64,000 bases of DNA from Spirochaetae bacterium HGW-Spirochaetae-1. Lineage in GTDB: Bacteria; Spirochaetota; UBA4802; UBA5550. Location of the stretch: the NCBI GenBank assembly GCA_002839375.1, contig PGXY01000008.1:1-64000 (forward strand), written 5' to 3'. A program made the translations under genes and the position numbers. The notes below the pieces were generated by a model. It was given only the letters and a program-made list of their open reading frames with translations, was not told the origin of the DNA and searched no databases. Shown one piece after another: positions 1 through 64,000 of the stretch (positions are counted from its first letter, which is position 1; each line of letters starts with the position of its first letter).

Positions 1-109
1 CGAGAAAACGGCTTGATTTTTCAACACCGATGGAATTGTTTTTGAAGAAAGGTGTTGCACTTAATTGTTGAATCTAAGTAATCAAACTAATTTGAATTTT
101 AAATTTAGG

Positions 110-298
110 TCATTGACCGATTGATTCATGAATTTTCACTGCAGGGATTTCCGCTTCAACAAGGACACTGTTGGCCGGATACCTGAAGCTGTGAAAGGAA
201 ATACACCGTTCTTGCCGTTCCTCCTCGGTTATGCCGATCTTTTCAAGGGCCTTCAGGAATGGTTTTATTATTACGTTTTCGTTAGTTGGGTTTACCGG
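110..298 (-). pseudogene. Remnant of a tyrosine recombinase (integrase), C-terminal part only
   Basis: Read on the minus strand between two stop codons there are about 62 codons without a usable start. They contain KALEKIGITEEERQERCISF followed by HSFRY. This matches the style of the C-terminal catalytic part of phage-type tyrosine recombinases, where an HxxR motif is followed by a helix ending in a GH motif. The HxxR is still visible (H-S-F-R), but the expected final GH is replaced by GQ and a stop, so the nucleophile tyrosine is absent. The upstream sequence is broken by stops in every frame. The fragment lies 120 bases from the 3' end of a tRNA gene, the usual position of an integrase. I read it as the scar of a lost integrative element. 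Confidence 0.6.
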
Positions 299-416
299 TC
301 ATTTCTCTTTCTCCTCGTGGCACAAATTTTTGCTACATTTGTGCTACATTTGGGTATTTTAGAGAAACGCCAGTTGTCTGGTAGCTTCTATCTCCTGAAT
401 ATATCAGGAGTTGATG

Positions 417-488
417 AGCGGGTGACCGGAGTCGAACCGGCGACGTTCAGCTTGGGAAGCTGACATTCTACCACTGAATTACACCCGC
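417..488 (-). tRNA. tRNA-Gly (anticodon CCC)
   Basis: On the minus strand the 7-bp acceptor stem GCGGGTG pairs with CACCCGC. The anticodon stem TCAGC/GCTGA encloses the loop TTCCCAA, giving anticodon CCC. The T arm carries GGTTCGACTCC, and position 73 is T, as usual for bacterial glycine tRNAs. CCA is not encoded. A recombinase remnant lies just downstream of its 3' end. Confidence 0.95.
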
Positions 489-633
489 AAAACTTCGTAC
501 AGACTAAATATCAGCATCTTTTTTTCAAGACTTTTCCGAGGGGAAGGGGATATTTTTTATAAACAGAGTATGTCATTTTAATGATATGAGCATTCAAATG
601 ATCCATATATCATCGTTTTCAGCCGGTATCAGG

Positions 634-658
634 AGCATTTATCAGTGCTGATAATGCT
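634..658. promoter_or_regulatory. Near-perfect hairpin/dyad upstream of the TPR gene promoter
   Basis: AGCATT-TATCAG on the left pairs with CTGATA-ATGCT on the right, with one bulged T and a two-base turn. It directly abuts the -35 hexamer of the promoter at 658-686. A further partial copy (ATCAGTGC) lies at 684-691, over the -10 region, so an operator is possible. No regulator is known. Confidence 0.4.
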
Positions 659-686
659 TGACTGGAGCCGATAATAGCAATATATC
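658..686 (+). promoter_or_regulatory. Candidate sigma70 promoter for the TPR protein gene
   Basis: TTGACT (658-663), a 17-base spacer and TATATC (681-686). It would give a leader of about 90 bases before the start at 787. Confidence 0.45.
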
Positions 687-786
687 AGTGCAGCGGGTTA
701 AAAGTACGGATCTTTTTATTAACTAATTTCACCGCGCACTGTCTAAATAATGAAAAGTAAAATCCCTTTATAATATGTATCAAGAC

Positions 787-2724
787 ATGAAAAAACCGGT
801 CAAAAAATTGTTCATACCATGTATTACAGCCGTCCTTACGGTTGTTGTTTTCATGACCGGATCGGTCCATTCCCAGAATATTAATGAGCTGGATAATCGC
901 GCGCAGGAGCATTTTGATAAAAAAGAATTCAGCAGCGCCATAGCCCTGTGGCTCAACATCCTGGACATTGAGCCTGATAACGAAAAGATCCAGAACAAGA
1001 TTGAAATGATATATGAGCTCAAGCAGAGAAAGGATGTGGCCCTGCAGACGGCCAAGCTGAATTACCAGATTGCAAAAAAAATCCTGGATACCAATTACGA
1101 ACTGGGAAAGTCTAAAGCGAAAATTGCAATCAACAGCTATATTGAGGCTTACCGTATAGACCCCGAGGATCAGGAACTACAGGCGCTGAAGGACGACATG
1201 AGACGGCTTAATGACCAGATCTCTGCCGAGGAGGAGCGGCGGCGCCTGTCCAGAGAACTGCAGGAGAAAAACCTTCGTCTCAGGGCCATGGCCCAGCAGC
1301 ACATGGAGGAAAAGCAGTATGAGCAGGCTCTTAAAATATGGAATGATATACTCTCTTTTCTGCCCAGCGACGTAATCGCCATAGAGGGAAAGAGGACCTG
1401 CAGGCTGGCCATTGACAATAGGCTTAAGTTTGAGAAGATACAGCAGTTCATGGCGAAGGGGAAGGAGCTTTTTGCGGCGAAAGAGTTCAAGATGGCACAC
1501 CTGGAGTTTGTTCAGGTGCTGAGTCTTGACCCCGATAACCGTGATGCGAAAGAGTATATCACTGAAGTTAATGATGAGCTTGATAAGATAAGAAGGTTCG
1601 AGCAGCGGAAGCTTCAGGCCGAGGATTTTTATCAATCGGGGATACGAAATGTCGATGCGAATAATTTCGACCTGGCCCTTGAGGATTTTGAAAGCGCCCT
1701 GGCCCTTATAGAGGACTATAAGGATACAAAGCAGCGGATCGCCGGCATGGACAGGTTAAGAAAAGACTACCGGGAAAAGGAAAAGGAGCGCCGTCTTTTT
1801 ACCATCAACAAGGAATTTCAGGACGGGATACTGGCCTTTTCCGAAGGGAATTACCGTATAGCCATCTCCGCCTTCAGTAAAACACTCAGTCTTGACCCGG
1901 ACAATAAACCGGCAAAGGACTACCTCCAGAGAGCCCAGGATGCCCAGAGACAGCTGTCGGAGGAGGAGGTGGACCAGTTTTCTCCTTATTATGACATAGT
2001 CAATTCGCTGGTGATTTCAGGTAAGGGTCTGTATAATAAAGGCAAGTATTTTGAATCCCGGAAAAAGTGGGACCAGATATTGAAACTTTTTCCCAAGAAT
2101 AAAATTGCCACGGAATACATATTAAAATGCGACTTGAAACTGAGTCCTGATTCCTATAAAGAATTTTCATTGCGGATCATAAATGAAGGCAAAGATTCGC
2201 TGAAAAAGAAGAAGTTTCCCGATGCATTGAAAAAATTCGAGTTGATTAAATCAATCGATGCCAATTATCCTGGTATAAATCAGTATATAGCCGCGGCCCG
2301 TGGCGGTATGACCGCGGAAAAAGACAACCTGACCGTGGCGGATAAAAGAGAAGTTGAACGTCGTCTTCAGCTGGCGGGAACATATTACCAGAGGGGCGGC
2401 AGGGATAATTATGAGCAGGCCCTGGTTCAGTATCGCTGGATAACCCAGCGGGACCCGGAAAATGTCAAGGCCGTAATCGGGGCCAATAAAATTGAATCAA
2501 TGCTTCGCATTGAACCGGGACAGGGAGCGGCGGGGAAAAAACCCAGGCTTACGCCTGAACAGAATCAACTGGTTAAAAAATATTATTACAGTGGAATCAA
2601 TTATTATACCAGTAATAATTTCCAGAAGGCTATTGATGAGTGGCGTAAAGTCCTGGCCATTGATCCGACACATGTGAAGGCTAAAAATAATATCAGGAAA
2701 TCACTGGCATTTCTTGGAAGGTAA
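787..2724 (+). CDS. Secreted TPR-repeat protein
   Basis: 645 residues. The start at 787 gives a clean signal peptide (lysine-rich start, hydrophobic stretch to about residue 25, then SVHSQ); an ATG 12 bases upstream is possible but adds only four residues. Beyond it the protein is built of degenerate tetratricopeptide units with the recurring pattern A-hydrophobic-W-[QR]-x-[IV]-L-x-[IL]-x-P-x-[ND]. Examples are near residues 45-80, 180-215, 230-270, 340-390, 425-460 and at the very end (IDEWRKVLAIDPTHVKAKN). A charged coiled-coil-like stretch lies near 130-170. The role is presumably protein-protein interaction in the envelope. The next gene, a membrane phosphatase, starts three bases after the stop, so the two are probably translationally coupled and may work together. 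Confidence 0.85.
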   Translation: MKKPVKKLFIPCITAVLTVVVFMTGSVHSQNINELDNRAQEHFDKKEFSSAIALWLNILDIEPDNEKIQNKIEMIYELKQRKDVALQTAKLNYQIAKKILDTNYELGKSKAKIAINSYIEAYRIDPEDQELQALKDDMRRLNDQISAEEERRRLSRELQEKNLRLRAMAQQHMEEKQYEQALKIWNDILSFLPSDVIAIEGKRTCRLAIDNRLKFEKIQQFMAKGKELFAAKEFKMAHLEFVQVLSLDPDNRDAKEYITEVNDELDKIRRFEQRKLQAEDFYQSGIRNVDANNFDLALEDFESALALIEDYKDTKQRIAGMDRLRKDYREKEKERRLFTINKEFQDGILAFSEGNYRIAISAFSKTLSLDPDNKPAKDYLQRAQDAQRQLSEEEVDQFSPYYDIVNSLVISGKGLYNKGKYFESRKKWDQILKLFPKNKIATEYILKCDLKLSPDSYKEFSLRIINEGKDSLKKKKFPDALKKFELIKSIDANYPGINQYIAAARGGMTAEKDNLTVADKREVERRLQLAGTYYQRGGRDNYEQALVQYRWITQRDPENVKAVIGANKIESMLRIEPGQGAAGKKPRLTPEQNQLVKKYYYSGINYYTSNNFQKAIDEWRKVLAIDPTHVKAKNNIRKSLAFLGR

Positions 2725-2727
2725 TGG

Positions 2728-4314
2728 ATGAATAAAAAGGAAGCGGCAGACAGGGAGCAGGATAAAAAAGCAGAGCCGGAATCGGGCTCTCCGGAAACGA
2801 AACGGGAGAAGATCCGATTCGGCCTTCGCCTTAAATTCACCCTGGCTATAATATCCCTCGTTTCCATTATCCTCCTGACCATAACTGTCTTTTTTGTCTG
2901 GCGGGAAAGCAACCTGCTTTCCTCCCAGGTTTTTGAATCGATGCAGCGTGAAATGGTTCACCTGTCCAATACGGCCCAGGAATCAATAGGCATTGATGAA
3001 CTTGCCATTATAGCAGCTGTGAATGATCTCAAGAAAATCTCCTACCTGAAATACGCATTTGTCCTGAATGCGAAGGGACAGATCATACAGTATTTTGACC
3101 ACCGCGGAGAGCGCGCCATCGGGAGCCCCATTGAGGATAACGTAAACCGTTCTCTCAATACGAAAAGTGGAGAGACAAACGCAACCATCGTAAGCTACAA
3201 GGACCCACAGGAGAGGGGAGGTAAAATATATGATTTTGCCCGTCCCGTTCTGAACAAGTTCGACAAGAAGAATATCGGTTTTGTTGTTATAGGACTCTCG
3301 GACATTATCATACGGGAAGAGGTGGCCAGGGTCGTGAAGATTATCGCCCTCATTTCATTGTCTTTTCTTTTTCTGTCCATAATAGGCACCATTATTCTCG
3401 CCGGCATCATCATCAAACCGATCCAGAAGCTTTCATCAGGGGCCGCTGAGATCGGCCAGGGCAACCTGGATTACCGCATCGAGATCAGCAGTTCCGATGA
3501 ACTGGGGATGCTGGCCCGGGAATTCAATGTAATGACCGCTCAGATCAAAGAGGCGAAAAACAAGGAAATCGAATCCAGGATCATGGAAGAACAGCTCGAG
3601 ATGGCCAAGGATATCCAGGAGGGCCTCAATCCCATGGAATATTACAACAAGGGAGGGGTGCAATTAAAGGGATATACCAAGGCTGCCAAGGGGGTCGGCG
3701 GGGACTATTTCGATTATATCGATATTGATGAATTCCGCGTCGGGGCCCTCATAAGTGATGTTTCCGGTAAGGGGGTTCCCGCATCGCTTGTCATGGTTAT
3801 GATCCGTACTGTTTTTACTTCCTATATCACCCGGACAGATATTGACTGCGCCAGCGTGGTAAAGGCCATCAATGATTCGCTGAGCGCCGATTTCGCCATA
3901 GATAAATTTGCCACGCTGTTTTTCCTGATATACGACCGGAGGACCGGCGAGCTCTCCTTTTCTAATGCCGGTCACGGGCCTCTTTACTGTTACCGGGCAA
4001 ATCTTAATGCCGTTACTACGGCAAAACTCGACGGGGTTCCCATTGGCCTCATGGAGGATGTGGATTATACCCAGGCAAAGGTAAAACTCAATCCCGGGGA
4101 TATCGTTATCATGTTTACTGACGGTGTTACGGAGATGCGCAACGCCCAGAGAGAAGAATACGGACTGCACCGTGTTCAGAAGATGATTCTCGACAATCAC
4201 CATCTCAATGCTGAAGAGTTTGTTGAATTGCTGGTTAATGATATTGACGCATTCAGGGGGGATGTTCCGCCGCATGATGATACCACCATGCTTCTTATGA
4301 AAAGGGAAAGTTGA
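2728..4314 (+). CDS. Membrane-bound SpoIIE/PP2C-type serine phosphatase with HAMP domain
   Basis: 528 residues. A charged cytoplasmic N terminus is followed by a membrane helix near 35-57, an extracytoplasmic sensor region of about 130 residues, a second helix near 185-210, a HAMP domain (IIKPIQKLSSGAAEIGQGNL onward), a coiled coil, and a C-terminal SpoIIE phosphatase domain from about 300. Metal-binding motifs are visible: GGDYFD, SDVSGKGVPASL, NAGHGP, FTDGVTEMRN and HDDTTML. Such proteins dephosphorylate STAS-domain anti-sigma-factor antagonists in partner-switching pathways, and a STAS gene lies convergently 12 bases beyond its end. The GGAAGG ribosome site lies inside the end of the TPR gene. 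No RsbW-type kinase is seen in the window. Confidence 0.92.
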   Translation: MNKKEAADREQDKKAEPESGSPETKREKIRFGLRLKFTLAIISLVSIILLTITVFFVWRESNLLSSQVFESMQREMVHLSNTAQESIGIDELAIIAAVNDLKKISYLKYAFVLNAKGQIIQYFDHRGERAIGSPIEDNVNRSLNTKSGETNATIVSYKDPQERGGKIYDFARPVLNKFDKKNIGFVVIGLSDIIIREEVARVVKIIALISLSFLFLSIIGTIILAGIIIKPIQKLSSGAAEIGQGNLDYRIEISSSDELGMLAREFNVMTAQIKEAKNKEIESRIMEEQLEMAKDIQEGLNPMEYYNKGGVQLKGYTKAAKGVGGDYFDYIDIDEFRVGALISDVSGKGVPASLVMVMIRTVFTSYITRTDIDCASVVKAINDSLSADFAIDKFATLFFLIYDRRTGELSFSNAGHGPLYCYRANLNAVTTAKLDGVPIGLMEDVDYTQAKVKLNPGDIVIMFTDGVTEMRNAQREEYGLHRVQKMILDNHHLNAEEFVELLVNDIDAFRGDVPPHDDTTMLLMKRES

Positions 4315-4325
4315 TCAGCCAGTTG

Positions 4326-4649
4326 TTATAAAAGTTCGTCCTCGGTATCGTAGATTTTAAAGAATTTATCCAGTGTTGCCAGCTTGAGAATGTTGAGAAC
4401 GTCATCATGTATGTTCATCAAGGCGAATTTCCCATTGTGAGCCTTCATTTTTTTTTGTCCAGCCACCAGGGCCCCGATGCCCGAGGAATCCATGTAATTA
4501 ACATTGGCCATGTCCACAACCACGCTGGTAAATTTGCCGTCGGTGATGCTGAAAAGGGCTTTTTTTAATTCACTGACATTATAAAGATCCACTTCTCCAC
4601 TGACCAGGATGATTTTGTGTTCACCCAATTCTTTGAAAGAAATATCCAT
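4326..4649 (-). CDS. STAS-domain anti-sigma-factor antagonist
   Basis: 107 residues, the size of SpoIIAA/RsbV proteins. The conserved phosphorylation loop is intact (YMDSSGIGALV), so the serine pair that is phosphorylated by a kinase and restored by a PP2C phosphatase is present. The start at 4649 is preferred over a TTG three bases upstream because GGGGAGG sits five bases before it. The neighbouring SpoIIE phosphatase (2728-4314) is the obvious candidate partner. The gene has its own promoter at 4684-4712. Confidence 0.92.
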   Translation of the reverse strand: MDISFKELGEHKIILVSGEVDLYNVSELKKALFSITDGKFTSVVVDMANVNYMDSSGIGALVAGQKKMKAHNGKFALMNIHDDVLNILKLATLDKFFKIYDTEDELL

Positions 4650-4683
4650 CAAGTCCTCCCCTGTACATCTGCAAGAATCGAAT

Positions 4684-4712
4684 CTTATATGTTGAAACTA
4701 TCGGGCTGTCAA
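4684..4712 (-). promoter_or_regulatory. Sigma70-type promoter of the STAS gene
   Basis: On the minus strand: TTGACA (4712-4707), 17-base spacer, TATAAG (4689-4684). It lies 35 bases before the start codon. Confidence 0.7.
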
Positions 4713-4816
4713 CATTTATTTGGAAAAATTATGTCGTTTATGTCACATCTTAGTTAAGATTATAAAGTAGCGCCCATTTTGTAAAGCAGAAAAATATTCA
4801 ATTTGATCATAATCTT

Positions 4817-6187
4817 TCATTTATCAAGGAATAGTTTATCAATAAACTCAGAAAGATCAAGAAAATTATTTACTTCCTTCATTTCTACACAATGTTTTTG
4901 GTAAACCGAGGCAATGCTGTCACTCCAGTCCCAGAGATGTTTCCTGTCGGGATTGAGCCAGAAGATGTTGCGCGATCGTTCCTTTATTTTGATAAAGGAG
5001 TCCAGTCCGGGGTCCTGGTTGTTGTTGCGGGCATCGCCCAGCACGAGAACGGAGGTCTTTTTATTGAGGGCATCGCTGTAATTGCCAATGAACTGGTCGA
5101 AACAGCGGCCGTAATTACTGCCCCAGCCATAGGTGAAATCTGTATCGGCGAAGATGGAATTCATGGCCCGCTCCGGGTCCATCTCCCTGAAAAGGGGGGT
5201 GATTTCCACCAGGGTGCTGATAAAGGCGAAGGTGCGCACCTTGCTGAAGAGGCCCTGCAGCGTATGGGTCAGGAGCAGCATGAAGCGCGTATACTGGCTT
5301 ACGGAACCGGAAATATCGCAGAGGACGACGAGCTGGGGCCGGTCGATTTTCATGTTGCGGTTATATATCTTGAAGGGAATGCCGTCATACTGCAGGCTGC
5401 TGCGGAAGGTCCGCTTGATGTCAATACTGCCGTGCTTCATCTTCTTTTTTCGGAGAGATATCCTGTTTTTCAGTTTCTGGCCGAATCGCTTTATGAGTTC
5501 GCGCATTTCCCGTATTTCTGCCGGGGTAAGCTGGTAGATATACTTGTTGAAGAGATAATCCTCCCTCTCCTGGAGAGATGAGCCGATCTTTTTCTTGTCG
5601 AGGCGGTTTTTCATCATGCCCAGGAGCAATTGGTCGTAAAAATTATCCCTTTCTCCCTCGCCGAGACCCTCTTCGCCGTCACGGCGCGCCGGACTGCTAT
5701 AGGACTGTTGTACCGAACTCCGCGACTGGAAGAGCATCATCCCCATGCCGCCGCCGCCCGAATCGGACTCCATCAATTCATCGAGAAAAAGCGAGAGGAG
5801 CTCTTCGGCGGTTTTTTCGAAGATATCGTTTCGTGTCAGTTCATCGAGGAAGGAATCCATGCGTGATTCCAGGTCCCTTTTCTGTTCATCGGAAAGATCC
5901 TGCTCCCTGGTGTTATCAGCCTCGTCAAGAAAGGCTTCGAGGGAATCGCCTTTTTCAAAAAAACGGGTGAAGCATTCATCAAAAAGGGGAATATCCGTAT
6001 AGTCTTTTATGAGTGTTGTTTTCAGTGTCTGCCTGAAGATGTTTCTGTCTTCAATAACCGTGTGGGACAGGGAATTGAAAAGGGAGAGTATCTCATCGGT
6101 GGAAATACGGATATGGGCATCGCGAAGAACGTCGATGAAATCATAAAACCGTGATTGGATGGGAGGTGTGTTGATTTTTGCCGGCAT
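4817..6187 (-). CDS. VWA-domain protein of the CoxE/MoxR-associated type
   Basis: 456 residues. The N-terminal two thirds are helical and acidic. The C-terminal part is a von Willebrand A domain with a metal-ion adhesion motif (VLCDISGSVSQYT), followed by TYGWGSNYG and LVLGDARNN. These proteins pair with MoxR ATPases as a chaperone-like machine that matures or remodels protein complexes, for instance carbon monoxide dehydrogenase in other bacteria. The MoxR gene lies 11 bases upstream on the same strand. The client complex is not evident here. Two adjacent ATGs exist; 6187 has better spacing from AAAAGGGA. Confidence 0.85.
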   Translation of the reverse strand: MPAKINTPPIQSRFYDFIDVLRDAHIRISTDEILSLFNSLSHTVIEDRNIFRQTLKTTLIKDYTDIPLFDECFTRFFEKGDSLEAFLDEADNTREQDLSDEQKRDLESRMDSFLDELTRNDIFEKTAEELLSLFLDELMESDSGGGGMGMMLFQSRSSVQQSYSSPARRDGEEGLGEGERDNFYDQLLLGMMKNRLDKKKIGSSLQEREDYLFNKYIYQLTPAEIREMRELIKRFGQKLKNRISLRKKKMKHGSIDIKRTFRSSLQYDGIPFKIYNRNMKIDRPQLVVLCDISGSVSQYTRFMLLLTHTLQGLFSKVRTFAFISTLVEITPLFREMDPERAMNSIFADTDFTYGWGSNYGRCFDQFIGNYSDALNKKTSVLVLGDARNNNQDPGLDSFIKIKERSRNIFWLNPDRKHLWDWSDSIASVYQKHCVEMKEVNNFLDLSEFIDKLFLDK

Positions 6188-6198
6188 CATGGTCCCTT

Positions 6199-7107
6199 TT
6201 AATGGACAAAGATTTCCCTGGCATGCTTTTTGACCAGTTCTATGTCCTTTTCATATTTCAGGATGCAGTTCAGCGTAGTCACGGCTATATCATGATCCAG
6301 GTGTTCATAGCCCAGGAGTACCAGGGCCCTGGCCCAGTCCAGTGTTTCGCTTATGCTGGGTTCCTTTTTGAGCTGAAGCTCCCGGATTTTATGCACGGCC
6401 CGGACAACATCGTTGATCATGGTATTGCCGCATTCCGGGACTTTCAGCGAAACGATCCGCTCCTCCAGGTCACGGCTGGGATAATCTATGTAAAGGTGCA
6501 GGCACCGCCGCTTCAGCGCGTCGGACATTTCCCTGGCGCTGTTGGAAGTGAGTATTACAAAGGGTTTTTTCTTTGCTACGATGGTGCCGATTTCCGGAAT
6601 ACTCACCTGGAAATCCGAGAGTACCTCCAGCAGGAAGGCCTCGAATTCCGAGTCGCTTTTATCTATTTCGTCAATGAGCAGTACGCTCTGTTTCTCGCTG
6701 GTAATGGCCTTGAGAATGGGCCGGGGTATAAGAAATTTTTCTGAAAAGAACACGTCTTCTTCGGAGGATAGTCGGTTGACTGCCTCGGTCAGGGTTTTTT
6801 CATCCTGCAGCAGGGCCGAGAGTTTGTCTTTCAGAATCTGCGTATACAGGAGCTGCTTGGCATATTCCCACTCGTACAGGGCCTTGGCCTCATCGAGTCC
6901 TTCGTAGCACTGCATGCGGATCAGGTCCAGGTTCAGCGCCGAGGCCACGCATTTGCCCAGTTCCGTTTTCCCCACACCGGCGGGGCCTTCCACCAGGACA
7001 GGTTTTTCCATCATGAGGGCCAGGTACACCGTGGTGGCTATTTCCTTGGAGGAAATGTATCGTTCCTTCGCGAGAGATTCTATGGTGTGTTCAATACTTT
7101 TAAACAT
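6199..7107 (-). CDS. MoxR-family AAA+ ATPase
   Basis: 302 residues from the ATG at 7107, which gives the family-typical beginning MFKSIEHTIESL; TTG and ATG codons further upstream are less likely. The Walker A motif is GPAGVGKTE, Walker B is LLIDEIDKS, and sensor 1 is ILTSNSAREMSDAL with the arginine finger region KRRCLHLYIDYP. With the VWA protein directly downstream it forms the classical MoxR/VWA module. Its partner is inferred from adjacency. Confidence 0.92.
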   Translation of the reverse strand: MFKSIEHTIESLAKERYISSKEIATTVYLALMMEKPVLVEGPAGVGKTELGKCVASALNLDLIRMQCYEGLDEAKALYEWEYAKQLLYTQILKDKLSALLQDEKTLTEAVNRLSSEEDVFFSEKFLIPRPILKAITSEKQSVLLIDEIDKSDSEFEAFLLEVLSDFQVSIPEIGTIVAKKKPFVILTSNSAREMSDALKRRCLHLYIDYPSRDLEERIVSLKVPECGNTMINDVVRAVHKIRELQLKKEPSISETLDWARALVLLGYEHLDHDIAVTTLNCILKYEKDIELVKKHAREIFVH

Positions 7108-7220
7108 GACTGTTACCATCCGGGGAATCAAGAGTACGTTTATTCAGCCAGGGAATCGGACTCCCATATGAACATTGCATAAGAGTATGTATATTTTGCA
7201 AGGAATTAATTGTAAATCAG

Positions 7221-7255
7221 GGGGTCAGAGCCCTGGAAGGGGATTGGGGGTCAGA
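7221..7255. repeat. Short GGGGTCAGA repeat element, two copies
   Basis: GGGGTCAGAGCCC occurs at 7221-7233 and GGGGGTCAGA at 7246-7255. The inverse complement GGGGCTCTGACCCC occurs again at 46309-46322. This looks like the core of a REP-type intergenic element. No transposase is nearby. Confidence 0.4.
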
Positions 7256-7371
7256 AATTACTTGCAGTGTGCTCGGCTATAGTGCTTAACTGTTTCAGGC
7301 TGCCATGTAGAAAAAGAAAAATTCAGGAGATTTGTGCTGATCACATCAATTGAAAACATATATTCGGAACA

Positions 7372-7390
7372 GGGGACCTCCACGGCCCCC
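7372..7390. terminator. Hairpin terminator between the MoxR region and the acyl-CoA-dehydrogenase-like gene
   Basis: GGGGACC pairs with GGCCCCC (one wobble) around a five-base loop and is followed on the plus strand by TTTATTTTTT. It lies directly after the stop of the minus-strand gene ending at 7392 and may work in both directions. The rest of 7108-7371 holds only the GGGGTCAGA repeats. Confidence 0.5.
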
Positions 7391-7391
7391 T

Positions 7392-8366
7392 TTATTTTTT
7401 CCCCGCCATGGATAGGACAAAATCCAGGTCCCGGAAACGCAGCCCCATGTCTTCAGGCATGGAATCCCCGACAGCGGCGCCCCGGTCTTTCAGTTTCGTG
7501 ATGAACGCCAGTACGGCGCCGAAGCTGCTGTAATCCGGTTCAAGCCGGTCGCCCTTAAGGGCCTTTGCAATCAGTTCATTGTTATTCCCAATCATCGTCG
7601 TCAGTATTTCTTCCACGGCAGCCTGCTCATTACGGTTTCCGGCAGCGGCGCCCGTGAGGATAGCCATGTCCTGGTCCAGGCCCAGGGCAAAGGCCGCATA
7701 AGCTTCCATTATCAGGGCGCGCTCCACGACACCCCATACCTTGATGTTTTTTCGTATGACCGGCGGCGCCATGGGTATGACCAGTCCCGGCGGAAGCACT
7801 TTCTCGCGCAGGATGAGGCGGCCGTGGGTCGTCGTATCGAGGTATCCCAGGTCCAGGTTCTCCATCTCTCCCGTTGATATTTCCGGGGAGGGGATGAAGA
7901 CGAGGCGCGATATTTTTTCCTCGCCGCGATGGCGTGCCGTGAGAAGAATGAAGTCGGCGTTCATACCGGCCGTTATGTATTTTTTTACGCCCGAGATAAC
8001 AATGGAATCGCATTTTTCCGCAATGGTCACCGGTTCATGGCCTGCCTCGGAATGGGCCAGGGCCCCGAGAGCGGCTTTTTTATCTCCGCCGATGATGGAC
8101 AAAATCGACGGGGACTGCACCGGCACTTCTTTTACGGCCCGCAGCAGGGACTGTATCAGTGTGGCCTGTACGATCCAGAGCAGGGCCAGGCCCATATCAC
8201 CGCCATGGCGGGCCAGGAGGAGGGAGGGGCGAAGGTTATCGTATATATCGATTTGAGGGGGATACAGGGCAGCCGCGCGCTGCCAGGCAATTTTCTGTTC
8301 CGCCGGATTTTTGTATCGCGCAATGTAGCTTTTTTTTATTTCTGCTAAATATGATTTCATTGTCAT
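7392..8366 (-). CDS. Divergent acyl-CoA-dehydrogenase-like protein
   Basis: 324 residues from the ATG at 8366. An in-frame ATG at 8408 lies inside the -10 box of the promoter and is excluded. The middle part resembles the beta domain of acyl-CoA dehydrogenases: LAHSEAGHEPVTI takes the place of the usual LTEPxAGSD, and GVKKYITAGMNADFILLTAR that of the GxKxxITNG segment. The C-terminal helices are also compatible. The protein is about 60 residues shorter than usual, and I cannot find the catalytic glutamate segment, so it may be non-catalytic or act on an unusual substrate. No electron-transfer flavoprotein genes are adjacent. Confidence 0.6.
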   Translation of the reverse strand: MTMKSYLAEIKKSYIARYKNPAEQKIAWQRAAALYPPQIDIYDNLRPSLLLARHGGDMGLALLWIVQATLIQSLLRAVKEVPVQSPSILSIIGGDKKAALGALAHSEAGHEPVTIAEKCDSIVISGVKKYITAGMNADFILLTARHRGEEKISRLVFIPSPEISTGEMENLDLGYLDTTTHGRLILREKVLPPGLVIPMAPPVIRKNIKVWGVVERALIMEAYAAFALGLDQDMAILTGAAAGNRNEQAAVEEILTTMIGNNNELIAKALKGDRLEPDYSSFGAVLAFITKLKDRGAAVGDSMPEDMGLRFRDLDFVLSMAGKK

Positions 8367-8406
8367 GCACCGTCCGGGATAAGTCTTGTGCCGCTGTAAT
8401 ATCCTC

Positions 8407-8434
8407 ATGATACTTTTGTTTTTTTGGCTGTCAA
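8407..8434 (-). promoter_or_regulatory. Sigma70-type promoter of the acyl-CoA-dehydrogenase-like gene
   Basis: On the minus strand: TTGACA (8434-8429), 16-base spacer, TATCAT (8412-8407). Confidence 0.6.
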
Positions 8435-8532
8435 TGCAAATGTAGGGGACACAAATAACCGGTGAGAAAAAGGGCGGTAATCAAGGTATGGCGGGGAGTA
8501 ACTGTAGTTGGTAATAATAGCCATAAAAAACC

Positions 8533-8579
8533 AACCGGACGGTTTCTTGATTGACAGAATCTATAAGCTGTTCTATAGT
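8533..8579 (+). promoter_or_regulatory. Strong promoter of the first CocE-type hydrolase, with upstream dyad
   Basis: TTGACA (8551-8556), exactly 17 bases, TATAGT (8574-8579). Just upstream lies the dyad AACCG-GA-CGGTT (8533-8544), a plausible regulator site. The leader to the start at 8676 is about 90 bases. Confidence 0.75.
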
Positions 8580-8675
8580 GCAGCATGTAGTTTTTACATT
8601 TATTTTTAAAGCAGCAATCAAGCCAGACAACAAAGATACCGCGGCACACTTCAATGCGGCAGTGGGGGTATATCT

Positions 8676-11093
8676 ATGAAAAAAATACTGTTTTCATTAT
8701 GCCTGATCCTTATAGGGATAATTCCCGGAAAACTCATGGCCCAGTCGGCCCTGGAAGGCATGTTCAGCACTGATCCCGTTACAATGGAAAGCATTAATCA
8801 GGACCTGGCTAATGCGGGCATTACAGGCGCCACGGTCTATTTCAACCAGGCGGTGACGGTACCTGCCATTGACAATCCGCATTCAAACGGTGATATAAAA
8901 CTCTGGGCTACGGTGATCACGCCCGCATCAGCGGCGGCAAAGAAACTGCCCACGATCCTTATAGCTACGCCGTACCGCAGGGATGGTATGATCAAGGGGC
9001 TTTTCCCCTTCCTGAAAATGGATTATGCCGTCATGGTCATCGACATCCGGGGAACGGGCTCGTCGGGGGGATACTGGTGTTCCTTTGATCTTTGTGAACA
9101 GTATGATATCAAGTATGTCGTGGACCGTTGGATCCCGGCGCAGAAATGGTCCAATGGACAGGTGGGGATGTACGGGGCGTCCTATATGGGTATTATCCAG
9201 ATGCTCACGGCCGGTCTTGTCGATGTCGATGAGGAGACCGGTGAGCCGGTACACCTGAAGGCCATATTTCCGGCCGTTCCCATGAGCGACGCATACCGGG
9301 ATATAGTGATGCACGGCGGAAATGTGGACATGGCCTTCATTCCCCAGTGGATGGGAACCGTGGACATCATGGCCCTCATGCCGTCCCTGCTGTACCGGCA
9401 GGATGATGACGGTGTCACTGCCTATGATATAGCCGAGGCTGTTTTCAACTGGACGGCCAGCATGGAGCAGCTTGGCATCACCGCGGGATGGATCATGGAC
9501 GCCGGCCATATTGAAGACGGCCCCTTTTATGACCGGAAATCGCCCATGATATACTGGCCCGTGAAACCGCAGGCCGGCTGGGGATTCACCGAAGGGGATA
9601 CTCGGACAATTTCGACTTCACTCCCCGTTCTGACCATTGGGGGCTGGTTCGATATCTTCACCAGGGGCACACTCAATAATTTCCAGTATGGCCTGGCCGA
9701 TCATGCGGCAGCCGACAAGGCCATGATAGTGGGAGAATGGTATCACGCCACGGCTGCCATGGGACCGGGAGTAACATCTCTGAGTAACGGAGAACTGGCA
9801 GTCCGCTGGTTTGACTGGAAGATTAAAAATAAAAGTGATTCCTTCATGGCGGAGTATCCCGTCCTGCTTTATGTTATGGGTGTTGACCGGTGGCGCGCTG
9901 AAAAATCATGGCCCCTGCCGGGAGACCGTGTGACGGGAAAGACCATGTTCTTATCCAGGGCGGTCATTGATCCCATAGAAGGTGACCCTTTTACAAACAG
10001 GGAGGGTAACCTGATTTACGGCCTTTGCGGGGACTCCGGCGCGGTTGATTATGATGGAGAAGATCCCGTTCTCAATCATTCCGAGTACCAGTATCTCCAC
10101 GGATGGTCCTCGCGGTCCGACTGCCGGTGGATGGCCGGTCTTTTCGCCATTGAACAGCAGACCTCGAAACTGGAACAGGGTATAAATAACGACGCCGATT
10201 ACTGGTTCGAAGATGAACGCAGCGACGACTGGAAGATACCGACTTTTACGACGGAGCCGCTCGAGGAGGATATGGAGATCACGGGACCGGTCCTTCTGAA
10301 ATTCTGGGCCAGGACTGAATTTCCCAACACACTGTTTCCGCTCAAGATCGATGCCCTGACAAAACTGATTAAATTCAAGACCGGGATGAGTGAAAATCTC
10401 ATCCTGGATATGTTGAATGACAAGGATGTCCAGTTTGTGGCTGAGCTGAATGATGTATTCCCCGATGGAAGGGCCAGAAATATCACCTCGGGATGGCTCA
10501 GGGCATCACACCGTCAAAAAAATTCTCAGGAATCACCGGCTGAAACGGAACATGCCCTTGACCCGGCATATGTTCCCTTTGATCCCTTCTACGATTCACC
10601 GGACAAAACACCTGAAAAAATCAGCGAGGGTGAACTCTATGAATACGCCATTGAACTCTGGCCGACCTGCAATGTATTCAGAAAAGGCCATCGTATTCGT
10701 GTAACGCTCAGCGCCTCGGATTTTCCCCATCTGCTGCCGATCCTGCAGCCTTCAAAAACGACCCTGGTCATGGATGAAGATCACCGGGCCGTCGTGGAGT
10801 TCTCCGTTACCGGCAGTGAAGGTGAGGGTGAGTCCTGGAAATGGGTAGATGATGTGGACAAATATCTGACAAAAGAAAAGGATGATCCCCGTTTTGGCGG
10901 TTATGACGGCAGATCGGCCGTTGACGATACGGCCGGTTCCCGGAATGCCGGGGGATGCGGATCGGCCGCCCATGCCGGGACAGGGCACGGTGTCGAAACA
11001 GCCATGCCCGGGCTTTTAAACCTCATGGCAACAATGCTGATTCCATTAATATTGGTACTACGGAGGCGATGGATAAAATATCCATCGCGATGA
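8676..11093 (+). CDS. Secreted CocE/NonD-family hydrolase with C-terminal sorting signal
   Basis: 805 residues with a signal peptide (cleavage near LMAQS). It is an alpha/beta hydrolase of the X-Pro dipeptidyl-peptidase/cocaine-esterase type: nucleophile Ser169 in GASYMG, Asp326 in GGWFDIF, His357 in EWYHA, then the C-terminal jelly-roll domain typical of the family. The family cleaves esters or amides; the substrate cannot be read from sequence. The tail has GGCGS with Cys761, about 20 further residues, one hydrophobic helix (LNLMATMLIPLILVL) and RRR. This is the build of the MYXO-CTERM and related protein-sorting tails. A paralogue with the same tail lies at 59777-62335. GGGGG precedes the start by nine bases. 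Confidence 0.9.
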   Translation: MKKILFSLCLILIGIIPGKLMAQSALEGMFSTDPVTMESINQDLANAGITGATVYFNQAVTVPAIDNPHSNGDIKLWATVITPASAAAKKLPTILIATPYRRDGMIKGLFPFLKMDYAVMVIDIRGTGSSGGYWCSFDLCEQYDIKYVVDRWIPAQKWSNGQVGMYGASYMGIIQMLTAGLVDVDEETGEPVHLKAIFPAVPMSDAYRDIVMHGGNVDMAFIPQWMGTVDIMALMPSLLYRQDDDGVTAYDIAEAVFNWTASMEQLGITAGWIMDAGHIEDGPFYDRKSPMIYWPVKPQAGWGFTEGDTRTISTSLPVLTIGGWFDIFTRGTLNNFQYGLADHAAADKAMIVGEWYHATAAMGPGVTSLSNGELAVRWFDWKIKNKSDSFMAEYPVLLYVMGVDRWRAEKSWPLPGDRVTGKTMFLSRAVIDPIEGDPFTNREGNLIYGLCGDSGAVDYDGEDPVLNHSEYQYLHGWSSRSDCRWMAGLFAIEQQTSKLEQGINNDADYWFEDERSDDWKIPTFTTEPLEEDMEITGPVLLKFWARTEFPNTLFPLKIDALTKLIKFKTGMSENLILDMLNDKDVQFVAELNDVFPDGRARNITSGWLRASHRQKNSQESPAETEHALDPAYVPFDPFYDSPDKTPEKISEGELYEYAIELWPTCNVFRKGHRIRVTLSASDFPHLLPILQPSKTTLVMDEDHRAVVEFSVTGSEGEGESWKWVDDVDKYLTKEKDDPRFGGYDGRSAVDDTAGSRNAGGCGSAAHAGTGHGVETAMPGLLNLMATMLIPLILVLRRRWIKYPSR

Positions 11094-11255
11094 TATAAGG
11101 ATATACCGGAATATGCTTTGACCGATGTGTCCAACTGCTGCCCTTCTTTTACTTCCTTGATAGTTTTATACTATATCGTCTGGTATGGACTGCATCGGCA
11201 GGGCATGCCAGACGTTGTTTTTGTATCGGGGAGGATGAAGGCACCTCCATTAATT

Positions 11256-11303
11256 AATAATAGAAGAGGGATGCCCGTTGACGAGCATCCCTCTTCTATT
11301 ATT
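11256..11303. terminator. Bidirectional hairpin terminator between hydrolase and argG
   Basis: A perfect 19-bp inverted repeat (11256-11274 with 11285-11303) surrounds a 10-base loop. The stem starts AATAATAGAAG and ends with GGGATGC next to the loop. A/T-rich ends on both sides allow termination of the convergent genes on either strand. Confidence 0.8.
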
Positions 11304-11320
11304 GGCAGGTTTAACCGGAA

Positions 11321-12523
11321 TTATCTTTTCTTTTTCAGCAGGGCTTCCACTCTCGATGGCAGACCGAAGATACGGAGAAATCCACTGGCGTCTTTCTGGT
11401 CATAGAGGGCGCTTTCATCAAATGTGGCGATATCGGGCTCATAAAGGGTGACGGAAGATTTTCTGCCCACAACCACGCAATTGCCCTTGTAGAGCTTGAC
11501 CCGTACCGTACCGGTGACGTTTTTCTGGGTTTCGTTGATAAAGGCGTCCAGGGACTCGCGTCTCTTGGTAAACCACAGACCATTGTACACGATTTCCGCA
11601 TATTCATTGGACAGACGGTCTTTCAGGTGCTGCGTATCGCGGTCCAGGGTGATGGATTCCAGGTCGCGGTGGGCTGCCAGGAGTACCGTTCCCGCCGGGG
11701 TTTCATAAACTCCCCGGGATTTTATGCCCACGAGACGGTTCTCGACGATGTCGATGCGGCCTACGCCGTTTTCACCGGCCGTCTTGTTGAGTTTTTTCAT
11801 CAGCTCGACGGGACCCAGGCGTTTGCCGTCCAGAGCCACGGGGGTGCCCTGTTCGAAATCGATTTCAATATACGTGGGCTTGTCCGGCGCCGCTTCCGGT
11901 GATTTGGTCAGTATGAACATGCTGTCATCGGGCTCCCGGTAAGGATCCTCGAGAATGCCTCCTTCATAGGAAATGTGGAGGATGTTCCTGTCCATGCTGT
12001 AGGGCTTGTCCTTGGATACGGGAACGGGGATGCCATGCTTCTGGGCGTAGTCAAAGAGAGAGCTTCGGGAATTGAGGTCCCATATGCGCCAGGGAGCGAT
12101 AATTGTCAGTTCCGGTGCCAGCGCCATGAAGGCCATTTCGAAACGAACCTGGTCATTTCCCTTGCCCGTGGCTCCATGACAGACCGCGTCTGCTCCTTCT
12201 TTAAGGGCGATTTCCACCTGTCTTTGGGCTATGATGGGGCGGGCCAGTGATGTTCCCAGGAGATACCGGTCTTCGTAAATTGCGTTGGCCTTGATCGCTG
12301 CGAACACGTAATCTCTGACGAAGGCCTCGGTGAGGTCCTCGATATAGCATTTGCTGGCGCCGGTCTTGATGGCTTTTGCCTCCAGGCCGTCGAGTTCCTC
12401 TTCCTGGCCCACATTTGCTGCGTAGGCTATTACTTCACAGTTATATGTATCAATGAGCCACTTTACGATAATGGATGTATCCAGTCCGCCTGAATACGCC
12501 AGTACTACTTTTTTAACCTTCAT
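11321..12523 (-). CDS. argG: Argininosuccinate synthase
   Basis: 400 residues, the normal length. It joins citrulline and aspartate with ATP to make argininosuccinate, the penultimate step of arginine synthesis in the cytoplasm. The N-type ATP pyrophosphatase P-loop is AYSGGLDTS, and the family segments [27 protein letters not shown] and [13 protein letters not shown] are present. GAAAGAGG lies before the start. It is the last gene of an argD-argF-argG run on the minus strand, ending at the strong hairpin at 11256-11303. No argH is seen in the window. Confidence 0.97.
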
Positions 12524-12583
12524 TGTATACCTCTTTCATATTGTGGAATGGTTGTTTACCCTGTATTTATTTAGTTAATGATT

Positions 12584-13522
12584 TCAACTCATGAGAGCGC
12601 ACATGATAGATTTCTGCACGTGCAGCCTGTTTTCCGCCTGGTCAAAGACTATGGAGTGGGGAGAATCGATGACATTGGCGTCGATCTCCTCACCGCGGTG
12701 CGCCGGAAGACAGTGCATCACCTTGCATCCCGGGGCTGATTTTTTGACCAGGTCCAGGGTAATTTTAAATCCGGCGAAATCTTTTTTCCTCCGGGCCGTT
12801 TCTTTTTCCTGGCCCATGCTGATCCATACATCGGTATAGAGGTAATTGGCGTCCCTTACAGCGGCTTTAATATCACTGGTTATGGTTATCTCCGCTCCCG
12901 ACAGGGAGGATATCTGATATGCCTTTTCCACCACGGCTATATCGGGCTGATATTTTTTCGGCGTTGCCACGGATATTTTTGATCCAAGTATGGCGGCGCA
13001 GAGCAGGAGTGAATTGGCTACATTGTTTCCGTCTCCCACATATGCCATCTTTACATTTTTCAGATCTCTGTTTCGTTCGTATATGGTAAAATAATCTGTC
13101 AGGGCCTGGCAGGGATGAAACGAATCGGTGAGACCGTTGATGACGGGGATAGAGGCCTCCCGCGCCAGGTCAGTCACTTTCTGGTGATTATCCGTTCGTA
13201 TCATGATGCCGTCCACATAGCGTGACAGGACCTTGGCTGTATCGGTGAAGGTTTCCCCTCTCCCGAGCTGAATATCCGACGTGCTGAGAAAAAGGGCCTG
13301 TCCTCCCAGTTGGTAGATGCCGGCCTCGAAGGATACCCGTGTCCGTGTTGAACTCTTCTCGAAAATCATTGCCAGGGATTTTTTCTTGAGATAGGTATGC
13401 CTTTTCCCTTTCTGGCGTTCTTTTTTCAGTTTGACGGTAAAATCAAAGAGATTGAGAATTTCCTCCCTGCTTAGATCCGCTACATTCAGAAGGTCCTTTG
13501 TCCTTACTTTTGGTATCTTCAC
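12584..13522 (-). CDS. argF: Ornithine carbamoyltransferase
   Basis: 312 residues. It makes citrulline from ornithine and carbamoyl phosphate. The carbamoyl-phosphate loop SSTRTRVSFEAG, the HPCQALTD segment and the ornithine-binding HCLPAHRGEEI are intact. The start is a GTG that overlaps the argD stop (GTGA), so translation is coupled to argD. argG follows 60 bases downstream. Confidence 0.97.
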   Translation of the reverse strand: MKIPKVRTKDLLNVADLSREEILNLFDFTVKLKKERQKGKRHTYLKKKSLAMIFEKSSTRTRVSFEAGIYQLGGQALFLSTSDIQLGRGETFTDTAKVLSRYVDGIMIRTDNHQKVTDLAREASIPVINGLTDSFHPCQALTDYFTIYERNRDLKNVKMAYVGDGNNVANSLLLCAAILGSKISVATPKKYQPDIAVVEKAYQISSLSGAEITITSDIKAAVRDANYLYTDVWISMGQEKETARRKKDFAGFKITLDLVKKSAPGCKVMHCLPAHRGEEIDANVIDSPHSIVFDQAENRLHVQKSIMCALMS

Positions 13523-14736
13523 TGTGCCTTACCTTCTTCCATAATGATTTTTTCCAGAATATTCATACCCGCTTTTACAACGGGCATGGGAATGGTCAGT
13601 GCCGGCATAATCCGTATTACTTTTTCGGAAGTGCAGTTTATTACGAGGCCTCTCTGGAGAGCCTTTTTAACGAGTCCCGCTCCCGGTATGGTCAGTTCAA
13701 ATCCGATATGCAGACCCAGCCCGCGTATGTCCTTGATGATATCGGTCTTTTTCTGTATGTCCGCAAGCCGCGTTACTATATACTGGCTTGCCTTTTTTAC
13801 ATTGTTGAGAACTTTCGGTTTTTTTATTTCCTTGAGCACCGCTTCGGCTGCGGCGCAGGCAAGGTGATTGCCGCCGAAAGTACTGCCGTGAAGGCCTTTG
13901 CTGAGATGTTCAACAAGGAAATTCTTTGTATGCATGGCTCCAATGGGAACTCCTCCGCCGAGTCCCTTGGCCATGGTGACCACATCAGGGATGATATCAT
14001 ACTGCTGGAAGGCAAACGGCGTTCCCGTGCGCCCGATCCCCGTCTGAACCTCGTCGATGATGGTGAGGATGCCGTACTTTTTGCATAAGCTGAAGACTTC
14101 TTTTACAAAAGATTTTTCAACGGTGATGATCCCGCCTTCGCCCTGGATGAGCTCCAGTATTACTGCCGCGATATTCCGGTTTTTTTTGACCTCCCTGGCA
14201 AAGGCCTCGATGTCATTGTACGGGAGGTATTTGAACCCGCGGGGAAGGGGACCGAAGCCTTCATGGATTTTTTTTTGCGCCGTGGCAGTCATGGCTCCCA
14301 TGGTGCGGCCGTGGAATGAATTGGTGAAAGAAAGTATTTCATATCTTTCAGCATCCAGGCTCATGCCATAACGGCGTGCCAGTTTGATAGCCGCTTCATT
14401 TGCCTCGGTGCCGCTATTGGCAAATAGGGTTTTTCCCGGAAATGACAATTCCGAAACGAGGCGTGCCGCGTTGATCTGCTGCAGATTATAGTAGTGGTTC
14501 GAGGAATGCAGTATGGCGTCAACCTGGCCGTGCAGCGCCTTTTGAAGCGCAGGATTGCCATACCCGAGATTCGACACGGCTATGCCGGTGAAGAAATCTA
14601 CGTATTCCTTCCCGTCCTGGTCATAGAGGTATGCACCGGAACCCCTGGTAAAACAGACCTGCTGTCTTTCCCCATAATTCTGGTAGAGGTATTCCCTGTC
14701 ATTCTGTATAATTTTATCTAATTTGGATGCCGGCAC
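13519..14736 (-). CDS. argD: Acetylornithine aminotransferase
   Basis: 405 residues, a class III PLP aminotransferase. Recognisable parts are NSGTEANEAAIKLAR, SFHGRTMGAM, the aspartate that holds the pyridine ring in IDEVQTGIGRTG, and the PLP lysine in TMAKGLGGGVPIGA. It converts N-acetylglutamate semialdehyde to N-acetylornithine, the substrate of the argJ product encoded 1.6 kb upstream. It overlaps argF by four bases. A promoter-like pair and a hairpin lie between it and the preceding gene. Confidence 0.95.
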   Translation of the reverse strand: MPASKLDKIIQNDREYLYQNYGERQQVCFTRGSGAYLYDQDGKEYVDFFTGIAVSNLGYGNPALQKALHGQVDAILHSSNHYYNLQQINAARLVSELSFPGKTLFANSGTEANEAAIKLARRYGMSLDAERYEILSFTNSFHGRTMGAMTATAQKKIHEGFGPLPRGFKYLPYNDIEAFAREVKKNRNIAAVILELIQGEGGIITVEKSFVKEVFSLCKKYGILTIIDEVQTGIGRTGTPFAFQQYDIIPDVVTMAKGLGGGVPIGAMHTKNFLVEHLSKGLHGSTFGGNHLACAAAEAVLKEIKKPKVLNNVKKASQYIVTRLADIQKKTDIIKDIRGLGLHIGFELTIPGAGLVKKALQRGLVINCTSEKVIRIMPALTIPMPVVKAGMNILEKIIMEEGKAQ

Positions 14737-14770
14737 GGTATTTTTCTCCCCAATCCCATAAAAATAAAAA

Positions 14771-14787
14771 ATCGGGTTTGGCCCGAT
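14771..14787 (-). terminator. Intrinsic terminator upstream of argD
   Basis: On the minus strand ATCGGG-CCAAA-CCCGAT is followed at once by TTTTTTATTTTT. It ends transcripts from the gene at 14839-15198, or it acts as an attenuator if transcription starts at the promoter-like sequence at 14802-14825. Confidence 0.75.
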
Positions 14788-14801
14788 AAAAACAGTAATA
14801 C

Positions 14802-14825
14802 ATTATAGGGGATAAAAAATGTCAA
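14802..14825 (-). promoter_or_regulatory. Promoter-like hexamer pair before argD (atypical spacing)
   Basis: On the minus strand a perfect TTGACA (14825-14820) and a perfect TATAAT (14807-14802) are only 12 bases apart, too close for normal sigma70 use. The -10 may work with a poorer -35 further upstream. Confidence 0.3.
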
Positions 14826-14838
14826 GAATTAATTTTCA

Positions 14839-15198
14839 TCAATGGCAGGCGAGGATTTTGTCGTGAATGAACTCCACCAGGTCATGTTCCATTTCACCGG
14901 CCGCTTCGAGAAATTTTTTTGCGATGATACCACCGTGGAACAGACCGTCCTTTGTCAGTATGGGGGTTTTCTTATGCCGTCCCGGGACTTCACCGTCATC
15001 AATATTGTCGTGGCTGTATCCCTTGTGCTTTTTCCAGGTCAGGACCTTTTCAATGCCTTCTTTGCCGTAGCATAGCTGGAATCCCTTCATGGTCTTATTG
15101 TCATCATACCAGACGATGAGATCGAAAAATTCATCACTGAACCATCGGCGGAATCCTTCTTCTTCTATCTGGCGTACGTGGGGTACTTCACGAAGCAT
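14839..15198 (-). CDS. Conserved-looking hypothetical protein
   Basis: 119 residues, soluble, with no signal peptide or membrane helix. Features are a WF-rich N-terminal half (FRRWFSDEFFDLIVWYDD), GFQLCYGKEGIEKVLTW, a histidine-bearing linker, and a helical C terminus ending in ILACH. I do not recognise the family. GGAG precedes the start by eight bases. It lies between argD and an envelope protein gene on the same strand and ends at a good terminator. No function can be assigned. Confidence 0.65.
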   Translation of the reverse strand: MLREVPHVRQIEEEGFRRWFSDEFFDLIVWYDDNKTMKGFQLCYGKEGIEKVLTWKKHKGYSHDNIDDGEVPGRHKKTPILTKDGLFHGGIIAKKFLEAAGEMEHDLVEFIHDKILACH

Positions 15199-15229
15199 AA
15201 CGGGTCTCCTGTTGTTGAGATGGTAAATT

Positions 15230-16306
15230 TTAAAGATGAAAATCGAAACCGGTCATAATGGATAAACCGTCAAAACCCTGGTCGGTATAGAATATTCTTC
15301 TATAGGAAACACCAAGGCGGAATACAAAGGGACTGAAGTCAAAATGCAGGGCGCAGGCGGCGTCGGTGGAAAAATTGACAGTCTTCACATCGGCAACAAT
15401 GGGGTCATCGGGGCCTCCCCCGCTGGGAAGAAAGAACCTGGTGCGTGTGAAAGCCGTGCCGGCTCCTGCAGTGAAAGCGAGTAATATATGGGACCGTACG
15501 GGATAAGTGTATTCGAAATCGATATATGTGTTCCAGACCTGCATGGTGGAATTGCTGGGGACATCCTTGTCCTCCGAATCGATGGAGAAAAATTCGGCGT
15601 TGAAAATGAAACCGGTTCCGGCCAGGAGCCTGTTCGAATCGTAACGGAGGTGAGGAGTTACAAACCAGGCATTGTTATAAATGTCGTGCCATGGACCGAC
15701 GATGAACATTCTTCCCGCGTTGACACCGAAGGAAAAAGGCGAGAATGTGTTGTACAGCGGAATGTACGGCGACGGCGTGAGCAGTTTGATGTTTTCTTTT
15801 TCAAAGAGTTCAATCTGTCTGCCCAGTTTCGTGGAAAAAAGATCCATGGAGTTTTGCATGAGAACGCCGGTCTCTATGGAATTGTCGGGGAAAACAGCAG
15901 ATTTGCCCGTGATGGTGTTATAGGCGATGACATCAATAAAGGTTTCATTTTCCCTGGTATGCATAAATCCGACGATGAAAAGGTCCGGAACGGGATATTT
16001 ATCCGACATGGAATCCATGAGCTTCAGAAGTTCTTCGGAGCCTTCCTTCTCCTGGGCTGCGTTCAGGGTTATTATTTCATCATTCTTTATTTCAATTATA
16101 TAGGATGTATTGTTTTGAAGGTACTTTTTCAGCGTTCGGGGGATGATGGACGAGTAATACTGAAAATCATTGTTTTCCATGCGGATATCGAATCCGAATA
16201 TGGTGATATTGGTTTTAATGGGCTCCTTTTTTTTTGATTCCGCTGCCGTGAGGGGAATGGCGATGATAAGGATTCCCGCTATTATGGAAACTGTAGCTGT
16301 TCTCAT
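15230..16306 (-). CDS. Secreted protein, probably an outer-membrane beta-barrel
   Basis: 358 residues with a signal peptide (MRTATVSIIAGILIIAIPLTA, cleaved near AAES). The first 160 residues look like a globular domain (FDIRMENNDFQYY, VPDLFIVGFMHTRENETF). The rest alternates hydrophobic and polar residues and ends with a phenylalanine-containing strand (MTGFDFHL), as in outer-membrane proteins. I do not know the family. It sits between argJ and a hypothetical gene on the same strand, with no metabolic link to arginine that I can see. Confidence 0.7.
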   Translation of the reverse strand: MRTATVSIIAGILIIAIPLTAAESKKKEPIKTNITIFGFDIRMENNDFQYYSSIIPRTLKKYLQNNTSYIIEIKNDEIITLNAAQEKEGSEELLKLMDSMSDKYPVPDLFIVGFMHTRENETFIDVIAYNTITGKSAVFPDNSIETGVLMQNSMDLFSTKLGRQIELFEKENIKLLTPSPYIPLYNTFSPFSFGVNAGRMFIVGPWHDIYNNAWFVTPHLRYDSNRLLAGTGFIFNAEFFSIDSEDKDVPSNSTMQVWNTYIDFEYTYPVRSHILLAFTAGAGTAFTRTRFFLPSGGGPDDPIVADVKTVNFSTDAACALHFDFSPFVFRLGVSYRRIFYTDQGFDGLSIMTGFDFHL

Positions 16307-16350
16307 ATACTATCGGTAAACCATCCCGGGCATTCTGTCAATATGAAAAT

Positions 16351-17541
16351 CTATGTTGTGTACTCGGCGTTGATTTTGACATAGTCGTAGGAGAAGTCAC
16401 AGGTCATCATCATGGCCCCTGCCGTTCCCATGCCCAGATCAATCATCACATCGAATTCACGGTTCTTCATGATATTTTTCAGGGTTTCGTGGTCAAAGGG
16501 GACGGGCGTACCGTTTTTAAGCAGTGTGATGTCGCCGAATGATATGGTCAGGGTTTCCTCGTGAACATCGGCGCCCGAGTAGCCCGCAGCGCAGGCAACG
16601 CGGCCCCAGTTGGGGTCCTGGCCGAAAAAAGCGGTTTTTACCAAGGCGGACTGAGCCACGGCCCGGGCGACACGCCATGCGTCGTCGTCATTTTGCGCGC
16701 CCGTAACCCTGACCCTTACCAGCTTTGTGGCGCCTTCGCCGTCGGTTACCAGCATGGCGGCAAGCTCCATCAGGACATGCTCCAGCGCCGCATAAAAGGA
16801 AGCAAGATCGCCGTCTTCTTTAAGGTGCTCGGCCCCTGCCGGTGACAATATCAGGGCCGTATCATTGGTGGACATGTCTCCGTCGATGGTTATGGCATTC
16901 AGGGTTTTTTTGACGGCCTTCCTGAAGAGTGCCGTCAGGTTTTCCGACGCTACCGGGGCATCGGTGATGATGAAGGCCAGCATGGTGGCCATGTTGGGAG
17001 CTATCATACCCGAACCCTTGGTGGTGCCGGCAATGGTGTATGTGCCTTTTGACGTCTCGAAGGAGACCGATATGCTTTTCGGGAAAGTATCCGTTGTCAT
17101 AATAGCTTTGGGGATAATTCCGCCGTTTTCCCGTGATAGCGAACCGGCCAGGTTTTCGTGGGCCGCCAGCATTTTTTCGACGGGGAGCTGGTGGCCGATA
17201 ATTCCCGTGGAGCACATGAGAAGCGACGAGGATTCCGTGCCGAGCTTCGCGGCCATGTCTTCGGTCAGCGTCAGGGCATTGCCGTATCCCTGGTTACCGG
17301 TACAGGCATTGGCGTTCGTGGCATTGATGAGTATGCCGCGTATTTTATTGCCGATCCTTTCCCTGCAGAGTTTTACCGGTGCGGCTGAAACCCGGTTGGT
17401 GGTAAAAAGTCCCGCGGCGTTGCACGGTATATCGGACACAATGAGGGCGTAATCGAGCCTTCCCTCATACCTGATATTGCATGATAAGGCTGAAAATTTG
17501 AATCCCGGTACATTTTCAAGGCCGCCCTGAAGCACTTTCAT
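16351..17541 (-). CDS. argJ: Bifunctional ornithine acetyltransferase / N-acetylglutamate synthase
   Basis: 396 residues. It moves the acetyl group from N-acetylornithine to glutamate, making the arginine pathway cyclic; some members also use acetyl-CoA. The autocleavage site with its nucleophile threonine is intact in GSGMIAPNMATML, where the protein self-cleaves into two chains before the threonine. TTDTFPK, DGDMSTNDT, GEGATKLV and DPNWGRV are further family marks. The start at 17541 gives the common beginning and faces the STAS gene promoter region. With argD, argF and argG it covers the later part of arginine synthesis; argB and argC are not in the window. Confidence 0.96.
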   Translation of the reverse strand: MKVLQGGLENVPGFKFSALSCNIRYEGRLDYALIVSDIPCNAAGLFTTNRVSAAPVKLCRERIGNKIRGILINATNANACTGNQGYGNALTLTEDMAAKLGTESSSLLMCSTGIIGHQLPVEKMLAAHENLAGSLSRENGGIIPKAIMTTDTFPKSISVSFETSKGTYTIAGTTKGSGMIAPNMATMLAFIITDAPVASENLTALFRKAVKKTLNAITIDGDMSTNDTALILSPAGAEHLKEDGDLASFYAALEHVLMELAAMLVTDGEGATKLVRVRVTGAQNDDDAWRVARAVAQSALVKTAFFGQDPNWGRVACAAGYSGADVHEETLTISFGDITLLKNGTPVPFDHETLKNIMKNREFDVMIDLGMGTAGAMMMTCDFSYDYVKINAEYTT

Positions 17542-17716
17542 ATGATTTCTCCACTATGGAATGAGGATAACACTGTAAAGAAATAGCATATGCAGTAATG
17601 TCAATGATTTATGCAATTATTATTTTATGGAATCAGGGAAAACATGGATAGATGTTTATCCCGCCGATGCATTTTAATTCATCTTATTGGTGATATATAT
17701 TTTTATAAAAATTGGT

Positions 17717-17745
17717 TTGATTTCATGATTATTCTTGATTATATG
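17717..17745 (+). promoter_or_regulatory. Candidate promoter of the second STAS gene
   Basis: TTGATT (17717-17722), 17 bases, TATATG (17740-17745), 23 bases before the ATG. The rest of 17542-17716 is A/T-rich without further signals I can support. Confidence 0.45.
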
Positions 17746-17768
17746 CATACATCGTGGTGAGATGAGTC

Positions 17769-18107
17769 ATGGAAATAACAGTCAGGGAAAAGGGGTCCGT
17801 GGTTATCATGGACCTGGTAGGGCATTTCACGATCTATGATATTACGGATATCGAGAATATCTGGAACGGGTATCTGAAGAAAAATATCATGGTAATGGCT
17901 TTGAACTGCCGGGAAATACAGTTTATTGATTCCTCGGCCATTGGGAGCCTGGTAAAGATGGTAAACCTGGTAACGGGTTTCGGTATTCAAGTCATTTTCT
18001 ATGACCTGGGTGAACCCGTTCAAAGAGTTTTTGCCGTGACCGGCCTCAACCGGATCCTCAATATAATGACCGCCGCTGCCTTTGAAGAGCGGTTTGCTGT
18101 CCGATAA
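17769..18107 (+). CDS. Second STAS-domain anti-sigma-factor antagonist-like protein
   Basis: 112 residues. The STAS loop is QFIDSSAIGSLVKM, with both serines kept and alanine in place of the usual glycine after them. It begins MEITVREKGSVVIMDLVGHF, a standard first strand. It probably works in the same partner-switching signalling as the STAS protein at 4326-4649, but no phosphatase or kinase gene is adjacent. An NlpC/P60 lipoprotein gene follows 51 bases downstream. Confidence 0.88.
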   Translation: MEITVREKGSVVIMDLVGHFTIYDITDIENIWNGYLKKNIMVMALNCREIQFIDSSAIGSLVKMVNLVTGFGIQVIFYDLGEPVQRVFAVTGLNRILNIMTAAAFEERFAVR

Positions 18108-18158
18108 ATTCATCGCCAACCGCTCAATTTCGCCCGATCCGGGGCCGATAACTGGTAT

Positions 18159-18650
18159 ATGAGGACCATTATTCTGTGCATGATTTTTTCCCTGGCTGCA
18201 GCGGGATGTTCATCGGGCGGATTTCTGTACCGTGACGGGTGGATGTTTTCCCGGCCCGGGAATATACGCAGTCATGTCCCGGCGCGGCGCAGCAATATCG
18301 TCGAAACGGCGAAGCAATACCTGGGAACTGACTATCTCTATGGAGGGGTAACCCCTAAAGGATTCGACTGTTCCGGTTTTGTCATGTACGTGTACCGGCA
18401 GAACCGCATCACGGTGCCCCGGTCCACGCGGGACCAGTTTGAGGCGGGAACAAGAGTGGCATTGCGCAGGGCCCGGCCCGGGGATCTCGTATTCTTCCAG
18501 ACATCGCGGAAAGGCATATCCCACGTGGGCATCTATCTGGGCAACTACCGGTTCATTCACGCTCCCAGTACGGGTAAAACCGTGAGTATTGCTGAAATTA
18601 AAAATCCCTACTGGCATAAACGCTTTCGGGGAGCCGTGACCTTCCTCTGA
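18159..18650 (+). CDS. NlpC/P60 family lipoprotein (peptidoglycan endopeptidase)
   Basis: 163 residues. The signal peptide ends in a lipobox (SLAAAGC), so Cys20 is probably lipidated. The catalytic domain has the cysteine in GFDCSGFVMYV, the first histidine in SHVGIYLG and the third polar residue around RFIHAPSTG. The family cuts gamma-D-glutamyl-diamino acid bonds in peptidoglycan stem peptides. It is the minimal form, without SH3 or LysM targeting domains. No clear ribosome site is seen, but the lipobox fixes the start well. Confidence 0.9.
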   Translation: MRTIILCMIFSLAAAGCSSGGFLYRDGWMFSRPGNIRSHVPARRSNIVETAKQYLGTDYLYGGVTPKGFDCSGFVMYVYRQNRITVPRSTRDQFEAGTRVALRRARPGDLVFFQTSRKGISHVGIYLGNYRFIHAPSTGKTVSIAEIKNPYWHKRFRGAVTFL

Positions 18651-18713
18651 CCCCGCCTGCCGATCGCCTGTTTCCGATAGATAAATATCCTGCTCAAAAA
18701 GAATAAAAATAGC

Positions 18714-18741
18714 TTGACTTTTACATTAACACTGTTATTCT
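18714..18741 (+). promoter_or_regulatory. Promoter of the TetR / glycyl radical enzyme operon
   Basis: TTGACT (18714-18719), 16 bases, TATTCT (18736-18741). Both the spacer and the -10 are covered by the operators at 18727-18751. Confidence 0.7.
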
Positions 18742-18751
18742 AACACTGTTA
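18727..18751 (+). promoter_or_regulatory. Paired TetR-type operators
   Basis: Two identical copies of the palindrome TAACACTGTTA lie at 18727-18737 and 18741-18751. They overlap the spacer, the -10 and the expected start of transcription. TetR-family repressors commonly bind such TAACA-n-TGTTA dyads. The divergently unopposed TetR gene starts 32 bases downstream, which points to autorepression of the whole operon. Confidence 0.75.
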
Positions 18752-18782
18752 ATTGATAAGAAAGCATAACATGGACTGAAAA

Positions 18783-19460
18783 ATGCCCAAATCACCGCGA
18801 TTACCCCACGAGATTGAAGCTGTCCGGGAAGAAATTCTCGATACGGCCCTGGAGCTCATTATCGAAGACGGCTTCAACAACCTGAGTATGCGCCGTATCG
18901 CCGCAAAGCTGGGCATCACGGCCACCACCATCTACAACTATGTGACGGGCAAGGATGAACTGAACCTCATGATCCGCATGCGGGGATTCGACATGCTTTA
19001 TGAACGGCTCGAGAAGGGGTACGGAAAACATGCCGGCCTGGTTGAACGGCTCGAGGCCATGATTCACGGGTATGTGGATTTCGGCATCACCTATCCCGCT
19101 TACTATGATATCATGTTCAATCTCACCACACCGAAATATACCGACTACATTGGGACCGATATGGAACCCATGGCGCTGCGTGAAAAAGAAACGGCCATGC
19201 GGTGTTTCGGGATTTTCAACAGGCTCTTGGGGGATTACGCCGCGGAAAACAATTTCGTCGTGGACGGGGACCTCATAGGGTATACCATCACAAAGATGTG
19301 GTCCGATCTTCACGGGATCATAAGCCTTTATAACAGCAGGGTGCTCTTCGAGGTGAATGAGGAGAGCAGGTCCGTGCTGGACCGGCGTGTGGAGGATATT
19401 ATTGCCGCCGCCGTATATCTAAAAGAAATCCTTGAATCGGCGGGAGCCGGTAATAAATAA
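18783..19460 (+). CDS. TetR-family transcriptional repressor
   Basis: 225 residues. The N-terminal helix-turn-helix is typical (EEILDTALELIIEDGF, then LSMRRIAAKLGITATTIYNY, then GKDELN). The C-terminal ligand domain is helical and contains YVDFGITYPAYYDIMF, a pattern frequent in TetR_C domains that bind hydrophobic ligands. It is the first gene of an operon with the glycyl radical enzyme (13-base gap) and the activase. It very likely represses its own promoter through the two operators just upstream and is released by the pathway substrate or a derivative. The ligand is unknown. Confidence 0.92.
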   Translation: MPKSPRLPHEIEAVREEILDTALELIIEDGFNNLSMRRIAAKLGITATTIYNYVTGKDELNLMIRMRGFDMLYERLEKGYGKHAGLVERLEAMIHGYVDFGITYPAYYDIMFNLTTPKYTDYIGTDMEPMALREKETAMRCFGIFNRLLGDYAAENNFVVDGDLIGYTITKMWSDLHGIISLYNSRVLFEVNEESRSVLDRRVEDIIAAAVYLKEILESAGAGNK

Positions 19461-19473
19461 GGGAGGCAACGGT

Positions 19474-22455
19474 ATGAACAGCGGCATGACAGGACGAAGC
19501 GCGGCAAGGGGAAAAGGGGGAACCAACGTGATGGTGCATCTGCTTTTAAAGCTCATGGCGGCCGTGTATAACCGCCGCGCATCGCTGAAGGAATATCTCC
19601 GCTGGGACGGGGGATGGATGAACTTTTCCATCGGTATCGAAACAGAAAAGGGAACGGTTCGGCAGGGCATCTCCTTCAGGGACGGCCGTGTCTCGGTTCA
19701 TCCCTTTGTGCCGGAAAAGGCCGACGCGGTCCTGGTTTTCATGGACGAGGCGGCGGTGCGGAAGATGGTGTCGAGTCCTCCCAATGAGCTGTTTAATCTT
19801 CTCATGAAAAACCGCATGGTTCCCCGTGGCAACCTGGCCCACCTGCAGCTTTTCAACTTTCTCCTGTCGGTCCTCTTGAAGAACAAACACATCAAGATAC
19901 TGCAGAAAGAATTGAAAAAAGAGAGGGCCGGCAAGAATGCCTCTTCCGGCCTTACCGTTCCGGTGAAGAGAGCGTCCTATCTTAAAGCATCCGTCAGGGA
20001 TAAGGGAGTGAAGTATCTCGATGATGCGTATCTCAGCGCCTACAGCCTCGATGATTTTCCGCGCCTGAAGGAATTTCTCGACATACACTTCACGGCGCGG
20101 CCCGCTCTCTGTCATGAACGGCCCCTGCTGCTTACGGAGTGGTACCGGGAGCATGGCTTTGAGGAAGATGTTCACGGCAATGCCTGGATTCCCGAAGTGC
20201 GCCAGGCCCGGGCCTACCGGCATCTCATGGAGAATAAGAAACCAATAATACGAAAGAATGATCTTGTGGCCGGCACCACCACCACGAAGGAAATCGGCGT
20301 TGTTCTCTATCCCGATTCTCACGGCACCATGATCTGGGGCGAGCTCTTCACAACACCCTACCGTTTTCTCAACCCCTACGATGTGGATCCCGAAACCGTG
20401 GAGGTGCTGCATAAAAAGGTATTTCCCTTCTGGTTTCACCGCAATATCCGGGAACTAGTCCGTGACACCGAGTCCTATCCCCTGTGCCAGCAGCTCGATG
20501 AGCGCTTTGCCGTCTACTTTCTCTGGAAGACCGTGGCCCTGTCCCACACCATCATTGATTATCCGAAAGTTCTGTCGCAGGGAACCGCGGGAATAATGAG
20601 GGAGATAGATGAAAACCTGGGGAAAACTTCCGGAAAGGACGCGGGGAAAAGGGCATTGCTTGAGGCCATGAAGGTATCGTTTCAGGGGATCAATGCCTAC
20701 GCTGCAAACCTGTGGAAACAGGCCGCCCTGGAGGCCGGAGCCGAAAAGGACCCCGTGAGGAAAAAGGAGCTGGCCCGTCTTGCCGCCATATGCCGCCGCG
20801 TACCCCGGTCCCCGGCCCGCACCCTTGATGAGGCCGTGAACGCCCTGTGGATCATTTGGGTGGGGATACACATGGAGAACACCAACGCGGGATTTTCCCT
20901 GGGACGCCTGGACCAGTGGCTTCAGCCCTATTTCGCCGCCGACATGGAAAAGCTCACCACGAAAAAGGCCCGGGAGGAATACACGCGCCATGCCATAGAA
21001 CTCATCGGCTGCCTGTACATGCGCTGCACCGATCATCTGCCACTGGTTCCCGATATCGGGAACTATCTTTTCGGGGGCAGTTCTTCCGACCAGGCCATCA
21101 CTCTGGGAGGGGTGACCCCGGACGGGAAGGATGCTGTGAACGACATGACCTACATTTTTCTTAAGGTGACGGAAATACTGAAGATCCGGGACCCCAATGT
21201 GAATGCCCGGTACCACCGGGGAATCAACAGCGAGGCTTACCTGCGGCGTCTCAGTGAGGTGAATCTCAATACCACGGCCACCCCGTCTATACATAACGAT
21301 GAAGCGGTCATGGCCTCGCTGGGTGAGTTCAATTACCCGGTGAAGCATCTCCGGGACTGGTCCGCCACGGGGTGCGTGGAGCCGACGCTTTCGGGCCGCC
21401 ACATGGGCCACACCAACTGCATGATGTTCAACATGGTGGCGGCCCTGGAAATGGCCATGAACAACGGCAGGCATCCCCTCATGCGCTGGAATGTGGGCCC
21501 CGAAACAGGGAGCGTAAATGCCGGTGATTTCGACACCTTTGAAAAATTTTACCGTGCCTTCTGCGCGCAGTTCGATTTTCTTGCCGGGCAGTCCTGTGCC
21601 TACAACAATATGCTGGGCCGGGCCCACCAGGTGATAAGGCCCACGCCTTTTATCTCGGGAATGATCGACGGCTGCATGAAGTCGGGAAGGGACGTGACCA
21701 AAGGAGGGGCCCGCTACAATTCATCGGGAACAGCCTGTATCGGCCTGGCCGACGTGACCGATTCCCTCATGGCCATAAAGAAACTGGTTTTCGAGGATAA
21801 GAAGATATCCTTCCCCGAAATGCTCCGCGCCGTGGAACGCAACTTCAGGGATGACGCGGCCCTTCTGGCGCTGATAAAAAACCGGGTGCCGCTCTTCGGT
21901 TCCGGCGATGCGGGGGCCCTTGCCATGGCAAACCGTGTGGTGAAATTTGCCCATGACTGTTTCGGGAAAAGGATCAATTACCGGGGAGGGAAATACACGG
22001 CCGGGTTCTGGTCCATGTCCAACCACGTTGCCTTCGGGACCCTCACGGGGGCGCTGCCGTCGGGACGGCTGGCCGGGAAGCCCTTTACGCCGGGACTTAC
22101 TCCCGAGGCCCACGCGTCGAAAAGCCTCCTGGACAACATCCGCGACGTGTCAATGCTTAAGGCTGAAAACATGAATAATAACATCGCCTTCAACGTGAAG
22201 GTGGTGCCGGCCCCCGGGGACAGCCACGAAGAGGCCGTGGAGCACATCCACTCCTACGCGAAAAGCTACATGGACCTGGGCGGCATGCAGATGCAGTTCA
22301 ACGTTGTCTCATCGGCGGTACTGCGCGACGCCATGGCCAACCCGGACCAGTACCGGGACCTCCTGGTGCGCATCTCGGGATACAATGCCTACTTCGTGAC
22401 CCTGAACCGGGATATGCAGATCGAGCTTATTGAAAGGGCCGAGTTCGGGGTATAG
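19474..22455 (+). CDS. Glycyl radical enzyme with an N-terminal SCP2-like domain
   Basis: 993 residues from the ATG at 19474, which has GGGAGG seven bases before it. Residues about 200-993 form a PFL-like glycyl radical enzyme. The thiyl cysteine is Cys634 in ATGCVEPT with Glu636 as the likely base, and the glycyl radical site is Gly969 in RISGYNAYF. The C-x-E arrangement is that of the dehydratase, lyase and decarboxylase branch, not of pyruvate formate-lyase (Cys-Cys). Residues about 20-140 are extra compared with the usual 780-850-residue enzymes. They look like an SCP2/sterol-carrier fold: WMNFSIGIETEKGTVRQGIS, FRDGRVSV, ADAVLVFMDEAAV and MVPRGNLAHLQ. That suggests a lipid-like or hydrophobic substrate, but I cannot name the reaction. 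The activase gene follows immediately. Confidence 0.9.
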   Translation: MNSGMTGRSAARGKGGTNVMVHLLLKLMAAVYNRRASLKEYLRWDGGWMNFSIGIETEKGTVRQGISFRDGRVSVHPFVPEKADAVLVFMDEAAVRKMVSSPPNELFNLLMKNRMVPRGNLAHLQLFNFLLSVLLKNKHIKILQKELKKERAGKNASSGLTVPVKRASYLKASVRDKGVKYLDDAYLSAYSLDDFPRLKEFLDIHFTARPALCHERPLLLTEWYREHGFEEDVHGNAWIPEVRQARAYRHLMENKKPIIRKNDLVAGTTTTKEIGVVLYPDSHGTMIWGELFTTPYRFLNPYDVDPETVEVLHKKVFPFWFHRNIRELVRDTESYPLCQQLDERFAVYFLWKTVALSHTIIDYPKVLSQGTAGIMREIDENLGKTSGKDAGKRALLEAMKVSFQGINAYAANLWKQAALEAGAEKDPVRKKELARLAAICRRVPRSPARTLDEAVNALWIIWVGIHMENTNAGFSLGRLDQWLQPYFAADMEKLTTKKAREEYTRHAIELIGCLYMRCTDHLPLVPDIGNYLFGGSSSDQAITLGGVTPDGKDAVNDMTYIFLKVTEILKIRDPNVNARYHRGINSEAYLRRLSEVNLNTTATPSIHNDEAVMASLGEFNYPVKHLRDWSATGCVEPTLSGRHMGHTNCMMFNMVAALEMAMNNGRHPLMRWNVGPETGSVNAGDFDTFEKFYRAFCAQFDFLAGQSCAYNNMLGRAHQVIRPTPFISGMIDGCMKSGRDVTKGGARYNSSGTACIGLADVTDSLMAIKKLVFEDKKISFPEMLRAVERNFRDDAALLALIKNRVPLFGSGDAGALAMANRVVKFAHDCFGKRINYRGGKYTAGFWSMSNHVAFGTLTGALPSGRLAGKPFTPGLTPEAHASKSLLDNIRDVSMLKAENMNNNIAFNVKVVPAPGDSHEEAVEHIHSYAKSYMDLGGMQMQFNVVSSAVLRDAMANPDQYRDLLVRISGYNAYFVTLNRDMQIELIERAEFGV

Positions 22456-22463
22456 GGGGAGTG

Positions 22464-23417
22464 ATGCAGCGGCTTAAGGGAAAAGTAAATGAAAAAGCAA
22501 CGGGAGTCCCCCTGATTCTTGAGATCAAGGGAAACAGCCTCGATGACGGTCCCGGTATCCGCTCTGTAATATTTTTCAAGGGATGCCCCCTGGACTGCGC
22601 CTGGTGTCATAATCCCGAGAGTAAAAAAAGAGGCGTCGAACTTTCTTTTGACGCAGGGCTCTGTATTGCCTGCGATGCCTGTATCGGTGCCTGTACCGAA
22701 AAGGCCCTTTCCCGCAGGGTAAAGGGCTTTGTAAAAAGGGACCGCTGCACCCTGTGCTTTCAGTGCACCGATGTGTGTCCCTCGGGCGCCCTGAGCCGCG
22801 TGGGCCGCGATATGACGGTTGATCAGGTCGTGGAAAAGGTGAAGCGGGACATTCCCTTTTATAACAGTTCGGGCGGCGGTGTGACCCTTTCGGGCGGTGA
22901 GCCCACGGTTTCCATGGAATATCTTTCCGGCATTGTCCGTGCCCTTAAAGCGGAGAAGATACACACACTTATAGAGACCTGCGGTCTTTTTGACATGAAA
23001 AGATTCAGCGAGATGGTCTATCCCCATATCGATTCGATTTATTTCGATATCAAGTTTATCGATGAGGCGCTGCACCGGAAATATTGCGGCACTTCAAATA
23101 AAATCATTCTGGAGAATTTCTCGAGGCTGCAGGATATGTTCCTGAAGGGGGGCATTTCCTTGCTGGCCAGGACGCCCCTCATACCGGGTATCACCGACAG
23201 TGATAAGAATCTTTCCGCCATTGCCGGTTTTCTCAGCGGCAGGGGCGTGCAGAAGGCGTCACTTCTCGCGTATAATCCCCTCTGGCATGAAAAGAACGGA
23301 AAGATCGGTGTGGAAAACCGCTACTCGAAAGAGAAGGCCATGAAGTCCTTCATGAAACAGGAAAGGATAGAGGAATGCTGGGATATTTTTCTTTCGGCAG
23401 GAATTGAGGTGGTGTAG
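22464..23417 (+). CDS. Glycyl radical enzyme activating enzyme (radical SAM)
   Basis: 317 residues. The radical SAM cluster motif is GCPLDCAWCHNPES (CxxxCxxC). It is followed by an inserted ferredoxin-like domain with two four-cysteine sets (CIACDACIGAC near residues 72-82; CTLCFQCTDVCP near 98-109), as in activases of the dehydratase/lyase class. GGGVTLSGGEPT, the SAM-binding GGE segment, is intact. It makes the glycyl radical on Gly969 of the upstream enzyme by cleaving S-adenosylmethionine. The start at 22464 is eight bases after the enzyme's stop, with a run of five G before it; a GTG three bases earlier is possible. It is the last gene of the TetR operon. Confidence 0.95.
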   Translation: MQRLKGKVNEKATGVPLILEIKGNSLDDGPGIRSVIFFKGCPLDCAWCHNPESKKRGVELSFDAGLCIACDACIGACTEKALSRRVKGFVKRDRCTLCFQCTDVCPSGALSRVGRDMTVDQVVEKVKRDIPFYNSSGGGVTLSGGEPTVSMEYLSGIVRALKAEKIHTLIETCGLFDMKRFSEMVYPHIDSIYFDIKFIDEALHRKYCGTSNKIILENFSRLQDMFLKGGISLLARTPLIPGITDSDKNLSAIAGFLSGRGVQKASLLAYNPLWHEKNGKIGVENRYSKEKAMKSFMKQERIEECWDIFLSAGIEVV

Positions 23418-23432
23418 GGGATAATTCCTGCC
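23396..23432 (+). terminator. Possible terminator hairpin over the activase stop codon
   Basis: GGCAGGAATT (23396-23405) is repeated inverted as AATTCCTGCC (23423-23432) with a 17-base loop that contains the stop codon. There is no strong U-run after it (GTTTTTCCTTT follows only 20 bases later). Confidence 0.3.
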
Positions 23433-23478
23433 AATCCTCACATGTTGAAATTGTTTTTCCTTTCCTGTCGTCTCCTGC

Positions 23479-25038
23479 TTATTGCGCCGGTGGATATCCG
23501 GTTATTGAGGCGATTTTCATATAGAGAGGCTCAAGTTTTTCGTATGTGGCAAGAAATACCTGACGGTAGAGATCATCATAGATACGGCGGTTTTTGGGAT
23601 CCGGTTCAAAGGTGTGGATTTTTTTTACCATTGACGATACCGCCTCATCGAAAGAAGAAAACATACCGCTCCCCACCGTGGCGCTCACCGCGGCTCCCAG
23701 TGAACCGATCTCCGAGGTTGCCATACGCGATACGGGCAGGTTGAATATATCGGCAGCGATCTGCACAGCCGCATCACTGCGGGAGCCTCCGCCGCCCACA
23801 CGAAGTTCTTTCAGGGTGATGCCCGTTTCGGCATTGATGATTTCGTACAGTCTGCGCAGTTCAAATCCCAGGCCTTCTAGAATGGCCCGGTAGATATGAG
23901 CCCGCGTATGCACATCGCCGAAGCCGATGATGGAACCCTTGGCGAATTTATTGTTTGACAGCGGGCCCCAGTGCGGCTGGAGCATGAGGCCCATGCTTCC
24001 GGGAGGGATTGATCTGATCACTTCATCGAGAACCACCTCGGGAGCTACTCCCCGCCTTTCCGCTTCAATTGATTCCCGGTGCCCCAATTCTTCCTTGAAC
24101 CAGGTAACCATCCAGAACCCGCGGTTGATATAGGTTTCTATATTCCATGTGCAGGGGATGGCGCCTGGCCAGGCAAAGAATCGCCATTGTTTGTCCGTGA
24201 CATATTTTTTTGTGATGACGTTAAGGGTTGTCAGGGTACCGAAGCTTATGACTCCCGTCTCGGAATTCAAGCCGCCTGCTCCAAGCAGCTCTGACTGCTT
24301 ATCCCCACCTCCTACAATAACGGGCAGTCCCTCGGGAAGCCCTGTTTCCCGTGACGCCGTTTTTGTTATGTATCCCAGAATTTCATCCTGATCGCAGAGC
24401 TCGGGCAAATGATCGGGTTTGAGACCGAAGATCTCGTATAAAAATTTATACGTATACCAGGCGAATTTTTTCAGGTCGATGGGCCAGAGTACATTGACCA
24501 TGCCGCGGGACTCTCTGAACTCACCTGTGAGCTTTTTTACGAACCATCCTGTGATCAGAAGAAATTTTGCCGTTTTTCGATAGATATCAGGTTCATTGCA
24601 CTTGATCCACAGATACTTGGAATTTTCGCGTACATACTTCATGAGCCCGGAAATTACCGGAAGGTTGAACACCGCACGTGCCCCCAGGGAGAGGGGAGGA
24701 GGATATTCCACCCTTCGCTGGTCAAGCCATACAATGGCGGGCCGGAGCGGAGTTCCTTCCCTGTCAACAGTGAGAAAGGTTGTGCGCTGGGAGGTTATTC
24801 CCATGGCCCCGATCTCTTCCCGGGGGACCTTCGCCTTTTTCATCATTGCCCGGGAAGCCTGGCAGAGCTTTGACCAGTAATCCGAAGGATTCTGTTCCGC
24901 CCATCCAGGATGAAGAGAGAAATAAGGCTCTATGGGCGCCTCTGCTGACGCCACTTCCTTCCCGGTACGGTCAAACATAATCGCACGAATGTTCTGTGTT
25001 CCTGAATCAATCGCTATCACATATTTCTTGTCAGCCAT
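23479..25038 (-). CDS. FGGY-family carbohydrate kinase
   Basis: 519 residues from the ATG at 25038, which has AAGGAGTT seven bases before it; the longer reading frame adds an unlikely N terminus. It has the sugar-kinase ATPase fold: IDSGTQNIRAIMFD at the start, ITSQRTT, the catalytic-loop region WLDQRR, GGGDKQSELLGAGG and a C-terminal GGGGSRSDAAVQIAADIF adenosine segment. The family phosphorylates polyols and sugars such as glycerol, xylulose and rhamnulose; the exact substrate is not clear. It is the last gene of an operon with GlpD-like and AGPS-like flavoproteins, so a glycerol-related substrate is a reasonable guess. Confidence 0.88.
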   Translation of the reverse strand: MADKKYVIAIDSGTQNIRAIMFDRTGKEVASAEAPIEPYFSLHPGWAEQNPSDYWSKLCQASRAMMKKAKVPREEIGAMGITSQRTTFLTVDREGTPLRPAIVWLDQRRVEYPPPLSLGARAVFNLPVISGLMKYVRENSKYLWIKCNEPDIYRKTAKFLLITGWFVKKLTGEFRESRGMVNVLWPIDLKKFAWYTYKFLYEIFGLKPDHLPELCDQDEILGYITKTASRETGLPEGLPVIVGGGDKQSELLGAGGLNSETGVISFGTLTTLNVITKKYVTDKQWRFFAWPGAIPCTWNIETYINRGFWMVTWFKEELGHRESIEAERRGVAPEVVLDEVIRSIPPGSMGLMLQPHWGPLSNNKFAKGSIIGFGDVHTRAHIYRAILEGLGFELRRLYEIINAETGITLKELRVGGGGSRSDAAVQIAADIFNLPVSRMATSEIGSLGAAVSATVGSGMFSSFDEAVSSMVKKIHTFEPDPKNRRIYDDLYRQVFLATYEKLEPLYMKIASITGYPPAQ

Positions 25039-25117
25039 TTTTAACTCCTTCAGACAGATCAAAGGCGCGCCGCAGCGGTCATCCACAATTCCTTAATTCA
25101 TTATTTTTCATGCCTTC

Positions 25118-26812
25118 TCATGTATCCGATGAATCCGTGCCCAGGGGATGGCCCGGATTCATGATATTGCCCGGATCAAAATAACGCTTCAGAGCCCTGA
25201 TGGCGCCCATCTCCTCCTTTCCGAGAAAACGTTCAATCCAGGGCGCCATAAGTCTGCCGACTCCGTGATGATGACTGCATGAACCGCCGGCATTGACCAT
25301 GGCCTCAATAAGGCCTGAGCGGTAGGCCATGTAGTCATCGACATTTCCCCTGACGCCGAAAATGAAATAGAGATTCGTACCGGACTGATAAAAGTGAGAG
25401 GCGTGGCTTATACACATGGTACCCGGAACAGAGTTGGCGTATTCGTAAACCTTTCTGTGTATTTCATGAATGTTGTCCCACCGCACCGGGGTCTCCACGG
25501 TGTCCAGAATAATATCATAATCGGTGACCGTTTCACCCATATAAAATGTCTTATAGCGGTCCTTGTACCATTCCTTCGCCGAGTATCCTGTCGTGGTCAT
25601 GCCCCCGAAGCGTCCCATGATTTTTCCAATTTTTCTGCGTACAAGCGCTGTGAAATCCCTGTCGCCTTCGATTGTACCAAGGCACAGGCACCGTTTGCCC
25701 GGCTTGAAGCCGCGCATTTTAAGAAAGCTTTCAATAATCGAGGGAACGGGATAGAGTTCAAAGGCATGCTCCGTCTCTTTCGCGTCGGATATGCGCAGGA
25801 CCGCCGGGAGCCCGAACTGCCCCTGGGTTATCTCCCGTGTGGCATTGACAGCTGATTCAAAATCAGGGAAGATGTAACCGAAATATTTCCTGTTTTCAGG
25901 CATGAACCGGAATATCTTGATTGTCAGCTCCACGCATACGCCGAAGACTCCTTCACTTCCTTTCATCATATTCATGACCCGGGGGCCGGTGGCCGTACTG
26001 GCATAATCGCTGGTGTTGATGACTCCCGCGGGGGTGATGATCTCCATGGCGAGCACCAGGTCCGCCGCGTCACCGTAATAGGTCGAGGCCTGGCCGCTTC
26101 CCAGGGCCATGGACCATCCAGCTACGCTGGAGAGTTCGAAGGACTGGGGAAAATGCCCGCAGGTAAAGGCATGGGCCGTGCCATACATTTTCGGCGCGTT
26201 ATTCAGGGCGTTCTCAAGATCAGGGCCCATGCATCCTGCCTGGACACGGCAGGTATGACTCTTCTCGTTCACTTCAAGAACCCTGTTTATATGGGTGTTC
26301 AGCACCAGGGTCACACCCCCTTTTTCAGGGAGAAATCCCTTGTTGCAGCTTGATCCGCCGCCGTAGACATAAACGGGAATGTCTCTCGTGTTGCACAGCG
26401 ATACGATCTCCTTAATCTCTTCCTTGTCACGCGGATGGACCACAACCCCGGCGGTTTCGTGGACAACGCCTCTCTTGAGACTGAACATCTCCTCCTGGAG
26501 CTTGCCATGGCTGTACTTGATTCGGTTGTATGCATCGCTCTGGACATTTTCAGAACCGGAAATTTTCACCAGGGCCTCAATAACATCCCCGGGGACATTG
26601 CTCTCTTTATCGAGACGCACGGCCATGTTTCCGTCATTGCGTTTTCCGGCGAAATAGGAATCTTCCAGCTTCAGTTCATTTTTCAGAAGCGCATAATACT
26701 TTTCCGAGGGCAGTTTTATTTCATCCATCCTGCCCTGTTTTGCGATGGACCGATAGGAGCCCGGCACGGGCGGCGTATTCGTCCATTCAGGAATAAATTT
26801 TTTTTCAGACAT
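25118..26812 (-). CDS. FAD-linked oxidase of the alkyl-DHAP synthase (AGPS) type
   Basis: 564 residues from the ATG at 26812 (AAAGGAGAACA before it). The PCMH/FAD_binding_4 domain starts GVVVHPRDKEEIKEIV and contains PVYVYGGGSSCNKGF. The C-terminal cap and FAD-linked domain end with GGSCSHHHGVGR, the three-histidine segment of alkyldihydroxyacetonephosphate synthases, then FDPGNIMNPGHPLG. NLYFIFG corresponds to the tyrosine segment of the AGPS active site. AGPS exchanges the acyl chain of acyl-DHAP for a fatty alcohol, the first ether-lipid step; related enzymes are simple hydroxyacid oxidases. Which one this is cannot be settled by eye. It lies between the GlpD-like and kinase genes with 33- and 79-base gaps. 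Confidence 0.85.
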   Translation of the reverse strand: MSEKKFIPEWTNTPPVPGSYRSIAKQGRMDEIKLPSEKYYALLKNELKLEDSYFAGKRNDGNMAVRLDKESNVPGDVIEALVKISGSENVQSDAYNRIKYSHGKLQEEMFSLKRGVVHETAGVVVHPRDKEEIKEIVSLCNTRDIPVYVYGGGSSCNKGFLPEKGGVTLVLNTHINRVLEVNEKSHTCRVQAGCMGPDLENALNNAPKMYGTAHAFTCGHFPQSFELSSVAGWSMALGSGQASTYYGDAADLVLAMEIITPAGVINTSDYASTATGPRVMNMMKGSEGVFGVCVELTIKIFRFMPENRKYFGYIFPDFESAVNATREITQGQFGLPAVLRISDAKETEHAFELYPVPSIIESFLKMRGFKPGKRCLCLGTIEGDRDFTALVRRKIGKIMGRFGGMTTTGYSAKEWYKDRYKTFYMGETVTDYDIILDTVETPVRWDNIHEIHRKVYEYANSVPGTMCISHASHFYQSGTNLYFIFGVRGNVDDYMAYRSGLIEAMVNAGGSCSHHHGVGRLMAPWIERFLGKEEMGAIRALKRYFDPGNIMNPGHPLGTDSSDT

Positions 26813-26845
26813 ATTGTTCTCCTTTATAATAATTTTCATTTGATT

Positions 26846-28489
26846 TCAGTCCCGCGGCAGTGTCAGCATCTCCGATACTATGGAAATCTCTTTTTCCATG
26901 TGTTTCCTGTCCCAGTTCAGCTCTCTCATTGCGATAAGGGCTAGCTTGAGAAGCACGTCATCGCCGGGATGCCCCAGGGTGCCCATACCAGTGCGGCGCA
27001 TGACAATATCCGACAAAGTGCGAGCCATTTCATTGCGGATGGCGTACACGGCCTGGGCGAGAATCTCACCGTCGGCGTTGACACTTTGTGATAGCGCCGT
27101 GTCCTCCCGCGCAACTTTAAGCACTTCCCTGTATTCTGTCCCATAATTGCGCGCAAGGTAATCCAGCGTGGGAACACTGAAATCGCTGTTATCGCGCAGG
27201 ACCTCTTCAAGAAAAGTTTCAATATCTTCAATGGAACACCCTGAGAGATAACGTTTTTTCGTAAATGAAGTAGAGCGGTTTCTTCCCAGTTTGCGTTCAA
27301 CGAGTTTTACACAATGTTCAGCAAGATTGCGGCTTGTAGTATACTTCCCGCCCTCTACGGTGACCAGTCCATCGATCCCGTCTTTCTTGTTGTCATATAT
27401 TTCATATTTTCGGGAAGAGCTGTAGGTCTCCTCGGTCTGGTCCTCCACAAGGGGGCGCAGTCCGCCATAGGTATGTTTTACATCGGAAAAACCGAGGCTG
27501 CCGTCACCGAAGGCGCTGTTCACATCGCTGATCAGTTCCATGATGCGCCCCCTGGTAACGTGATATTTGTCCGGGTCTCCCGTGTAGGGCTTGTCAGTGG
27601 TTCCGATAAGGGTATGCCCCCGCCAGGGGGTAAGGAAAAAATGACGGCCCGAAGGGGTCATGGCACCCACGGTATACTTGCCCGATATGAGCTTTTTGGT
27701 GGTGATGATATGAATTCCCTCGGATCTCTGGAGAGAAGTGACATTGCTTTTTGAATCAGCCATTCCCATAACAAAGTCGGCCCAGGGCCCGGCGCAATTG
27801 ATGGTAACGCCTCCTCTTATGGAGTATTTTTTATCGTTCAAGAGGTCTCGCACTCTTATTCCTATGATGTTTTTTCCCTTGCCGGAAAGGAAACCTTCCA
27901 CGGCGCAGTAATTGGATACGCTGGCTCCGTACGCCACGGCGGACTTTATGAACGCCAGGGTGAGTCTTTCGGGACATATGCTTTTACAGTCATAGTACAT
28001 TGATGCTCCGGTGAGTCCTTCCCGTCGCACACTGGGTTCGAGAACCTGCACTTTTTTTCTGGAGATGGTCCTGTGCATGGGAAGACGTTTGCTTCTATCC
28101 CAGGTGAAATTCTTGTCATAGGAGAGTAGATCATAGAGAGTCATCCCTATCTTTACGATCCATTTGCTGTTGTTGAGAGGTCTTTTGCAATGAGTGATCA
28201 TCACGGGCATAGGATAGACAAAGTTAGGAGCGATATTTTCCATCACCCTTCTCTCACGCAGGGACTCACGCACCAGTCCAATCTCCCCATTCGCCAGGTA
28301 CCGCAGACCGCCATGGATCATTTTTGATGTGGCCGCCGATGTGGCCCAGGAGAAATCCTTTTTTTCGAATAAGGCGACTTTCAGACCACGCGAGGCCGCT
28401 TCGTAAGCCACGGAAGCCCCGGTGATTCCGCCCCCGATGACAATCACATCGAAATTTTCATCTTTATAGGTTTCAATAAATCGTTTCAT
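26846..28489 (-). CDS. FAD-dependent glycerol-3-phosphate dehydrogenase (GlpD/GlpA-like)
   Basis: 547 residues. The Rossmann FAD motif is VIVIGGGITGASVAYEAASR, followed by SAATSKMIHGGLRYL, the usual GlpD segment, LTLAFIKSAVAYGA, TINCAGPWAD and PWRGHTLIGTTDKPY. A GlpD-type C-terminal domain is present. It oxidises glycerol-3-phosphate to DHAP at the membrane and passes electrons to quinones. It is the first gene of an operon running glpD-like, AGPS-like, FGGY kinase, and is read from the promoter at 28576-28604. AAGGCGG precedes the start. Confidence 0.92.
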   Translation of the reverse strand: MKRFIETYKDENFDVIVIGGGITGASVAYEAASRGLKVALFEKKDFSWATSAATSKMIHGGLRYLANGEIGLVRESLRERRVMENIAPNFVYPMPVMITHCKRPLNNSKWIVKIGMTLYDLLSYDKNFTWDRSKRLPMHRTISRKKVQVLEPSVRREGLTGASMYYDCKSICPERLTLAFIKSAVAYGASVSNYCAVEGFLSGKGKNIIGIRVRDLLNDKKYSIRGGVTINCAGPWADFVMGMADSKSNVTSLQRSEGIHIITTKKLISGKYTVGAMTPSGRHFFLTPWRGHTLIGTTDKPYTGDPDKYHVTRGRIMELISDVNSAFGDGSLGFSDVKHTYGGLRPLVEDQTEETYSSSRKYEIYDNKKDGIDGLVTVEGGKYTTSRNLAEHCVKLVERKLGRNRSTSFTKKRYLSGCSIEDIETFLEEVLRDNSDFSVPTLDYLARNYGTEYREVLKVAREDTALSQSVNADGEILAQAVYAIRNEMARTLSDIVMRRTGMGTLGHPGDDVLLKLALIAMRELNWDRKHMEKEISIVSEMLTLPRD

Positions 28490-28575
28490 GTCGTATCCGC
28501 CTTTTCATGAATTATCGGCCGATGCAAATGGCCGGCACTGAATGTTAACAGGTTTTCGCCCTGCATCTATCATGG

Positions 28576-28624
28576 ATTATAGGCGAAAAATATCCCCGTG
28601 TCGTTTATGATTATAATCATGAAC
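28576..28624 (-). promoter_or_regulatory. Promoter and palindromic operator of the GlpD-like operon
   Basis: On the minus strand the -35-like ACGACA (28604-28599) is followed after 17 bases by a perfect TATAAT (28581-28576). Overlapping the -35 and reaching to 28624 is a near-palindrome whose core is ATGATTATAATCAT (28607-28620). The same 26-bp block, 23 of 26 identical, lies in the same place at 30186-30211. A weak -35 overlapped by an operator suggests an activator. Confidence 0.7.
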
Positions 28625-28725
28625 CTATATTTCCCGGAATTATCAGAATTATTCGTTGAATCGGGAATATGCTCAAAGAAATATTTTCATGGCGCTCATC
28701 TACACAACGGCACTCACGGGAAAAC

Positions 28726-30024
28726 TCAGGTTAACGGAACAATGTTGGCCTTCGAGCCTTTCAGCTTTGCCTTGATCAGAAGATAGGCCGATGCAAGTAA
28801 GTTTGTCTTCGACATGCTTATGGGATTGACTTTCATTTGTTTACACAGCCCCGCAAGACTCAACGCCAGGTCATTGCAGCCCGGGCTTATGGTGATGTTC
28901 TTTTTCCCCAGGCGGGCCTGGAGGGCGACGGCATGGTCCTGGATGGCGCAGCTGCCTGCGATATGGACACGGCCCTTAGTGGCGTCCACGTCGTTTCGAG
29001 GAATGCCCTTTCCCATGAGCACGGTAAATCCGCCCCTGCCGTTATAGTCACGGTAGAGTGATTCCATGAGGCTCTCCGTGTTTCTTCGGCAGCCTTCGTC
29101 GCAGCATCGCTCCTTTCCCCTGAGAATGGTGACATCGGGAGGCAGGTCATTAAGAAGGTCGTAGCTGAGATGTTTTTTTCTTTCATTGAATAGGTTTTTG
29201 TTCACTATGTCGATGGCCTTTAAATCAGCTACACCCAGTCCCTTGGCACTGCTCTGAGCAAGATGCTTAACCTTTTTCAGGCTGAATCCCAGGAGTGCCG
29301 CGCCCACAACATCAACGGCAAGGGGATCGGGGCCGCCCAGGAGCAGGTCCATGGGAACAACGCATTTATCGAGATTGTAGGCCGTGGGATAGTGCCCATG
29401 GGTCGTGGCGATCAAACCGTCGATAAGGGCGAAGTCAGGGCGGATCACCTCGTATATATCGGCGAACTTCTGGTGCAGGCGGAAATTATGGTCGGGTATA
29501 CGGCTTTTCTGGTGAACCAGGCCGAACTGGTTTTTAATGGAGAGCGTGACCTGGGACATTGAATGTGTCTTGAGCTTTGGGATAGAAAGGTAGAAATTTT
29601 CCCCGCGATTCTCGATGAGCCTCTCATACACGAAGCGGGAAATATCGATGAATTCCTGGACACCGTTAAGAAAAACCGGGACTGCCTCGGTTTCGTCAAG
29701 AAAGACAGGCATCGCTCCGGTTTCTTTGCAGACCTTCGTATAGCCCGTAACATGAAAGACCAGGCGTGTGAAATTGGCCTGTGTGCTGTTTTCCATAACA
29801 TAAATCGTTCGCGCCCCGCATTCCCGGAAATAGAGTATGGTCTGTCTCAATACTTCCGGGTCCGTATACACGCTGGTTTCGGAACCCACACCGTTCACCT
29901 TGATGTAAACGTCCCGGCTCGAGCGCAGGAATTTCGCTCCGCCGCCGAAATGATCAAAGACTTCCCTTACGGCTCTGTCTATGCCTTTTTTAGTATCAGT
30001 AAGAATTACTTTTGTTTTTTTCAT
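28726..30024 (-). CDS. DUF362-domain protein
   Basis: 432 residues. The N-terminal two thirds match the DUF362 pattern: VYIKVNGVGSETSVYTDPE, then LRQTILYFRECGARTIYVME, then FYLSIPKLKTHSMSQVTLSI followed by KN and, further on, LIDGLIATTHGHYP. Unlike many members it lacks a clear ferredoxin domain, but the C-terminal part has a cysteine set CCDEGC and further single cysteines. DUF362 proteins are suspected iron-sulfur or redox proteins of unknown activity. It is monocistronic and shares its promoter architecture with the GlpD-like operon next door, so it probably belongs to the same regulon. Confidence 0.85.
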   Translation of the reverse strand: MKKTKVILTDTKKGIDRAVREVFDHFGGGAKFLRSSRDVYIKVNGVGSETSVYTDPEVLRQTILYFRECGARTIYVMENSTQANFTRLVFHVTGYTKVCKETGAMPVFLDETEAVPVFLNGVQEFIDISRFVYERLIENRGENFYLSIPKLKTHSMSQVTLSIKNQFGLVHQKSRIPDHNFRLHQKFADIYEVIRPDFALIDGLIATTHGHYPTAYNLDKCVVPMDLLLGGPDPLAVDVVGAALLGFSLKKVKHLAQSSAKGLGVADLKAIDIVNKNLFNERKKHLSYDLLNDLPPDVTILRGKERCCDEGCRRNTESLMESLYRDYNGRGGFTVLMGKGIPRNDVDATKGRVHIAGSCAIQDHAVALQARLGKKNITISPGCNDLALSLAGLCKQMKVNPISMSKTNLLASAYLLIKAKLKGSKANIVPLT

Positions 30025-30163
30025 GACTGTTTCTCCATGATTAATTCATCCGGGTTCATTTATTTAAACAGCACCTTGTAGAGTTCCAGGTAAGCAAAAT
30101 ATGCCGCTCCTCCTGCGTCATGCTTCCCATTCAAAAACCTCAATGCCATTATTTTATGACTTT

Positions 30164-30211
30164 ATTATAGAAAAAAAAGACCTGATGTCGTTCACAATTA
30201 TAATCATGAAC
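30164..30211 (-). promoter_or_regulatory. Promoter and operator of the DUF362 gene
   Basis: On the minus strand: ACGACA (30191-30186), 16 bases, perfect TATAAT (30169-30164). The operator block 30186-30211 repeats the one at 28599-28624 with three mismatches. It also lies 90 bases upstream of the plus-strand AraC promoter. Confidence 0.7.
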
Positions 30212-30298
30212 TGTTTTTATGTCTTTTTTCAGATTATCCCTGCCGCGCATGAGCCGCTCATAGGGGGATAAATATAACTCCCGTATGAAAAAATAACG

Positions 30299-30327
30299 TT
30301 GACTCGAACTGTGGGGTCTTTTATAAA
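30299..30327 (+). promoter_or_regulatory. Promoter of the AraC-family gene
   Basis: TTGACT (30299-30304), 17 bases, TATAAA (30322-30327). It supports the translation start at 30401 over an earlier in-frame codon at 30299. Confidence 0.65.
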
Positions 30328-30400
30328 AAAGTTGCTGAGTCCATCCTGTCACAGCATATGTAATTATCATATATTCAGGGATAACGAAAGGGAATCTCTC

Positions 30401-31504
30401 ATGACGACAATGCATGCAATCATGGCAGTGCTCATAGTGTCGGGCCTGGTGCTGGGCGTGTTCACCGCCATTGAGCATATTACGGGGCATACGAAAAACC
30501 ATCGAAGTTATTTCCGGTTCGCACGGGGTATGATAGTGAGCCTCCTCATGGGACAGCTGGCGGTGATTGGTTTCGGCCTGTATGAGCGATATCCTTCGCT
30601 GTTGTTCCTTTTTTTTACATTTCTCTATATCAGCGGCCCTCTGGATCGTATCCGGTACCATGCTCTCGTGTATTCGGAAAAGAAAATCCCCGTGGCACTG
30701 AAGATTCCACTTCTGCCCCTTGCTCCACTGCTTGTGCTGGAAGTTTTTCTGCTGACGCGTTCCCTCGACCAGAAATATATTATATATAGTGAATTTTTCA
30801 GAGACCCGCTGCATCACTGGTTGATCTACGTTCTCTTTGCCTGTCTGGCGGTCAATGTTACTTACTCGGGCATCATTCTCTATAACGAGTTTGTCTCCAT
30901 GCGGCAGAGCAGCAATAAACCGCCCCTGCTTTTTTCCATAATAATGTCGGGGATGCTCATTGTTTCAACGACCATATCGTGCCTTTATTTTTTCACCCTG
31001 AACAGGGAATTCATCCTGCTGGGAGCCACGGGCAACAGTTTGCAATTCATCCTCTATTTTCTGTTCAAAAACCGTTTTCCCGATTTCTTCAAACTCTTTG
31101 TCAGGGAGATGAAGCAGAATCGATACAAGCGCACGATAATAAAAGGAATTGATCAGTCGGCCGTAAATGAGCGCCTCACGGAGCTCATGGAGGAAGAGAA
31201 GATTTATCGCGATATGGACCTGAGGATGAAGGATGTGGCGGAGCGCCTGCTCATTACCCCCCACCAGTTCTCCCAGCTTGTTAACGAAAACATCAAAACT
31301 GATTTTCGAAACTACGTGAACACCTACCGGGTCCGGGAAGCCAAAGAGCTGCTCGTTGAAAATCCCGAACGGAGTATTATTACAATCTGTTTCGAGGTGG
31401 GGTTCAGTTCTAAAACATCCTTCAATGTCACCTTTAAAAAAATGACCGGATTGTCGCCGAAGGAATACCGTCAAAAGCATGGATTGCGGGAACAGGTGGA
31501 TTGA
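30401..31504 (+). CDS. Membrane-anchored AraC-family transcriptional regulator
   Basis: 367 residues from the ATG at 30401 (AAGGGA eight bases before). The first about 215 residues carry six or seven hydrophobic helices, for example AIMAVLIVSGLVLGVFTAI, FLFFTFLYISG, LPLAPLLVLEVFLL and WLIYVLFACLAVNV. The last 110 residues are an AraC-type double helix-turn-helix: LRMKDVAERLLITPHQFSQL, then IITICFEVGFSSKTSFNVTF and FKKMTGLSPKEYR. Such proteins sense a membrane or envelope signal and bind DNA from the membrane. Next to it lie two promoters with a shared element, making it a good but unproven candidate for their regulator. Confidence 0.9.
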   Translation: MTTMHAIMAVLIVSGLVLGVFTAIEHITGHTKNHRSYFRFARGMIVSLLMGQLAVIGFGLYERYPSLLFLFFTFLYISGPLDRIRYHALVYSEKKIPVALKIPLLPLAPLLVLEVFLLTRSLDQKYIIYSEFFRDPLHHWLIYVLFACLAVNVTYSGIILYNEFVSMRQSSNKPPLLFSIIMSGMLIVSTTISCLYFFTLNREFILLGATGNSLQFILYFLFKNRFPDFFKLFVREMKQNRYKRTIIKGIDQSAVNERLTELMEEEKIYRDMDLRMKDVAERLLITPHQFSQLVNENIKTDFRNYVNTYRVREAKELLVENPERSIITICFEVGFSSKTSFNVTFKKMTGLSPKEYRQKHGLREQVD

Positions 31505-31519
31505 AAATTCCTGAAAGAA

Positions 31520-31768
31520 TTACCCCTCCATGAGATATTTCGCGTTGGGCACCACTTCCAGTATTTCGCTCTCGCATACAATCACGGGAACACCCCGGTG
31601 ATTGAACCTGTACTTTTTGGCATCGTTGAGTTCAATGAGTCCCTCACGAGTCATTTCCATGAGCCATTCCATGCAGAGGTTTCGTCCCATGATGACGTAT
31701 TCGGGCTTCTGCTTCCGTTTCTTCAGTTCTTCCATGAGTTTGTCGATGTGTGCTGATATTTTTTTCAT
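31520..31768 (-). CDS. 82-residue hypothetical protein, copy B of a duplicated pair
   Basis: 82 residues, soluble and highly charged at the N terminus. The middle reads KPEYVIMGRNLCMEWLMEM, then the end VPVIVCESEILEVVP. It is 70 of 82 residues identical to the protein at 32772-33020, with the metallo-hydrolase gene between them. I do not recognise the family. No Shine-Dalgarno sequence is visible, but the conservation of the pair down to the last residue supports a real gene. Confidence 0.75.
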   Translation of the reverse strand: MKKISAHIDKLMEELKKRKQKPEYVIMGRNLCMEWLMEMTREGLIELNDAKKYRFNHRGVPVIVCESEILEVVPNAKYLMEG

Positions 31769-31879
31769 GACTTGAGCATGGGAGTTTCCCGGGTAAAGTC
31801 AAGCATTTAAGGATTTTTCGCCATTGAATTTACTGGACTTTTTGATACCTGGCATCGGTTGTCGGGAGACTGATTTCAC

Positions 31880-32764
31880 TCAGATCGTGATATAGCGGTC
31901 GCCGGTCTTTTTCAGACGCCCCTTTTTTATTGAATAAGCAAGATGTTTTTTTAACATGACTTCTTCTGCATATGTATAAAAATTCAGCGGTTCATGGGGC
32001 TTTTCGTAAATCAGCCATTTCTCCCGCATCACGGGAATCGTGCTTTCATTTTTCAGAAAATCGAGCACCCTGTTTTCTCTTTCTTGTATTACATTGAGGT
32101 ATATTTCGGCTTCCCTGTCGATATTTCCCTTCATGACCCCCCTGTGGTGAGAGGTAATAAAAAATTCAGCGGGGATCTTCTGCAGCATATGGACCGATGC
32201 TATTGTCTGGTCGATGTCGGAGTATTTGTCGCCGTACCACGGTCCAAAGGGCAGAAGGTCAAGATCGGCGGTAAAGAGCAGTTTCTGCTCCTCGCAGTAA
32301 AAGCATGAATGCCCCGGTGTATGACCGGGCGCGTGAATCACCCTGAGTTTTGTGCTTCCAAAGTCGAGAATATCGCCGTCACGGAATTCACGTGCGGGAA
32401 CGCGTTCCTGGTAATTGAATGACTTGAGATACTCATCAAACCCCGGTTCAAGCGACGTGCCGTAAATGTCCCAGAATTCGTAAAGGCTTTCGAGCGACTT
32501 GAAGCACGGAGCATCGAGCTCATTCACCCAGAGTTCAGCTTCGGGGAAGAGATAATTGAAGGCGAAATGATCTTCATGGTAATGCGTGTTGATGATGACA
32601 TCAACGCCTTTTGTCTTTTTAATGTTCAGCAGCACATCGCGACTGCACGCCGGATCAATGACTGCTTTTATCGTATCGTCGATAAAAAGAGAATTACAGT
32701 AAGGATATCTGCCCTTGTTGAGTCCCGGCAGGAACACGATATTTCCGAATCTGATTTCTTCCAT
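31880..32764 (-). CDS. Metallo-beta-lactamase-fold hydrolase
   Basis: 294 residues. The zinc-binding motif HxHxDH is intact (NTHYHEDHF), followed by HAPGHTPGHSCFY, the aspartate in LLFTADLDLLPFGP and the last histidine in ITSHHRGVM. It has a C-terminal helical extension (REKWLIYEKPHEPLNFYTY) like those of MBL enzymes acting on small thioesters or lactones. The substrate is unknown. It starts seven bases after copy A of the duplicated 82-residue gene and is probably co-transcribed with it. Confidence 0.9.
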   Translation of the reverse strand: MEEIRFGNIVFLPGLNKGRYPYCNSLFIDDTIKAVIDPACSRDVLLNIKKTKGVDVIINTHYHEDHFAFNYLFPEAELWVNELDAPCFKSLESLYEFWDIYGTSLEPGFDEYLKSFNYQERVPAREFRDGDILDFGSTKLRVIHAPGHTPGHSCFYCEEQKLLFTADLDLLPFGPWYGDKYSDIDQTIASVHMLQKIPAEFFITSHHRGVMKGNIDREAEIYLNVIQERENRVLDFLKNESTIPVMREKWLIYEKPHEPLNFYTYAEEVMLKKHLAYSIKKGRLKKTGDRYITI

Positions 32765-32771
32765 GGAGGGC

Positions 32772-33020
32772 TTACCCCTCCATGAGGTATTTCGCGTTGG
32801 GCGCCACTTCCAGTATTTCGCTCTCGCACACGATTACGGGAACTCCCCGGTGATTGAACTTATACTTTTTGACGTCATTGAGTTCAATGAGTCCCTCCCG
32901 GGACATCTCGATGAGCCATTCCGTGCAGAGGTTCCGTCCCATGATGACGTATTCCGGTTTCTGCTTCCGTTTCTTCATATCCTGAATGAGGAGATCAATA
33001 TGTTCCGATATCTTTTTCAT
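32772..33020 (-). CDS. 82-residue hypothetical protein, copy A of a duplicated pair
   Basis: 82 residues, paralogue of the protein at 31520-31768 with 12 substitutions, mostly in the first 15 residues and mostly conservative. The invariant half (KPEYVIMGRNLC, FNHRGVPVIVCESEILE) holds two cysteines. It is the first of three genes (copy A, MBL hydrolase, copy B) on the minus strand, so a role alongside the hydrolase is plausible. The function is unknown. Confidence 0.75.
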   Translation of the reverse strand: MKKISEHIDLLIQDMKKRKQKPEYVIMGRNLCTEWLIEMSREGLIELNDVKKYKFNHRGVPVIVCESEILEVAPNAKYLMEG

Positions 33021-33080
33021 GGTTCGAACATGGATGATTCAGGAGCAGAAGTCAAGCATTTCAGCGTATCGCTTTATTTG

Positions 33081-33488
33081 TCACCATTCTCTTTCCAGTG
33101 TTCCCGATAGAATAAGGGCGATGCTCTGCAGAACGGTTGTGGCAAGGGGTATTTTATAAGGTCCGCCGCCGCAATATACGATGTATGTCATGGGAAGATA
33201 AAATGTAAATAATACAACGAACATGGTTATCCATGATGCCTTATTTTTCCAGGCGAGAAAGCCTGAATAAATGCCGAATATTCCGATTGTAAAGAATGTA
33301 ACTCCCAGCACATCCACAAGAGTGACGATGAGTCCACTGAGTGTTGCATAATTCGCAGCCAGCGCTGAAGCAGTCATGCCGATAATTTTTTCATGGTAGG
33401 AAGCAATTGGTTTTATTACATAGACAATACCGAACAGAAAGCAGATGACAGACAAAATCCAGAACAGGATAGTTGATTTTTTAATCAT
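33081..33488 (-). CDS. Small four-helix membrane protein
   Basis: 135 residues with four hydrophobic stretches near 8-27, 52-80, 87-107 and 113-128. There are a few charged residues between them and a short C-terminal tail LEREW. No motif is recognised. AGAGG precedes the ATG by six bases. The promoter region upstream contains an exceptionally long palindrome (33501-33542). Confidence 0.65.
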   Translation of the reverse strand: MIKKSTILFWILSVICFLFGIVYVIKPIASYHEKIIGMTASALAANYATLSGLIVTLVDVLGVTFFTIGIFGIYSGFLAWKNKASWITMFVVLFTFYLPMTYIVYCGGGPYKIPLATTVLQSIALILSGTLEREW

Positions 33489-33500
33489 GTGTAACCTCTA

Positions 33501-33549
33501 TATTATTCTATTTAGGGATATTTATCCTTAAATAGAATAATAGTGTCAA
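33501..33549 (-). promoter_or_regulatory. 42-bp palindrome within a promoter
   Basis: Positions 33501-33520 pair with 33523-33542 over 20 bp with a single G-T mismatch and a two-base centre. The arms begin TATTATTCTATTTA. On the minus strand a perfect TTGACA lies at 33549-33544, with GATAAA (33526-33521) 17 bases further, so the palindrome covers the spacer and -10. It is an operator, a cruciform-forming site or a mobile-element scar. The remainder of 33550-33772 is very A/T-rich with no gene I can support. Confidence 0.6.
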
Positions 33550-33772
33550 TTATAAAATGTTATATATTTAATTTGTGACAAAAAATAAAAATATTAAAAA
33601 TTTATTAGTAGAGGAAATAAATCGGAAAGAAGCGACAGCCGGAAGCTTAACTATGAAAAAACATGGAATTAAGGAGATACGATAGAAAAATATCCAGGGT
33701 CATAAATAGCATCGTGCAAGCAAATTAATGCATATCTCAGATTGAGCCTCATATTACCTGAGAAAGATAATG

Positions 33773-35158
33773 TCATCCGGGTTTTTCAATAAATTTTCTG
33801 AGCGGTTTTACCATTTCTTCCTTCATCCTGTGCTTGTAGATTTCTTCGCGGAAAGCAGGTATTTTGACCATGAATGTCAGGATTGAGCCGATAATCCGTG
33901 CCTTGCGGTTTTTCTGGGGGAAGTCAAAAATACCGTTTCTCTTGTAAAATTTGTAATCGGCCACGAAGGGAAATTTCAAGCGAGTGAAGACATCGTCGCG
34001 GAAGATCTTTTTCCCGCCCAGGGAAAGGAAGGTATGTGGCCTGATATAGTTGGCCTTCGAATACCGTACCGCGCTTGCGGCCATGGCGCCGGTGAGGGAA
34101 TCGATCAGTTTTGAATCACCGCTTTCATCGGTAACGATATCGACGAGGTTAGCGTACATCATCTCGGTGTATGCCTCGAATATTTCCCGCACGAAGGGCA
34201 GGCCCGCGAAATTTCCCGAAATGAGAAAGCCGATCTGTTTGCCCGCGTATACCGGGACATGGTTGTTGAAAAAAGACCTGTCGAAATACTCCTTCCATTT
34301 AGATGAAAGGTACCTGTCCCTGACGCTGCCGCATATGAACAGAATGTCGGCCTTTCTCACCTTCGTGTTGAAAAACTCACGGTAATCGTCGCCCGATCCG
34401 TACACGCAGGTGTTGTCATAGCCGCACTGTATGCATCCAAGGCAGCCCCCCTTAATATCGAGATCACGCAGGTTGATGATTTCCGGTTTGCTCGTGAAGG
34501 ACGCAGCAAGCCGGCTTACCATGCCCCCGAGGTTTTTGTCTCCTTTCTGCATATCCGTCAATATGAGAATATTTTTATCCCCCTGGTCTATCCCTTTGTT
34601 CGTTTTGCCCGGTTTATAAGCGGACCGTACGGGTATGAGCGGAGGATAGACCCGGTTGGCGGGGATCCTGTTTTCAACGGCAAAAAAGAATTGATTCGCG
34701 AACTGGAGTAGGTTGAGGCGGGCAAGCCTGTGTGTCAGATCATACATGTCAGGGGAATGCGATCCGGCATATTTCATCCCCAGGTCATCACATATGGCCC
34801 TCATGTAACTGTGGGCGGTGTGATCAAAAAAATGGATGGATGTTGTCAGGACCGCAGCGTATTTATTTTTAAAGGCGGAATCGGCCCCGCGTTCTGATAC
34901 AAGCTCGATAAACCGCTTATACTGCGACGGCACCAGAAAGTAGTACAGGGGAAAGGCCCAGATAACGGCGTCCGATGACCGGACATCATTGATGATTGTC
35001 TTGAAGTTTTCCCGGTCTCTCTCGATTTTTTTTATATCATGGGAGATGTTGTGGATTACAAATTCATGAGCGGGATAGTGCTGCTGAATATAAAGAACAT
35101 ACTGCATGGTGGCGCTAAGATCACCCTTGGGGCTTCCATTGAGGACCGTTATTTTCAT
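33773..35158 (-). CDS. Tandem flavodoxin-fold NAD(P)H-dependent FMN oxidoreductase
   Basis: 461 residues. Two flavodoxin-like reductase domains follow each other: residues 1-185 (MKITVLNGSPKGDLSATMQY, FPLYYFLVPSQYKRFIE) and about 198-400 (ILILTDMQKGDKNLGGMVSR). The second has a four-cysteine set CLGCIQCGYDNTC, as in iron-sulfur flavoproteins. A short basic C-terminal tail follows. The usual proteins have one such domain of 180-250 residues, so this is a fusion or duplication. It is probably a cytoplasmic redox enzyme. GAGGAG precedes the start. Confidence 0.85.
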   Translation of the reverse strand: MKITVLNGSPKGDLSATMQYVLYIQQHYPAHEFVIHNISHDIKKIERDRENFKTIINDVRSSDAVIWAFPLYYFLVPSQYKRFIELVSERGADSAFKNKYAAVLTTSIHFFDHTAHSYMRAICDDLGMKYAGSHSPDMYDLTHRLARLNLLQFANQFFFAVENRIPANRVYPPLIPVRSAYKPGKTNKGIDQGDKNILILTDMQKGDKNLGGMVSRLAASFTSKPEIINLRDLDIKGGCLGCIQCGYDNTCVYGSGDDYREFFNTKVRKADILFICGSVRDRYLSSKWKEYFDRSFFNNHVPVYAGKQIGFLISGNFAGLPFVREIFEAYTEMMYANLVDIVTDESGDSKLIDSLTGAMAASAVRYSKANYIRPHTFLSLGGKKIFRDDVFTRLKFPFVADYKFYKRNGIFDFPQKNRKARIIGSILTFMVKIPAFREEIYKHRMKEEMVKPLRKFIEKPG

Positions 35159-35328
35159 GGTTTTTCTCCTCGCGGTTATGTAGATTGTCCCACCGTTACA
35201 AATTGGATTAAAAGCATTGCATGAACTGAACTTTCTGTCAACAGTTAAACACGGGGCAGCAGTTCGGGCAGAAGCCCATCAGTTTTTTGAAATGGTCCGC
35301 CGTCTTCCGGTGAACTGCTGTTTAAAAG

Positions 35329-35742
35329 TCATTTCACGCTGATTCGTGAAGCGCTGTCCCTGCTTTTCCGCCGGTCGCGAAGATTCAGATGAAGAGTCAG
35401 AGTCAGGGCCGTGATGAATACCCCCAGCGTGGCCCTGTCCACCAGGTCCGGGTCGAGCCACCGGCCGCTGATTTCATGAATGAGGAAGTGTATGTAGGAG
35501 TAAGAGGCTATGGGGTTGTGCAGAGCCTCCCGGACCTGCCAGTGCCAGTCCGTGCAGAAGCAGTATCCCCATCCGTACCAGATGCCCAGAATGAACCATG
35601 ACATGGCCGTGAGGCCCATGGTGACGAGGTGAATTTTACGGGTCTTTCGCCATATCCATCCGAAAATGTTGAAGAGAGTGAAGACCGTATGAAAAAGAAG
35701 GAAAAAACGGTCCAGGATGGTGAGTAGTCCTGCTGGTATCAT
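35329..35742 (-). CDS. DUF2784-like membrane protein
   Basis: 137 residues with about four membrane helices. FFLLFHTVFTLFNIFGWIWR, the WH pair and a cysteine-containing loop (YCFCTDWHWQVREAL) match the general pattern of DUF2784 proteins (a helix with H, then a cysteine and leucine-rich loop). The family function is unknown. Its stop is followed by about 170 bases without a gene, and the diguanylate cyclase gene lies 57 bases upstream on the same strand. Confidence 0.6.
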   Translation of the reverse strand: MIPAGLLTILDRFFLLFHTVFTLFNIFGWIWRKTRKIHLVTMGLTAMSWFILGIWYGWGYCFCTDWHWQVREALHNPIASYSYIHFLIHEISGRWLDPDLVDRATLGVFITALTLTLHLNLRDRRKSRDSASRISVK

Positions 35743-35799
35743 TCCTGCGATTCCTCCGGGACTGGTGACGATGGCCGGTTGCCCGGTTCTCCGGGGTGA

Positions 35800-36882
35800 T
35801 CAATCCATTCTGATGAGCATTCCCTCGGCATTGTAGCCGTAGATATCGCCGGTGCGTGTTTCCTTGGAGGCGTACATGGCCGTATCGGCCTGGACAATGA
35901 GTTCCTCGTGCGTCATTGCCGTGTTGGGGCTGGGATAGGTGGCGATACCGATGGAGAGGGTTACATCCTTTACATCATTGTTGATATTTTCTTCTCCCAC
36001 GATATCGGCCAGCTTTATTTTTTTTATCACGTCGCGGATTCTTCTGGCCACGACCAGGGCGCTGCGGTGGTTCGTTTCAGGGAGGAAAATGGAAAATTCA
36101 TCACCGCCGAATCGCGCCGCGATATCATAGGGGCGGATGATATACTTCACCGATTCGAAATTATTCTCCAGGACCTTGTAGAGGTTTTCATCGATGAAGG
36201 AGCCCGATATTTTTTTCAGGACCTGATCGCCCACGAGGTGGCTGTAAGTATCGTTGATGTATTTGAAATTGTCGCCGTCGAGGAAAAGAAGGGAAATGCA
36301 GGATATATTCATGTCGTCGTTGCACTCCCTGACGATGTTGTCCACTTCCTGGTTTTTACGCTTGACCCGTTCAAATTCCGATTTCAGTCTTTCGATAAAG
36401 GTACTTTTATTAAGCAGGCCCGTTAATCCGTCAAATCCCGTCATCTGGAAAGTCGTGGCGTTGCGAACAATGGCCGAAAGAGACTTGCTCCTGAGCGGCT
36501 TTGTAAGAAAATAGTACGCCCCTATATCCAGAACGGTTTCCGAGAGTTCTTCGTCGTCTTCATGTCCCGTTATGGCGATGATGGGTGCGTCAATTTTAAA
36601 ATCGTTTTTCAGGCGTTCAAGGGTTTTCAGCCCATTGTGGGGGTCTGGTTTTTCGCCCTGGGAAAGGGGCAGGGACAGGTCCAGGAGGATGGTGTCCCAG
36701 TAGGTTTTTTTAATCAGGCCCAGGGCTGATTCAACACATGAGGCCGATTCGATGTAGTATCGGGGATTGGAATCCTTCAGTATCTTGGTTATTATTTTTA
36801 CAACTTTGCTGTCATCGTCAATAATGAGGATATTGAAGTCTCTCCTCGTTTTGTCATACTCCCGAAATTGATCACTCTGCAT
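35800..36882 (-). CDS. Response regulator with GGDEF diguanylate cyclase output
   Basis: 360 residues. The receiver domain (about 15-135) has the acidic pair in IIDDDSK, the phospho-acceptor aspartate in ILLDLSLP, the threonine in IAITGHEDD and the lysine in FLTKPL. The GGDEF domain (about 165-355) has an intact active site (ARFGGDEFSIFLPE) and the inhibitory RxxD site (RPYD) five residues before it, so product inhibition by c-di-GMP is expected. It makes cyclic di-GMP from GTP on phosphorylation; the sensor kinase is not in the window. An insertion of about 25 residues (VDNIVRECNDDMNIS) lies early in the GGDEF domain. A PilZ-like domain is found in the protein at 50833-52827. Confidence 0.95.
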   Translation of the reverse strand: MQSDQFREYDKTRRDFNILIIDDDSKVVKIITKILKDSNPRYYIESASCVESALGLIKKTYWDTILLDLSLPLSQGEKPDPHNGLKTLERLKNDFKIDAPIIAITGHEDDEELSETVLDIGAYYFLTKPLRSKSLSAIVRNATTFQMTGFDGLTGLLNKSTFIERLKSEFERVKRKNQEVDNIVRECNDDMNISCISLLFLDGDNFKYINDTYSHLVGDQVLKKISGSFIDENLYKVLENNFESVKYIIRPYDIAARFGGDEFSIFLPETNHRSALVVARRIRDVIKKIKLADIVGEENINNDVKDVTLSIGIATYPSPNTAMTHEELIVQADTAMYASKETRTGDIYGYNAEGMLIRMD

Positions 36883-36911
36883 AGTATTCCTGAATTCCCG
36901 GTTTAAGTTTA

Positions 36912-36941
36912 TATATACACCAGACCCATACTTCCTGTCAA
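36912..36941 (-). promoter_or_regulatory. Promoter of the diguanylate cyclase gene
   Basis: On the minus strand: TTGACA (36941-36936), 18 bases, TATATA (36917-36912). The rest of the 372-base gap 36883-37254 is A/T-rich with long A runs; a TATAAG at 37215-37220 may serve the GerMN gene, without a good -35. Confidence 0.55.
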
Positions 36942-37254
36942 GAGTGTATCAAATATCCCAAAAAAAAGATAAAAAGTCAAGACAATTTAATACAGTCTAA
37001 AAAATGAAATTGGGTATGCAATATTTTATATTTGTATATATTAAAGGATTCTGGTTAATAATTAAATAAAAAAGTAGAAAAATAAGAAAACATTAATAAA
37101 AACATCCAGACATGAAAAGGTGTTGAAAAAAGCAGATGCATGGGGAAAAAGAACACATAGAAAGATTTTTCCGTACAGGTTATTATTGTTTTATGGTCCT
37201 GCAATGTATCCGGGACTATAAGGTTTTATCAGGAAGTTTACAAGAGGCGGCATC

Positions 37255-38064
37255 ATGGCGGTAAAAAAAACAGGAACAAAAAAAGGCAAGGCAAAGGGGG
37301 CCGGGGGCGGGAAGGGCAAACCGGCTTCACAGAAGAAGGCCCCGAAAAAAACGGCGTCCACGGCAGGGTCCCGGGGAGTAAAACCCGCAGCGAAAGGGGG
37401 TGGGCCCGGCAATACGGCCTTCTACGTCCTGGTGATCATGATCCTGGCTACTATTGTGGTACTCCTTTCGGGGAATTATATAAAAGAAGTACCCCGTCTC
37501 TGGGAAAGGGTAAAGAATGAGATGGCTTCAGATAAGGACAAAGTCCCGGAGAAAAAAGACGATCATAATAAAGAAATACAAAAAGCGGCGGAGGACCTGA
37601 AAAAAGAACCGGAAACGACAAAGATAGATGATGGAGTGCCGGTGAAGAGAGAGATCGATGCGAGGATCTACTTCGTCAGGTTCAATGACGCCACGGAGAA
37701 AACCTTTCTCTCATCGGTACGGCGAAGAGTCCGGGAGGATAAGAAAGTAGAGGATGCCCTGAAACTTCTTATCAAAGGGACCAGCGGCGAAGAGAAGAAA
37801 AAGGGATATCTCTCGGCGATACCGGAGAGTCTCAGGATCAATGATGTCAAAATAAGAAACAGGACCGCGGAGATAGATTTCAACAGCGCCATCGAATACG
37901 GTGCCACGGGAACCATCCTGGTGAACAGGATAGATCAGATCGTGTACACGGCCACGCAGTTTGAAGACATTGACAGCGTGGTTATCAAGATAAACGGCAG
38001 AAGGCAGAAGACCCTGGGTGCCGACGGCATTGCCATTGACGGCCCCCTGCACAGGAGTAAGTGA
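37255..38064 (+). CDS. GerMN-domain membrane protein with histone-H1-like N terminus
   Basis: 269 residues. The first 52 residues are almost only Lys, Gly, Ala, Pro and Thr (like a histone H1 tail). A membrane helix spans about 55-76, followed by a charged linker and a GerMN domain from about 130 (ARIYFVRFNDATEK, VEDALKLLIKGTSGEEKKKG and TGTILVNRIDQIVYTATQF). GerMN domains occur in spore germination protein GerM and in proteins of non-spore-formers such as leptospires. They are thought to bind cell-wall or envelope components. The basic tail lies in the cytoplasm and could touch nucleic acid or acidic lipid. GAGG precedes the start. The next gene starts four bases after the stop. Confidence 0.85.
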   Translation: MAVKKTGTKKGKAKGAGGGKGKPASQKKAPKKTASTAGSRGVKPAAKGGGPGNTAFYVLVIMILATIVVLLSGNYIKEVPRLWERVKNEMASDKDKVPEKKDDHNKEIQKAAEDLKKEPETTKIDDGVPVKREIDARIYFVRFNDATEKTFLSSVRRRVREDKKVEDALKLLIKGTSGEEKKKGYLSAIPESLRINDVKIRNRTAEIDFNSAIEYGATGTILVNRIDQIVYTATQFEDIDSVVIKINGRRQKTLGADGIAIDGPLHRSK

Positions 38065-38068
38065 GATT

Positions 38069-38590
38069 ATGCTGGAGATAGAGATAAAGTCGCCCTGCGA
38101 CGGCCATGAGAAAATCATGGCCCGGCTTGCGGACATGGGGGCCCTTTTGACGACGACCAGGACCGAGGAGGATCTCTACTTCAATCATCCGGCCCGGGAT
38201 TTCCGTGAGACCGACGAAGCTCTGCGCATCCGCCGGATCGATGCCGATTCTATCGTCACCTACAAGGGGCCGAAGCTTTCGGGTCGCGCCAAGACGCGTC
38301 TCGAGGTGGAGACCGCCGTGGAGAGCTTTCAGTCCATGCGTGACATCCTGGAACACCTGGGATTTGTCAGTTCAGGGTCGGTTCTCAAGGAGCGGAAAAT
38401 TTATCATCTCAAAGACGTGGAGGTGTGCCTGGACTCGGTGCAGGGCCTGGGGACATTCGTTGAACTGGAAAAGATGGGTGAGGACCGGGAAAGGATCGAG
38501 GATGAACTCTTCGGACTGGCGGCGCGCCTGGGACTGGAGAGCTTCGAGCGGCGGTCCTATCTGGAGATGGTGCTCGAGGCCGGCAAATGA
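38069..38590 (+). CDS. cyaB: CYTH-domain protein (class IV adenylate cyclase CyaB / triphosphatase type)
   Basis: 173 residues starting at the ATG at 38069, directly behind GGAG at the end of the GerMN gene. The ExExK signature is complete (EIEIKSP). Further basic and acidic tunnel residues are in LRIRRIDAD, VTYKGPKL, RLEVETAVE, KERKIYHL and FVELEKMG. CYTH proteins act on triphosphates: class IV cyclases make cAMP from ATP, while close relatives hydrolyse thiamine triphosphate or tripolyphosphate. The sequence alone does not decide between these. If cAMP is made, the cyclic-nucleotide-binding protein at 50833-52827 would be a candidate receiver. Confidence 0.85.
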   Translation: MLEIEIKSPCDGHEKIMARLADMGALLTTTRTEEDLYFNHPARDFRETDEALRIRRIDADSIVTYKGPKLSGRAKTRLEVETAVESFQSMRDILEHLGFVSSGSVLKERKIYHLKDVEVCLDSVQGLGTFVELEKMGEDRERIEDELFGLAARLGLESFERRSYLEMVLEAGK

Positions 38591-38741
38591 TTCCTGTAAA
38601 CTGAGCCGCGGCTTGCGGGATAAGTTAAGGTGATGATCATTGCAGTTCTTTAAGCCGTGTCATGTGAAGCGCTTTAACCCAATAGCAGCCAATGCCGATG
38701 ATTACATGATACTAATGTGCCCACACGGGAACAGCCAAAAC

Positions 38742-40244
38742 TTACTTGTTAGAGGTTTTCTTATGATATACTGCTAAGGCTAAAAGGACAAAGAATCCTG
38801 CTAAACCGATCCAGCCAAAAAGATCGCCGATACGACTATAGAGAGTATTTACACCTTTGGAAGGCACATCAGTAAACATAATCCTTGAATCTGATCTAAA
38901 GTAATCCTGCGATGAGAGGAGGCGTCCCTGATAATCCACAGCTATCGACAAACCATGTCCCGTGCACCTCACGAATGAAAAACCGTTTTCCGCGGCCCGG
39001 AATGTAAATCTCCAGGCATTTACCGGGGAGATTCTTTCCCAGTCCAGAGACGGGTTCAGCATGATGTCAACTCCCCGAGCAGCGCGGCGAATGAAATCGT
39101 GAAACAGTCCATCATAACAGATGACAGCGGCAATGGTCCCATAGGGTGTTTTGACTACCGGCACAGGATCATTGCTTGCTTTGAAAAGGACAGTTTCCAG
39201 CATGGGCACAAGATGCCTCTTGCGATAACGCGCGACTACGGTTCCGGACGGTTCTATTATATAGAGCACATTCTCCGCCATTTCCCGCATATCCGGATCG
39301 ACAACAGCCATGCACATGACAAGATAAACCCTGAAATCACGGGCAAGATTACAATATGTTTTGATCAAATTTTTTTCCTGATCGTATTCGACAATCGTGG
39401 CCAATTCATTCCACATTATTATATTTGCTCCGGCCATTGCCGCTTTTCGTGTTGCATCGTGGAGCTCTTTATTCGTTTTGTCTATCCTGTTCTTTATGGC
39501 ATTGATGATATGCTGAGGCGGTCTTTCCCGGGCGGTCACAGAGGGCATTATATCCCTGAGTATGGACGCATCTATAGTCGAGGTTATTGAGGCGATCTTG
39601 ATTGTCGATGCCGATGGCGGAAAAAAACTCAACCGGGCACCTCCGAAAAGAAGCACCGTGATTATCAATCCGGCATACACTGCAGGAACGCCTTGCATGA
39701 TCGCAGGATTAAATTTACGCTCCCATAACAGGTTTATAATCGGTCCAGGCCAGGTGACCAGGAAGAGCAGTCCCCACTGTCCGGTAATCGGTAATAGCTG
39801 CTGGAAAGGCAGTAAACCATAGAACTTTTCAAGAAATATTCCGCCACCGGGAGATCCCAGCATATAATAGTTAATTGTCTCCACAGCTATTGAGGCCAGG
39901 GGGAATACCAGGGTGGTAGGGATACCCTTCAGGCGTGTAGACATCAAACGATCTGCCAGATATGGTGTCAGGTGAATTGGCATGAATTGCAGGGTAATAA
40001 GCAGGTCAATATAGAATGGATATGGGGGAAAGGGTATCATTCTCTGCCAGATGCTTATAAGGCATGCACTGTAGCTGATCAATAGGACTATCAATAAACC
40101 GGGTAAAGGTTTCATCGAACGTGTGAAGCGGATTAAAAAAACCGGAGCGAGCCATAATGCAATGGATACCGGGGGATTCCACCAGCAAAGCAACAATAGT
40201 ATGCCGCCAATAATAAGATACATGTAGTTGACGGCTTTTTTCAT
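38742..40244 (-). CDS. Apolipoprotein N-acyltransferase-like protein (Lnt family)
   Basis: About 500 residues from the ATG at 40244 (start uncertain; in-frame starts exist up to 40328 and none has a good ribosome site). The N-terminal 200 residues hold six hydrophobic helices. The C-terminal half is a nitrilase-like domain with the Glu-Lys-Cys triad recognisable in MWNELAT, YRKRHLVPMLE and AVICYDGLF, and a last helix GWIGLAGFFVLLALAVY. Lnt adds the third acyl chain to lipoproteins in the inner membrane. Two spots differ from standard Lnt (WNEL for WPET, CYDG for CYE), so a related transferase is possible. Base composition is somewhat lower in GC than in neighbouring genes. Confidence 0.75.
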   Translation of the reverse strand: MKKAVNYMYLIIGGILLLLCWWNPPVSIALWLAPVFLIRFTRSMKPLPGLLIVLLISYSACLISIWQRMIPFPPYPFYIDLLITLQFMPIHLTPYLADRLMSTRLKGIPTTLVFPLASIAVETINYYMLGSPGGGIFLEKFYGLLPFQQLLPITGQWGLLFLVTWPGPIINLLWERKFNPAIMQGVPAVYAGLIITVLLFGGARLSFFPPSASTIKIASITSTIDASILRDIMPSVTARERPPQHIINAIKNRIDKTNKELHDATRKAAMAGANIIMWNELATIVEYDQEKNLIKTYCNLARDFRVYLVMCMAVVDPDMREMAENVLYIIEPSGTVVARYRKRHLVPMLETVLFKASNDPVPVVKTPYGTIAAVICYDGLFHDFIRRAARGVDIMLNPSLDWERISPVNAWRFTFRAAENGFSFVRCTGHGLSIAVDYQGRLLSSQDYFRSDSRIMFTDVPSKGVNTLYSRIGDLFGWIGLAGFFVLLALAVYHKKTSNK

Positions 40245-40384
40245 TTTGACATCATTTTTCGAGGTGCCCATAAAAAAGTTTTTCATGCATTTATTCATCA
40301 TTAAGCAGCACACGGATGCACTGATCAATCAACAAAGAGTCGGCATACCGTTTCATATAACTATTTTTTATCCGACTCAAAGCC

Positions 40385-40570
40385 CTAATCCTTCCCACCA
40401 CACCTTTTGTATCCCGAAACCCGCAGCTGCGGATCAACATTGGGATTGTAACTTTCCGAATCGCTGTAAATAACATTGCCGCTTTGATCGACCCAGCGAT
40501 ACCGGTAATCGGTACTGTCCTGTTCCGTTTTGCCGCTGTAGGGATTGACATAGTCGGCCCGGCCTGTCAA
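40385..40570 (-). pseudogene. C-terminal fragment of an unknown protein
   Basis: 61 codons opened only by a TTG, with stop codons immediately upstream in the frame. The sequence (ADYVNPYSGKTEQDSTDYRY, then RWVDQSGNVIYSD and NPNVDPQL) looks like the conserved end of a larger protein, rich in Tyr, Asp and Asn. It stands alone without promoter or ribosome site. I read it as a remnant left by deletion, in the same decayed stretch as 40608-40699. Confidence 0.5.
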
Positions 40571-40607
40571 GCTCTATTATGATACTGATACCGAGAAGGA
40601 TGACTGA

Positions 40608-40699
40608 TCAAATAGTGAACCGTTCCTCTTTCTTTAAAACCGAATTGAGCTTTTTATCCAGGGACCAGATGCGGGCAAGGGCACGGTGAAAAGGGGAAT
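40608..40699 (-). other. Short coding-like remnant next to vapC
   Basis: About 30 codons end in a stop (ALARIWSLDKKLNSVLKKEE near the end) without any start. The composition is protein-like. Too short to identify; possibly another gene scar. Confidence 0.2.
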
Positions 40700-40701
40700 T
40701 T

Positions 40702-41100
40702 TTAGTACAGCATTTCAAACAGTTTTGATGCCGCTGCCTTTTTATCGAACGTAATTGTGCTCTCACAGCCATATTCTTTCGCAATAATGCCTATGAGCAG
40801 GTCCTCAAGTTCTGTTTTTGATTTTCTGCCCGAGTTGATGAGATGATGGACTACGTCTGGATTTTCAAAAATAATGATTTTCATCATGGACATCAGCTCC
40901 AGTGCATTCAGTATTTCCTTTCGCTCATATTCATAGACCGAATCGAGTACGTAGATTGTTTCAAGCAGAACCGTATTGGTAATAAAAAATGATTCTCCCT
41001 TTTTTTCTGTTTTAAGAAACAGCGTCTTAACGGCCTCACCCTGCTTTTTATCATCATTAACCAGAAATCGTATTATGATATTAGTATCAAGAGCTTTCAT
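40702..41100 (-). CDS. vapC: PIN-domain ribonuclease toxin (VapC type)
   Basis: 132 residues. PIN acidic residues are visible in ALDTNIIIRF, in the LLETIYVLDSVY region, in LEDLLIGIIA and in TFDKKAAA. VapC toxins cut RNA, often tRNA or rRNA, and are held inactive by the partner antitoxin. The start overlaps the stop of the antitoxin gene by four bases (ATGA), the standard arrangement. The module lies among gene remnants, as is common for mobile toxin-antitoxin pairs. Confidence 0.92.
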   Translation of the reverse strand: MKALDTNIIIRFLVNDDKKQGEAVKTLFLKTEKKGESFFITNTVLLETIYVLDSVYEYERKEILNALELMSMMKIIIFENPDVVHHLINSGRKSKTELEDLLIGIIAKEYGCESTITFDKKAAASKLFEMLY

Positions 41101-41342
41101 GTGTGGCTTTTTCTCAATCTTTCTTTTATGGATTCGTTCATCTGATCAATGGTAACGGCCTTTTGATTGTCTCTTGAAAGAACACCGAAGACTTCAGTCG
41201 TTTCTTTTGATATGGGAACAAGTGTGATTTCGCCATCCCTGATCTTGAAATCAATTTTATCACCTGTTTTAAGATTTAGTTTATTTCTGACCAGCCTGGG
41301 GATAGTAATCTGACCCTTGCTGGTTATTTTGGAATGAGTCAT
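41097..41342 (-). CDS. vapB: AbrB/MazE-type antitoxin (VapB)
   Basis: 81 residues. The N-terminal swapped-hairpin AbrB DNA-binding domain is clear (SKITSKGQITIPRLVRNKLN, then KTGDKIDF). The C-terminal 35 residues are the toxin-binding tail. GGAGG precedes the start by seven bases. It binds VapC and represses the operon, most likely at the 21-bp palindrome at 41356-41376. Confidence 0.92.
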   Translation of the reverse strand: MTHSKITSKGQITIPRLVRNKLNLKTGDKIDFKIRDGEITLVPISKETTEVFGVLSRDNQKAVTIDQMNESIKERLRKSHT

Positions 41343-41355
41343 AATGGTCCTCCTG

Positions 41356-41382
41356 TTCCTTACCTAAGGTAAGGAAATTATA
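41356..41382 (-). promoter_or_regulatory. VapBC operator and -10 box
   Basis: Perfect 9-bp arms TTCCTTACC and GGTAAGGAA flank TAA (41356-41376). Directly upstream on the minus strand is a perfect TATAAT (41382-41377), so the operator covers the transcription start. A TTGACA exists only six bases from the -10 and cannot be its partner. Confidence 0.75.
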
Positions 41383-41441
41383 GTTGCATGTCAAGGAATA
41401 TTGTATTGATAGTGAAGTAAAAAATGTGGCATGAGGCGGGA

Positions 41442-41507
41442 AATGCCACGGAGTCGGGACGACCAGAGAAACTTTCTTCCTTTGTGTCTCTGTGCCCCCG
41501 TGGCATT
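41442..41507. repeat. REP-like inverted repeat with TTTGTGTCTCTGTG core
   Basis: AATGCCACGG (41442-41451) is repeated inverted as CCGTGGCATT (41498-41507). The loop holds CTTTGTGTCTCTGTGCCCC, a phrase that resembles a widespread intergenic repeat type of environmental bacteria. It may also end transcription of the convergent side. Confidence 0.45.
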
Positions 41508-41541
41508 CTTTTCTTTTTTTAACTCATCCTGTAAGTCCGGT

Positions 41542-43938
41542 TTACCGCAGCGGAAATCCCTTGGCCTTCAGGTCGCCGATGATCTTCTTCTGCATCTTGT
41601 CGATCTCGGCGGGCTCCAGGGTCCGGTCGGGAGCGGCCAGGATTATCCTGAAAGAAATGGATTTCTTCCCTTTTTCGATCTGTGTTCCTTCGTAGATAGT
41701 CAGGACATCGGTTCTTTTGATGTACTGCCTGTTGGCGTTGGCGATGATTTTTGCGATATCTCCGGCATAGACCATACTGTCGGCAATAACGGAAATCTCG
41801 AAAGGGACTTCAGGATATTTCTGCAGTTCTGAGAAAACGGGTACGCTTTTCTCCGCGCCGTAAAGGGCCGTGATGTCCAGGTCGAAGAGGGCGGCCGTAC
41901 CGCTTATCTCCAGAGCCCGGGCTTTGCGGGGGTGCAGTTCGAATATGAGGCCCATAGGCTCGCCGTCCACCGTAACGGACATGGAGCGGCCCGGGTGCGC
42001 GTAGGGAGGCAGGTTTTCACTCTGGGGCGACAGGACCGCGTTCTTCACGGCAAGCATGTCCAGGAGCCCTGTCACGGTGCTTTTGGCCTGATAGAAAAGG
42101 GGCTCGGCCGTCTTCCGGGCATAGATGACGCCCGCGATCTTTGTTCTTTCTTTTATAAGGTCCGGCGATTTCCTGTCGTCCTTGATATAGACGCGGCCCA
42201 TTTCATAGGTGATGCAAGTTTCATGGTAACGCTGGTTCACGTCGATGTTTTTCACGGCATTGGGAATAAGTGACCTGTTCAGGCGGTCGTGTTCACGCGA
42301 CAGGGGATTCTGCAGCCGCAGCTCCCGGTCCTCGTTGATGCCCAGCTTGTTCAGGATATCCTCACCAACGAAGGAATAGCCGCTGGTTTCCGTCATGGAA
42401 AAGTCCCGGCTCAGTATCTGTTTTACCTTTCTTTCGAAAGTCCTGATCCCATTAACCGCCGGAGGGGAGCAGGGTACGTAGGGGGCCTTGGCGATGATAT
42501 TGTCGTAGCCGTATATCCGTCCCACTTCCTCCACGATGTCGGCCGGTATGGACACGTCTTTCGTGGCGCGGTAGGGCGGCACTATAATGGAAAGCGACGC
42601 TCCATCCTGCTTCACCTGGAAGGCCAGGGAGGTGAGAATTTCCATGATCCTTGCGTCGGCGATGTCGTTTCCCAGTTTCTCCCGTATGTAATCCATGGTC
42701 ATTTCGATGGTGACGGTCTTCTGTGGCACCGGGTAGGCATCGATGATTTCGGTCATGGCCTCGGCTTCGGGGAGGCATTGTTTTATCAGGTCGTAGCAGC
42801 GGATGAGCGCCGACGGCGTGATTTCCGGCGACAGCGATTTTTCGAAGCGGATGGCCGCTTCCGTGCGGTTGTTGTGCTTCTGGGCCGTTTTGCGGATGAG
42901 GACGGGACTGAAATTGGCCGCTTCCAGAACAATTTCCGTGGTGCCGTCTTCTATCTCGCTGTTGCCGCCGCCCATGACGCCAGCCAGGGCGATGGGGACA
43001 CCCGTGTCGGCTATGACAATATCATCCTCGAAGAGGGCGTGCTCCTTGCCGTCCAGGGTCATGATGGTTTCGTTTTTTCCCGCCAGGCGCACGATGATCT
43101 CGTTGCCTCGCAGTTTTTTCCGGTCGAAGGCGTGCATGGGTTCGCCCAGTTCCGCCATGACATAGTTGGTGACGTCAACGATGTTGTTTATGGGCCGCAT
43201 GCCGATGCTGGTCACCATGGCCTTGAGCCATTCCGGCGACGGGCCGATCTTGATGTTTTTTACGGCAAGGCCGCTGTATCGCGGGCAGGCCTCGGGGTCT
43301 TTTATGGTCACCTTCAGGTCTGCGGTGTTTTTAAAGGTTTTGGCCAGGGAATGGTCCACGGGGTCCTTTACGGGTCTTCCCAGGAGAGCCCCTATCTCGC
43401 GGGCGAAGCCCACATGGCTCCACAGGTCGGGGCGGTGCGTTATTGATTTATTGTCGATTTCAAAGCGGATATCGACCCACTCGCCGTAGAGCTCGCTCAT
43501 GGCAACGCCGGTTTTCGTGTTTTCCGGAAGAATCATGATGCCCGAATGGTCGTCGGAGAGACCCATTTCCTTTTCCGAGCAGAGCATGCCCGACGACTCC
43601 TCGCCGCGGATTTTGCTTTTTTTCACCGTGAATTCTTCGTTGAATTTTGTTCCCACCGTGGCCAGGGGGACAATATCGCCCTTTTTGTGATTGGGGGCCC
43701 CGCATACGACACGCAGATTTTCGCCGCCCGCTTCCAGGTCCACCAGGGTGAGTTTGTCGGCATTGGGATGGGGTTTCACGTCGAGTATTTTCGCCGTGAT
43801 GATGGTTTTCAGGTGCTGGTTCATGTATTCAATAGAATCTATCTCCGCCGTTGACATGGTTATTTTCAGCGCCAGTTCCCCGGGATCGACCCCGTCGAGA
43901 TTCACCATTTTTGATATTATATTCCATGATAACCACAT
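41542..43938 (-). CDS. pheT: Phenylalanyl-tRNA synthetase beta subunit
   Basis: 798 residues from the ATG at 43938, which has GGGAG nine bases before it and gives the normal length; the open frame extends further upstream over pheS but this is not used. Domains in order: start helix MWLSWNIISKMVNL, the tRNA-binding OB fold (40-150, VCGAPNHKKGDIVPLATVGT), the editing B3/4 domain (about 200-390), B5 (about 400-470), the core (PYRATKDVSIPADIVEEVGR, IYGYD) and the C-terminal anticodon-binding fold (PVFSELQKYPEVPFEISVIA). With PheS it charges tRNA-Phe as a heterotetramer. It starts 14 bases after pheS. Confidence 0.97.
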   Translation of the reverse strand: MWLSWNIISKMVNLDGVDPGELALKITMSTAEIDSIEYMNQHLKTIITAKILDVKPHPNADKLTLVDLEAGGENLRVVCGAPNHKKGDIVPLATVGTKFNEEFTVKKSKIRGEESSGMLCSEKEMGLSDDHSGIMILPENTKTGVAMSELYGEWVDIRFEIDNKSITHRPDLWSHVGFAREIGALLGRPVKDPVDHSLAKTFKNTADLKVTIKDPEACPRYSGLAVKNIKIGPSPEWLKAMVTSIGMRPINNIVDVTNYVMAELGEPMHAFDRKKLRGNEIIVRLAGKNETIMTLDGKEHALFEDDIVIADTGVPIALAGVMGGGNSEIEDGTTEIVLEAANFSPVLIRKTAQKHNNRTEAAIRFEKSLSPEITPSALIRCYDLIKQCLPEAEAMTEIIDAYPVPQKTVTIEMTMDYIREKLGNDIADARIMEILTSLAFQVKQDGASLSIIVPPYRATKDVSIPADIVEEVGRIYGYDNIIAKAPYVPCSPPAVNGIRTFERKVKQILSRDFSMTETSGYSFVGEDILNKLGINEDRELRLQNPLSREHDRLNRSLIPNAVKNIDVNQRYHETCITYEMGRVYIKDDRKSPDLIKERTKIAGVIYARKTAEPLFYQAKSTVTGLLDMLAVKNAVLSPQSENLPPYAHPGRSMSVTVDGEPMGLIFELHPRKARALEISGTAALFDLDITALYGAEKSVPVFSELQKYPEVPFEISVIADSMVYAGDIAKIIANANRQYIKRTDVLTIYEGTQIEKGKKSISFRIILAAPDRTLEPAEIDKMQKKIIGDLKAKGFPLR

Positions 43939-43952
43939 AATCGTACTCCCTG

Positions 43953-44981
43953 TTAGAATTGATTGAGAAATCTGATGTCGCCGCTCAGGAAATGCCTGAT
44001 GTCGTTGATGCCGTAACGCATCATGACCAGCCTGTTGAGTCCCAGCCCGAAGGCGAAGCCGGACCACTGGTCGGGATCAATGCCGCCGAAGCGGAGTACA
44101 TTGGGATGGACCAGCCCGCAGGGGAGAAGTTCCACCCATCCGCTCTGCTTGCACACGCTGCATCCCGATCCACCGCAGATGAGACAGTTGATGTCCAGTT
44201 CAAAGCCCGGCTCCACGAAGGGAAAGTAGCCGGGACGGAGGCGTATCCTGACATCACGCCTGAATATTTCCTTGAGAAGCTGTTTCATGAAATAGATGAG
44301 ATGCGATACGGAGATGTCCCTGTCCACCATCATCCCCTCGACTTGGTAAAAGGTGTTCTCGTGGGAGGCGTCGGTGGTTTCGTAGCGGAATACCCTGCCG
44401 GGACCGATTACCCTGAAGGGAGGCTTCAGCTTCTCCATGCCCCGCACCTGGATTGCCGAGGTATGGGTGCGCAGAAGGTTTCCGTCCTCGGTCCAGAAGG
44501 TGTCCTGCATGTCCCGGGCCGGGTGATGCTTGGGAATGTTCAGGGCCTCAAAGTTGTAGTGTTCGGTTTCCGCCTCGGGGCCGTCGAGGATCTCAAATCC
44601 CATGGAAGTGAATATATCTTCAATTTCATACTGTATCTGCGAGATGGGGTGGAGGTGCCCGGTGTTGTTCTGCGCGGCGGCGCGGGGATTCAGGGTGACA
44701 TCAATCCACTCCTTTCCCAGGAGTTCATCGATGGTGGCGTCGCTGAGCTGGTTTTTTCTCTCGTCCAGGGCCTTTTCCAGCTCATTCTTTATTTCGTTAG
44801 AGAGTTTTCCTATCTGGGCCTTTAATTCATGTGAAAGTGCTCCCAATGAACGGAGGATCTGCGTCAGTTCTCCCTTGCGGCCCAGTACCTCGATGCGGAC
44901 GGCCTCAAGTTCGTCGAGCTTTCCGATGGTCTTTATGCGTTCAAGAGTTAGTTTTTTGATATTTTCCAGTGCTTCTTTCAT
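43953..44981 (-). CDS. pheS: Phenylalanyl-tRNA synthetase alpha subunit
   Basis: 342 residues. An N-terminal coiled coil (1-90) is followed by the class II catalytic domain: HPISQIQYEIEDIFTSMGFE, then FEALNIPKHHPARDMQDTFW, LLRTHTSAIQVRGMEKLKPP, motif 2 at PGRVFRYETTDASHENTFYQ and motif 3 at GFAFGLGLNRLVMMRYGIND. A four-cysteine set (CLICGGSGCSVC) is present, as in many PheS proteins with a zinc-like loop. GGAG precedes the start. It is the first gene of the pheST operon. No T-box or leader peptide is recognisable in the 257 bases upstream. Confidence 0.97.
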   Translation of the reverse strand: MKEALENIKKLTLERIKTIGKLDELEAVRIEVLGRKGELTQILRSLGALSHELKAQIGKLSNEIKNELEKALDERKNQLSDATIDELLGKEWIDVTLNPRAAAQNNTGHLHPISQIQYEIEDIFTSMGFEILDGPEAETEHYNFEALNIPKHHPARDMQDTFWTEDGNLLRTHTSAIQVRGMEKLKPPFRVIGPGRVFRYETTDASHENTFYQVEGMMVDRDISVSHLIYFMKQLLKEIFRRDVRIRLRPGYFPFVEPGFELDINCLICGGSGCSVCKQSGWVELLPCGLVHPNVLRFGGIDPDQWSGFAFGLGLNRLVMMRYGINDIRHFLSGDIRFLNQF

Positions 44982-45164
44982 GATAAACTCCTGAAATAGA
45001 TGATTAAATTAAGTGCAATTGACCGGTAAGGGCGGAAAAAGTCAAGGAAAACAGCAATTATTGTGTATACCCGTACCGGAGATGTCGATATTTACCTAGG
45101 CTAATAATAAGTATCAGAAATGCTATTTTTTTTTATTTTTCCTAAAAATTTCAGTGTGCATAGT

Positions 45165-45192
45165 TTGATTTTAAAAAGTTTTTTTGTATCTT
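45165..45192 (+). promoter_or_regulatory. Promoter of the 55-residue gene
   Basis: TTGATT (45165-45170), 16 bases, TATCTT (45187-45192), about 45 bases before the start at 45239. Confidence 0.5.
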
Positions 45193-45238
45193 GTACCTTA
45201 AGCGCTCATAATAATAATTTTAAAAACAGGAGTTTTTT

Positions 45239-45406
45239 ATGCTGCGGAACAGGGAACTGGTCAAGGCGGAGCAGAAGCTCAAAGTAAAGGAGTCTTTGGC
45301 AAAGCAGGCCAAATCCAGAGGTATGGAAAGTACCTACAATAATTATATTGAAGACATCGCGGAATTAAAAAGCTTTATCAAGAGACTCAGGCAGCAAACC
45401 GCCTGA
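45239..45406 (+). CDS. Small 55-residue charged helical protein
   Basis: 55 residues, very rich in Lys, Glu, Arg and Gln (MLRNRELVKAEQKLKVKESL at the start, LKSFIKRLRQQTA at the end), predicted to be helical, without cysteine. It has a proper AGGAG seven bases before the ATG, a promoter and a following hairpin, so it is a real gene by its signals although very short. It is divergent from pheST. The function is unknown; the shape recalls small RNA- or ribosome-binding or toxin-antitoxin proteins, but nothing proves this. Confidence 0.6.
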   Translation: MLRNRELVKAEQKLKVKESLAKQAKSRGMESTYNNYIEDIAELKSFIKRLRQQTA

Positions 45407-45431
45407 TATTATTTTTCTCTCACTTCCCCAT

Positions 45432-45496
45432 CTTTTCACTGTAGTCCCGAGGTTGTTTGCTGTATTTTTAATTGAAATGGGGACTACAGTGAAAAG
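45432..45496. terminator. 17-bp inverted repeat between convergent genes
   Basis: CTTTTCACTGTAGTCCC (45432-45448) is repeated inverted at 45480-45496 with a 31-base loop. The right arm is the coding end of the outer-membrane protein gene (its last codons and stop), so the left arm is an inverted copy of that gene end. It can form a bidirectional terminator. Confidence 0.5.
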
Positions 45497-46263
45497 GTCA
45501 CTCCCATTCGTATTCCCATATATCGTGTATAGAGTTTATCCCTGTCAGTGAAGGTTCCCGCGGGCGATGGTCCGCTGATTACGGGGATAAGTCCCAGTTC
45601 AGCCACGAGGCCTGCCTCCAGGGATATAAGCGGGGTAATACCGTAGGATACTCCCGCGCCGACATACAGGGCCAGGTTGTTTTTCAGGTCCGTACCACTG
45701 CTCCATGCAGCCTCGCTTTCCTCTCCCGAAGGGCTTTCGCGGCTCCAGTCCCCCACTTTCAGGCCGTATGACAGGCCCCCTTCGTAATAGAGATATATGG
45801 CGTGAAAATATCCCCGCACTCCCAGGGCAAAGTCGAAAAATCCCGTATGATAGATATATTTTCCGCTGCCCGCTCCGGAATAGGTAACGGCAAGGTTTTT
45901 CCCGCTGTATTTCATGAGGAGGTTGATGCCCACCATGTCATTGAGAAAGAGATAGGAGGCACCCAATCCGGCGTCAAAACCGCCGTTGACTGAACTGTCA
46001 GCCGAGGTCCCGGGTTCTACGGCAATGTTTCCACCGGGATAGGTGAGTCCTCCACCTCCCAGGACATGGAGTTTGATATTCATGCCATAGATGCCCGTTC
46101 CCGGTTTTTTTGCCTCCGCCGTTTTCTCTTTTACCACAGATTTTTCTTCTTTTTTAACTGCTTTATCAGTTTTTATCGGCAGGGCCTTACCTGTCTGGGC
46201 ATGCACCTGGTTTGCCAGGAAGAAGATGGCTGAAATCAGTGCAAAAAGGTGTTTTTTATTCAT
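45484..46263 (-). CDS. Outer-membrane beta-barrel-type protein
   Basis: 259 residues from the ATG at 46263 (GCGGAGG six bases before). The signal peptide ends near NQVHAQ, followed by a lysine-rich linker (KTDKAVKKEEKSVVKEKTAE) and then a set of glycine- and aromatic-rich strands (LGASYLFLNDMVGINLLMKY, FDFALGVRGYFHAIYLYYEG) ending in GVTFSL with a C-terminal hydrophobic residue. It looks like an eight-strand porin-like barrel of the OmpA/OmpW size class. The function is unknown. It has a strong promoter at 46351-46378. Confidence 0.75.
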   Translation of the reverse strand: MNKKHLFALISAIFFLANQVHAQTGKALPIKTDKAVKKEEKSVVKEKTAEAKKPGTGIYGMNIKLHVLGGGGLTYPGGNIAVEPGTSADSSVNGGFDAGLGASYLFLNDMVGINLLMKYSGKNLAVTYSGAGSGKYIYHTGFFDFALGVRGYFHAIYLYYEGGLSYGLKVGDWSRESPSGEESEAAWSSGTDLKNNLALYVGAGVSYGITPLISLEAGLVAELGLIPVISGPSPAGTFTDRDKLYTRYMGIRMGVTFSL

Positions 46264-46308
46264 GATATCCTCCGCTTTGTACAGTAAAAAGCTCTTCATG
46301 TTACGATC

Positions 46309-46322
46309 GGGGCTCTGACCCC
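46309..46322. repeat. GGGGTCAGAGCCCC element in the leader of the outer-membrane protein gene
   Basis: GGGGCTCTGACCCC on the plus strand, the inverse complement of the 7221-7233 copy. GGGG and CCCC can pair around CTCTGA. Confidence 0.4.
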
Positions 46323-46342
46323 GCCATAAAACCATTCATCCC

Positions 46343-46378
46343 TGTATAAAATTATACATAGAAAGTATGCCCTGTCAA
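46343..46378 (-). promoter_or_regulatory. Promoter of the outer-membrane protein gene, with dyad over the -10
   Basis: On the minus strand: TTGACA (46378-46373), 16 bases, TATAAT (46356-46351). The -10 lies inside the dyad TGTATAA-AA-TTATACA (46343-46358), which could be an operator. The remaining part of 46264-46642 holds a short GC hairpin at 46441-46455 (ACCCCTGAAAGGGGT). Confidence 0.65.
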
Positions 46379-46565
46379 TTAAATCACCTGTAATGGACCC
46401 CGGCGGAGACAACAGGGCTATCAATAAACAGGGGATCGCCACCCCTGAAAGGGGTTAATGAATTTTAAGACCTCATCCAAAGTCCCCGTCCATGGAGTTA
46501 AGGGGCGTGGGGAGCCGTAATCAATACCCGATATGTCGCATGACGCTCTATGCCGGGAAAAAAAC

Positions 46566-46594
46566 TTTACAGATCGCCATTTTTGTGTTATGCT
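46566..46594 (+). promoter_or_regulatory. Promoter of the Ig-repeat lipoprotein gene
   Basis: TTTACA (46566-46571), 17 bases, TATGCT (46589-46594), about 50 bases before the start. Confidence 0.55.
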
Positions 46595-46642
46595 GTAACC
46601 GGAGTACGAATCTGCCTGTTTTATTGAAAAAAGGGGGGCATG

Positions 46643-49600
46643 ATGAGGATACAAAGAAAAGCGCGATTATTTTTTGCCGTTTCGGTTCTGTTGTACATAA
46701 GCGCCAACAGCTGCGGTATTAAAACACATCCCGGGAAAGAACCCTACGTTGACCCCAATCCCATTACAAAAGACACATCTCCTCCCTTTATAAAAAATGT
46801 AACGGCGGTTTCGGAGAACAGTGTCGTTGTTGAGTTCTCCGAAACAGTTGAAGAGGCCGGGGCCCTCTCGGCGGCGGGATATATCGTAGCGGGAACTGAC
46901 AGTGCCCTTGCAATTGACACCCTTTCACTCGATTCCGATACCGCTGTACGGCTGGTCCTGCGGGGAAGCATGGAATTCGGGAGGATATACAGCTGCTTCG
47001 TGCAGGATGTTTCGGACCGCAGCGGCAATAAAATGCCCGGGTCTTCGATGGAATTTTCAGGCCGGGGACCGGTACTGGCCGTTATTTCCAATATGCCGGC
47101 ATCTGTGACTAACAGGACCGACATACATGCCGATATATCGGGAGAGGATGTCATTGCCTATCGTTATCGGCTCAACGGGAACACCTGGAGCGGTGAGCGT
47201 GATGCCGGTGCCTCCGTGGAGAAGGCCGGGCTGAGTGAAGGAACGCATGTCCTGGAGGTAATAGGCAGGGATTCCCGGGGTAATTGGCAGCCCGAGGCTG
47301 CCCCGACCAGGCATATATGGTCCGTGGATACCACTCCTCCCGTGGCTTCCTTTGAAAATCTTCCCGGTACTGTCACTTCAGATAAAGATATCGATATCGT
47401 CGTGCAAAACGCCTTTTTGTATAAATACAGGCTCGACGACGAGGACTGGAGCGAGGAATTGAACGGCAGCATCGTGAGGACCGATATCGATGACGGGTCG
47501 CATGCCATAACCGTAGTTGCCAGGGACGCGGCGGGAAACTGGCAGAACGAGTCCGAGGCCTCAACATATTCATGGAAGATAGATACAAGCTCGCCCGTGG
47601 CAATCCTCAGCGGTGTTCCCGCAGCCCGGACTGCCGATCGGAATGCCGATATTTACGTGGGCGGTGAGGGAATTGTTTCATATAAGTACAGCGAGGACGG
47701 GGGTTCGTGGAGCGCCGTGATTCCCCATACGGAAGCAATATCACTCTCTAATCTTTCCGAGGGGAATCACGCGGTTGTCGTCATCGCCTCTAATGAGGCC
47801 GGTACATGGCAGGATTATTTGTCGGGCACTACCTGTTCGTGGACCGTGGATATTACACCTCCGGCGTCAATTGCTTTCGCAGCTGTTCCCCGGGACCCGT
47901 CACCGGACAGGAGCCCCGTTTTTCTCGTCGAGGGTGATGATGTGGCCTGGTATACGTTCAGGCTTGATGACAGTGACTGGAGTCCCCTCATTTCCGTCAG
48001 CAACCCCGTTCCCCTGGCGGATATTACCGAGGGTGGACATGTGCTTCGGATACGGGGTGCCGACAGCGTGGGGAATATACAGCCGGAGGCCTCGGCAGTG
48101 AGCCATTCCTGGACCACGGATCTGACACCGCCCGCGGCCCTTTTCGACGAGTCGTCGCTTCCCAGGGCGCTGACAAATTCCCGGAGCGAGAGCTTTATAG
48201 TTCGTGGTGTCGATGTTACGCAGTACCGCTATTCTCTTGATTCCGGGATCTGGAGCGCCGATACGGATATGACGGTAAACACCTTTTCCCTGGGGAGTGA
48301 CAGTCTCACTGAGGGAGAACATACCGTGAGGATAATCGGCAGGGACGCCGCCGGTAACTGGCAGCCCGTTGATGAGGCCACGGCATTTACGTGGACAGTT
48401 GATCTTACTCCTCCCGCGGCTGAAATGGAACTGCTCAATATTCCGCCCGATCCGTCAGGTTCCGACACCGTCAGCATAAGCGTTACGGGCTCTGATTCTT
48501 CGGGATACCAGTTCAGAATAGACGACGGCGTCTGGCAGAACAGGGATATGACCGATAAAATTATGATTACCGGTATGGCCGAGGGGAGCCACATCCTGGA
48601 GGTGCGGGGATTCGACGAGGCAGGCAACGTGCAGGAAGACCCGGTCAGCTATGAATGGCGCATAGACCGTACCGCCACAACGGCCGTGCTTTCCAATGTT
48701 CCGCCCATCGTGACGAACCAGACCGGCACTGCCGTCAAGGTCGGCGGTGACGATGTTGTCGTGTATAAATTCAGCCTGGACGGAAGCGGCTGGAGCGGCG
48801 AGACCGCGGTTTTGGAGAATATTATCCTGGGCGGTATTACGGCGGGCGATCATGTGCTTTCCGTCATCGCCCGGGATTCGGCCGGCAACTGGCAGGATAG
48901 TGATGAGGCCACGACCTGCTCCTGGACCATCGATCTTGAGCCGCCCGTGGCCCTGCTTTCAGGATATCCCCCGTATCCCGTGAATAACGGGGCCGTCAGC
49001 ATTGATGTTACCGGTGACGATGTGACAGCGTACCGGTACCGCCTTAATGGCGGAGCCTGGAGCGCCGACAGGGATGTAGCGTCTCCCATAGTTCTCACCC
49101 TGAGCGAGGCTTCCTATACGATCCAGGTAATAGGCAGGGACCAGGCAGGTAACTGGCAGGGAACAGCCACGACGGCATCCTGGACCATCGACAAAACGCC
49201 GCCGTCAAGGATCACGGTCAGCGATACGGGAAATGCCAGTTCTATTACGGCGCTCACCTTCAGCTGGGCGAATGGTTCCGATGTGGACAATATCCGGATA
49301 CAGATTGCGTCGGATCAGTCCTTTGCATCGGTGGTTTTCGGCGGCGATGAAGGGGCTGAGCTGGGGAAGGTGGAAAATTACACGTATCCTGCGAGCATTT
49401 CATCGGGATCCCGGTATTATGCACGCGTAAAAGCGGCTGATGCAGCCGGGAACTGGAGTGATTTTGGAACAGCCTCGGATGGAATAATTCTTGTGGGTTC
49501 CATATCGCTCAATGTTAAAAATACCTCCAACACTGTGATTGCCGGAGCCGTGGCTGAACTTAAAAATTCCGGAACCGGCAATATCATTCAGACACAGAGC

Positions 49601-50746
49601 ACCGACGCATCGGGTAATGTGAAGTTTGATCAGGTGGAGGCCGGTGACAACCTGTATTTAATGGATATCAGTGCCGGCGGTTACAGCGGCGCCGTAAAGA
49701 ACAACATATCCGTAAACGTCGGGATCGTGTCCAACCAGGGCATCATCTTTTTGGTGCCGGCCGGGGCGTCGCCGGGTGTCTTTACGGGCAAGGTTATCAG
49801 CGCTAATAACGGATCCAGCATAGCAGGTGCTATGATAAAGGTCCAGAACTGGAACGGGACCGTGGTGGATACGGTGAACTCGGCGTCGGACGGCACCTTT
49901 ACCTCGAAGTCCATGGATGCCGGCACCTACAGTCTGAATATATCGAAGGATAACTATTATTCCCTCCAGGTGGATAACCAGGTACTCAACGGTGACAAGG
50001 CCCTGGGGCGCCAGGCGCTGAGTGAGGTGCTTCAGCCCTACAGGCTGCGTGTCGTGCTTTTGTGGGGTGATACGCCCAAGGATTTCGACCTTCATGTCGT
50101 GGGTCCCAGCAACGGTATTGTAACCGGAGATTCTCCGTCGAACAACCGGTTCCATGTCTTCTATACCCGGAAGTCCTTTACGGAGTCGACCCTGCAGTAT
50201 TCAAGTTCAGCCGATCCCGTGGGTTCCTTTTCCACTACGTCACTGGTGCAGGATGCCGTCCAGGGATACGGCCCCGAGAGTATAAATCTCTTCAAACTTG
50301 CCGACGGCACGCAGTATGCCGACGGTATCTATACCTTTACCGTACACAAGTACACCAGTACCGGGAGCTGGTATGACCGGCCCATCACGGTGCGTATTTA
50401 CGATACCCAGGGGCTCTGGCAGGAGATACCCTTTCCCGCGGGGGCCGGCGATACCCTGCGTTACTGGAAGGTTTTCCAGGTCAATATGCGCGGTGTGAGC
50501 AGGTCCGACAGGAGCCTGGTAATCGTCAATGAATTCGCCACGCTGGATTACCGGTCCAAGGAATCCATGGACTGGCAGGTCGCGCCGGGAGGTCTGGCTG
50601 GATATCTGCAGGCCATGGGACGGGGTGACGTGAAGACCATACTGTTGACACTGGCGGTTCTTTTGATGCTTCTCGCCGTCACCTATTTTCTGAATAAAAA
50701 ACGGATGGAAGGGGGAGTGAAAGGGGATACGTCAATTGCGAAGTGA
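46643..50746 (+). CDS. Giant surface lipoprotein with eight Ig-like repeats
   Basis: 1367 residues. The signal peptide ends ISANSC, a relaxed spirochaete-style lipobox. After an Ig-like N-terminal domain come eight repeats of about 88 residues (about residues 145-855). Each runs ...YRYRLNG..WS...EGxHxLxVIGRDxAGNWQ... and closes with SWTVDxTPP. Next come a fibronectin-III-like domain (about 855-960), two carboxypeptidase-regulatory-like beta domains (about 960-1130; SITLNVKN- and GVFTGKVIS-type openings), a YfaP-like domain (RVVLLWGDTPKDFDLHVVGP) and a C-terminal membrane helix near 1330-1350 followed by NKKRM. The repeats suggest adhesion or matrix binding. Having both a lipobox and a C-terminal helix is odd. 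GGGGGG precedes the second ATG by four bases. Confidence 0.85.
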   Translation: MRIQRKARLFFAVSVLLYISANSCGIKTHPGKEPYVDPNPITKDTSPPFIKNVTAVSENSVVVEFSETVEEAGALSAAGYIVAGTDSALAIDTLSLDSDTAVRLVLRGSMEFGRIYSCFVQDVSDRSGNKMPGSSMEFSGRGPVLAVISNMPASVTNRTDIHADISGEDVIAYRYRLNGNTWSGERDAGASVEKAGLSEGTHVLEVIGRDSRGNWQPEAAPTRHIWSVDTTPPVASFENLPGTVTSDKDIDIVVQNAFLYKYRLDDEDWSEELNGSIVRTDIDDGSHAITVVARDAAGNWQNESEASTYSWKIDTSSPVAILSGVPAARTADRNADIYVGGEGIVSYKYSEDGGSWSAVIPHTEAISLSNLSEGNHAVVVIASNEAGTWQDYLSGTTCSWTVDITPPASIAFAAVPRDPSPDRSPVFLVEGDDVAWYTFRLDDSDWSPLISVSNPVPLADITEGGHVLRIRGADSVGNIQPEASAVSHSWTTDLTPPAALFDESSLPRALTNSRSESFIVRGVDVTQYRYSLDSGIWSADTDMTVNTFSLGSDSLTEGEHTVRIIGRDAAGNWQPVDEATAFTWTVDLTPPAAEMELLNIPPDPSGSDTVSISVTGSDSSGYQFRIDDGVWQNRDMTDKIMITGMAEGSHILEVRGFDEAGNVQEDPVSYEWRIDRTATTAVLSNVPPIVTNQTGTAVKVGGDDVVVYKFSLDGSGWSGETAVLENIILGGITAGDHVLSVIARDSAGNWQDSDEATTCSWTIDLEPPVALLSGYPPYPVNNGAVSIDVTGDDVTAYRYRLNGGAWSADRDVASPIVLTLSEASYTIQVIGRDQAGNWQGTATTASWTIDKTPPSRITVSDTGNASSITALTFSWANGSDVDNIRIQIASDQSFASVVFGGDEGAELGKVENYTYPASISSGSRYYARVKAADAAGNWSDFGTASDGIILVGSISLNVKNTSNTVIAGAVAELKNSGTGNIIQTQSTDASGNVKFDQVEAGDNLYLMDISAGGYSGAVKNNISVNVGIVSNQGIIFLVPAGASPGVFTGKVISANNGSSIAGAMIKVQNWNGTVVDTVNSASDGTFTSKSMDAGTYSLNISKDNYYSLQVDNQVLNGDKALGRQALSEVLQPYRLRVVLLWGDTPKDFDLHVVGPSNGIVTGDSPSNNRFHVFYTRKSFTESTLQYSSSADPVGSFSTTSLVQDAVQGYGPESINLFKLADGTQYADGIYTFTVHKYTSTGSWYDRPITVRIYDTQGLWQEIPFPAGAGDTLRYWKVFQVNMRGVSRSDRSLVIVNEFATLDYRSKESMDWQVAPGGLAGYLQAMGRGDVKTILLTLAVLLMLLAVTYFLNKKRMEGGVKGDTSIAK

Positions 50747-50832
50747 TATTTCTTTTTCAATGTATGCCGCATCTACGGGCAGGGCCCCGGTCATGCCGTG
50801 GATGATGGCGGCGGTACGGATATGGTAGACCT

Positions 50833-52827
50833 ATGACCTGGCACAGAATGTTCCTTATACTGTCACCCGTCGTTATTTTCTATGCCCTGTACTGGCGGTA
50901 TTTCCATTTCAGGCCTGAATATATCAAGCATCTCCAGGCCTTTCTTGCCGGCCTGGCCGCGGCCCTGGTGATTGTACTTCTGTCTCCTTTCGCGCTGCAC
51001 GTCACGGGGGGCGATAATATCCTTATACGCGGCTTCATTAATGCGGCCTTTCTGGAAAAGCTTGTGGCCCTGGCTGTTCTGCTCATGGTTCACCGCCAGT
51101 ATCCCAATTTCAGTATAGTGGAAGCCGTTCTTTCCGCCATGCTCTATGCCCTGGGATTTTCGGCCGTGGAGAATATATTTTATGATATTAATTATGGTCT
51201 TTCCGATTCGATCATACGCATCTTTTTTTCCGTGCCCATGCACGCCACCACCTGCGGCATAATGGGATATTTTCTGGGAGTTATGCGCATGAGTTCAACG
51301 CGCATAGGAAAAGCCCAGGTGATGCTTACGGGTTTTGTCCTGGCCCTGGTGATGCATGGCATTTTTGATACGCTGATTTTTACCGGCCGGGAAACGATCT
51401 ACCTCATAGTGCCGCTCCTTTTCATGATGGTAATCCTCAATGAGATGTATCTCTCCAGGGCCGAAACCGTTCCCGGGTATGAGGTCATAAAGGCGCTCAA
51501 CATCCGCTTCGAAGACTGGCTCATGATGTGGCGACAGCCGAAGTATGAACGGTGGATCATTCAGTCAACGGGCAGGGAATCGGTGATGCCCATTTCTCTC
51601 TTCATATGGAAACCCGGGGCGGCGAGGATAATACTCTTTGCCTTCTTTATAATTCTTACCGGTGCGGGACTGTACTTCAGGAATACCCTGGTGTATATGT
51701 ATGACCTGCATCTTTCATCTCCCGATGAAATGCTCGTCTTTTTCATTTTTCCCCTTTCCATGGCTATTTTTACCATAATTGTCGGCGCCATCAATCCGGA
51801 ATTTTTTAAATACAGCGAGATAAAAATTCCCGTCATCACCGATGTCGTGTTTAACAGGGACCAGCGTGACGAGGAAACCATGATAACCTATGATGTTACT
51901 TTCACGGGATGTTTTCTCAGAACCTTCGAGCCCTTCGGCCTGGGCCGTGAAATACGGGTCGTTTTTGATTTTCCCGGCATCTCGCGTGTTGAAATAACGG
52001 GGCAGATTGTGTGGGAGCGGCACGATGTGGGGACGAGCCCTTCGGGGTCCATCATACGGTTTACGGATCCACCGGTACGATTCTATTATTTCATCGTCCG
52101 TCATTATTTTTTCAGACTCAGAAAAGGAATAGTGTTTTTCCTGAAGCTGCCGGGTTTCGAAAATATACGGAAACTCTTTGTCAGCCCGGCATCCACCATG
52201 CAGGACGATGTCATTGTCAGAGCGGGTGAAATTATTTATTCCGCCGGCGACCCGTCTCGCGAGTTCTATCTCCTGAAAAAAGGCGAGGTGGAAATTTTTA
52301 TGAGCAAGGAAAACGAGGAGAGCATCCAGCTCAATATTATCGAAGAGGGGAGCATCTTCGGAGAGGTATCGGTTTTTACCGGCGACCGGCGCAAGGATTC
52401 GGCACGGGCGCGCTGCGACTGCATACTGGCCAGGGCCGACAAGAACAACCTGAAGGCGCTTATTCGCGGTAATCAAGATTTCGCCCTGGGCCTGTTCCAG
52501 ACACTATCGGAGCGGATACAGGAGAGCGAGTCGGTGTTAATGAACAATATCAAGTATCTTGAAAATGAAAAAATTGATAAGCAGAGACTTCTCGATTCAC
52601 TCTCCTTTTTTCTGCTTATTATTCTTGGGAATAAGCTGGATATTCACGGCAAGGGAATCGACCTTCTTGACCTGAACAGGATCGTGAGAAACGTCGATGA
52701 CCGGATTTCCATGGAACTGGCCCGGATCATTCTCATGGAGAGGAAGGAAAACGAAACTGAGGAAGAGTATAATACCCGCGTCATATCGGACTTCTTCAAG
52801 CTCTATGGTGAAATATACGACCGGTGA
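50833..52827 (+). CDS. PrsW-like intramembrane protease fused to PilZ-like and cyclic-nucleotide-binding domains
   Basis: 664 residues. Residues 1-215 hold about seven helices with PrsW-type motifs: LEK at 75-76 (the family usually has EE), SAVEN with Glu113, His137 in MHATTCGIMGYF and His175 in MHGIFDTLIF. PrsW cleaves anti-sigma factors in Bacillus. Two more helices near 265-335 lead to a PilZ-like region (about 345-415: DVTFTGCF in the DxSxxG position, ITGQIVWERHDVG, IIRFTDPP). A cyclic-nucleotide-binding domain follows (about 455-560: RAGEIIYSAGDP, FGEVSVF, RKDSARAR), then a helical C terminus. So membrane proteolysis could answer two second messengers. The start is uncertain because no ribosome site is seen. 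Confidence 0.8.
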   Translation: MTWHRMFLILSPVVIFYALYWRYFHFRPEYIKHLQAFLAGLAAALVIVLLSPFALHVTGGDNILIRGFINAAFLEKLVALAVLLMVHRQYPNFSIVEAVLSAMLYALGFSAVENIFYDINYGLSDSIIRIFFSVPMHATTCGIMGYFLGVMRMSSTRIGKAQVMLTGFVLALVMHGIFDTLIFTGRETIYLIVPLLFMMVILNEMYLSRAETVPGYEVIKALNIRFEDWLMMWRQPKYERWIIQSTGRESVMPISLFIWKPGAARIILFAFFIILTGAGLYFRNTLVYMYDLHLSSPDEMLVFFIFPLSMAIFTIIVGAINPEFFKYSEIKIPVITDVVFNRDQRDEETMITYDVTFTGCFLRTFEPFGLGREIRVVFDFPGISRVEITGQIVWERHDVGTSPSGSIIRFTDPPVRFYYFIVRHYFFRLRKGIVFFLKLPGFENIRKLFVSPASTMQDDVIVRAGEIIYSAGDPSREFYLLKKGEVEIFMSKENEESIQLNIIEEGSIFGEVSVFTGDRRKDSARARCDCILARADKNNLKALIRGNQDFALGLFQTLSERIQESESVLMNNIKYLENEKIDKQRLLDSLSFFLLIILGNKLDIHGKGIDLLDLNRIVRNVDDRISMELARIILMERKENETEEEYNTRVISDFFKLYGEIYDR

Positions 52828-53021
52828 CCGGCTAACGGACCACAGCAGGTTGGGCGATATATGCGTCGACTATCAGCGTTGTGTATCTTTGCCCATTCCG
52901 TACGAATGAGAGCTGTACCATATTGACGGATATTGTCAGAGCATATCCGACGTTGTTGTGATTACAATTTGCACATTATTCGCGAATTATTAAAACATTA
53001 TATGCCATAAAATGGAAAAAC

Positions 53022-53050
53022 TTGAATTATCATTCAATATCTTTTATATT
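53022..53050 (+). promoter_or_regulatory. Promoter of the TrkA_C-domain gene
   Basis: TTGAAT (53022-53027), 17 bases, TATATT (53045-53050), 33 bases before the start. Confidence 0.6.
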
Positions 53051-53082
53051 TAAATATAAGCACGATGCTAAAGGAGGCTATT

Positions 53083-53433
53083 ATGGAATTATACACTACT
53101 CTTAATAATGATGAACATAATGTATCATTAGAACAATTCGGTGAAATTCTTGAAACTGGAGATTTTGTTGTTCGTAAATTTATTGTGGGGAAACACTCTC
53201 TTCTGGATGGAGTGTTGCTTAAGAACAGCAATATTCCGGTAAATATCTTAATCGGGCCGCTCATTAGAGAAAATGAAATTATATTAGCTGATGGGAACAC
53301 CATTCTTCTTAATAATGATATTCTTATTCTTGTCGGTAAAAAAGATGATATCGGAATTTTTAAAGGTCAATTGAAAGAAATTACAACTTTGAAAAAGATA
53401 AAAAATTTCATTTTTAAACTATTCAGAAAATAA
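53083..53433 (+). CDS. Stand-alone TrkA_C (RCK_C) domain protein
   Basis: 116 residues from the ATG at 53083, with a strong AAAGGAGG before it. The fold pattern is that of the C-terminal ligand domain of potassium-channel regulators: DFVVRKFIVGKHSLLDGVLL, then VNILIGPLIRENEIILADGN and TILLNNDILILVGKKDD. It lacks the NAD-binding N-terminal RCK part and any channel. Base composition is far more A/T-rich than the surroundings, suggesting recent arrival. It may sense a nucleotide such as c-di-AMP, as other RCK_C domains do, but this is a guess. Confidence 0.8.
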   Translation: MELYTTLNNDEHNVSLEQFGEILETGDFVVRKFIVGKHSLLDGVLLKNSNIPVNILIGPLIRENEIILADGNTILLNNDILILVGKKDDIGIFKGQLKEITTLKKIKNFIFKLFRK

Positions 53434-53514
53434 TCATTAATGCGGCTATAGGTATGTATGCAATTTTAAATTCTTTAGTTTGATGAAGTCAGTATAAAGA
53501 GGAGGTATTTTGCT

Positions 53515-53775
53515 ATGGGTCAGCTTGATAAAACCAAGGAACAGCTTGCAAAACAGGCAGCCGGGTTATTAACGGGAAAGCCTATCTGGATGTGGTGGAT
53601 AGCTTATACGGTTTTAGTCGGGCTTTTATTCGGTTTATTCTATTTTGCGATGACTCTCCTGACTGAAAAATGGTGGGCCGTCGCTGTAATTATTCCCGGT
53701 GCAGGAATAGCTTGGGGAACTATTTTATACTTTAACCAGAAACCCGTACCCGCAATTTCTCCTCCTGATGAATAA
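53515..53775 (+). CDS. Small two-helix membrane protein
   Basis: 86 residues with a charged N-terminal amphipathic segment (LDKTKEQLAKQAAGLL) and two membrane helices (near 26-48 and 54-70), ending in a proline-rich tail. AGAGGAGG precedes the ATG. It lies 81 bases after the TrkA_C-domain gene on the same strand and is also A/T-rich, so the two may form one unit. No family is recognised. Confidence 0.65.
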   Translation: MGQLDKTKEQLAKQAAGLLTGKPIWMWWIAYTVLVGLLFGLFYFAMTLLTEKWWAVAVIIPGAGIAWGTILYFNQKPVPAISPPDE

Positions 53776-53779
53776 GCAA

Positions 53780-54679
53780 TCAGAAAATAACCATCACGCC
53801 TCTTTTCTTCAGGGCCTCAATCTGAGTTTTGTCCGTGACGGGGTTGCCCATGATGTTGACATACACAAGAGCGTCCAGGGCGAGGAGCGGTGATATGTCG
53901 TGGATGTCATTAAAGGAGATATCCAGTTCTTTCAGTTTCCAGAGTTTTTCCAGGGGCACGATCGATTCAATATTGTTACCGGCCAGGTAGAGGTATTCCA
54001 GGTTTGTCAGGTCGGCCAGGTGATGAATTTTTTCAATCCGGTTTCCCGAGAGGTTCATGGCGATGATGTTGACGCAGTTTTCGATTCCGCTGAGGTCGCT
54101 GAAATCATAATCGGATAGATCGATATCGCCGTCCAGGCCCCGGAGGTCCGTGGCCGTCAGTGTTATGTCCAGGTCGCCCAGAAGAACCTGCGTTATGACT
54201 TCGGCAAATCCGAATTCTTCATCGTTTTCATGATCCTCATCTTCCCGATCGGTTTCGTCCTCGTAACCCGCGTCATCATCGAAGGACCGTTCATTGTATC
54301 CGAAATCGTCGTGGCTGAAGCGGTACTCCTCGTCGAATTCGACACGGTAAGTGTCGGGAAGTTTTGCCTTACGGCCCCTGGAGAGATATATTTTTTTCAG
54401 GCGCGTCAGTTCGTTGATATCACCCGTTTCATAATATGCATCAATGTCACGGTGGATTTTGGCAAACCTGTCGGGGTGATATACCTGAATGATGGCGGCA
54501 AAAAGCCTGGCCGTGGACCCGCCTGCCGTATTGATGTCCAGCAGTTCGGCATAGCGAGCCAGGTCATTATATTTTTTTTCCCTGTACCGGGCGATGATTC
54601 CCGCCGAAATCTCCTTCAGCAGGTCTCCGCTGATTTTCTCTTTCAGTTCATCATAGAGGGATTGAATATCTGAAGCCAT
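53780..54679 (-). CDS. Leucine-rich-repeat protein
   Basis: 299 residues from the ATG at 54679 (GAGGAAG before it; the longer frame overlaps the next gene and has no support). The N-terminal 130 residues are helical. An unusually acidic stretch follows (FDDDAGYEDETDREDEDHEN). From about 185 come four to five LRRs (SGIENCVNIIAMNLSGNRIE, LTNLEYLYLAGNNIE, LWKLKELDISFNDIHDISPL). Bacterial LRRs of this cytosolic type bind proteins. No signal peptide is present. The partner is unknown. Confidence 0.82.
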   Translation of the reverse strand: MASDIQSLYDELKEKISGDLLKEISAGIIARYREKKYNDLARYAELLDINTAGGSTARLFAAIIQVYHPDRFAKIHRDIDAYYETGDINELTRLKKIYLSRGRKAKLPDTYRVEFDEEYRFSHDDFGYNERSFDDDAGYEDETDREDEDHENDEEFGFAEVITQVLLGDLDITLTATDLRGLDGDIDLSDYDFSDLSGIENCVNIIAMNLSGNRIEKIHHLADLTNLEYLYLAGNNIESIVPLEKLWKLKELDISFNDIHDISPLLALDALVYVNIMGNPVTDKTQIEALKKRGVMVIF

Positions 54680-54860
54680 GTACTTCCTCGGGGAAATAAT
54701 TATTAAGATCTCTTTCTCCGCTTCTAAAATGCGGTCAAGGGAGAATTGTTCACGGCAAAGAGAATACTGTTGTCCCATGGTGTCAAGGATGTTTATGATG
54801 AAAATTGAGGGGCATGGAAATGATTCGGGAAAGATGCTTGATAAGCATAATCCATGGCTG

Positions 54861-56141
54861 TCAGCCCTGCCTGAGAATCGGCCATTGCCCCGTAATTTTG
54901 CCGCCGCGCAGGGGCAGGATGTCTCCGAACTGGAGAAAAACAAATTCGCTCTGTTCGGGACGCAGGAAAATGTGGTCGCCCACATTGAGCGGTATCTTTC
55001 CCGAGCCGTTTACCATGTGCTGGTTGGTGCTCTGTCCGTAGAGCCCGTTGTTCTGCAGTCCTTCCGGTGATTCATACCTGGCCATCCACTTGCCGCCGTA
55101 AATGAAAAATGATTGCTCCGAATTCGGGTCCCACCAGGATGTCAATCCTTCGGCCGCTTCGATACCCGGGATGAAAGTATGGCCCAGTTTTTTCAGGACG
55201 GGCGTGGCGATAAAGGAGGCCGGGATAAAATCGTCAAGGCTCGTGATATCGAAATCCGTGGGTTTTACAAGGCAGGAACCGGCTGAAAGATCCCTTGCCA
55301 GGCTTCCGGCCTTGTGAAGTCTCAGTGTGGGGCTGCCCGCACCGTTCAGACAGAGCCCGTCGATTCGTATTCCGCCGCGGTGTTTTCTTGCCATGTCGAT
55401 GAATTCCCCGTAGCGTTTCTGGGAGCGGGCATAGGCCGCGGCCGGACTGGTTATGATGCGGGGAATTTTTACAACGTGGGGATCGTATCCCATGAATCCG
55501 GAGAATTCCAGGTGCGCCGGGTCAGCGAGAATCCTGTCCAGAATGGGAACAAGGTCTGACGGAGCCCTGACTCCTCCCCTGTGCAGTCCCACATCGATCT
55601 CTACATTGATTTTCAGTTTCAGATTCTGCGCCCGTGCCAGTTCCTGGTACCGGCTGAGCCTCTCTTCCGTATCGACGAGCCATTGCAGCTGCCGCGATGG
55701 ATCAAAGCCGGAACGCCGTGAAAAACGGCGGTAAAAAATATGGGCGCTTTCTACGGGCATGGGCTTTCCCATGAGCACATCGGAACGGGGGAATTTTTCA
55801 GCTACGTGGCTCAGAAAGGGCTGGTGGAACACCATGAGCCGCGGGGTTCGGGCCCTTTTCATAATGTGGTCCAGCAGGTCCGGGCTCGGCAGGGATTTTA
55901 CCACAACGCGGTACTGTTGGTCTCTGCCGAATCCTTTCATGAGCGTGTCTATGTTGCGGTCAAGAATGTCCAGGTCAACCAGCATGGCGGGTCTGTGGGT
56001 TCCGTTCTTTTTCAGTTCTTCATTGAGCGATTTGAAATAAGGAGAGTAGGGAGCGCCTTTTCGTGATGGCTTGAAGGCATATACCGAGGCAAGGCCGGCC
56101 CCGGCTCCGGCCAGTAGTATCAGGAACTGTCGCCTGTTCAT
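54861..56141 (-). CDS. DSD1/D-threonine-aldolase-like PLP protein, probably exported
   Basis: 426 residues. The N terminus MNRRQFLILLAGAGAGLASV is Tat-like (only a double Arg, then a hydrophobic stretch). The alanine-racemase-type barrel starts with RPAMLVDLDILDRNIDTL, and the PLP lysine is likely in YRVVVKSLPSPDLL. EIDVGLHRGGV, DGLCLNGAGSPT and a C-terminal beta domain (NQHMVNGSGKIPLNVGDHIF, PEQSEFVFLQFGDILP) match the D-serine dehydratase/D-threonine aldolase family. There the histidine and cysteine of the metal site sit in the last domain; here the HxC pair is not evident. The substrate is unknown. Export of a PLP enzyme of this type is unusual. Confidence 0.82.
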   Translation of the reverse strand: MNRRQFLILLAGAGAGLASVYAFKPSRKGAPYSPYFKSLNEELKKNGTHRPAMLVDLDILDRNIDTLMKGFGRDQQYRVVVKSLPSPDLLDHIMKRARTPRLMVFHQPFLSHVAEKFPRSDVLMGKPMPVESAHIFYRRFSRRSGFDPSRQLQWLVDTEERLSRYQELARAQNLKLKINVEIDVGLHRGGVRAPSDLVPILDRILADPAHLEFSGFMGYDPHVVKIPRIITSPAAAYARSQKRYGEFIDMARKHRGGIRIDGLCLNGAGSPTLRLHKAGSLARDLSAGSCLVKPTDFDITSLDDFIPASFIATPVLKKLGHTFIPGIEAAEGLTSWWDPNSEQSFFIYGGKWMARYESPEGLQNNGLYGQSTNQHMVNGSGKIPLNVGDHIFLRPEQSEFVFLQFGDILPLRGGKITGQWPILRQG

Positions 56142-56244
56142 TACATCCTCCCTTCTGATCGGGATAAAATAATTATGAGTGATTAAAGGCAGGAATAAGA
56201 CACAATGTCAAGGAATAAAATTAGCAGATAAATGAGAGGATAAG

Positions 56245-56275
56245 GATACGGGAGGGAGCGAGTCCCTCCCGTATC
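56245..56275. terminator. Hairpin terminator after the CoA-transferase gene
   Basis: GATACGGGAGGGA pairs perfectly over 13 bp with TCCCTCCCGTATC around a five-base loop, 16 bases past the stop at 56291. No long T run follows, so efficiency is uncertain. Confidence 0.65.
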
Positions 56276-56290
56276 TGAAGTAAAACCATG

Positions 56291-57481
56291 TCAGCCAAGG
56301 ATTCCCGAGGATTTTATTTTTACATATTCCTCCGGCTTTTTCCCCAGGATGTCCCTGATAACGCTTTCATTATGCTCGCCCAGTTTCGGCGCCGGACCGC
56401 GGGCCTTCATGACGCTGTTCCTGGCCTTGTATGCCGGTCCGGGAATGGTAAAGGTTCCTGCCCCGGGCTGCTCCAGTTCCTGCAGGAGTCCCCGTTCCCT
56501 GGTATGGGGATGTTCTATAACGTCCTGTACGGAGTGCACCGGCGCTCCCGGGACACCGTTTTCGATAAGGATGTTCCATAACTCCTTTGTTGTATAAGCG
56601 CCTGTCCATTGTTCTATTATCTCCTTCAATGCCGGTTCATTGGCGTTCCGTTTCATGAAATCCTTGAAGCGTTCGTCATCGGCAAGTTCCGGCCGTCCCA
56701 TTGCGCCGGCCAGCATTTTGAAGGTGTGGTCTCCGGCGCAGATGATCATTATGTGGCCGTCGGACGTTTTGTAAGTGTCGAAAGGAGTAACAAAGGGATA
56801 ACGGTTTCCCGTGCGGGGAGACATCTTTTTGTTGATGGTGTAGTCCATGAATTTAGCCTCGAGAAACTGGACCGCCACATCATACATAGCTATATCAATA
56901 TAATCGCCGCGCCCGCTTTTTTCTCTTCCATACAGCGCTGCTGCGATGGCATAGGCGGAAAACATTGAGCTGGCCATGTCCATGATAAGCGTGCCTGCCC
57001 TGACTGGAGGATTCTCGGGAAAACCCGTGGTGCTCATGAGCCCGCTGGCCGCCTGTATTACGGAATCATAAGCGGGAAGAGGTGAGAGCGGGCCGTACTG
57101 GCCGTAACCTGAAATGGAGCACATGACAAGACGGGGATTTATCTGGCACAACGTATCGTAATCGATACCCAGCTTTTTCATGACGCCGGGACGGAAATTT
57201 TCCACCAGGACATCGGAGGCCGCAACGAGTTCTTTAAAGAGCTGCACCCCCTCGGGTTTTCTCATGTCCAGGGTCAGGCTCTTTTTGCCGTGGTTCATTA
57301 CCACAAAGGAGGCCGACATGCCATCCTTGTATGGAGGGAAAAAGCGCGCCTCATCGCCTGTACCCGGCCGCTCAACCTTGATTACTTCCGCACCCATATC
57401 TCCCATGAGCATTGTGCAGACCGGTCCTGACACCGTGTTTGTAAAATCTATGATTCTGGTTCCTTCAAAAATATCCATCAT
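56291..57481 (-). CDS. CaiB/BaiF-family (class III) CoA-transferase
   Basis: 396 residues from the ATG at 57481, seven bases after GGAGG; the longer frame has no ribosome site. Family marks: GTRIIDFTNTVSGPVCTMLM, then GDMGAEVIKVERPGTGD, SLTLDMRKPEGV, VENFRPGVMKKLGI, and the catalytic aspartate in LPAYDSVIQAASGLM. It transfers CoA between carboxylic acids by a ternary complex. The acid is unknown; a thioesterase gene lies 352 bases upstream on the same strand. Together with the acyl-CoA-dehydrogenase-like gene this suggests CoA-ester metabolism in the region. Confidence 0.93.
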   Translation of the reverse strand: MMDIFEGTRIIDFTNTVSGPVCTMLMGDMGAEVIKVERPGTGDEARFFPPYKDGMSASFVVMNHGKKSLTLDMRKPEGVQLFKELVAASDVLVENFRPGVMKKLGIDYDTLCQINPRLVMCSISGYGQYGPLSPLPAYDSVIQAASGLMSTTGFPENPPVRAGTLIMDMASSMFSAYAIAAALYGREKSGRGDYIDIAMYDVAVQFLEAKFMDYTINKKMSPRTGNRYPFVTPFDTYKTSDGHIMIICAGDHTFKMLAGAMGRPELADDERFKDFMKRNANEPALKEIIEQWTGAYTTKELWNILIENGVPGAPVHSVQDVIEHPHTRERGLLQELEQPGAGTFTIPGPAYKARNSVMKARGPAPKLGEHNESVIRDILGKKPEEYVKIKSSGILG

Positions 57482-57609
57482 GATCACACCTCCAGTGTTG
57501 TCTATATCTATGGGGCTTTTGGAACCGCCGGCGAAGCTCCGCTCCATATATGAGCCTGTGCGGCGCCTGCCTTTCCGGCGGGAGCCACACAGGAACAATG
57601 GATATATTG

Positions 57610-57677
57610 TGCAGCAGGAGAAATATTTGTCAAGAAATAGTTGTAAATTGCAAATAAAATAGTTGAAAAATGCAAGT
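57610..57677 (-). promoter_or_regulatory. Promoter-like TTGACA with two upstream direct repeats, CoA-transferase gene
   Basis: On the minus strand TTGACA lies at 57633-57628 with a weak CAATAT after 18 bases. Immediately upstream, AGTTG-x-AAA-x-TGCAA-x-T occurs twice (57639-57655 and 57661-57677), 14 of 17 identical and 22 bases apart, two helix turns. This is a plausible activator site. The rest of the 351-base gap to 57832 shows only a short TTTACA/TGTAAA hairpin at 57735-57753. Confidence 0.4.
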
Positions 57678-57832
57678 AATATTGTATTATTAAATTGGGG
57701 CATTGATACAGGCAATTTTCCGGTCCGGAGGAAATATTTACACGTTCCCTGTAAAAGAGCCTGTTCTCCCGGAGTTTTCATTTTCGATCGGCTGCAGGAG
57801 TTGTAAAGTGAGGATTATCTTTAAAGCGACAA

Positions 57833-58624
57833 TCAGTTTTTCCTGAAGAGGGAAATCTGCCTTGATATGGCCACAAGCTCTCCGCTAGTATCCCAGAGTT
57901 CCCCGTCCTCTTCGCAGATCCCATGGCTCACGAAGCGTGTTTTGAATACGGCCCGGAGTGCCTCGTCCCCCGCGGGGATGCTTCTCACGTTGAGGCTGAA
58001 TTCGATTGTTGGAACCCAGGCCACGGGTCCCTGGCTCACGAATACGGGGGGAGGGAATGCATCGGTAAACAGGGAAACGGACATGAGGTCATGGTCTCTT
58101 TTCTCCTTGAACGAGATCCAGCCCCGGTGTTCCGAAACATCGGTAAGACTCCCCTTCATCCATCCGGCGCAGCAGGGATCGAGAAGTATATCCATGTTGT
58201 CGTAGAGCGTATAATTGGGAATGCTCGGGATGAGGAAGCATTCTTCGGGCGGCGCGAGCTCGGGCGGTCCCGATTCAAAGCGTTTGTCCATGCCGTTGTT
58301 TTTCGGATCAATGAACGTTCCGCAGGCCCGGACTTTTTCCGTACCATCCTGGATAATGCGTGCCTGTATGCGGTCGAACTGGCTGGATTGCGTTATCCTG
58401 TCCACGGCGATGACGGCGGGGCCCGGCTTGCACCGCGAGATGAAATTCGCCGTGATGATGGGCGTGGATTTTTTCTCGCTTACGTGGTCCATGGCTGCGG
58501 CCAGGAGAGCGATGAGGTAGCCGCCATTGGGTGCTCCGTTTATGAGCCACCTGTCGGATATGACGGCATCATATACGCCATCGGTGTTTTTTACCAGGTT
58601 CATGTCACTGTCAAAGGAATGCAT
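57833..58624 (-). CDS. Acyl-CoA thioesterase, double-hotdog (TesB-like) family
   Basis: 263 residues from the ATG at 58624 (GGAGG eight bases before). Two hotdog units are visible: NGAPNGGYLIALLAAAM with the following TANFISRCKPGPAVIAVDRI and IQARIIQDGTEKVRACGTF, and a second with DVSEHRGWISFKEKRDHDLM, WVPTIEFSLNVRSIP and VFKTRFVSHGICEEDGELWD. Such proteins hydrolyse medium- or long-chain acyl-CoA. No obvious active-site difference is seen. Its proximity to the CaiB-type transferase is the only functional context. Confidence 0.85.
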   Translation of the reverse strand: MHSFDSDMNLVKNTDGVYDAVISDRWLINGAPNGGYLIALLAAAMDHVSEKKSTPIITANFISRCKPGPAVIAVDRITQSSQFDRIQARIIQDGTEKVRACGTFIDPKNNGMDKRFESGPPELAPPEECFLIPSIPNYTLYDNMDILLDPCCAGWMKGSLTDVSEHRGWISFKEKRDHDLMSVSLFTDAFPPPVFVSQGPVAWVPTIEFSLNVRSIPAGDEALRAVFKTRFVSHGICEEDGELWDTSGELVAISRQISLFRKN

Positions 58625-58690
58625 TGATATCCTCCATGTTGAAGTACTCATAAACTGCTGTTCAGATTTGGCAAGAAGAATATTTTGTTA

Positions 58691-58720
58691 TGCCCCCTAA
58701 ATCCCCCAAAGGGGGACTTT
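58691..58720. repeat. REP-like element CCCCCTAAATCCCCCAAAGG
   Basis: The hairpin TCCCCC-AAA-GGGGGA (58702-58716) lies in the phrase CCCCCTAAATCCCCCAAAGG, continuing GGGACTTT. This phrase is typical of a widespread bacterial intergenic repeat type. It lies in the gap before the bacterioferritin promoter. Confidence 0.5.
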
Positions 58721-58789
58721 TAAATATTTGCACAAAAAGTATATTAGCCGGGGGCAACGACTCTCAAAGTGATGAGGAGAAAAATCGGG

Positions 58790-58817
58790 TTGACTTTCGG
58801 CTGGAAACAGGTATGAT
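58790..58817 (+). promoter_or_regulatory. Promoter of the bacterioferritin gene
   Basis: TTGACT (58790-58795), 16 bases, TATGAT (58812-58817), 35 bases before the ATG. No iron-box is evident. Confidence 0.65.
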
Positions 58818-58851
58818 CAATACCATCATATATCGCTAAAAGGAGAAAATA

Positions 58852-59322
58852 ATGAAAGGTAATGAAAAACTGATCAGCGCATTGAACGTTCTGCTTGCCG
58901 ATGAACTTACGGCCATCAATCAGTACATGGTGCATTCCGAAATGTGCGATGACTGGGGATATGAAAAACTCCACAAGCATTTTGAAAAACGCGCCATCGA
59001 CGAGATGAAACATGCCGAGATCCTCATCGGACGGATACTTTTTCTCGAAGGGACTCCCACGGTGTCGACCCTGAACAAAATTCTCATCGGCGCTAACGTG
59101 CCGGTTCAGCTGAAAAACGATCATACCGCCGAGGAAGGAGCCATCAAGGCCTACAATGACGCCATCGTACTGGCCGGCGAAGTTCGTGACTACGCCACCC
59201 GCGACATCCTTCAGCAGATTCTCAATGATGAAGACCAGCATATGGACGACATCGAAGGGCTCCAGAGCCAGATCGAACAGATGACGCTCCCGGTGTTCCT
59301 CACCACGCAGGTCACGGAGTAA
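58852..59322 (+). CDS. bfr: Bacterioferritin
   Basis: 156 residues, the usual length, and numbering even matches that of the well-studied proteins. Ferroxidase ligands Glu18, Glu51, His54, Glu94, Glu127 and His130 are all present, as is Met52 for haem binding between subunits. It forms a 24-subunit shell that oxidises and stores iron. AAAGGAG precedes the start. It is monocistronic with its own promoter. No bacterioferritin-associated ferredoxin gene is adjacent. Confidence 0.97.
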   Translation: MKGNEKLISALNVLLADELTAINQYMVHSEMCDDWGYEKLHKHFEKRAIDEMKHAEILIGRILFLEGTPTVSTLNKILIGANVPVQLKNDHTAEEGAIKAYNDAIVLAGEVRDYATRDILQQILNDEDQHMDDIEGLQSQIEQMTLPVFLTTQVTE

Positions 59323-59644
59323 TCACACCTGAAAAGGGGAGTGGCCGGTGCGCACGTCACTCTGAAAATTTCGGGAGGGGCAGGATAGGGGCACGCCGTC
59401 ATGCATCGCGGATATACCGGGGCCCGGAGACCCGGCGATATACGTGCTTTGCCGCTTCGCCCGATAGGGTTTCGGCGTACCTGTATCACCCTCCTCTTGA
59501 ATTTTTAAAAGCTCAGTCCGACCAAAACCATTTTTGTATATTCTATTTTGCAGCCAATATTTTTCCCTGTGAAAACAAATGCGGTTCCCATGCCGGTACT
59601 CGTGTGATGCCATATAAATCCTGTTTTTTACAAACGTTAAAAAT

Positions 59645-59664
59645 AAAACCGTCTCGACGGTTTT
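59645..59664 (+). terminator. Hairpin before the second CocE gene
   Basis: AAAACCGT-CTCG-ACGGTTTT followed by TTATC, eight-base stem. It could end upstream transcripts just before the promoter at 59669. The rest of the 454-base gap (59323-59776) has no gene I can support. Confidence 0.5.
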
Positions 59665-59668
59665 TATC

Positions 59669-59697
59669 TTGACATTGTTTTTAAAGTGTCTTATTCT
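59669..59697 (+). promoter_or_regulatory. Promoter of the second CocE-type hydrolase
   Basis: TTGACA (59669-59674), 17 bases, TATTCT (59692-59697), leader of about 73 bases. Confidence 0.7.
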
Positions 59698-59776
59698 CAT
59701 GATAGAAAAAACCATCAATGGAAATCAGTACTTTTTGATGGTATATAAATAATCATATATCAATTTGGAGGCGGCA

Positions 59777-62335
59777 ATGGGATCGAAGCGGTATTTATTT
59801 ATAGCTTTCCTGTCTTTCCTGCTCGCATGGGGAGTTTTTACCGGCAGGGCAATGGCCACGGAACAGCTTGATGATTCAGTCAAGACAGAGGTTGAGAATG
59901 AATTGAAAAAGGCCGGGATCCTGGGATGTACGGTAGATATCAATGTGCGCATCGATGTTCCCGAATCGGAGAACCCCTACCTTGCTGAATCGAAATACGC
60001 AGAAGACGAAAAAGAAGCCTCACTCTGGGCGCTGGTTATAAAACCGAAACGGGTCCTTACCCAGGGACCGCAGCCAACTATATTCATGGCCACGGCCTAC
60101 CGGCGTGAGATTATGGGCATGCTTGTCATCCCCATGATTTCTTATGGTTACAATGTAGTGGTCTGTGATATGCGCGGTACCGGTTCTTCCGAAGGTCACT
60201 GGAACACCATGGGATTCATCGAATCCTATGATGTGAAATATATAATAGACGACTGGATTCCTGCCCAGTCCTGGTCCGACGGCTCCATCGGCATGGTGGG
60301 CCCTTCCTATATGGGCATCCTGCAGATGCTCGTGGCGGGCCTCGTGGATTGTGATGCGCAGGGGAATCCCATACACTTCAAGGCCAGTATAGCTCAGGTT
60401 CCCTACAGCGACGTCTACGCCGATATCGCCCTCCACGGCGGAAACTTTGACCTGGAATTTATCACTTTCTGGATTTTGCTTACTGAAGGCATGAGCTCTA
60501 TGCCCGGCCTTATCTTTCTCGGGGAGGACGCACAGCTTCCCTATCCCTTCATCGCCAAGGACCTGGCGGACATTCAGGAGGGTGTTGACGAGTTGCTGGC
60601 TTCAATAAATCAGTTCCCGGAACCGCTCGTTGATCTCATTCTTGAGTCCAACAACGACATGCGCAGTGAGGAGTTCCTCCAGAAATCACCCTTCATATTC
60701 TGGCCCGATAAGCCCGCAGGCGGCTGGGACGTGGGCATCCGCGACGAGGGAAAGCGGGTTTACCCAAAGAATCTCCCCACGGTTATAACGGGAGGATGGT
60801 ATGATATATTTACCCGGGGATGCCTGAACCAGTACACCTACGGACTGAAAAATCACTCGGCGGCCGACAAGGCCCTTATCGTGGGTGAGTGGTACCATAT
60901 CGACGGTTCCATGGGCCTGGGAGTCAACAGCTTCATGACTGGCCAGTTCTATGCACGCTGGTTCAACTGGAAGATCCGCGGCAAACAGGACCCCTTCATG
61001 GCGGAGTACCCCGTCATGCTGCGCGTCATGGGAGCCGAGCGCTGGCGTGCCGAGAAGGAATGGCCCCTGCCGGAAAGCCGTGTGGAGCATAAAAGTCTTT
61101 TCTTTTCCAAGAAAAAAGCGGAGCCCATTGCCGGTGATGAGTTCACGGAGAACAAAGACTTTTTCGGCATAATCGGCAAGGGCGAAAACCAGATATATTC
61201 CCTGGAATGGGACCGCGCGAAGTGCGATCTGGCTTCGGCCAATCCCGTCATGGAACACACGGCCAAAGCCGGTGACTTCCACGGTGAGAGTTCACGCTCG
61301 GCAGCGCGGTGGCTTATGGGTATCCCCGCCCTGGTGACACAGGTTTCGAAAAACCTCATGGGAGTAAATATCGGCAACGGCAAATATTTTGAGGATGAGC
61401 GCAGCGACGACTGGAAAATCCCCACCTTTACCTCGGAGCCCCTTGAAGAGGACGTGGAGATCGTTGGTCCCGTAGCCGTCAGGTTCTGGGCACGCACCAC
61501 GTTCAAAGACAGGTCAGACGCTCTTATCGCCACACAGGATGCAATGATCGATCTGCTGGGAAATCTGCTGGGAATTGATACCAGCACCGAGATTCTCAAC
61601 CGCACACTTTTTGACGATGATGTTCAGTTTGTGGGAGAACTCTGTGACGTGTTCCCCGACGGCCGTGCCAGGGGCATCAACTCGGGCTGGCTCAGGGCCT
61701 CGCATCGTCAACGCGACAGGGACGAGTCCATGTTTGCCACTGAGCATGCCGTGGACCCGGACTATAAGCCCTTCGACCCTCTATACATCGAACAGGATTT
61801 TGATCCCGAGCTTATCGACGAGGGCGAACTTTATGAGTATGTCATTGAACTGTGGCCCAGCTGTAATGTATTCAAGAAGGGACATCGTATACGTGTGACC
61901 CTTACGGGTTCGGACTGGCCGCACCTGCTTCCCATACTGGTACCGTCTTCGAATGAAATTGTTATAGATGAAACCCATGTTGCCCGTGTTGATTTCACCA
62001 CGACCAACACGAAGGATGAGGGAAAGACCTGGAAGTGGTTGACCGAAACAGGATACAATTACGCCTCTTTCAATGAATACCTGGTTAATCATAAGGAGAC
62101 AGTTTCTTCGGCAGGAACTGAAGATTCTGAAACCGATGCTGCTTATGTCGGCGTTGATACGGAAAGTTCCATTGCGAACGACTCCAGCGGCGGATGCGGT
62201 TCTTCCGCCGGTGCATCGGTCTACGCGGGAGGGACCAGTTCCATTCTGCCGGGCATGATGAACCTTCTTGTCACCATGCTTATTCCCCTTGCTTTCATTG
62301 CAGTCCATCGCCGGAGAAGACGCAGACGCGTCTGA
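59777..62335 (+). CDS. Second secreted CocE/NonD-family hydrolase with C-terminal sorting signal
   Basis: 852 residues from the ATG at 59777, with GGAGG six bases before. The signal peptide ends near GRAMAT. Catalytic residues are Ser177 in GPSYMG, Asp343 in GGWYDIF and His374 in EWYHI. The body is clearly homologous to the protein at 8676-11093 throughout (for instance FEDERSDDWKIPTFTSEPLE and RGINSGWLRASHRQ). The tail again has GGCGS (Cys807), a short linker, a helix MNLLVTMLIPLAFIAV and a very basic end (RRRRRRR). It is about 47 residues longer than its paralogue, mostly through short insertions. Substrate unknown. Confidence 0.9.
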   Translation: MGSKRYLFIAFLSFLLAWGVFTGRAMATEQLDDSVKTEVENELKKAGILGCTVDINVRIDVPESENPYLAESKYAEDEKEASLWALVIKPKRVLTQGPQPTIFMATAYRREIMGMLVIPMISYGYNVVVCDMRGTGSSEGHWNTMGFIESYDVKYIIDDWIPAQSWSDGSIGMVGPSYMGILQMLVAGLVDCDAQGNPIHFKASIAQVPYSDVYADIALHGGNFDLEFITFWILLTEGMSSMPGLIFLGEDAQLPYPFIAKDLADIQEGVDELLASINQFPEPLVDLILESNNDMRSEEFLQKSPFIFWPDKPAGGWDVGIRDEGKRVYPKNLPTVITGGWYDIFTRGCLNQYTYGLKNHSAADKALIVGEWYHIDGSMGLGVNSFMTGQFYARWFNWKIRGKQDPFMAEYPVMLRVMGAERWRAEKEWPLPESRVEHKSLFFSKKKAEPIAGDEFTENKDFFGIIGKGENQIYSLEWDRAKCDLASANPVMEHTAKAGDFHGESSRSAARWLMGIPALVTQVSKNLMGVNIGNGKYFEDERSDDWKIPTFTSEPLEEDVEIVGPVAVRFWARTTFKDRSDALIATQDAMIDLLGNLLGIDTSTEILNRTLFDDDVQFVGELCDVFPDGRARGINSGWLRASHRQRDRDESMFATEHAVDPDYKPFDPLYIEQDFDPELIDEGELYEYVIELWPSCNVFKKGHRIRVTLTGSDWPHLLPILVPSSNEIVIDETHVARVDFTTTNTKDEGKTWKWLTETGYNYASFNEYLVNHKETVSSAGTEDSETDAAYVGVDTESSIANDSSGGCGSSAGASVYAGGTSSILPGMMNLLVTMLIPLAFIAVHRRRRRRRV

Positions 62336-62353
62336 TTTTCCCGCCACGTTCCG

Positions 62354-62397
62354 GTCACTGAAGCGGTCCCGATCAATAAGCGGATTGCTTCAGTGAC
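62354..62397. terminator. Hairpin terminator between the second CocE gene and the cysteine-cluster gene
   Basis: GTCACTGAAGC (62354-62364) pairs perfectly with GCTTCAGTGAC (62387-62397) around 22 bases. T-rich sequence (ATATCTCTTTATTTAT) follows on the plus strand. Confidence 0.65.
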
Positions 62398-62409
62398 ATA
62401 TCTCTTTAT

Positions 62410-62664
62410 TTATGGACGCGTCAGCGTCTCAAGTTCCGTCAGGTATGCCATGGCCTCGTCAAAATCACGGCCGCACATTTCTGCTGCCGCGTGCAGGTTC
62501 CGGCAGACCGGCGGATAATCGTCCCTGTCATGGATGGCGCAGATATTGTTACCGGCAAGATGAAGGCACCGCATGCCTGCCGGTTTGCCGTCAGGCATGT
62601 CCGGAATGGGAGAGGAGATTGATATGGCGATGCAGCATGCGCCGCAGCCTGGCCTGCATTTCAT
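62410..62664 (-). CDS. YkgJ-family cysteine-cluster protein
   Basis: 84 residues. The start MKCRPGCGACC is the YkgJ signature, and further cysteines lie in MRCLHL, NICAIHD, VCRNL and EMCGR; these probably hold an iron-sulfur cluster or zinc. The family function is not established. The start overlaps the stop of the ROK kinase gene by four bases (ATGA), so they are co-translated, though a functional link is not obvious. Confidence 0.88.
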   Translation of the reverse strand: MKCRPGCGACCIAISISSPIPDMPDGKPAGMRCLHLAGNNICAIHDRDDYPPVCRNLHAAAEMCGRDFDEAMAYLTELETLTRP

Positions 62665-63614
62665 AGGTTTGCATTGAGACTGTTGATGGCCAGCTTTGCC
62701 GCTCCCAGGGGGGCGAATTTTTCCTGGTCCCGCAGCGCAATATACTCGATATTTTCCTTCATGCCCGGCAGCGCCCTTTCATTGACCACCTTTTTGATCC
62801 GGGGGATCAGGAGTTTACAGGCCCCTGAAAGCCCGCCGCCCAGGATTACCGCTTCAGGATTGAAAATATTCACCAGGTTGGCCATGCCGATACCCAGAAA
62901 TGTGGCAATTTCATTTATGGCGTTTTTTGCCAGGTCATCTCCCCCCAGGGCCTGCTCATACACAATTTCAGCCGTGAGAGTATCGTCCTTCAGGTGTTGT
63001 TTAAGAGTTGTATCTTTGTGCTTCTTTGCATGTTCCTTCACGTATTCCATCAGGGCCGTGGCCGATGCATACCGCTCAAGACAGCCCCTGTTGCCGCAGG
63101 AGCATTCCTTCCCGTCGTAGGAAATGGTCATGTGGCCAATTTCCATGGAGCTGCCTGACCGGCCAGTGTACAGGTTGTTGTCTATTACAACGCCGCCGCC
63201 TATTCCCGTACCCAGTGTGAGCAGCAACCAGTTCCGGTATTTTTTTCCCGGTCCCTGCCACCAGGTTCCCACTAGAGCGGCCGTAGCGTCGTTTTCCAGA
63301 AACACGCGCAGTCCCGTGACCTTTTCAAAGCGTTTTACCAGGGGATAATTATTCCAGGCCTTTACATTGGGGCTCAAGATGACCGTCCCTTTCTTGCGGT
63401 CTATGGAGCCGGCGGCCCCCACACCCATGGCCTTGATGTCAATCTTGGAAACCGAAGCCGAGGTGGCCAGGGTTTCGATGATGCCGTAGATGCTCTTCTC
63501 GATATTTTCAGCCTTGTCTTCCGTGGGTATTGATTTGAAAGAAAGAATTTTTCCCGATTTTTCCGTCAGCACGCCCTTGATGTTGGTGCCGCCTATGTCA
63601 ATGCCAATAAACAT
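62661..63614 (-). CDS. ROK-family sugar kinase (glucokinase-like)
   Basis: 317 residues. The phosphate loop is IDIGGTNIKGVL, and GAAGSIDRKKG, LENDATAALVGTWWQG, LGTGIGGGVVIDNNLY and the zinc-binding set in CSCGNRGCLERYASATAL (His in IGHMTI) follow. Such kinases phosphorylate glucose, N-acetylglucosamine or N-acetylmannosamine; the sequence does not separate these. It has no DNA-binding extension, so it is an enzyme and not a ROK repressor. GAGG precedes the start. Confidence 0.93.
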   Translation of the reverse strand: MFIGIDIGGTNIKGVLTEKSGKILSFKSIPTEDKAENIEKSIYGIIETLATSASVSKIDIKAMGVGAAGSIDRKKGTVILSPNVKAWNNYPLVKRFEKVTGLRVFLENDATAALVGTWWQGPGKKYRNWLLLTLGTGIGGGVVIDNNLYTGRSGSSMEIGHMTISYDGKECSCGNRGCLERYASATALMEYVKEHAKKHKDTTLKQHLKDDTLTAEIVYEQALGGDDLAKNAINEIATFLGIGMANLVNIFNPEAVILGGGLSGACKLLIPRIKKVVNERALPGMKENIEYIALRDQEKFAPLGAAKLAINSLNANL

Positions 63615-63861
63615 ATGATCCTCGTCTCACATAAAAACTCCAGAATAATTGAAATTACCTATATTATTCGTAAAGCTTTTTTTACCGGAATGGTCAATAA
63701 ATAGACATTCAGGTTACGACAGACTGACAAAATATTACTGAACAAAAAATAGAATATGTCTGATATGTGTGGCAGCCCATGGTCCTGGCGTACAAAAATA
63801 TAGATTGACACATGCCCGTTGAATGGCCGAGATTATTCAATTTACCTGAAAGGAAAAACGA

Positions 63862-64000
63862 ATGACTGAAAAACGAATAGACCTCCATACCCATACCACG
63901 GCTTCGGACGGAATAGTGACACCATCGGGGCTCATCGACTTTGCCCTGGAGAATCATATTGAAGTCCTTGCCATAACCGATCATGACACCGTTGCCGGCC
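63862..64000 (+). CDS. PHP-domain metal-dependent phosphoesterase (partial)
   Basis: The first 46 residues only; the gene continues past the window. [14 protein letters not shown] has the HxH metal site and [11 protein letters not shown] the second motif, as in PHP phosphoesterases such as YciV/TrpH (3',5'-nucleoside bisphosphate phosphatases). AAAGGA precedes the start. A TTGACA upstream lacks a well-spaced -10. Confidence 0.85.

Follow-up and report, generated by a model that had tools for sequence, protein, structure and literature searches.

To our knowledge, the characterised glycyl radical enzymes (GREs) act mostly on small, water-soluble molecules, and the known exceptions add fumarate to hydrocarbons. 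GRE 1,2-eliminases that act on a C1-OH with a leaving group at C2 yield aldehydes (PMC6453916), and an SCP2-like domain is present in the SdsA1/SdsAP alkylsulfatases, enzymes with alkyl-chain substrates (PMC5426288). A literature search that left most subscription journals and preprints outside found no publication linking a GRE with SCP2, and searches on GRE with ether lipids or AFOR with Smithella returned nothing relevant. Here we describe the SCP2-GREs, a new, well-delimited and uncharacterised GRE subfamily, based on a gene in a 64,000-nucleotide stretch of spirochaete DNA (the window; Table 1).

Table 1 Features of the SCP2-GRE locus in the window.
Feature	Position	Strand	Basis
SCP2-GRE gene	19474..22455	+	open frame, 993 aa; AlphaFold; closest PDB folds
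SCP2 domain, about residues 16-155	19519..19938	+	Pfam, profile comparison, AlphaFold/Foldseek
Glycyl radical enzyme core, about residues 196-993	20059..22452	+	domain scan, AlphaFold, PDB folds
Cys634-Val635-Glu636, thiyl cysteine and catalytic glutamate	21373..21381	+	sequence, alignment
Gly969, glycyl radical site	22378..22380	+	sequence, alignment
Radical SAM GRE-activating enzyme	22461..23417	+	TIGR02494, 279.9 bits (cut-off 174.35)
Shine-Dalgarno AAGGGAGG of the GRE gene	19459..19466	+	sequence
TetR-family regulator (TetR_N + TetR_C_33)	18783..19460	+	Pfam domains; linked in 26 loci
TetR operator, palindrome TTAACACTGTTATTCTAACACTGTTAA	18726..18752	.	unique in the window; conserved upstream of linked tetR genes
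Putative sigma-70-like promoter TTGACT-16-TATTCT, overlapping the operator	18714..18741	+	consensus scan, score alone not above chance

The first-pass annotation of the window had described an operon with its own TetR repressor and activase, and domain and NCBIfam matches bore out both. The ribosome-binding motif of the GRE gene lies right at the tetR stop, ahead of the GRE ATG, and the activase starts 5 bp past the GRE stop codon. The activase clears the general TIGR02494 cut-off and reached no substrate-specific activase cut-off in the NCBIfam comparison. An Rfam scan of positions 15000-32000 found no RNA elements. In another locus of the same genome, a 1114-aa ORF (L076:7123-10467, + strand, G000:C1) encodes both a radical SAM activase (CxxxCxxC, Pfam Radical_SAM) and a complete GRE (GCVEP, RVAGY), and nothing was found in the literature on such a single-chain fusion. 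An ORF at L058:14209-17535 is 64% identical to it, and genomes G117, G216 and G102 gave matches to long GRE frames, 1117-1217 aa in length.

The Pfam domains PFL-like (E 2e-169) and Gly_radical (E 3e-22) span only residues 207-975 of the window protein; therefore about 190 N-terminal residues are extra, as had been noted. For the SCP2-like fold that the first-pass annotation had proposed there, neither a Pfam scan of the window protein alone (PF02036) nor phmmer with its N-terminus gave an SCP2 match, and family profiles were therefore needed. PF02036 was found in 13 of the 38 family N-termini (best E 2.3e-5), matches that were not each compared with the curated cut-off, and a paralogue in the same genome (G000:C6) scored 26.3 bits against a curated cut-off of 21.3. 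With an N-terminal profile, the top three PDB chains were all SCP-2, weakly matched at E about 0.05. Comparison of the family N-terminus with an SCP2 alignment assembled from further proteins that this genome encodes gave E 1.1e-5 and a probability of 81.5 in hhalign, whereas all controls, six with shuffled columns and four taken from the GRE core, had E ≥ 0.14. The AlphaFold model of the family alignment showed the alpha-beta order of SCP2, with a pLDDT of 82 overall and mostly > 90 in the SCP2 region. All 25 Foldseek matches of this model in the PDB at E ≤ 0.001 were SCP2-fold proteins, among them UbiJ, SCP-2 of animals, yeast and archaea, and SdsA1-type alkylsulfatases. Hence, the N-terminal extension is an SCP2 domain, confirmed at family level, and the window protein's own copy is too divergent for a single-sequence Pfam match.

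Further SCP2 domains were seen in other frames of the window genome. A 911-aa frame (L070:1471-3267, G000:C10) contains one (30.4 bits) and continues into an apparent E1 alpha chain of the pyruvate/acetoin-dehydrogenase type. Three SCP2 repeats lie in a 524-aa frame about 14 kb past the window (G000:C8:77839-78798), and two in a 408-aa frame on contig C4 of the window genome.

A search for relatives returned 55 loci, 35–78% identical, with the extension visible wherever the frame was complete. The hosts were Smithella, Syntrophaceae, Desulfobacterales, Myxococcota, Spirochaetes, Lachnospiraceae, Mogibacterium, Tepidimicrobium and Bacteroidales. About 20 further loci were found in a 247-genome sample of the window's phylum, and the window genome itself has three copies. 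The whole clade exceeds 60 proteins, 35–77% identical, from Spirochaetota, Desulfobacterota/Myxococcota, Bacillota, Bacteroidota and possibly Lokiarchaeota, where the N-terminus of the copy (L052) is lost at a contig end. In a tree of GRE cores, made with a quick method and containing long branches, the SCP2 proteins form one group (SH-aLRT 100) separate from the glycerol/propanediol dehydratase, PFL2, CutC and HypD references. The only members inside or beside this group without a visible domain were L098 and L052, both cut by contig ends. L098 was considered as an SCP2-less sister and rejected as unusable, its ORF being open at the locus start. The fusion is ancient and no one-off. Two single observations were also made: an Oscillospiraceae MAG has its SCP2-GRE split in two frames (L058:7914-10921), by gene disruption or assembly error, and a goat-gut Mogibacterium MAG has, some 5 kb downstream of its SCP2-GRE, a true HypD with an adjoining activase-like gene (L038:15283-18569; 1432 bits, cut-off 1100).

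The NCBIfam scores agreed with the tree in giving no clustering with a characterised group. The window protein scored well below half of every specific GRE eliminase or decarboxylase equivalog cut-off, with 378 bits for CutC (TIGR04394, cut-off 1050), 396.6 bits for trans-4-hydroxyproline dehydratase HypD (NF043068, cut-off 1100), and 205.8 and 252.6 bits for 4-hydroxyphenylacetate and indoleacetate decarboxylases (NF033715 and NF033718, cut-offs 1150 and 1100). Assignment of the C-x-E arrangement to the eliminating and decarboxylating branch, as made from the sequence earlier, was judged sound. C-x-E is also found in decarboxylases, and Smithella-type hosts live in hydrocarbon-rich settings; both points would fit an enzyme that decarboxylates or adds fumarate (HPAD or alkylsuccinate synthase type) and has hydrophobic acids or hydrocarbons as its substrates. 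We regard this as extremely unlikely, given the distance from the HPAD and IAD cut-offs, BSS and MAS bit scores far lower than those of the eliminases, and annotated neighbours that include no benzylsuccinate/alkylsuccinate synthase small-subunit genes. Moreover, the products of such enzymes need no aldehyde enzymes, and the gene neighbourhood described below favours elimination over decarboxylation.

The catalytic core is complete. The full-length AlphaFold model (pLDDT 88.9, pTM 0.90) and the sequence together display the Gly radical motif, Cys loop and barrel fold of the GRE superfamily, and a cognate radical SAM activase is encoded alongside. The Cys634-x-Glu636 pair and Gly969, reported as intact from the sequence, lie in GCVEP and RISGY motifs that are invariant or nearly so in 37 aligned relatives. 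Among PDB folds, glycerol and propanediol dehydratases are closest. In the alignment, His164, Cys433 and Glu435 of glycerol dehydratase (GDH) are kept as His358, Cys634 and Glu636. GDH His281, Ser282 and Asp447, which we take to be the contacts of the glycerol hydroxyls, are replaced by Ala472, Gly473 and Asn648, residues shared by most of the clade. This replacement suggests a roomier, less polar pocket. Judged from the alignment, the catalytic part is a predicted diol-type eliminase from which the small-polar-diol pocket is absent. A divergent C6-type subgroup (L003, L061) has Glu or Pro at the His358 position; therefore the family is not uniform, and this subgroup probably uses another substrate. 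A divergent subgroup was likewise noted for G000:C6:96592-99534 (L074) and L115, with Glu for His358 in L074 and another substrate probable.

SCP2-fold domains can also act in membrane docking, and the closest SCP2 structure, UbiJ, is an accessory lipid-binding protein and not an enzyme. The domain could be a mere membrane anchor or oligomerisation module on a diol dehydratase whose substrate is small and polar, as the closest structures of the core would suggest. We consider this unlikely, since the diol-holding residues of GDH are not kept and no microcompartment genes were seen among the annotated neighbours.

The operator of the TetR regulator, a 25-bp palindrome, occurs once in the window, with 0 copies expected by chance. 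Sites agreeing at ≥ 16 of the 20 defined positions were present upstream of 32 of the 35 linked tetR genes in several phyla, mostly 35–60 bp before the start; among 30 shuffles made for each site, the best agreed at 11–16. In genomes of the order, 12 of 46 contained the doubled site, every listed site lay at an SCP2-GRE locus, and reversed-pattern controls gave no sites. The window genome has exactly two sites, both before SCP2-GRE genes. The second is about 20 bp upstream of the 56%-identical GRE copy on contig C2 (G000:C2:501713-504685; L002, L073), which has neither tetR nor activase beside it. The TetR thus appears dedicated to SCP2-GRE, and one activase may serve two GREs.

Enzymes of aldehyde and alcohol metabolism recurred next to the GRE genes. 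Sixteen AFOR genes were found in the 1.19 Mb of 77 loci, none more than 6.2 kb from the GRE, and 15 of them no further away than about 3.5 kb. They were placed divergently upstream (L012-L022, L017, L049), directly downstream (L028; L033 and L036, with an 18-base overlap between the AFOR match and the GRE end in L033), further downstream (L041, L051), or in the order GRE-activase-amidohydrolase-AFOR (L074, L115), which amounts to about six separate arrangements. Some linked AFORs are only about 28–30% identical to reference AFORs; the best match of the L014 copy is a true aldehyde:ferredoxin oxidoreductase (1aor, E 2e-100). The 5.2-Mb window genome contains 7 copies of AFOR, which makes chance adjacency of GRE and AFOR unlikely. 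Downstream SDR genes were present in 16 loci, at 35 and 12 bp from the preceding gene in L007; the SDR partner is a pair in some lineages and a fused double SDR in others. Other neighbours were a Zn-ADH (L110), two Fe-ADH adjoining the AFOR (L041) and an AKR-ferredoxin (aldo-keto reductase; L034 and L038). Since different enzymes for one kind of compound were repeatedly recruited, an aldehyde/alcohol intermediate is argued for. Several loci, the window included, are without a directly adjacent aldehyde enzyme. The neighbours of rumen copies (including L055, L059 and L047) gave no functional clue, and GlpK, MlaE, Maf, EEP, acyl-CoA ligase and ACD in L012-L022 were set aside as lineage synteny.

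Some of these neighbourhoods can also be read as pointing to cleavage of a C-N bond, in which a CutC-like ammonia or amine lyase would convert a sphingoid base or long-chain 2-amino alcohol to a 3-hydroxy aldehyde. An amidohydrolase precedes AFOR in the C6-type operons L074 and L115, and a fatty acyl-CoA ligase and an Exo_endo_phos gene (sphingomyelinase superfamily) occur near AFOR-type loci, although the latter two may be plain synteny of one lineage. The position of the CutC Asp is His358 in SCP2-GRE, and we hold this version to be very unlikely.

Further downstream, the minus strand of the window (23479-30024) encodes a DUF362 protein, a G3P-dehydrogenase-like (G3PDH) flavoprotein, a homologue of alkyl-DHAP synthase (AGPS; PDB 4bby, E 1e-61) and an FGGY kinase, genes that are 77–91% conserved in L127-L129. 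The convergent operon formed by the last three (23479-28489) raises glycerol ether lipids (alkylglycerols or archaeal-type diethers) as substrates, of which the OH or OR next to CH2OH would be eliminated, yielding either an alkoxy-propanal or a fatty alcohol and a C3 aldehyde. In G198 (L120), GRE-activase is followed on the same strand by an FGGY kinase and by a G3PDH of 56% identity, but the two kinases are only 27% identical. The AGPS-G3PDH pair of the window is the second in its genome, the other being on contig C4. In L127-L129, the operon stands with no GRE in view (contigs end nearby). Because the TetR operator is absent upstream of this operon and most SCP2-GRE loci are without kinase, AGPS or G3PDH genes, the ether-lipid link was kept as a rival only, and a distinctly unlikely one.

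The best reading of these data, to which we give an even chance, is that SCP2-GRE is an SCP2-fed radical eliminase that converts a hydrophobic alcohol to an aldehyde. The activase would place the radical on Gly969, as is established GRE chemistry, and the radical would move to Cys634, which would abstract hydrogen from the carbinol carbon of the alcohol. Glu636 would take the hydroxyl proton and, with the help of His358, the neighbouring carbon would lose its leaving group (OH, OR or NR), forming the aldehyde. The SCP2 domain would hold the alkyl part of the substrate and deliver it to the barrel out of a membrane or micelle. Depending on lineage, a tungsten AFOR would then oxidise the aldehyde to the carboxylate, or SDR, ADH or AKR would interconvert aldehyde and alcohol. 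The TetR would repress the genes through its palindrome, presumably until the substrate, or a lipid related to it, causes release. We infer the elimination, the aldehyde product, the lipid substrate and the delivery role of SCP2 from the combined evidence. Of the original proposal of new radical chemistry on a hydrophobic substrate, the SCP2 identity held, and the remainder is plausible, with support from neighbours that handle aldehydes and from the lost polar contacts. Instead of new radical chemistry, the enzyme may carry out a conventional GRE 1,2-elimination on a substrate that is unusual.

A bolder claim, which we consider rather unlikely, is that SCP2-GREs are the first GREs on membrane-type lipids, with radical cleavage of C-O bonds (alkylglycerol or archaeal ether lipids) or C-N bonds (sphingoid bases). 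If true, anaerobes would gain an oxygen-free route to break lipase-resistant lipids. The subfamily as such, with its lipid-binding-type domain, its own repressor and operator, and recurrent aldehyde-processing partners, suggests that sediments, digesters and the rumen host an anaerobic route for hydrophobic alcohols that is still missing from the known pathways. With family, operator and partner genes in hand, the question is testable with one purified enzyme-activase pair.

Compared with known systems, SCP2-GRE is closest in fold to the B12-independent glycerol and 1,2-propanediol dehydratases (PDB 1r8w, 5i2g, 9rco; TM to target 0.90–0.94, 27–29% identity). It shares their catalytic His, Cys and Glu, but adds SCP2, replaces the three diol contacts and falls in a separate clade, the three reference dehydratases grouping together apart from it. 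The best phmmer match, Archaeoglobus PFL2 (PDB 2f3o, 378 bits), is a GRE core alone, without SCP2 domain and with different pocket residues. The statement that GREs normally have about 760-860 residues and no such extension needs correction, as the long form of CutC (choline TMA-lyase, PDB 9f3w, 1150 aa) has an N-terminal extension together with GCVEP and an activase, as SCP2-GRE does; the CutC extension is partly made of GRE-like pieces and unrelated to SCP2. The closest SCP2 fold, UbiJ (PDB 6h6p, E 3e-5), is unfused to an enzyme. The alkylsulfatases SdsA1, SdsAP and Pisa1, like SCP2-GRE, have an SCP2-like domain fused to a catalytic domain, but there the domain is C-terminal, the catalytic domain is a metallo-beta-lactamase and the reaction is hydrolysis.
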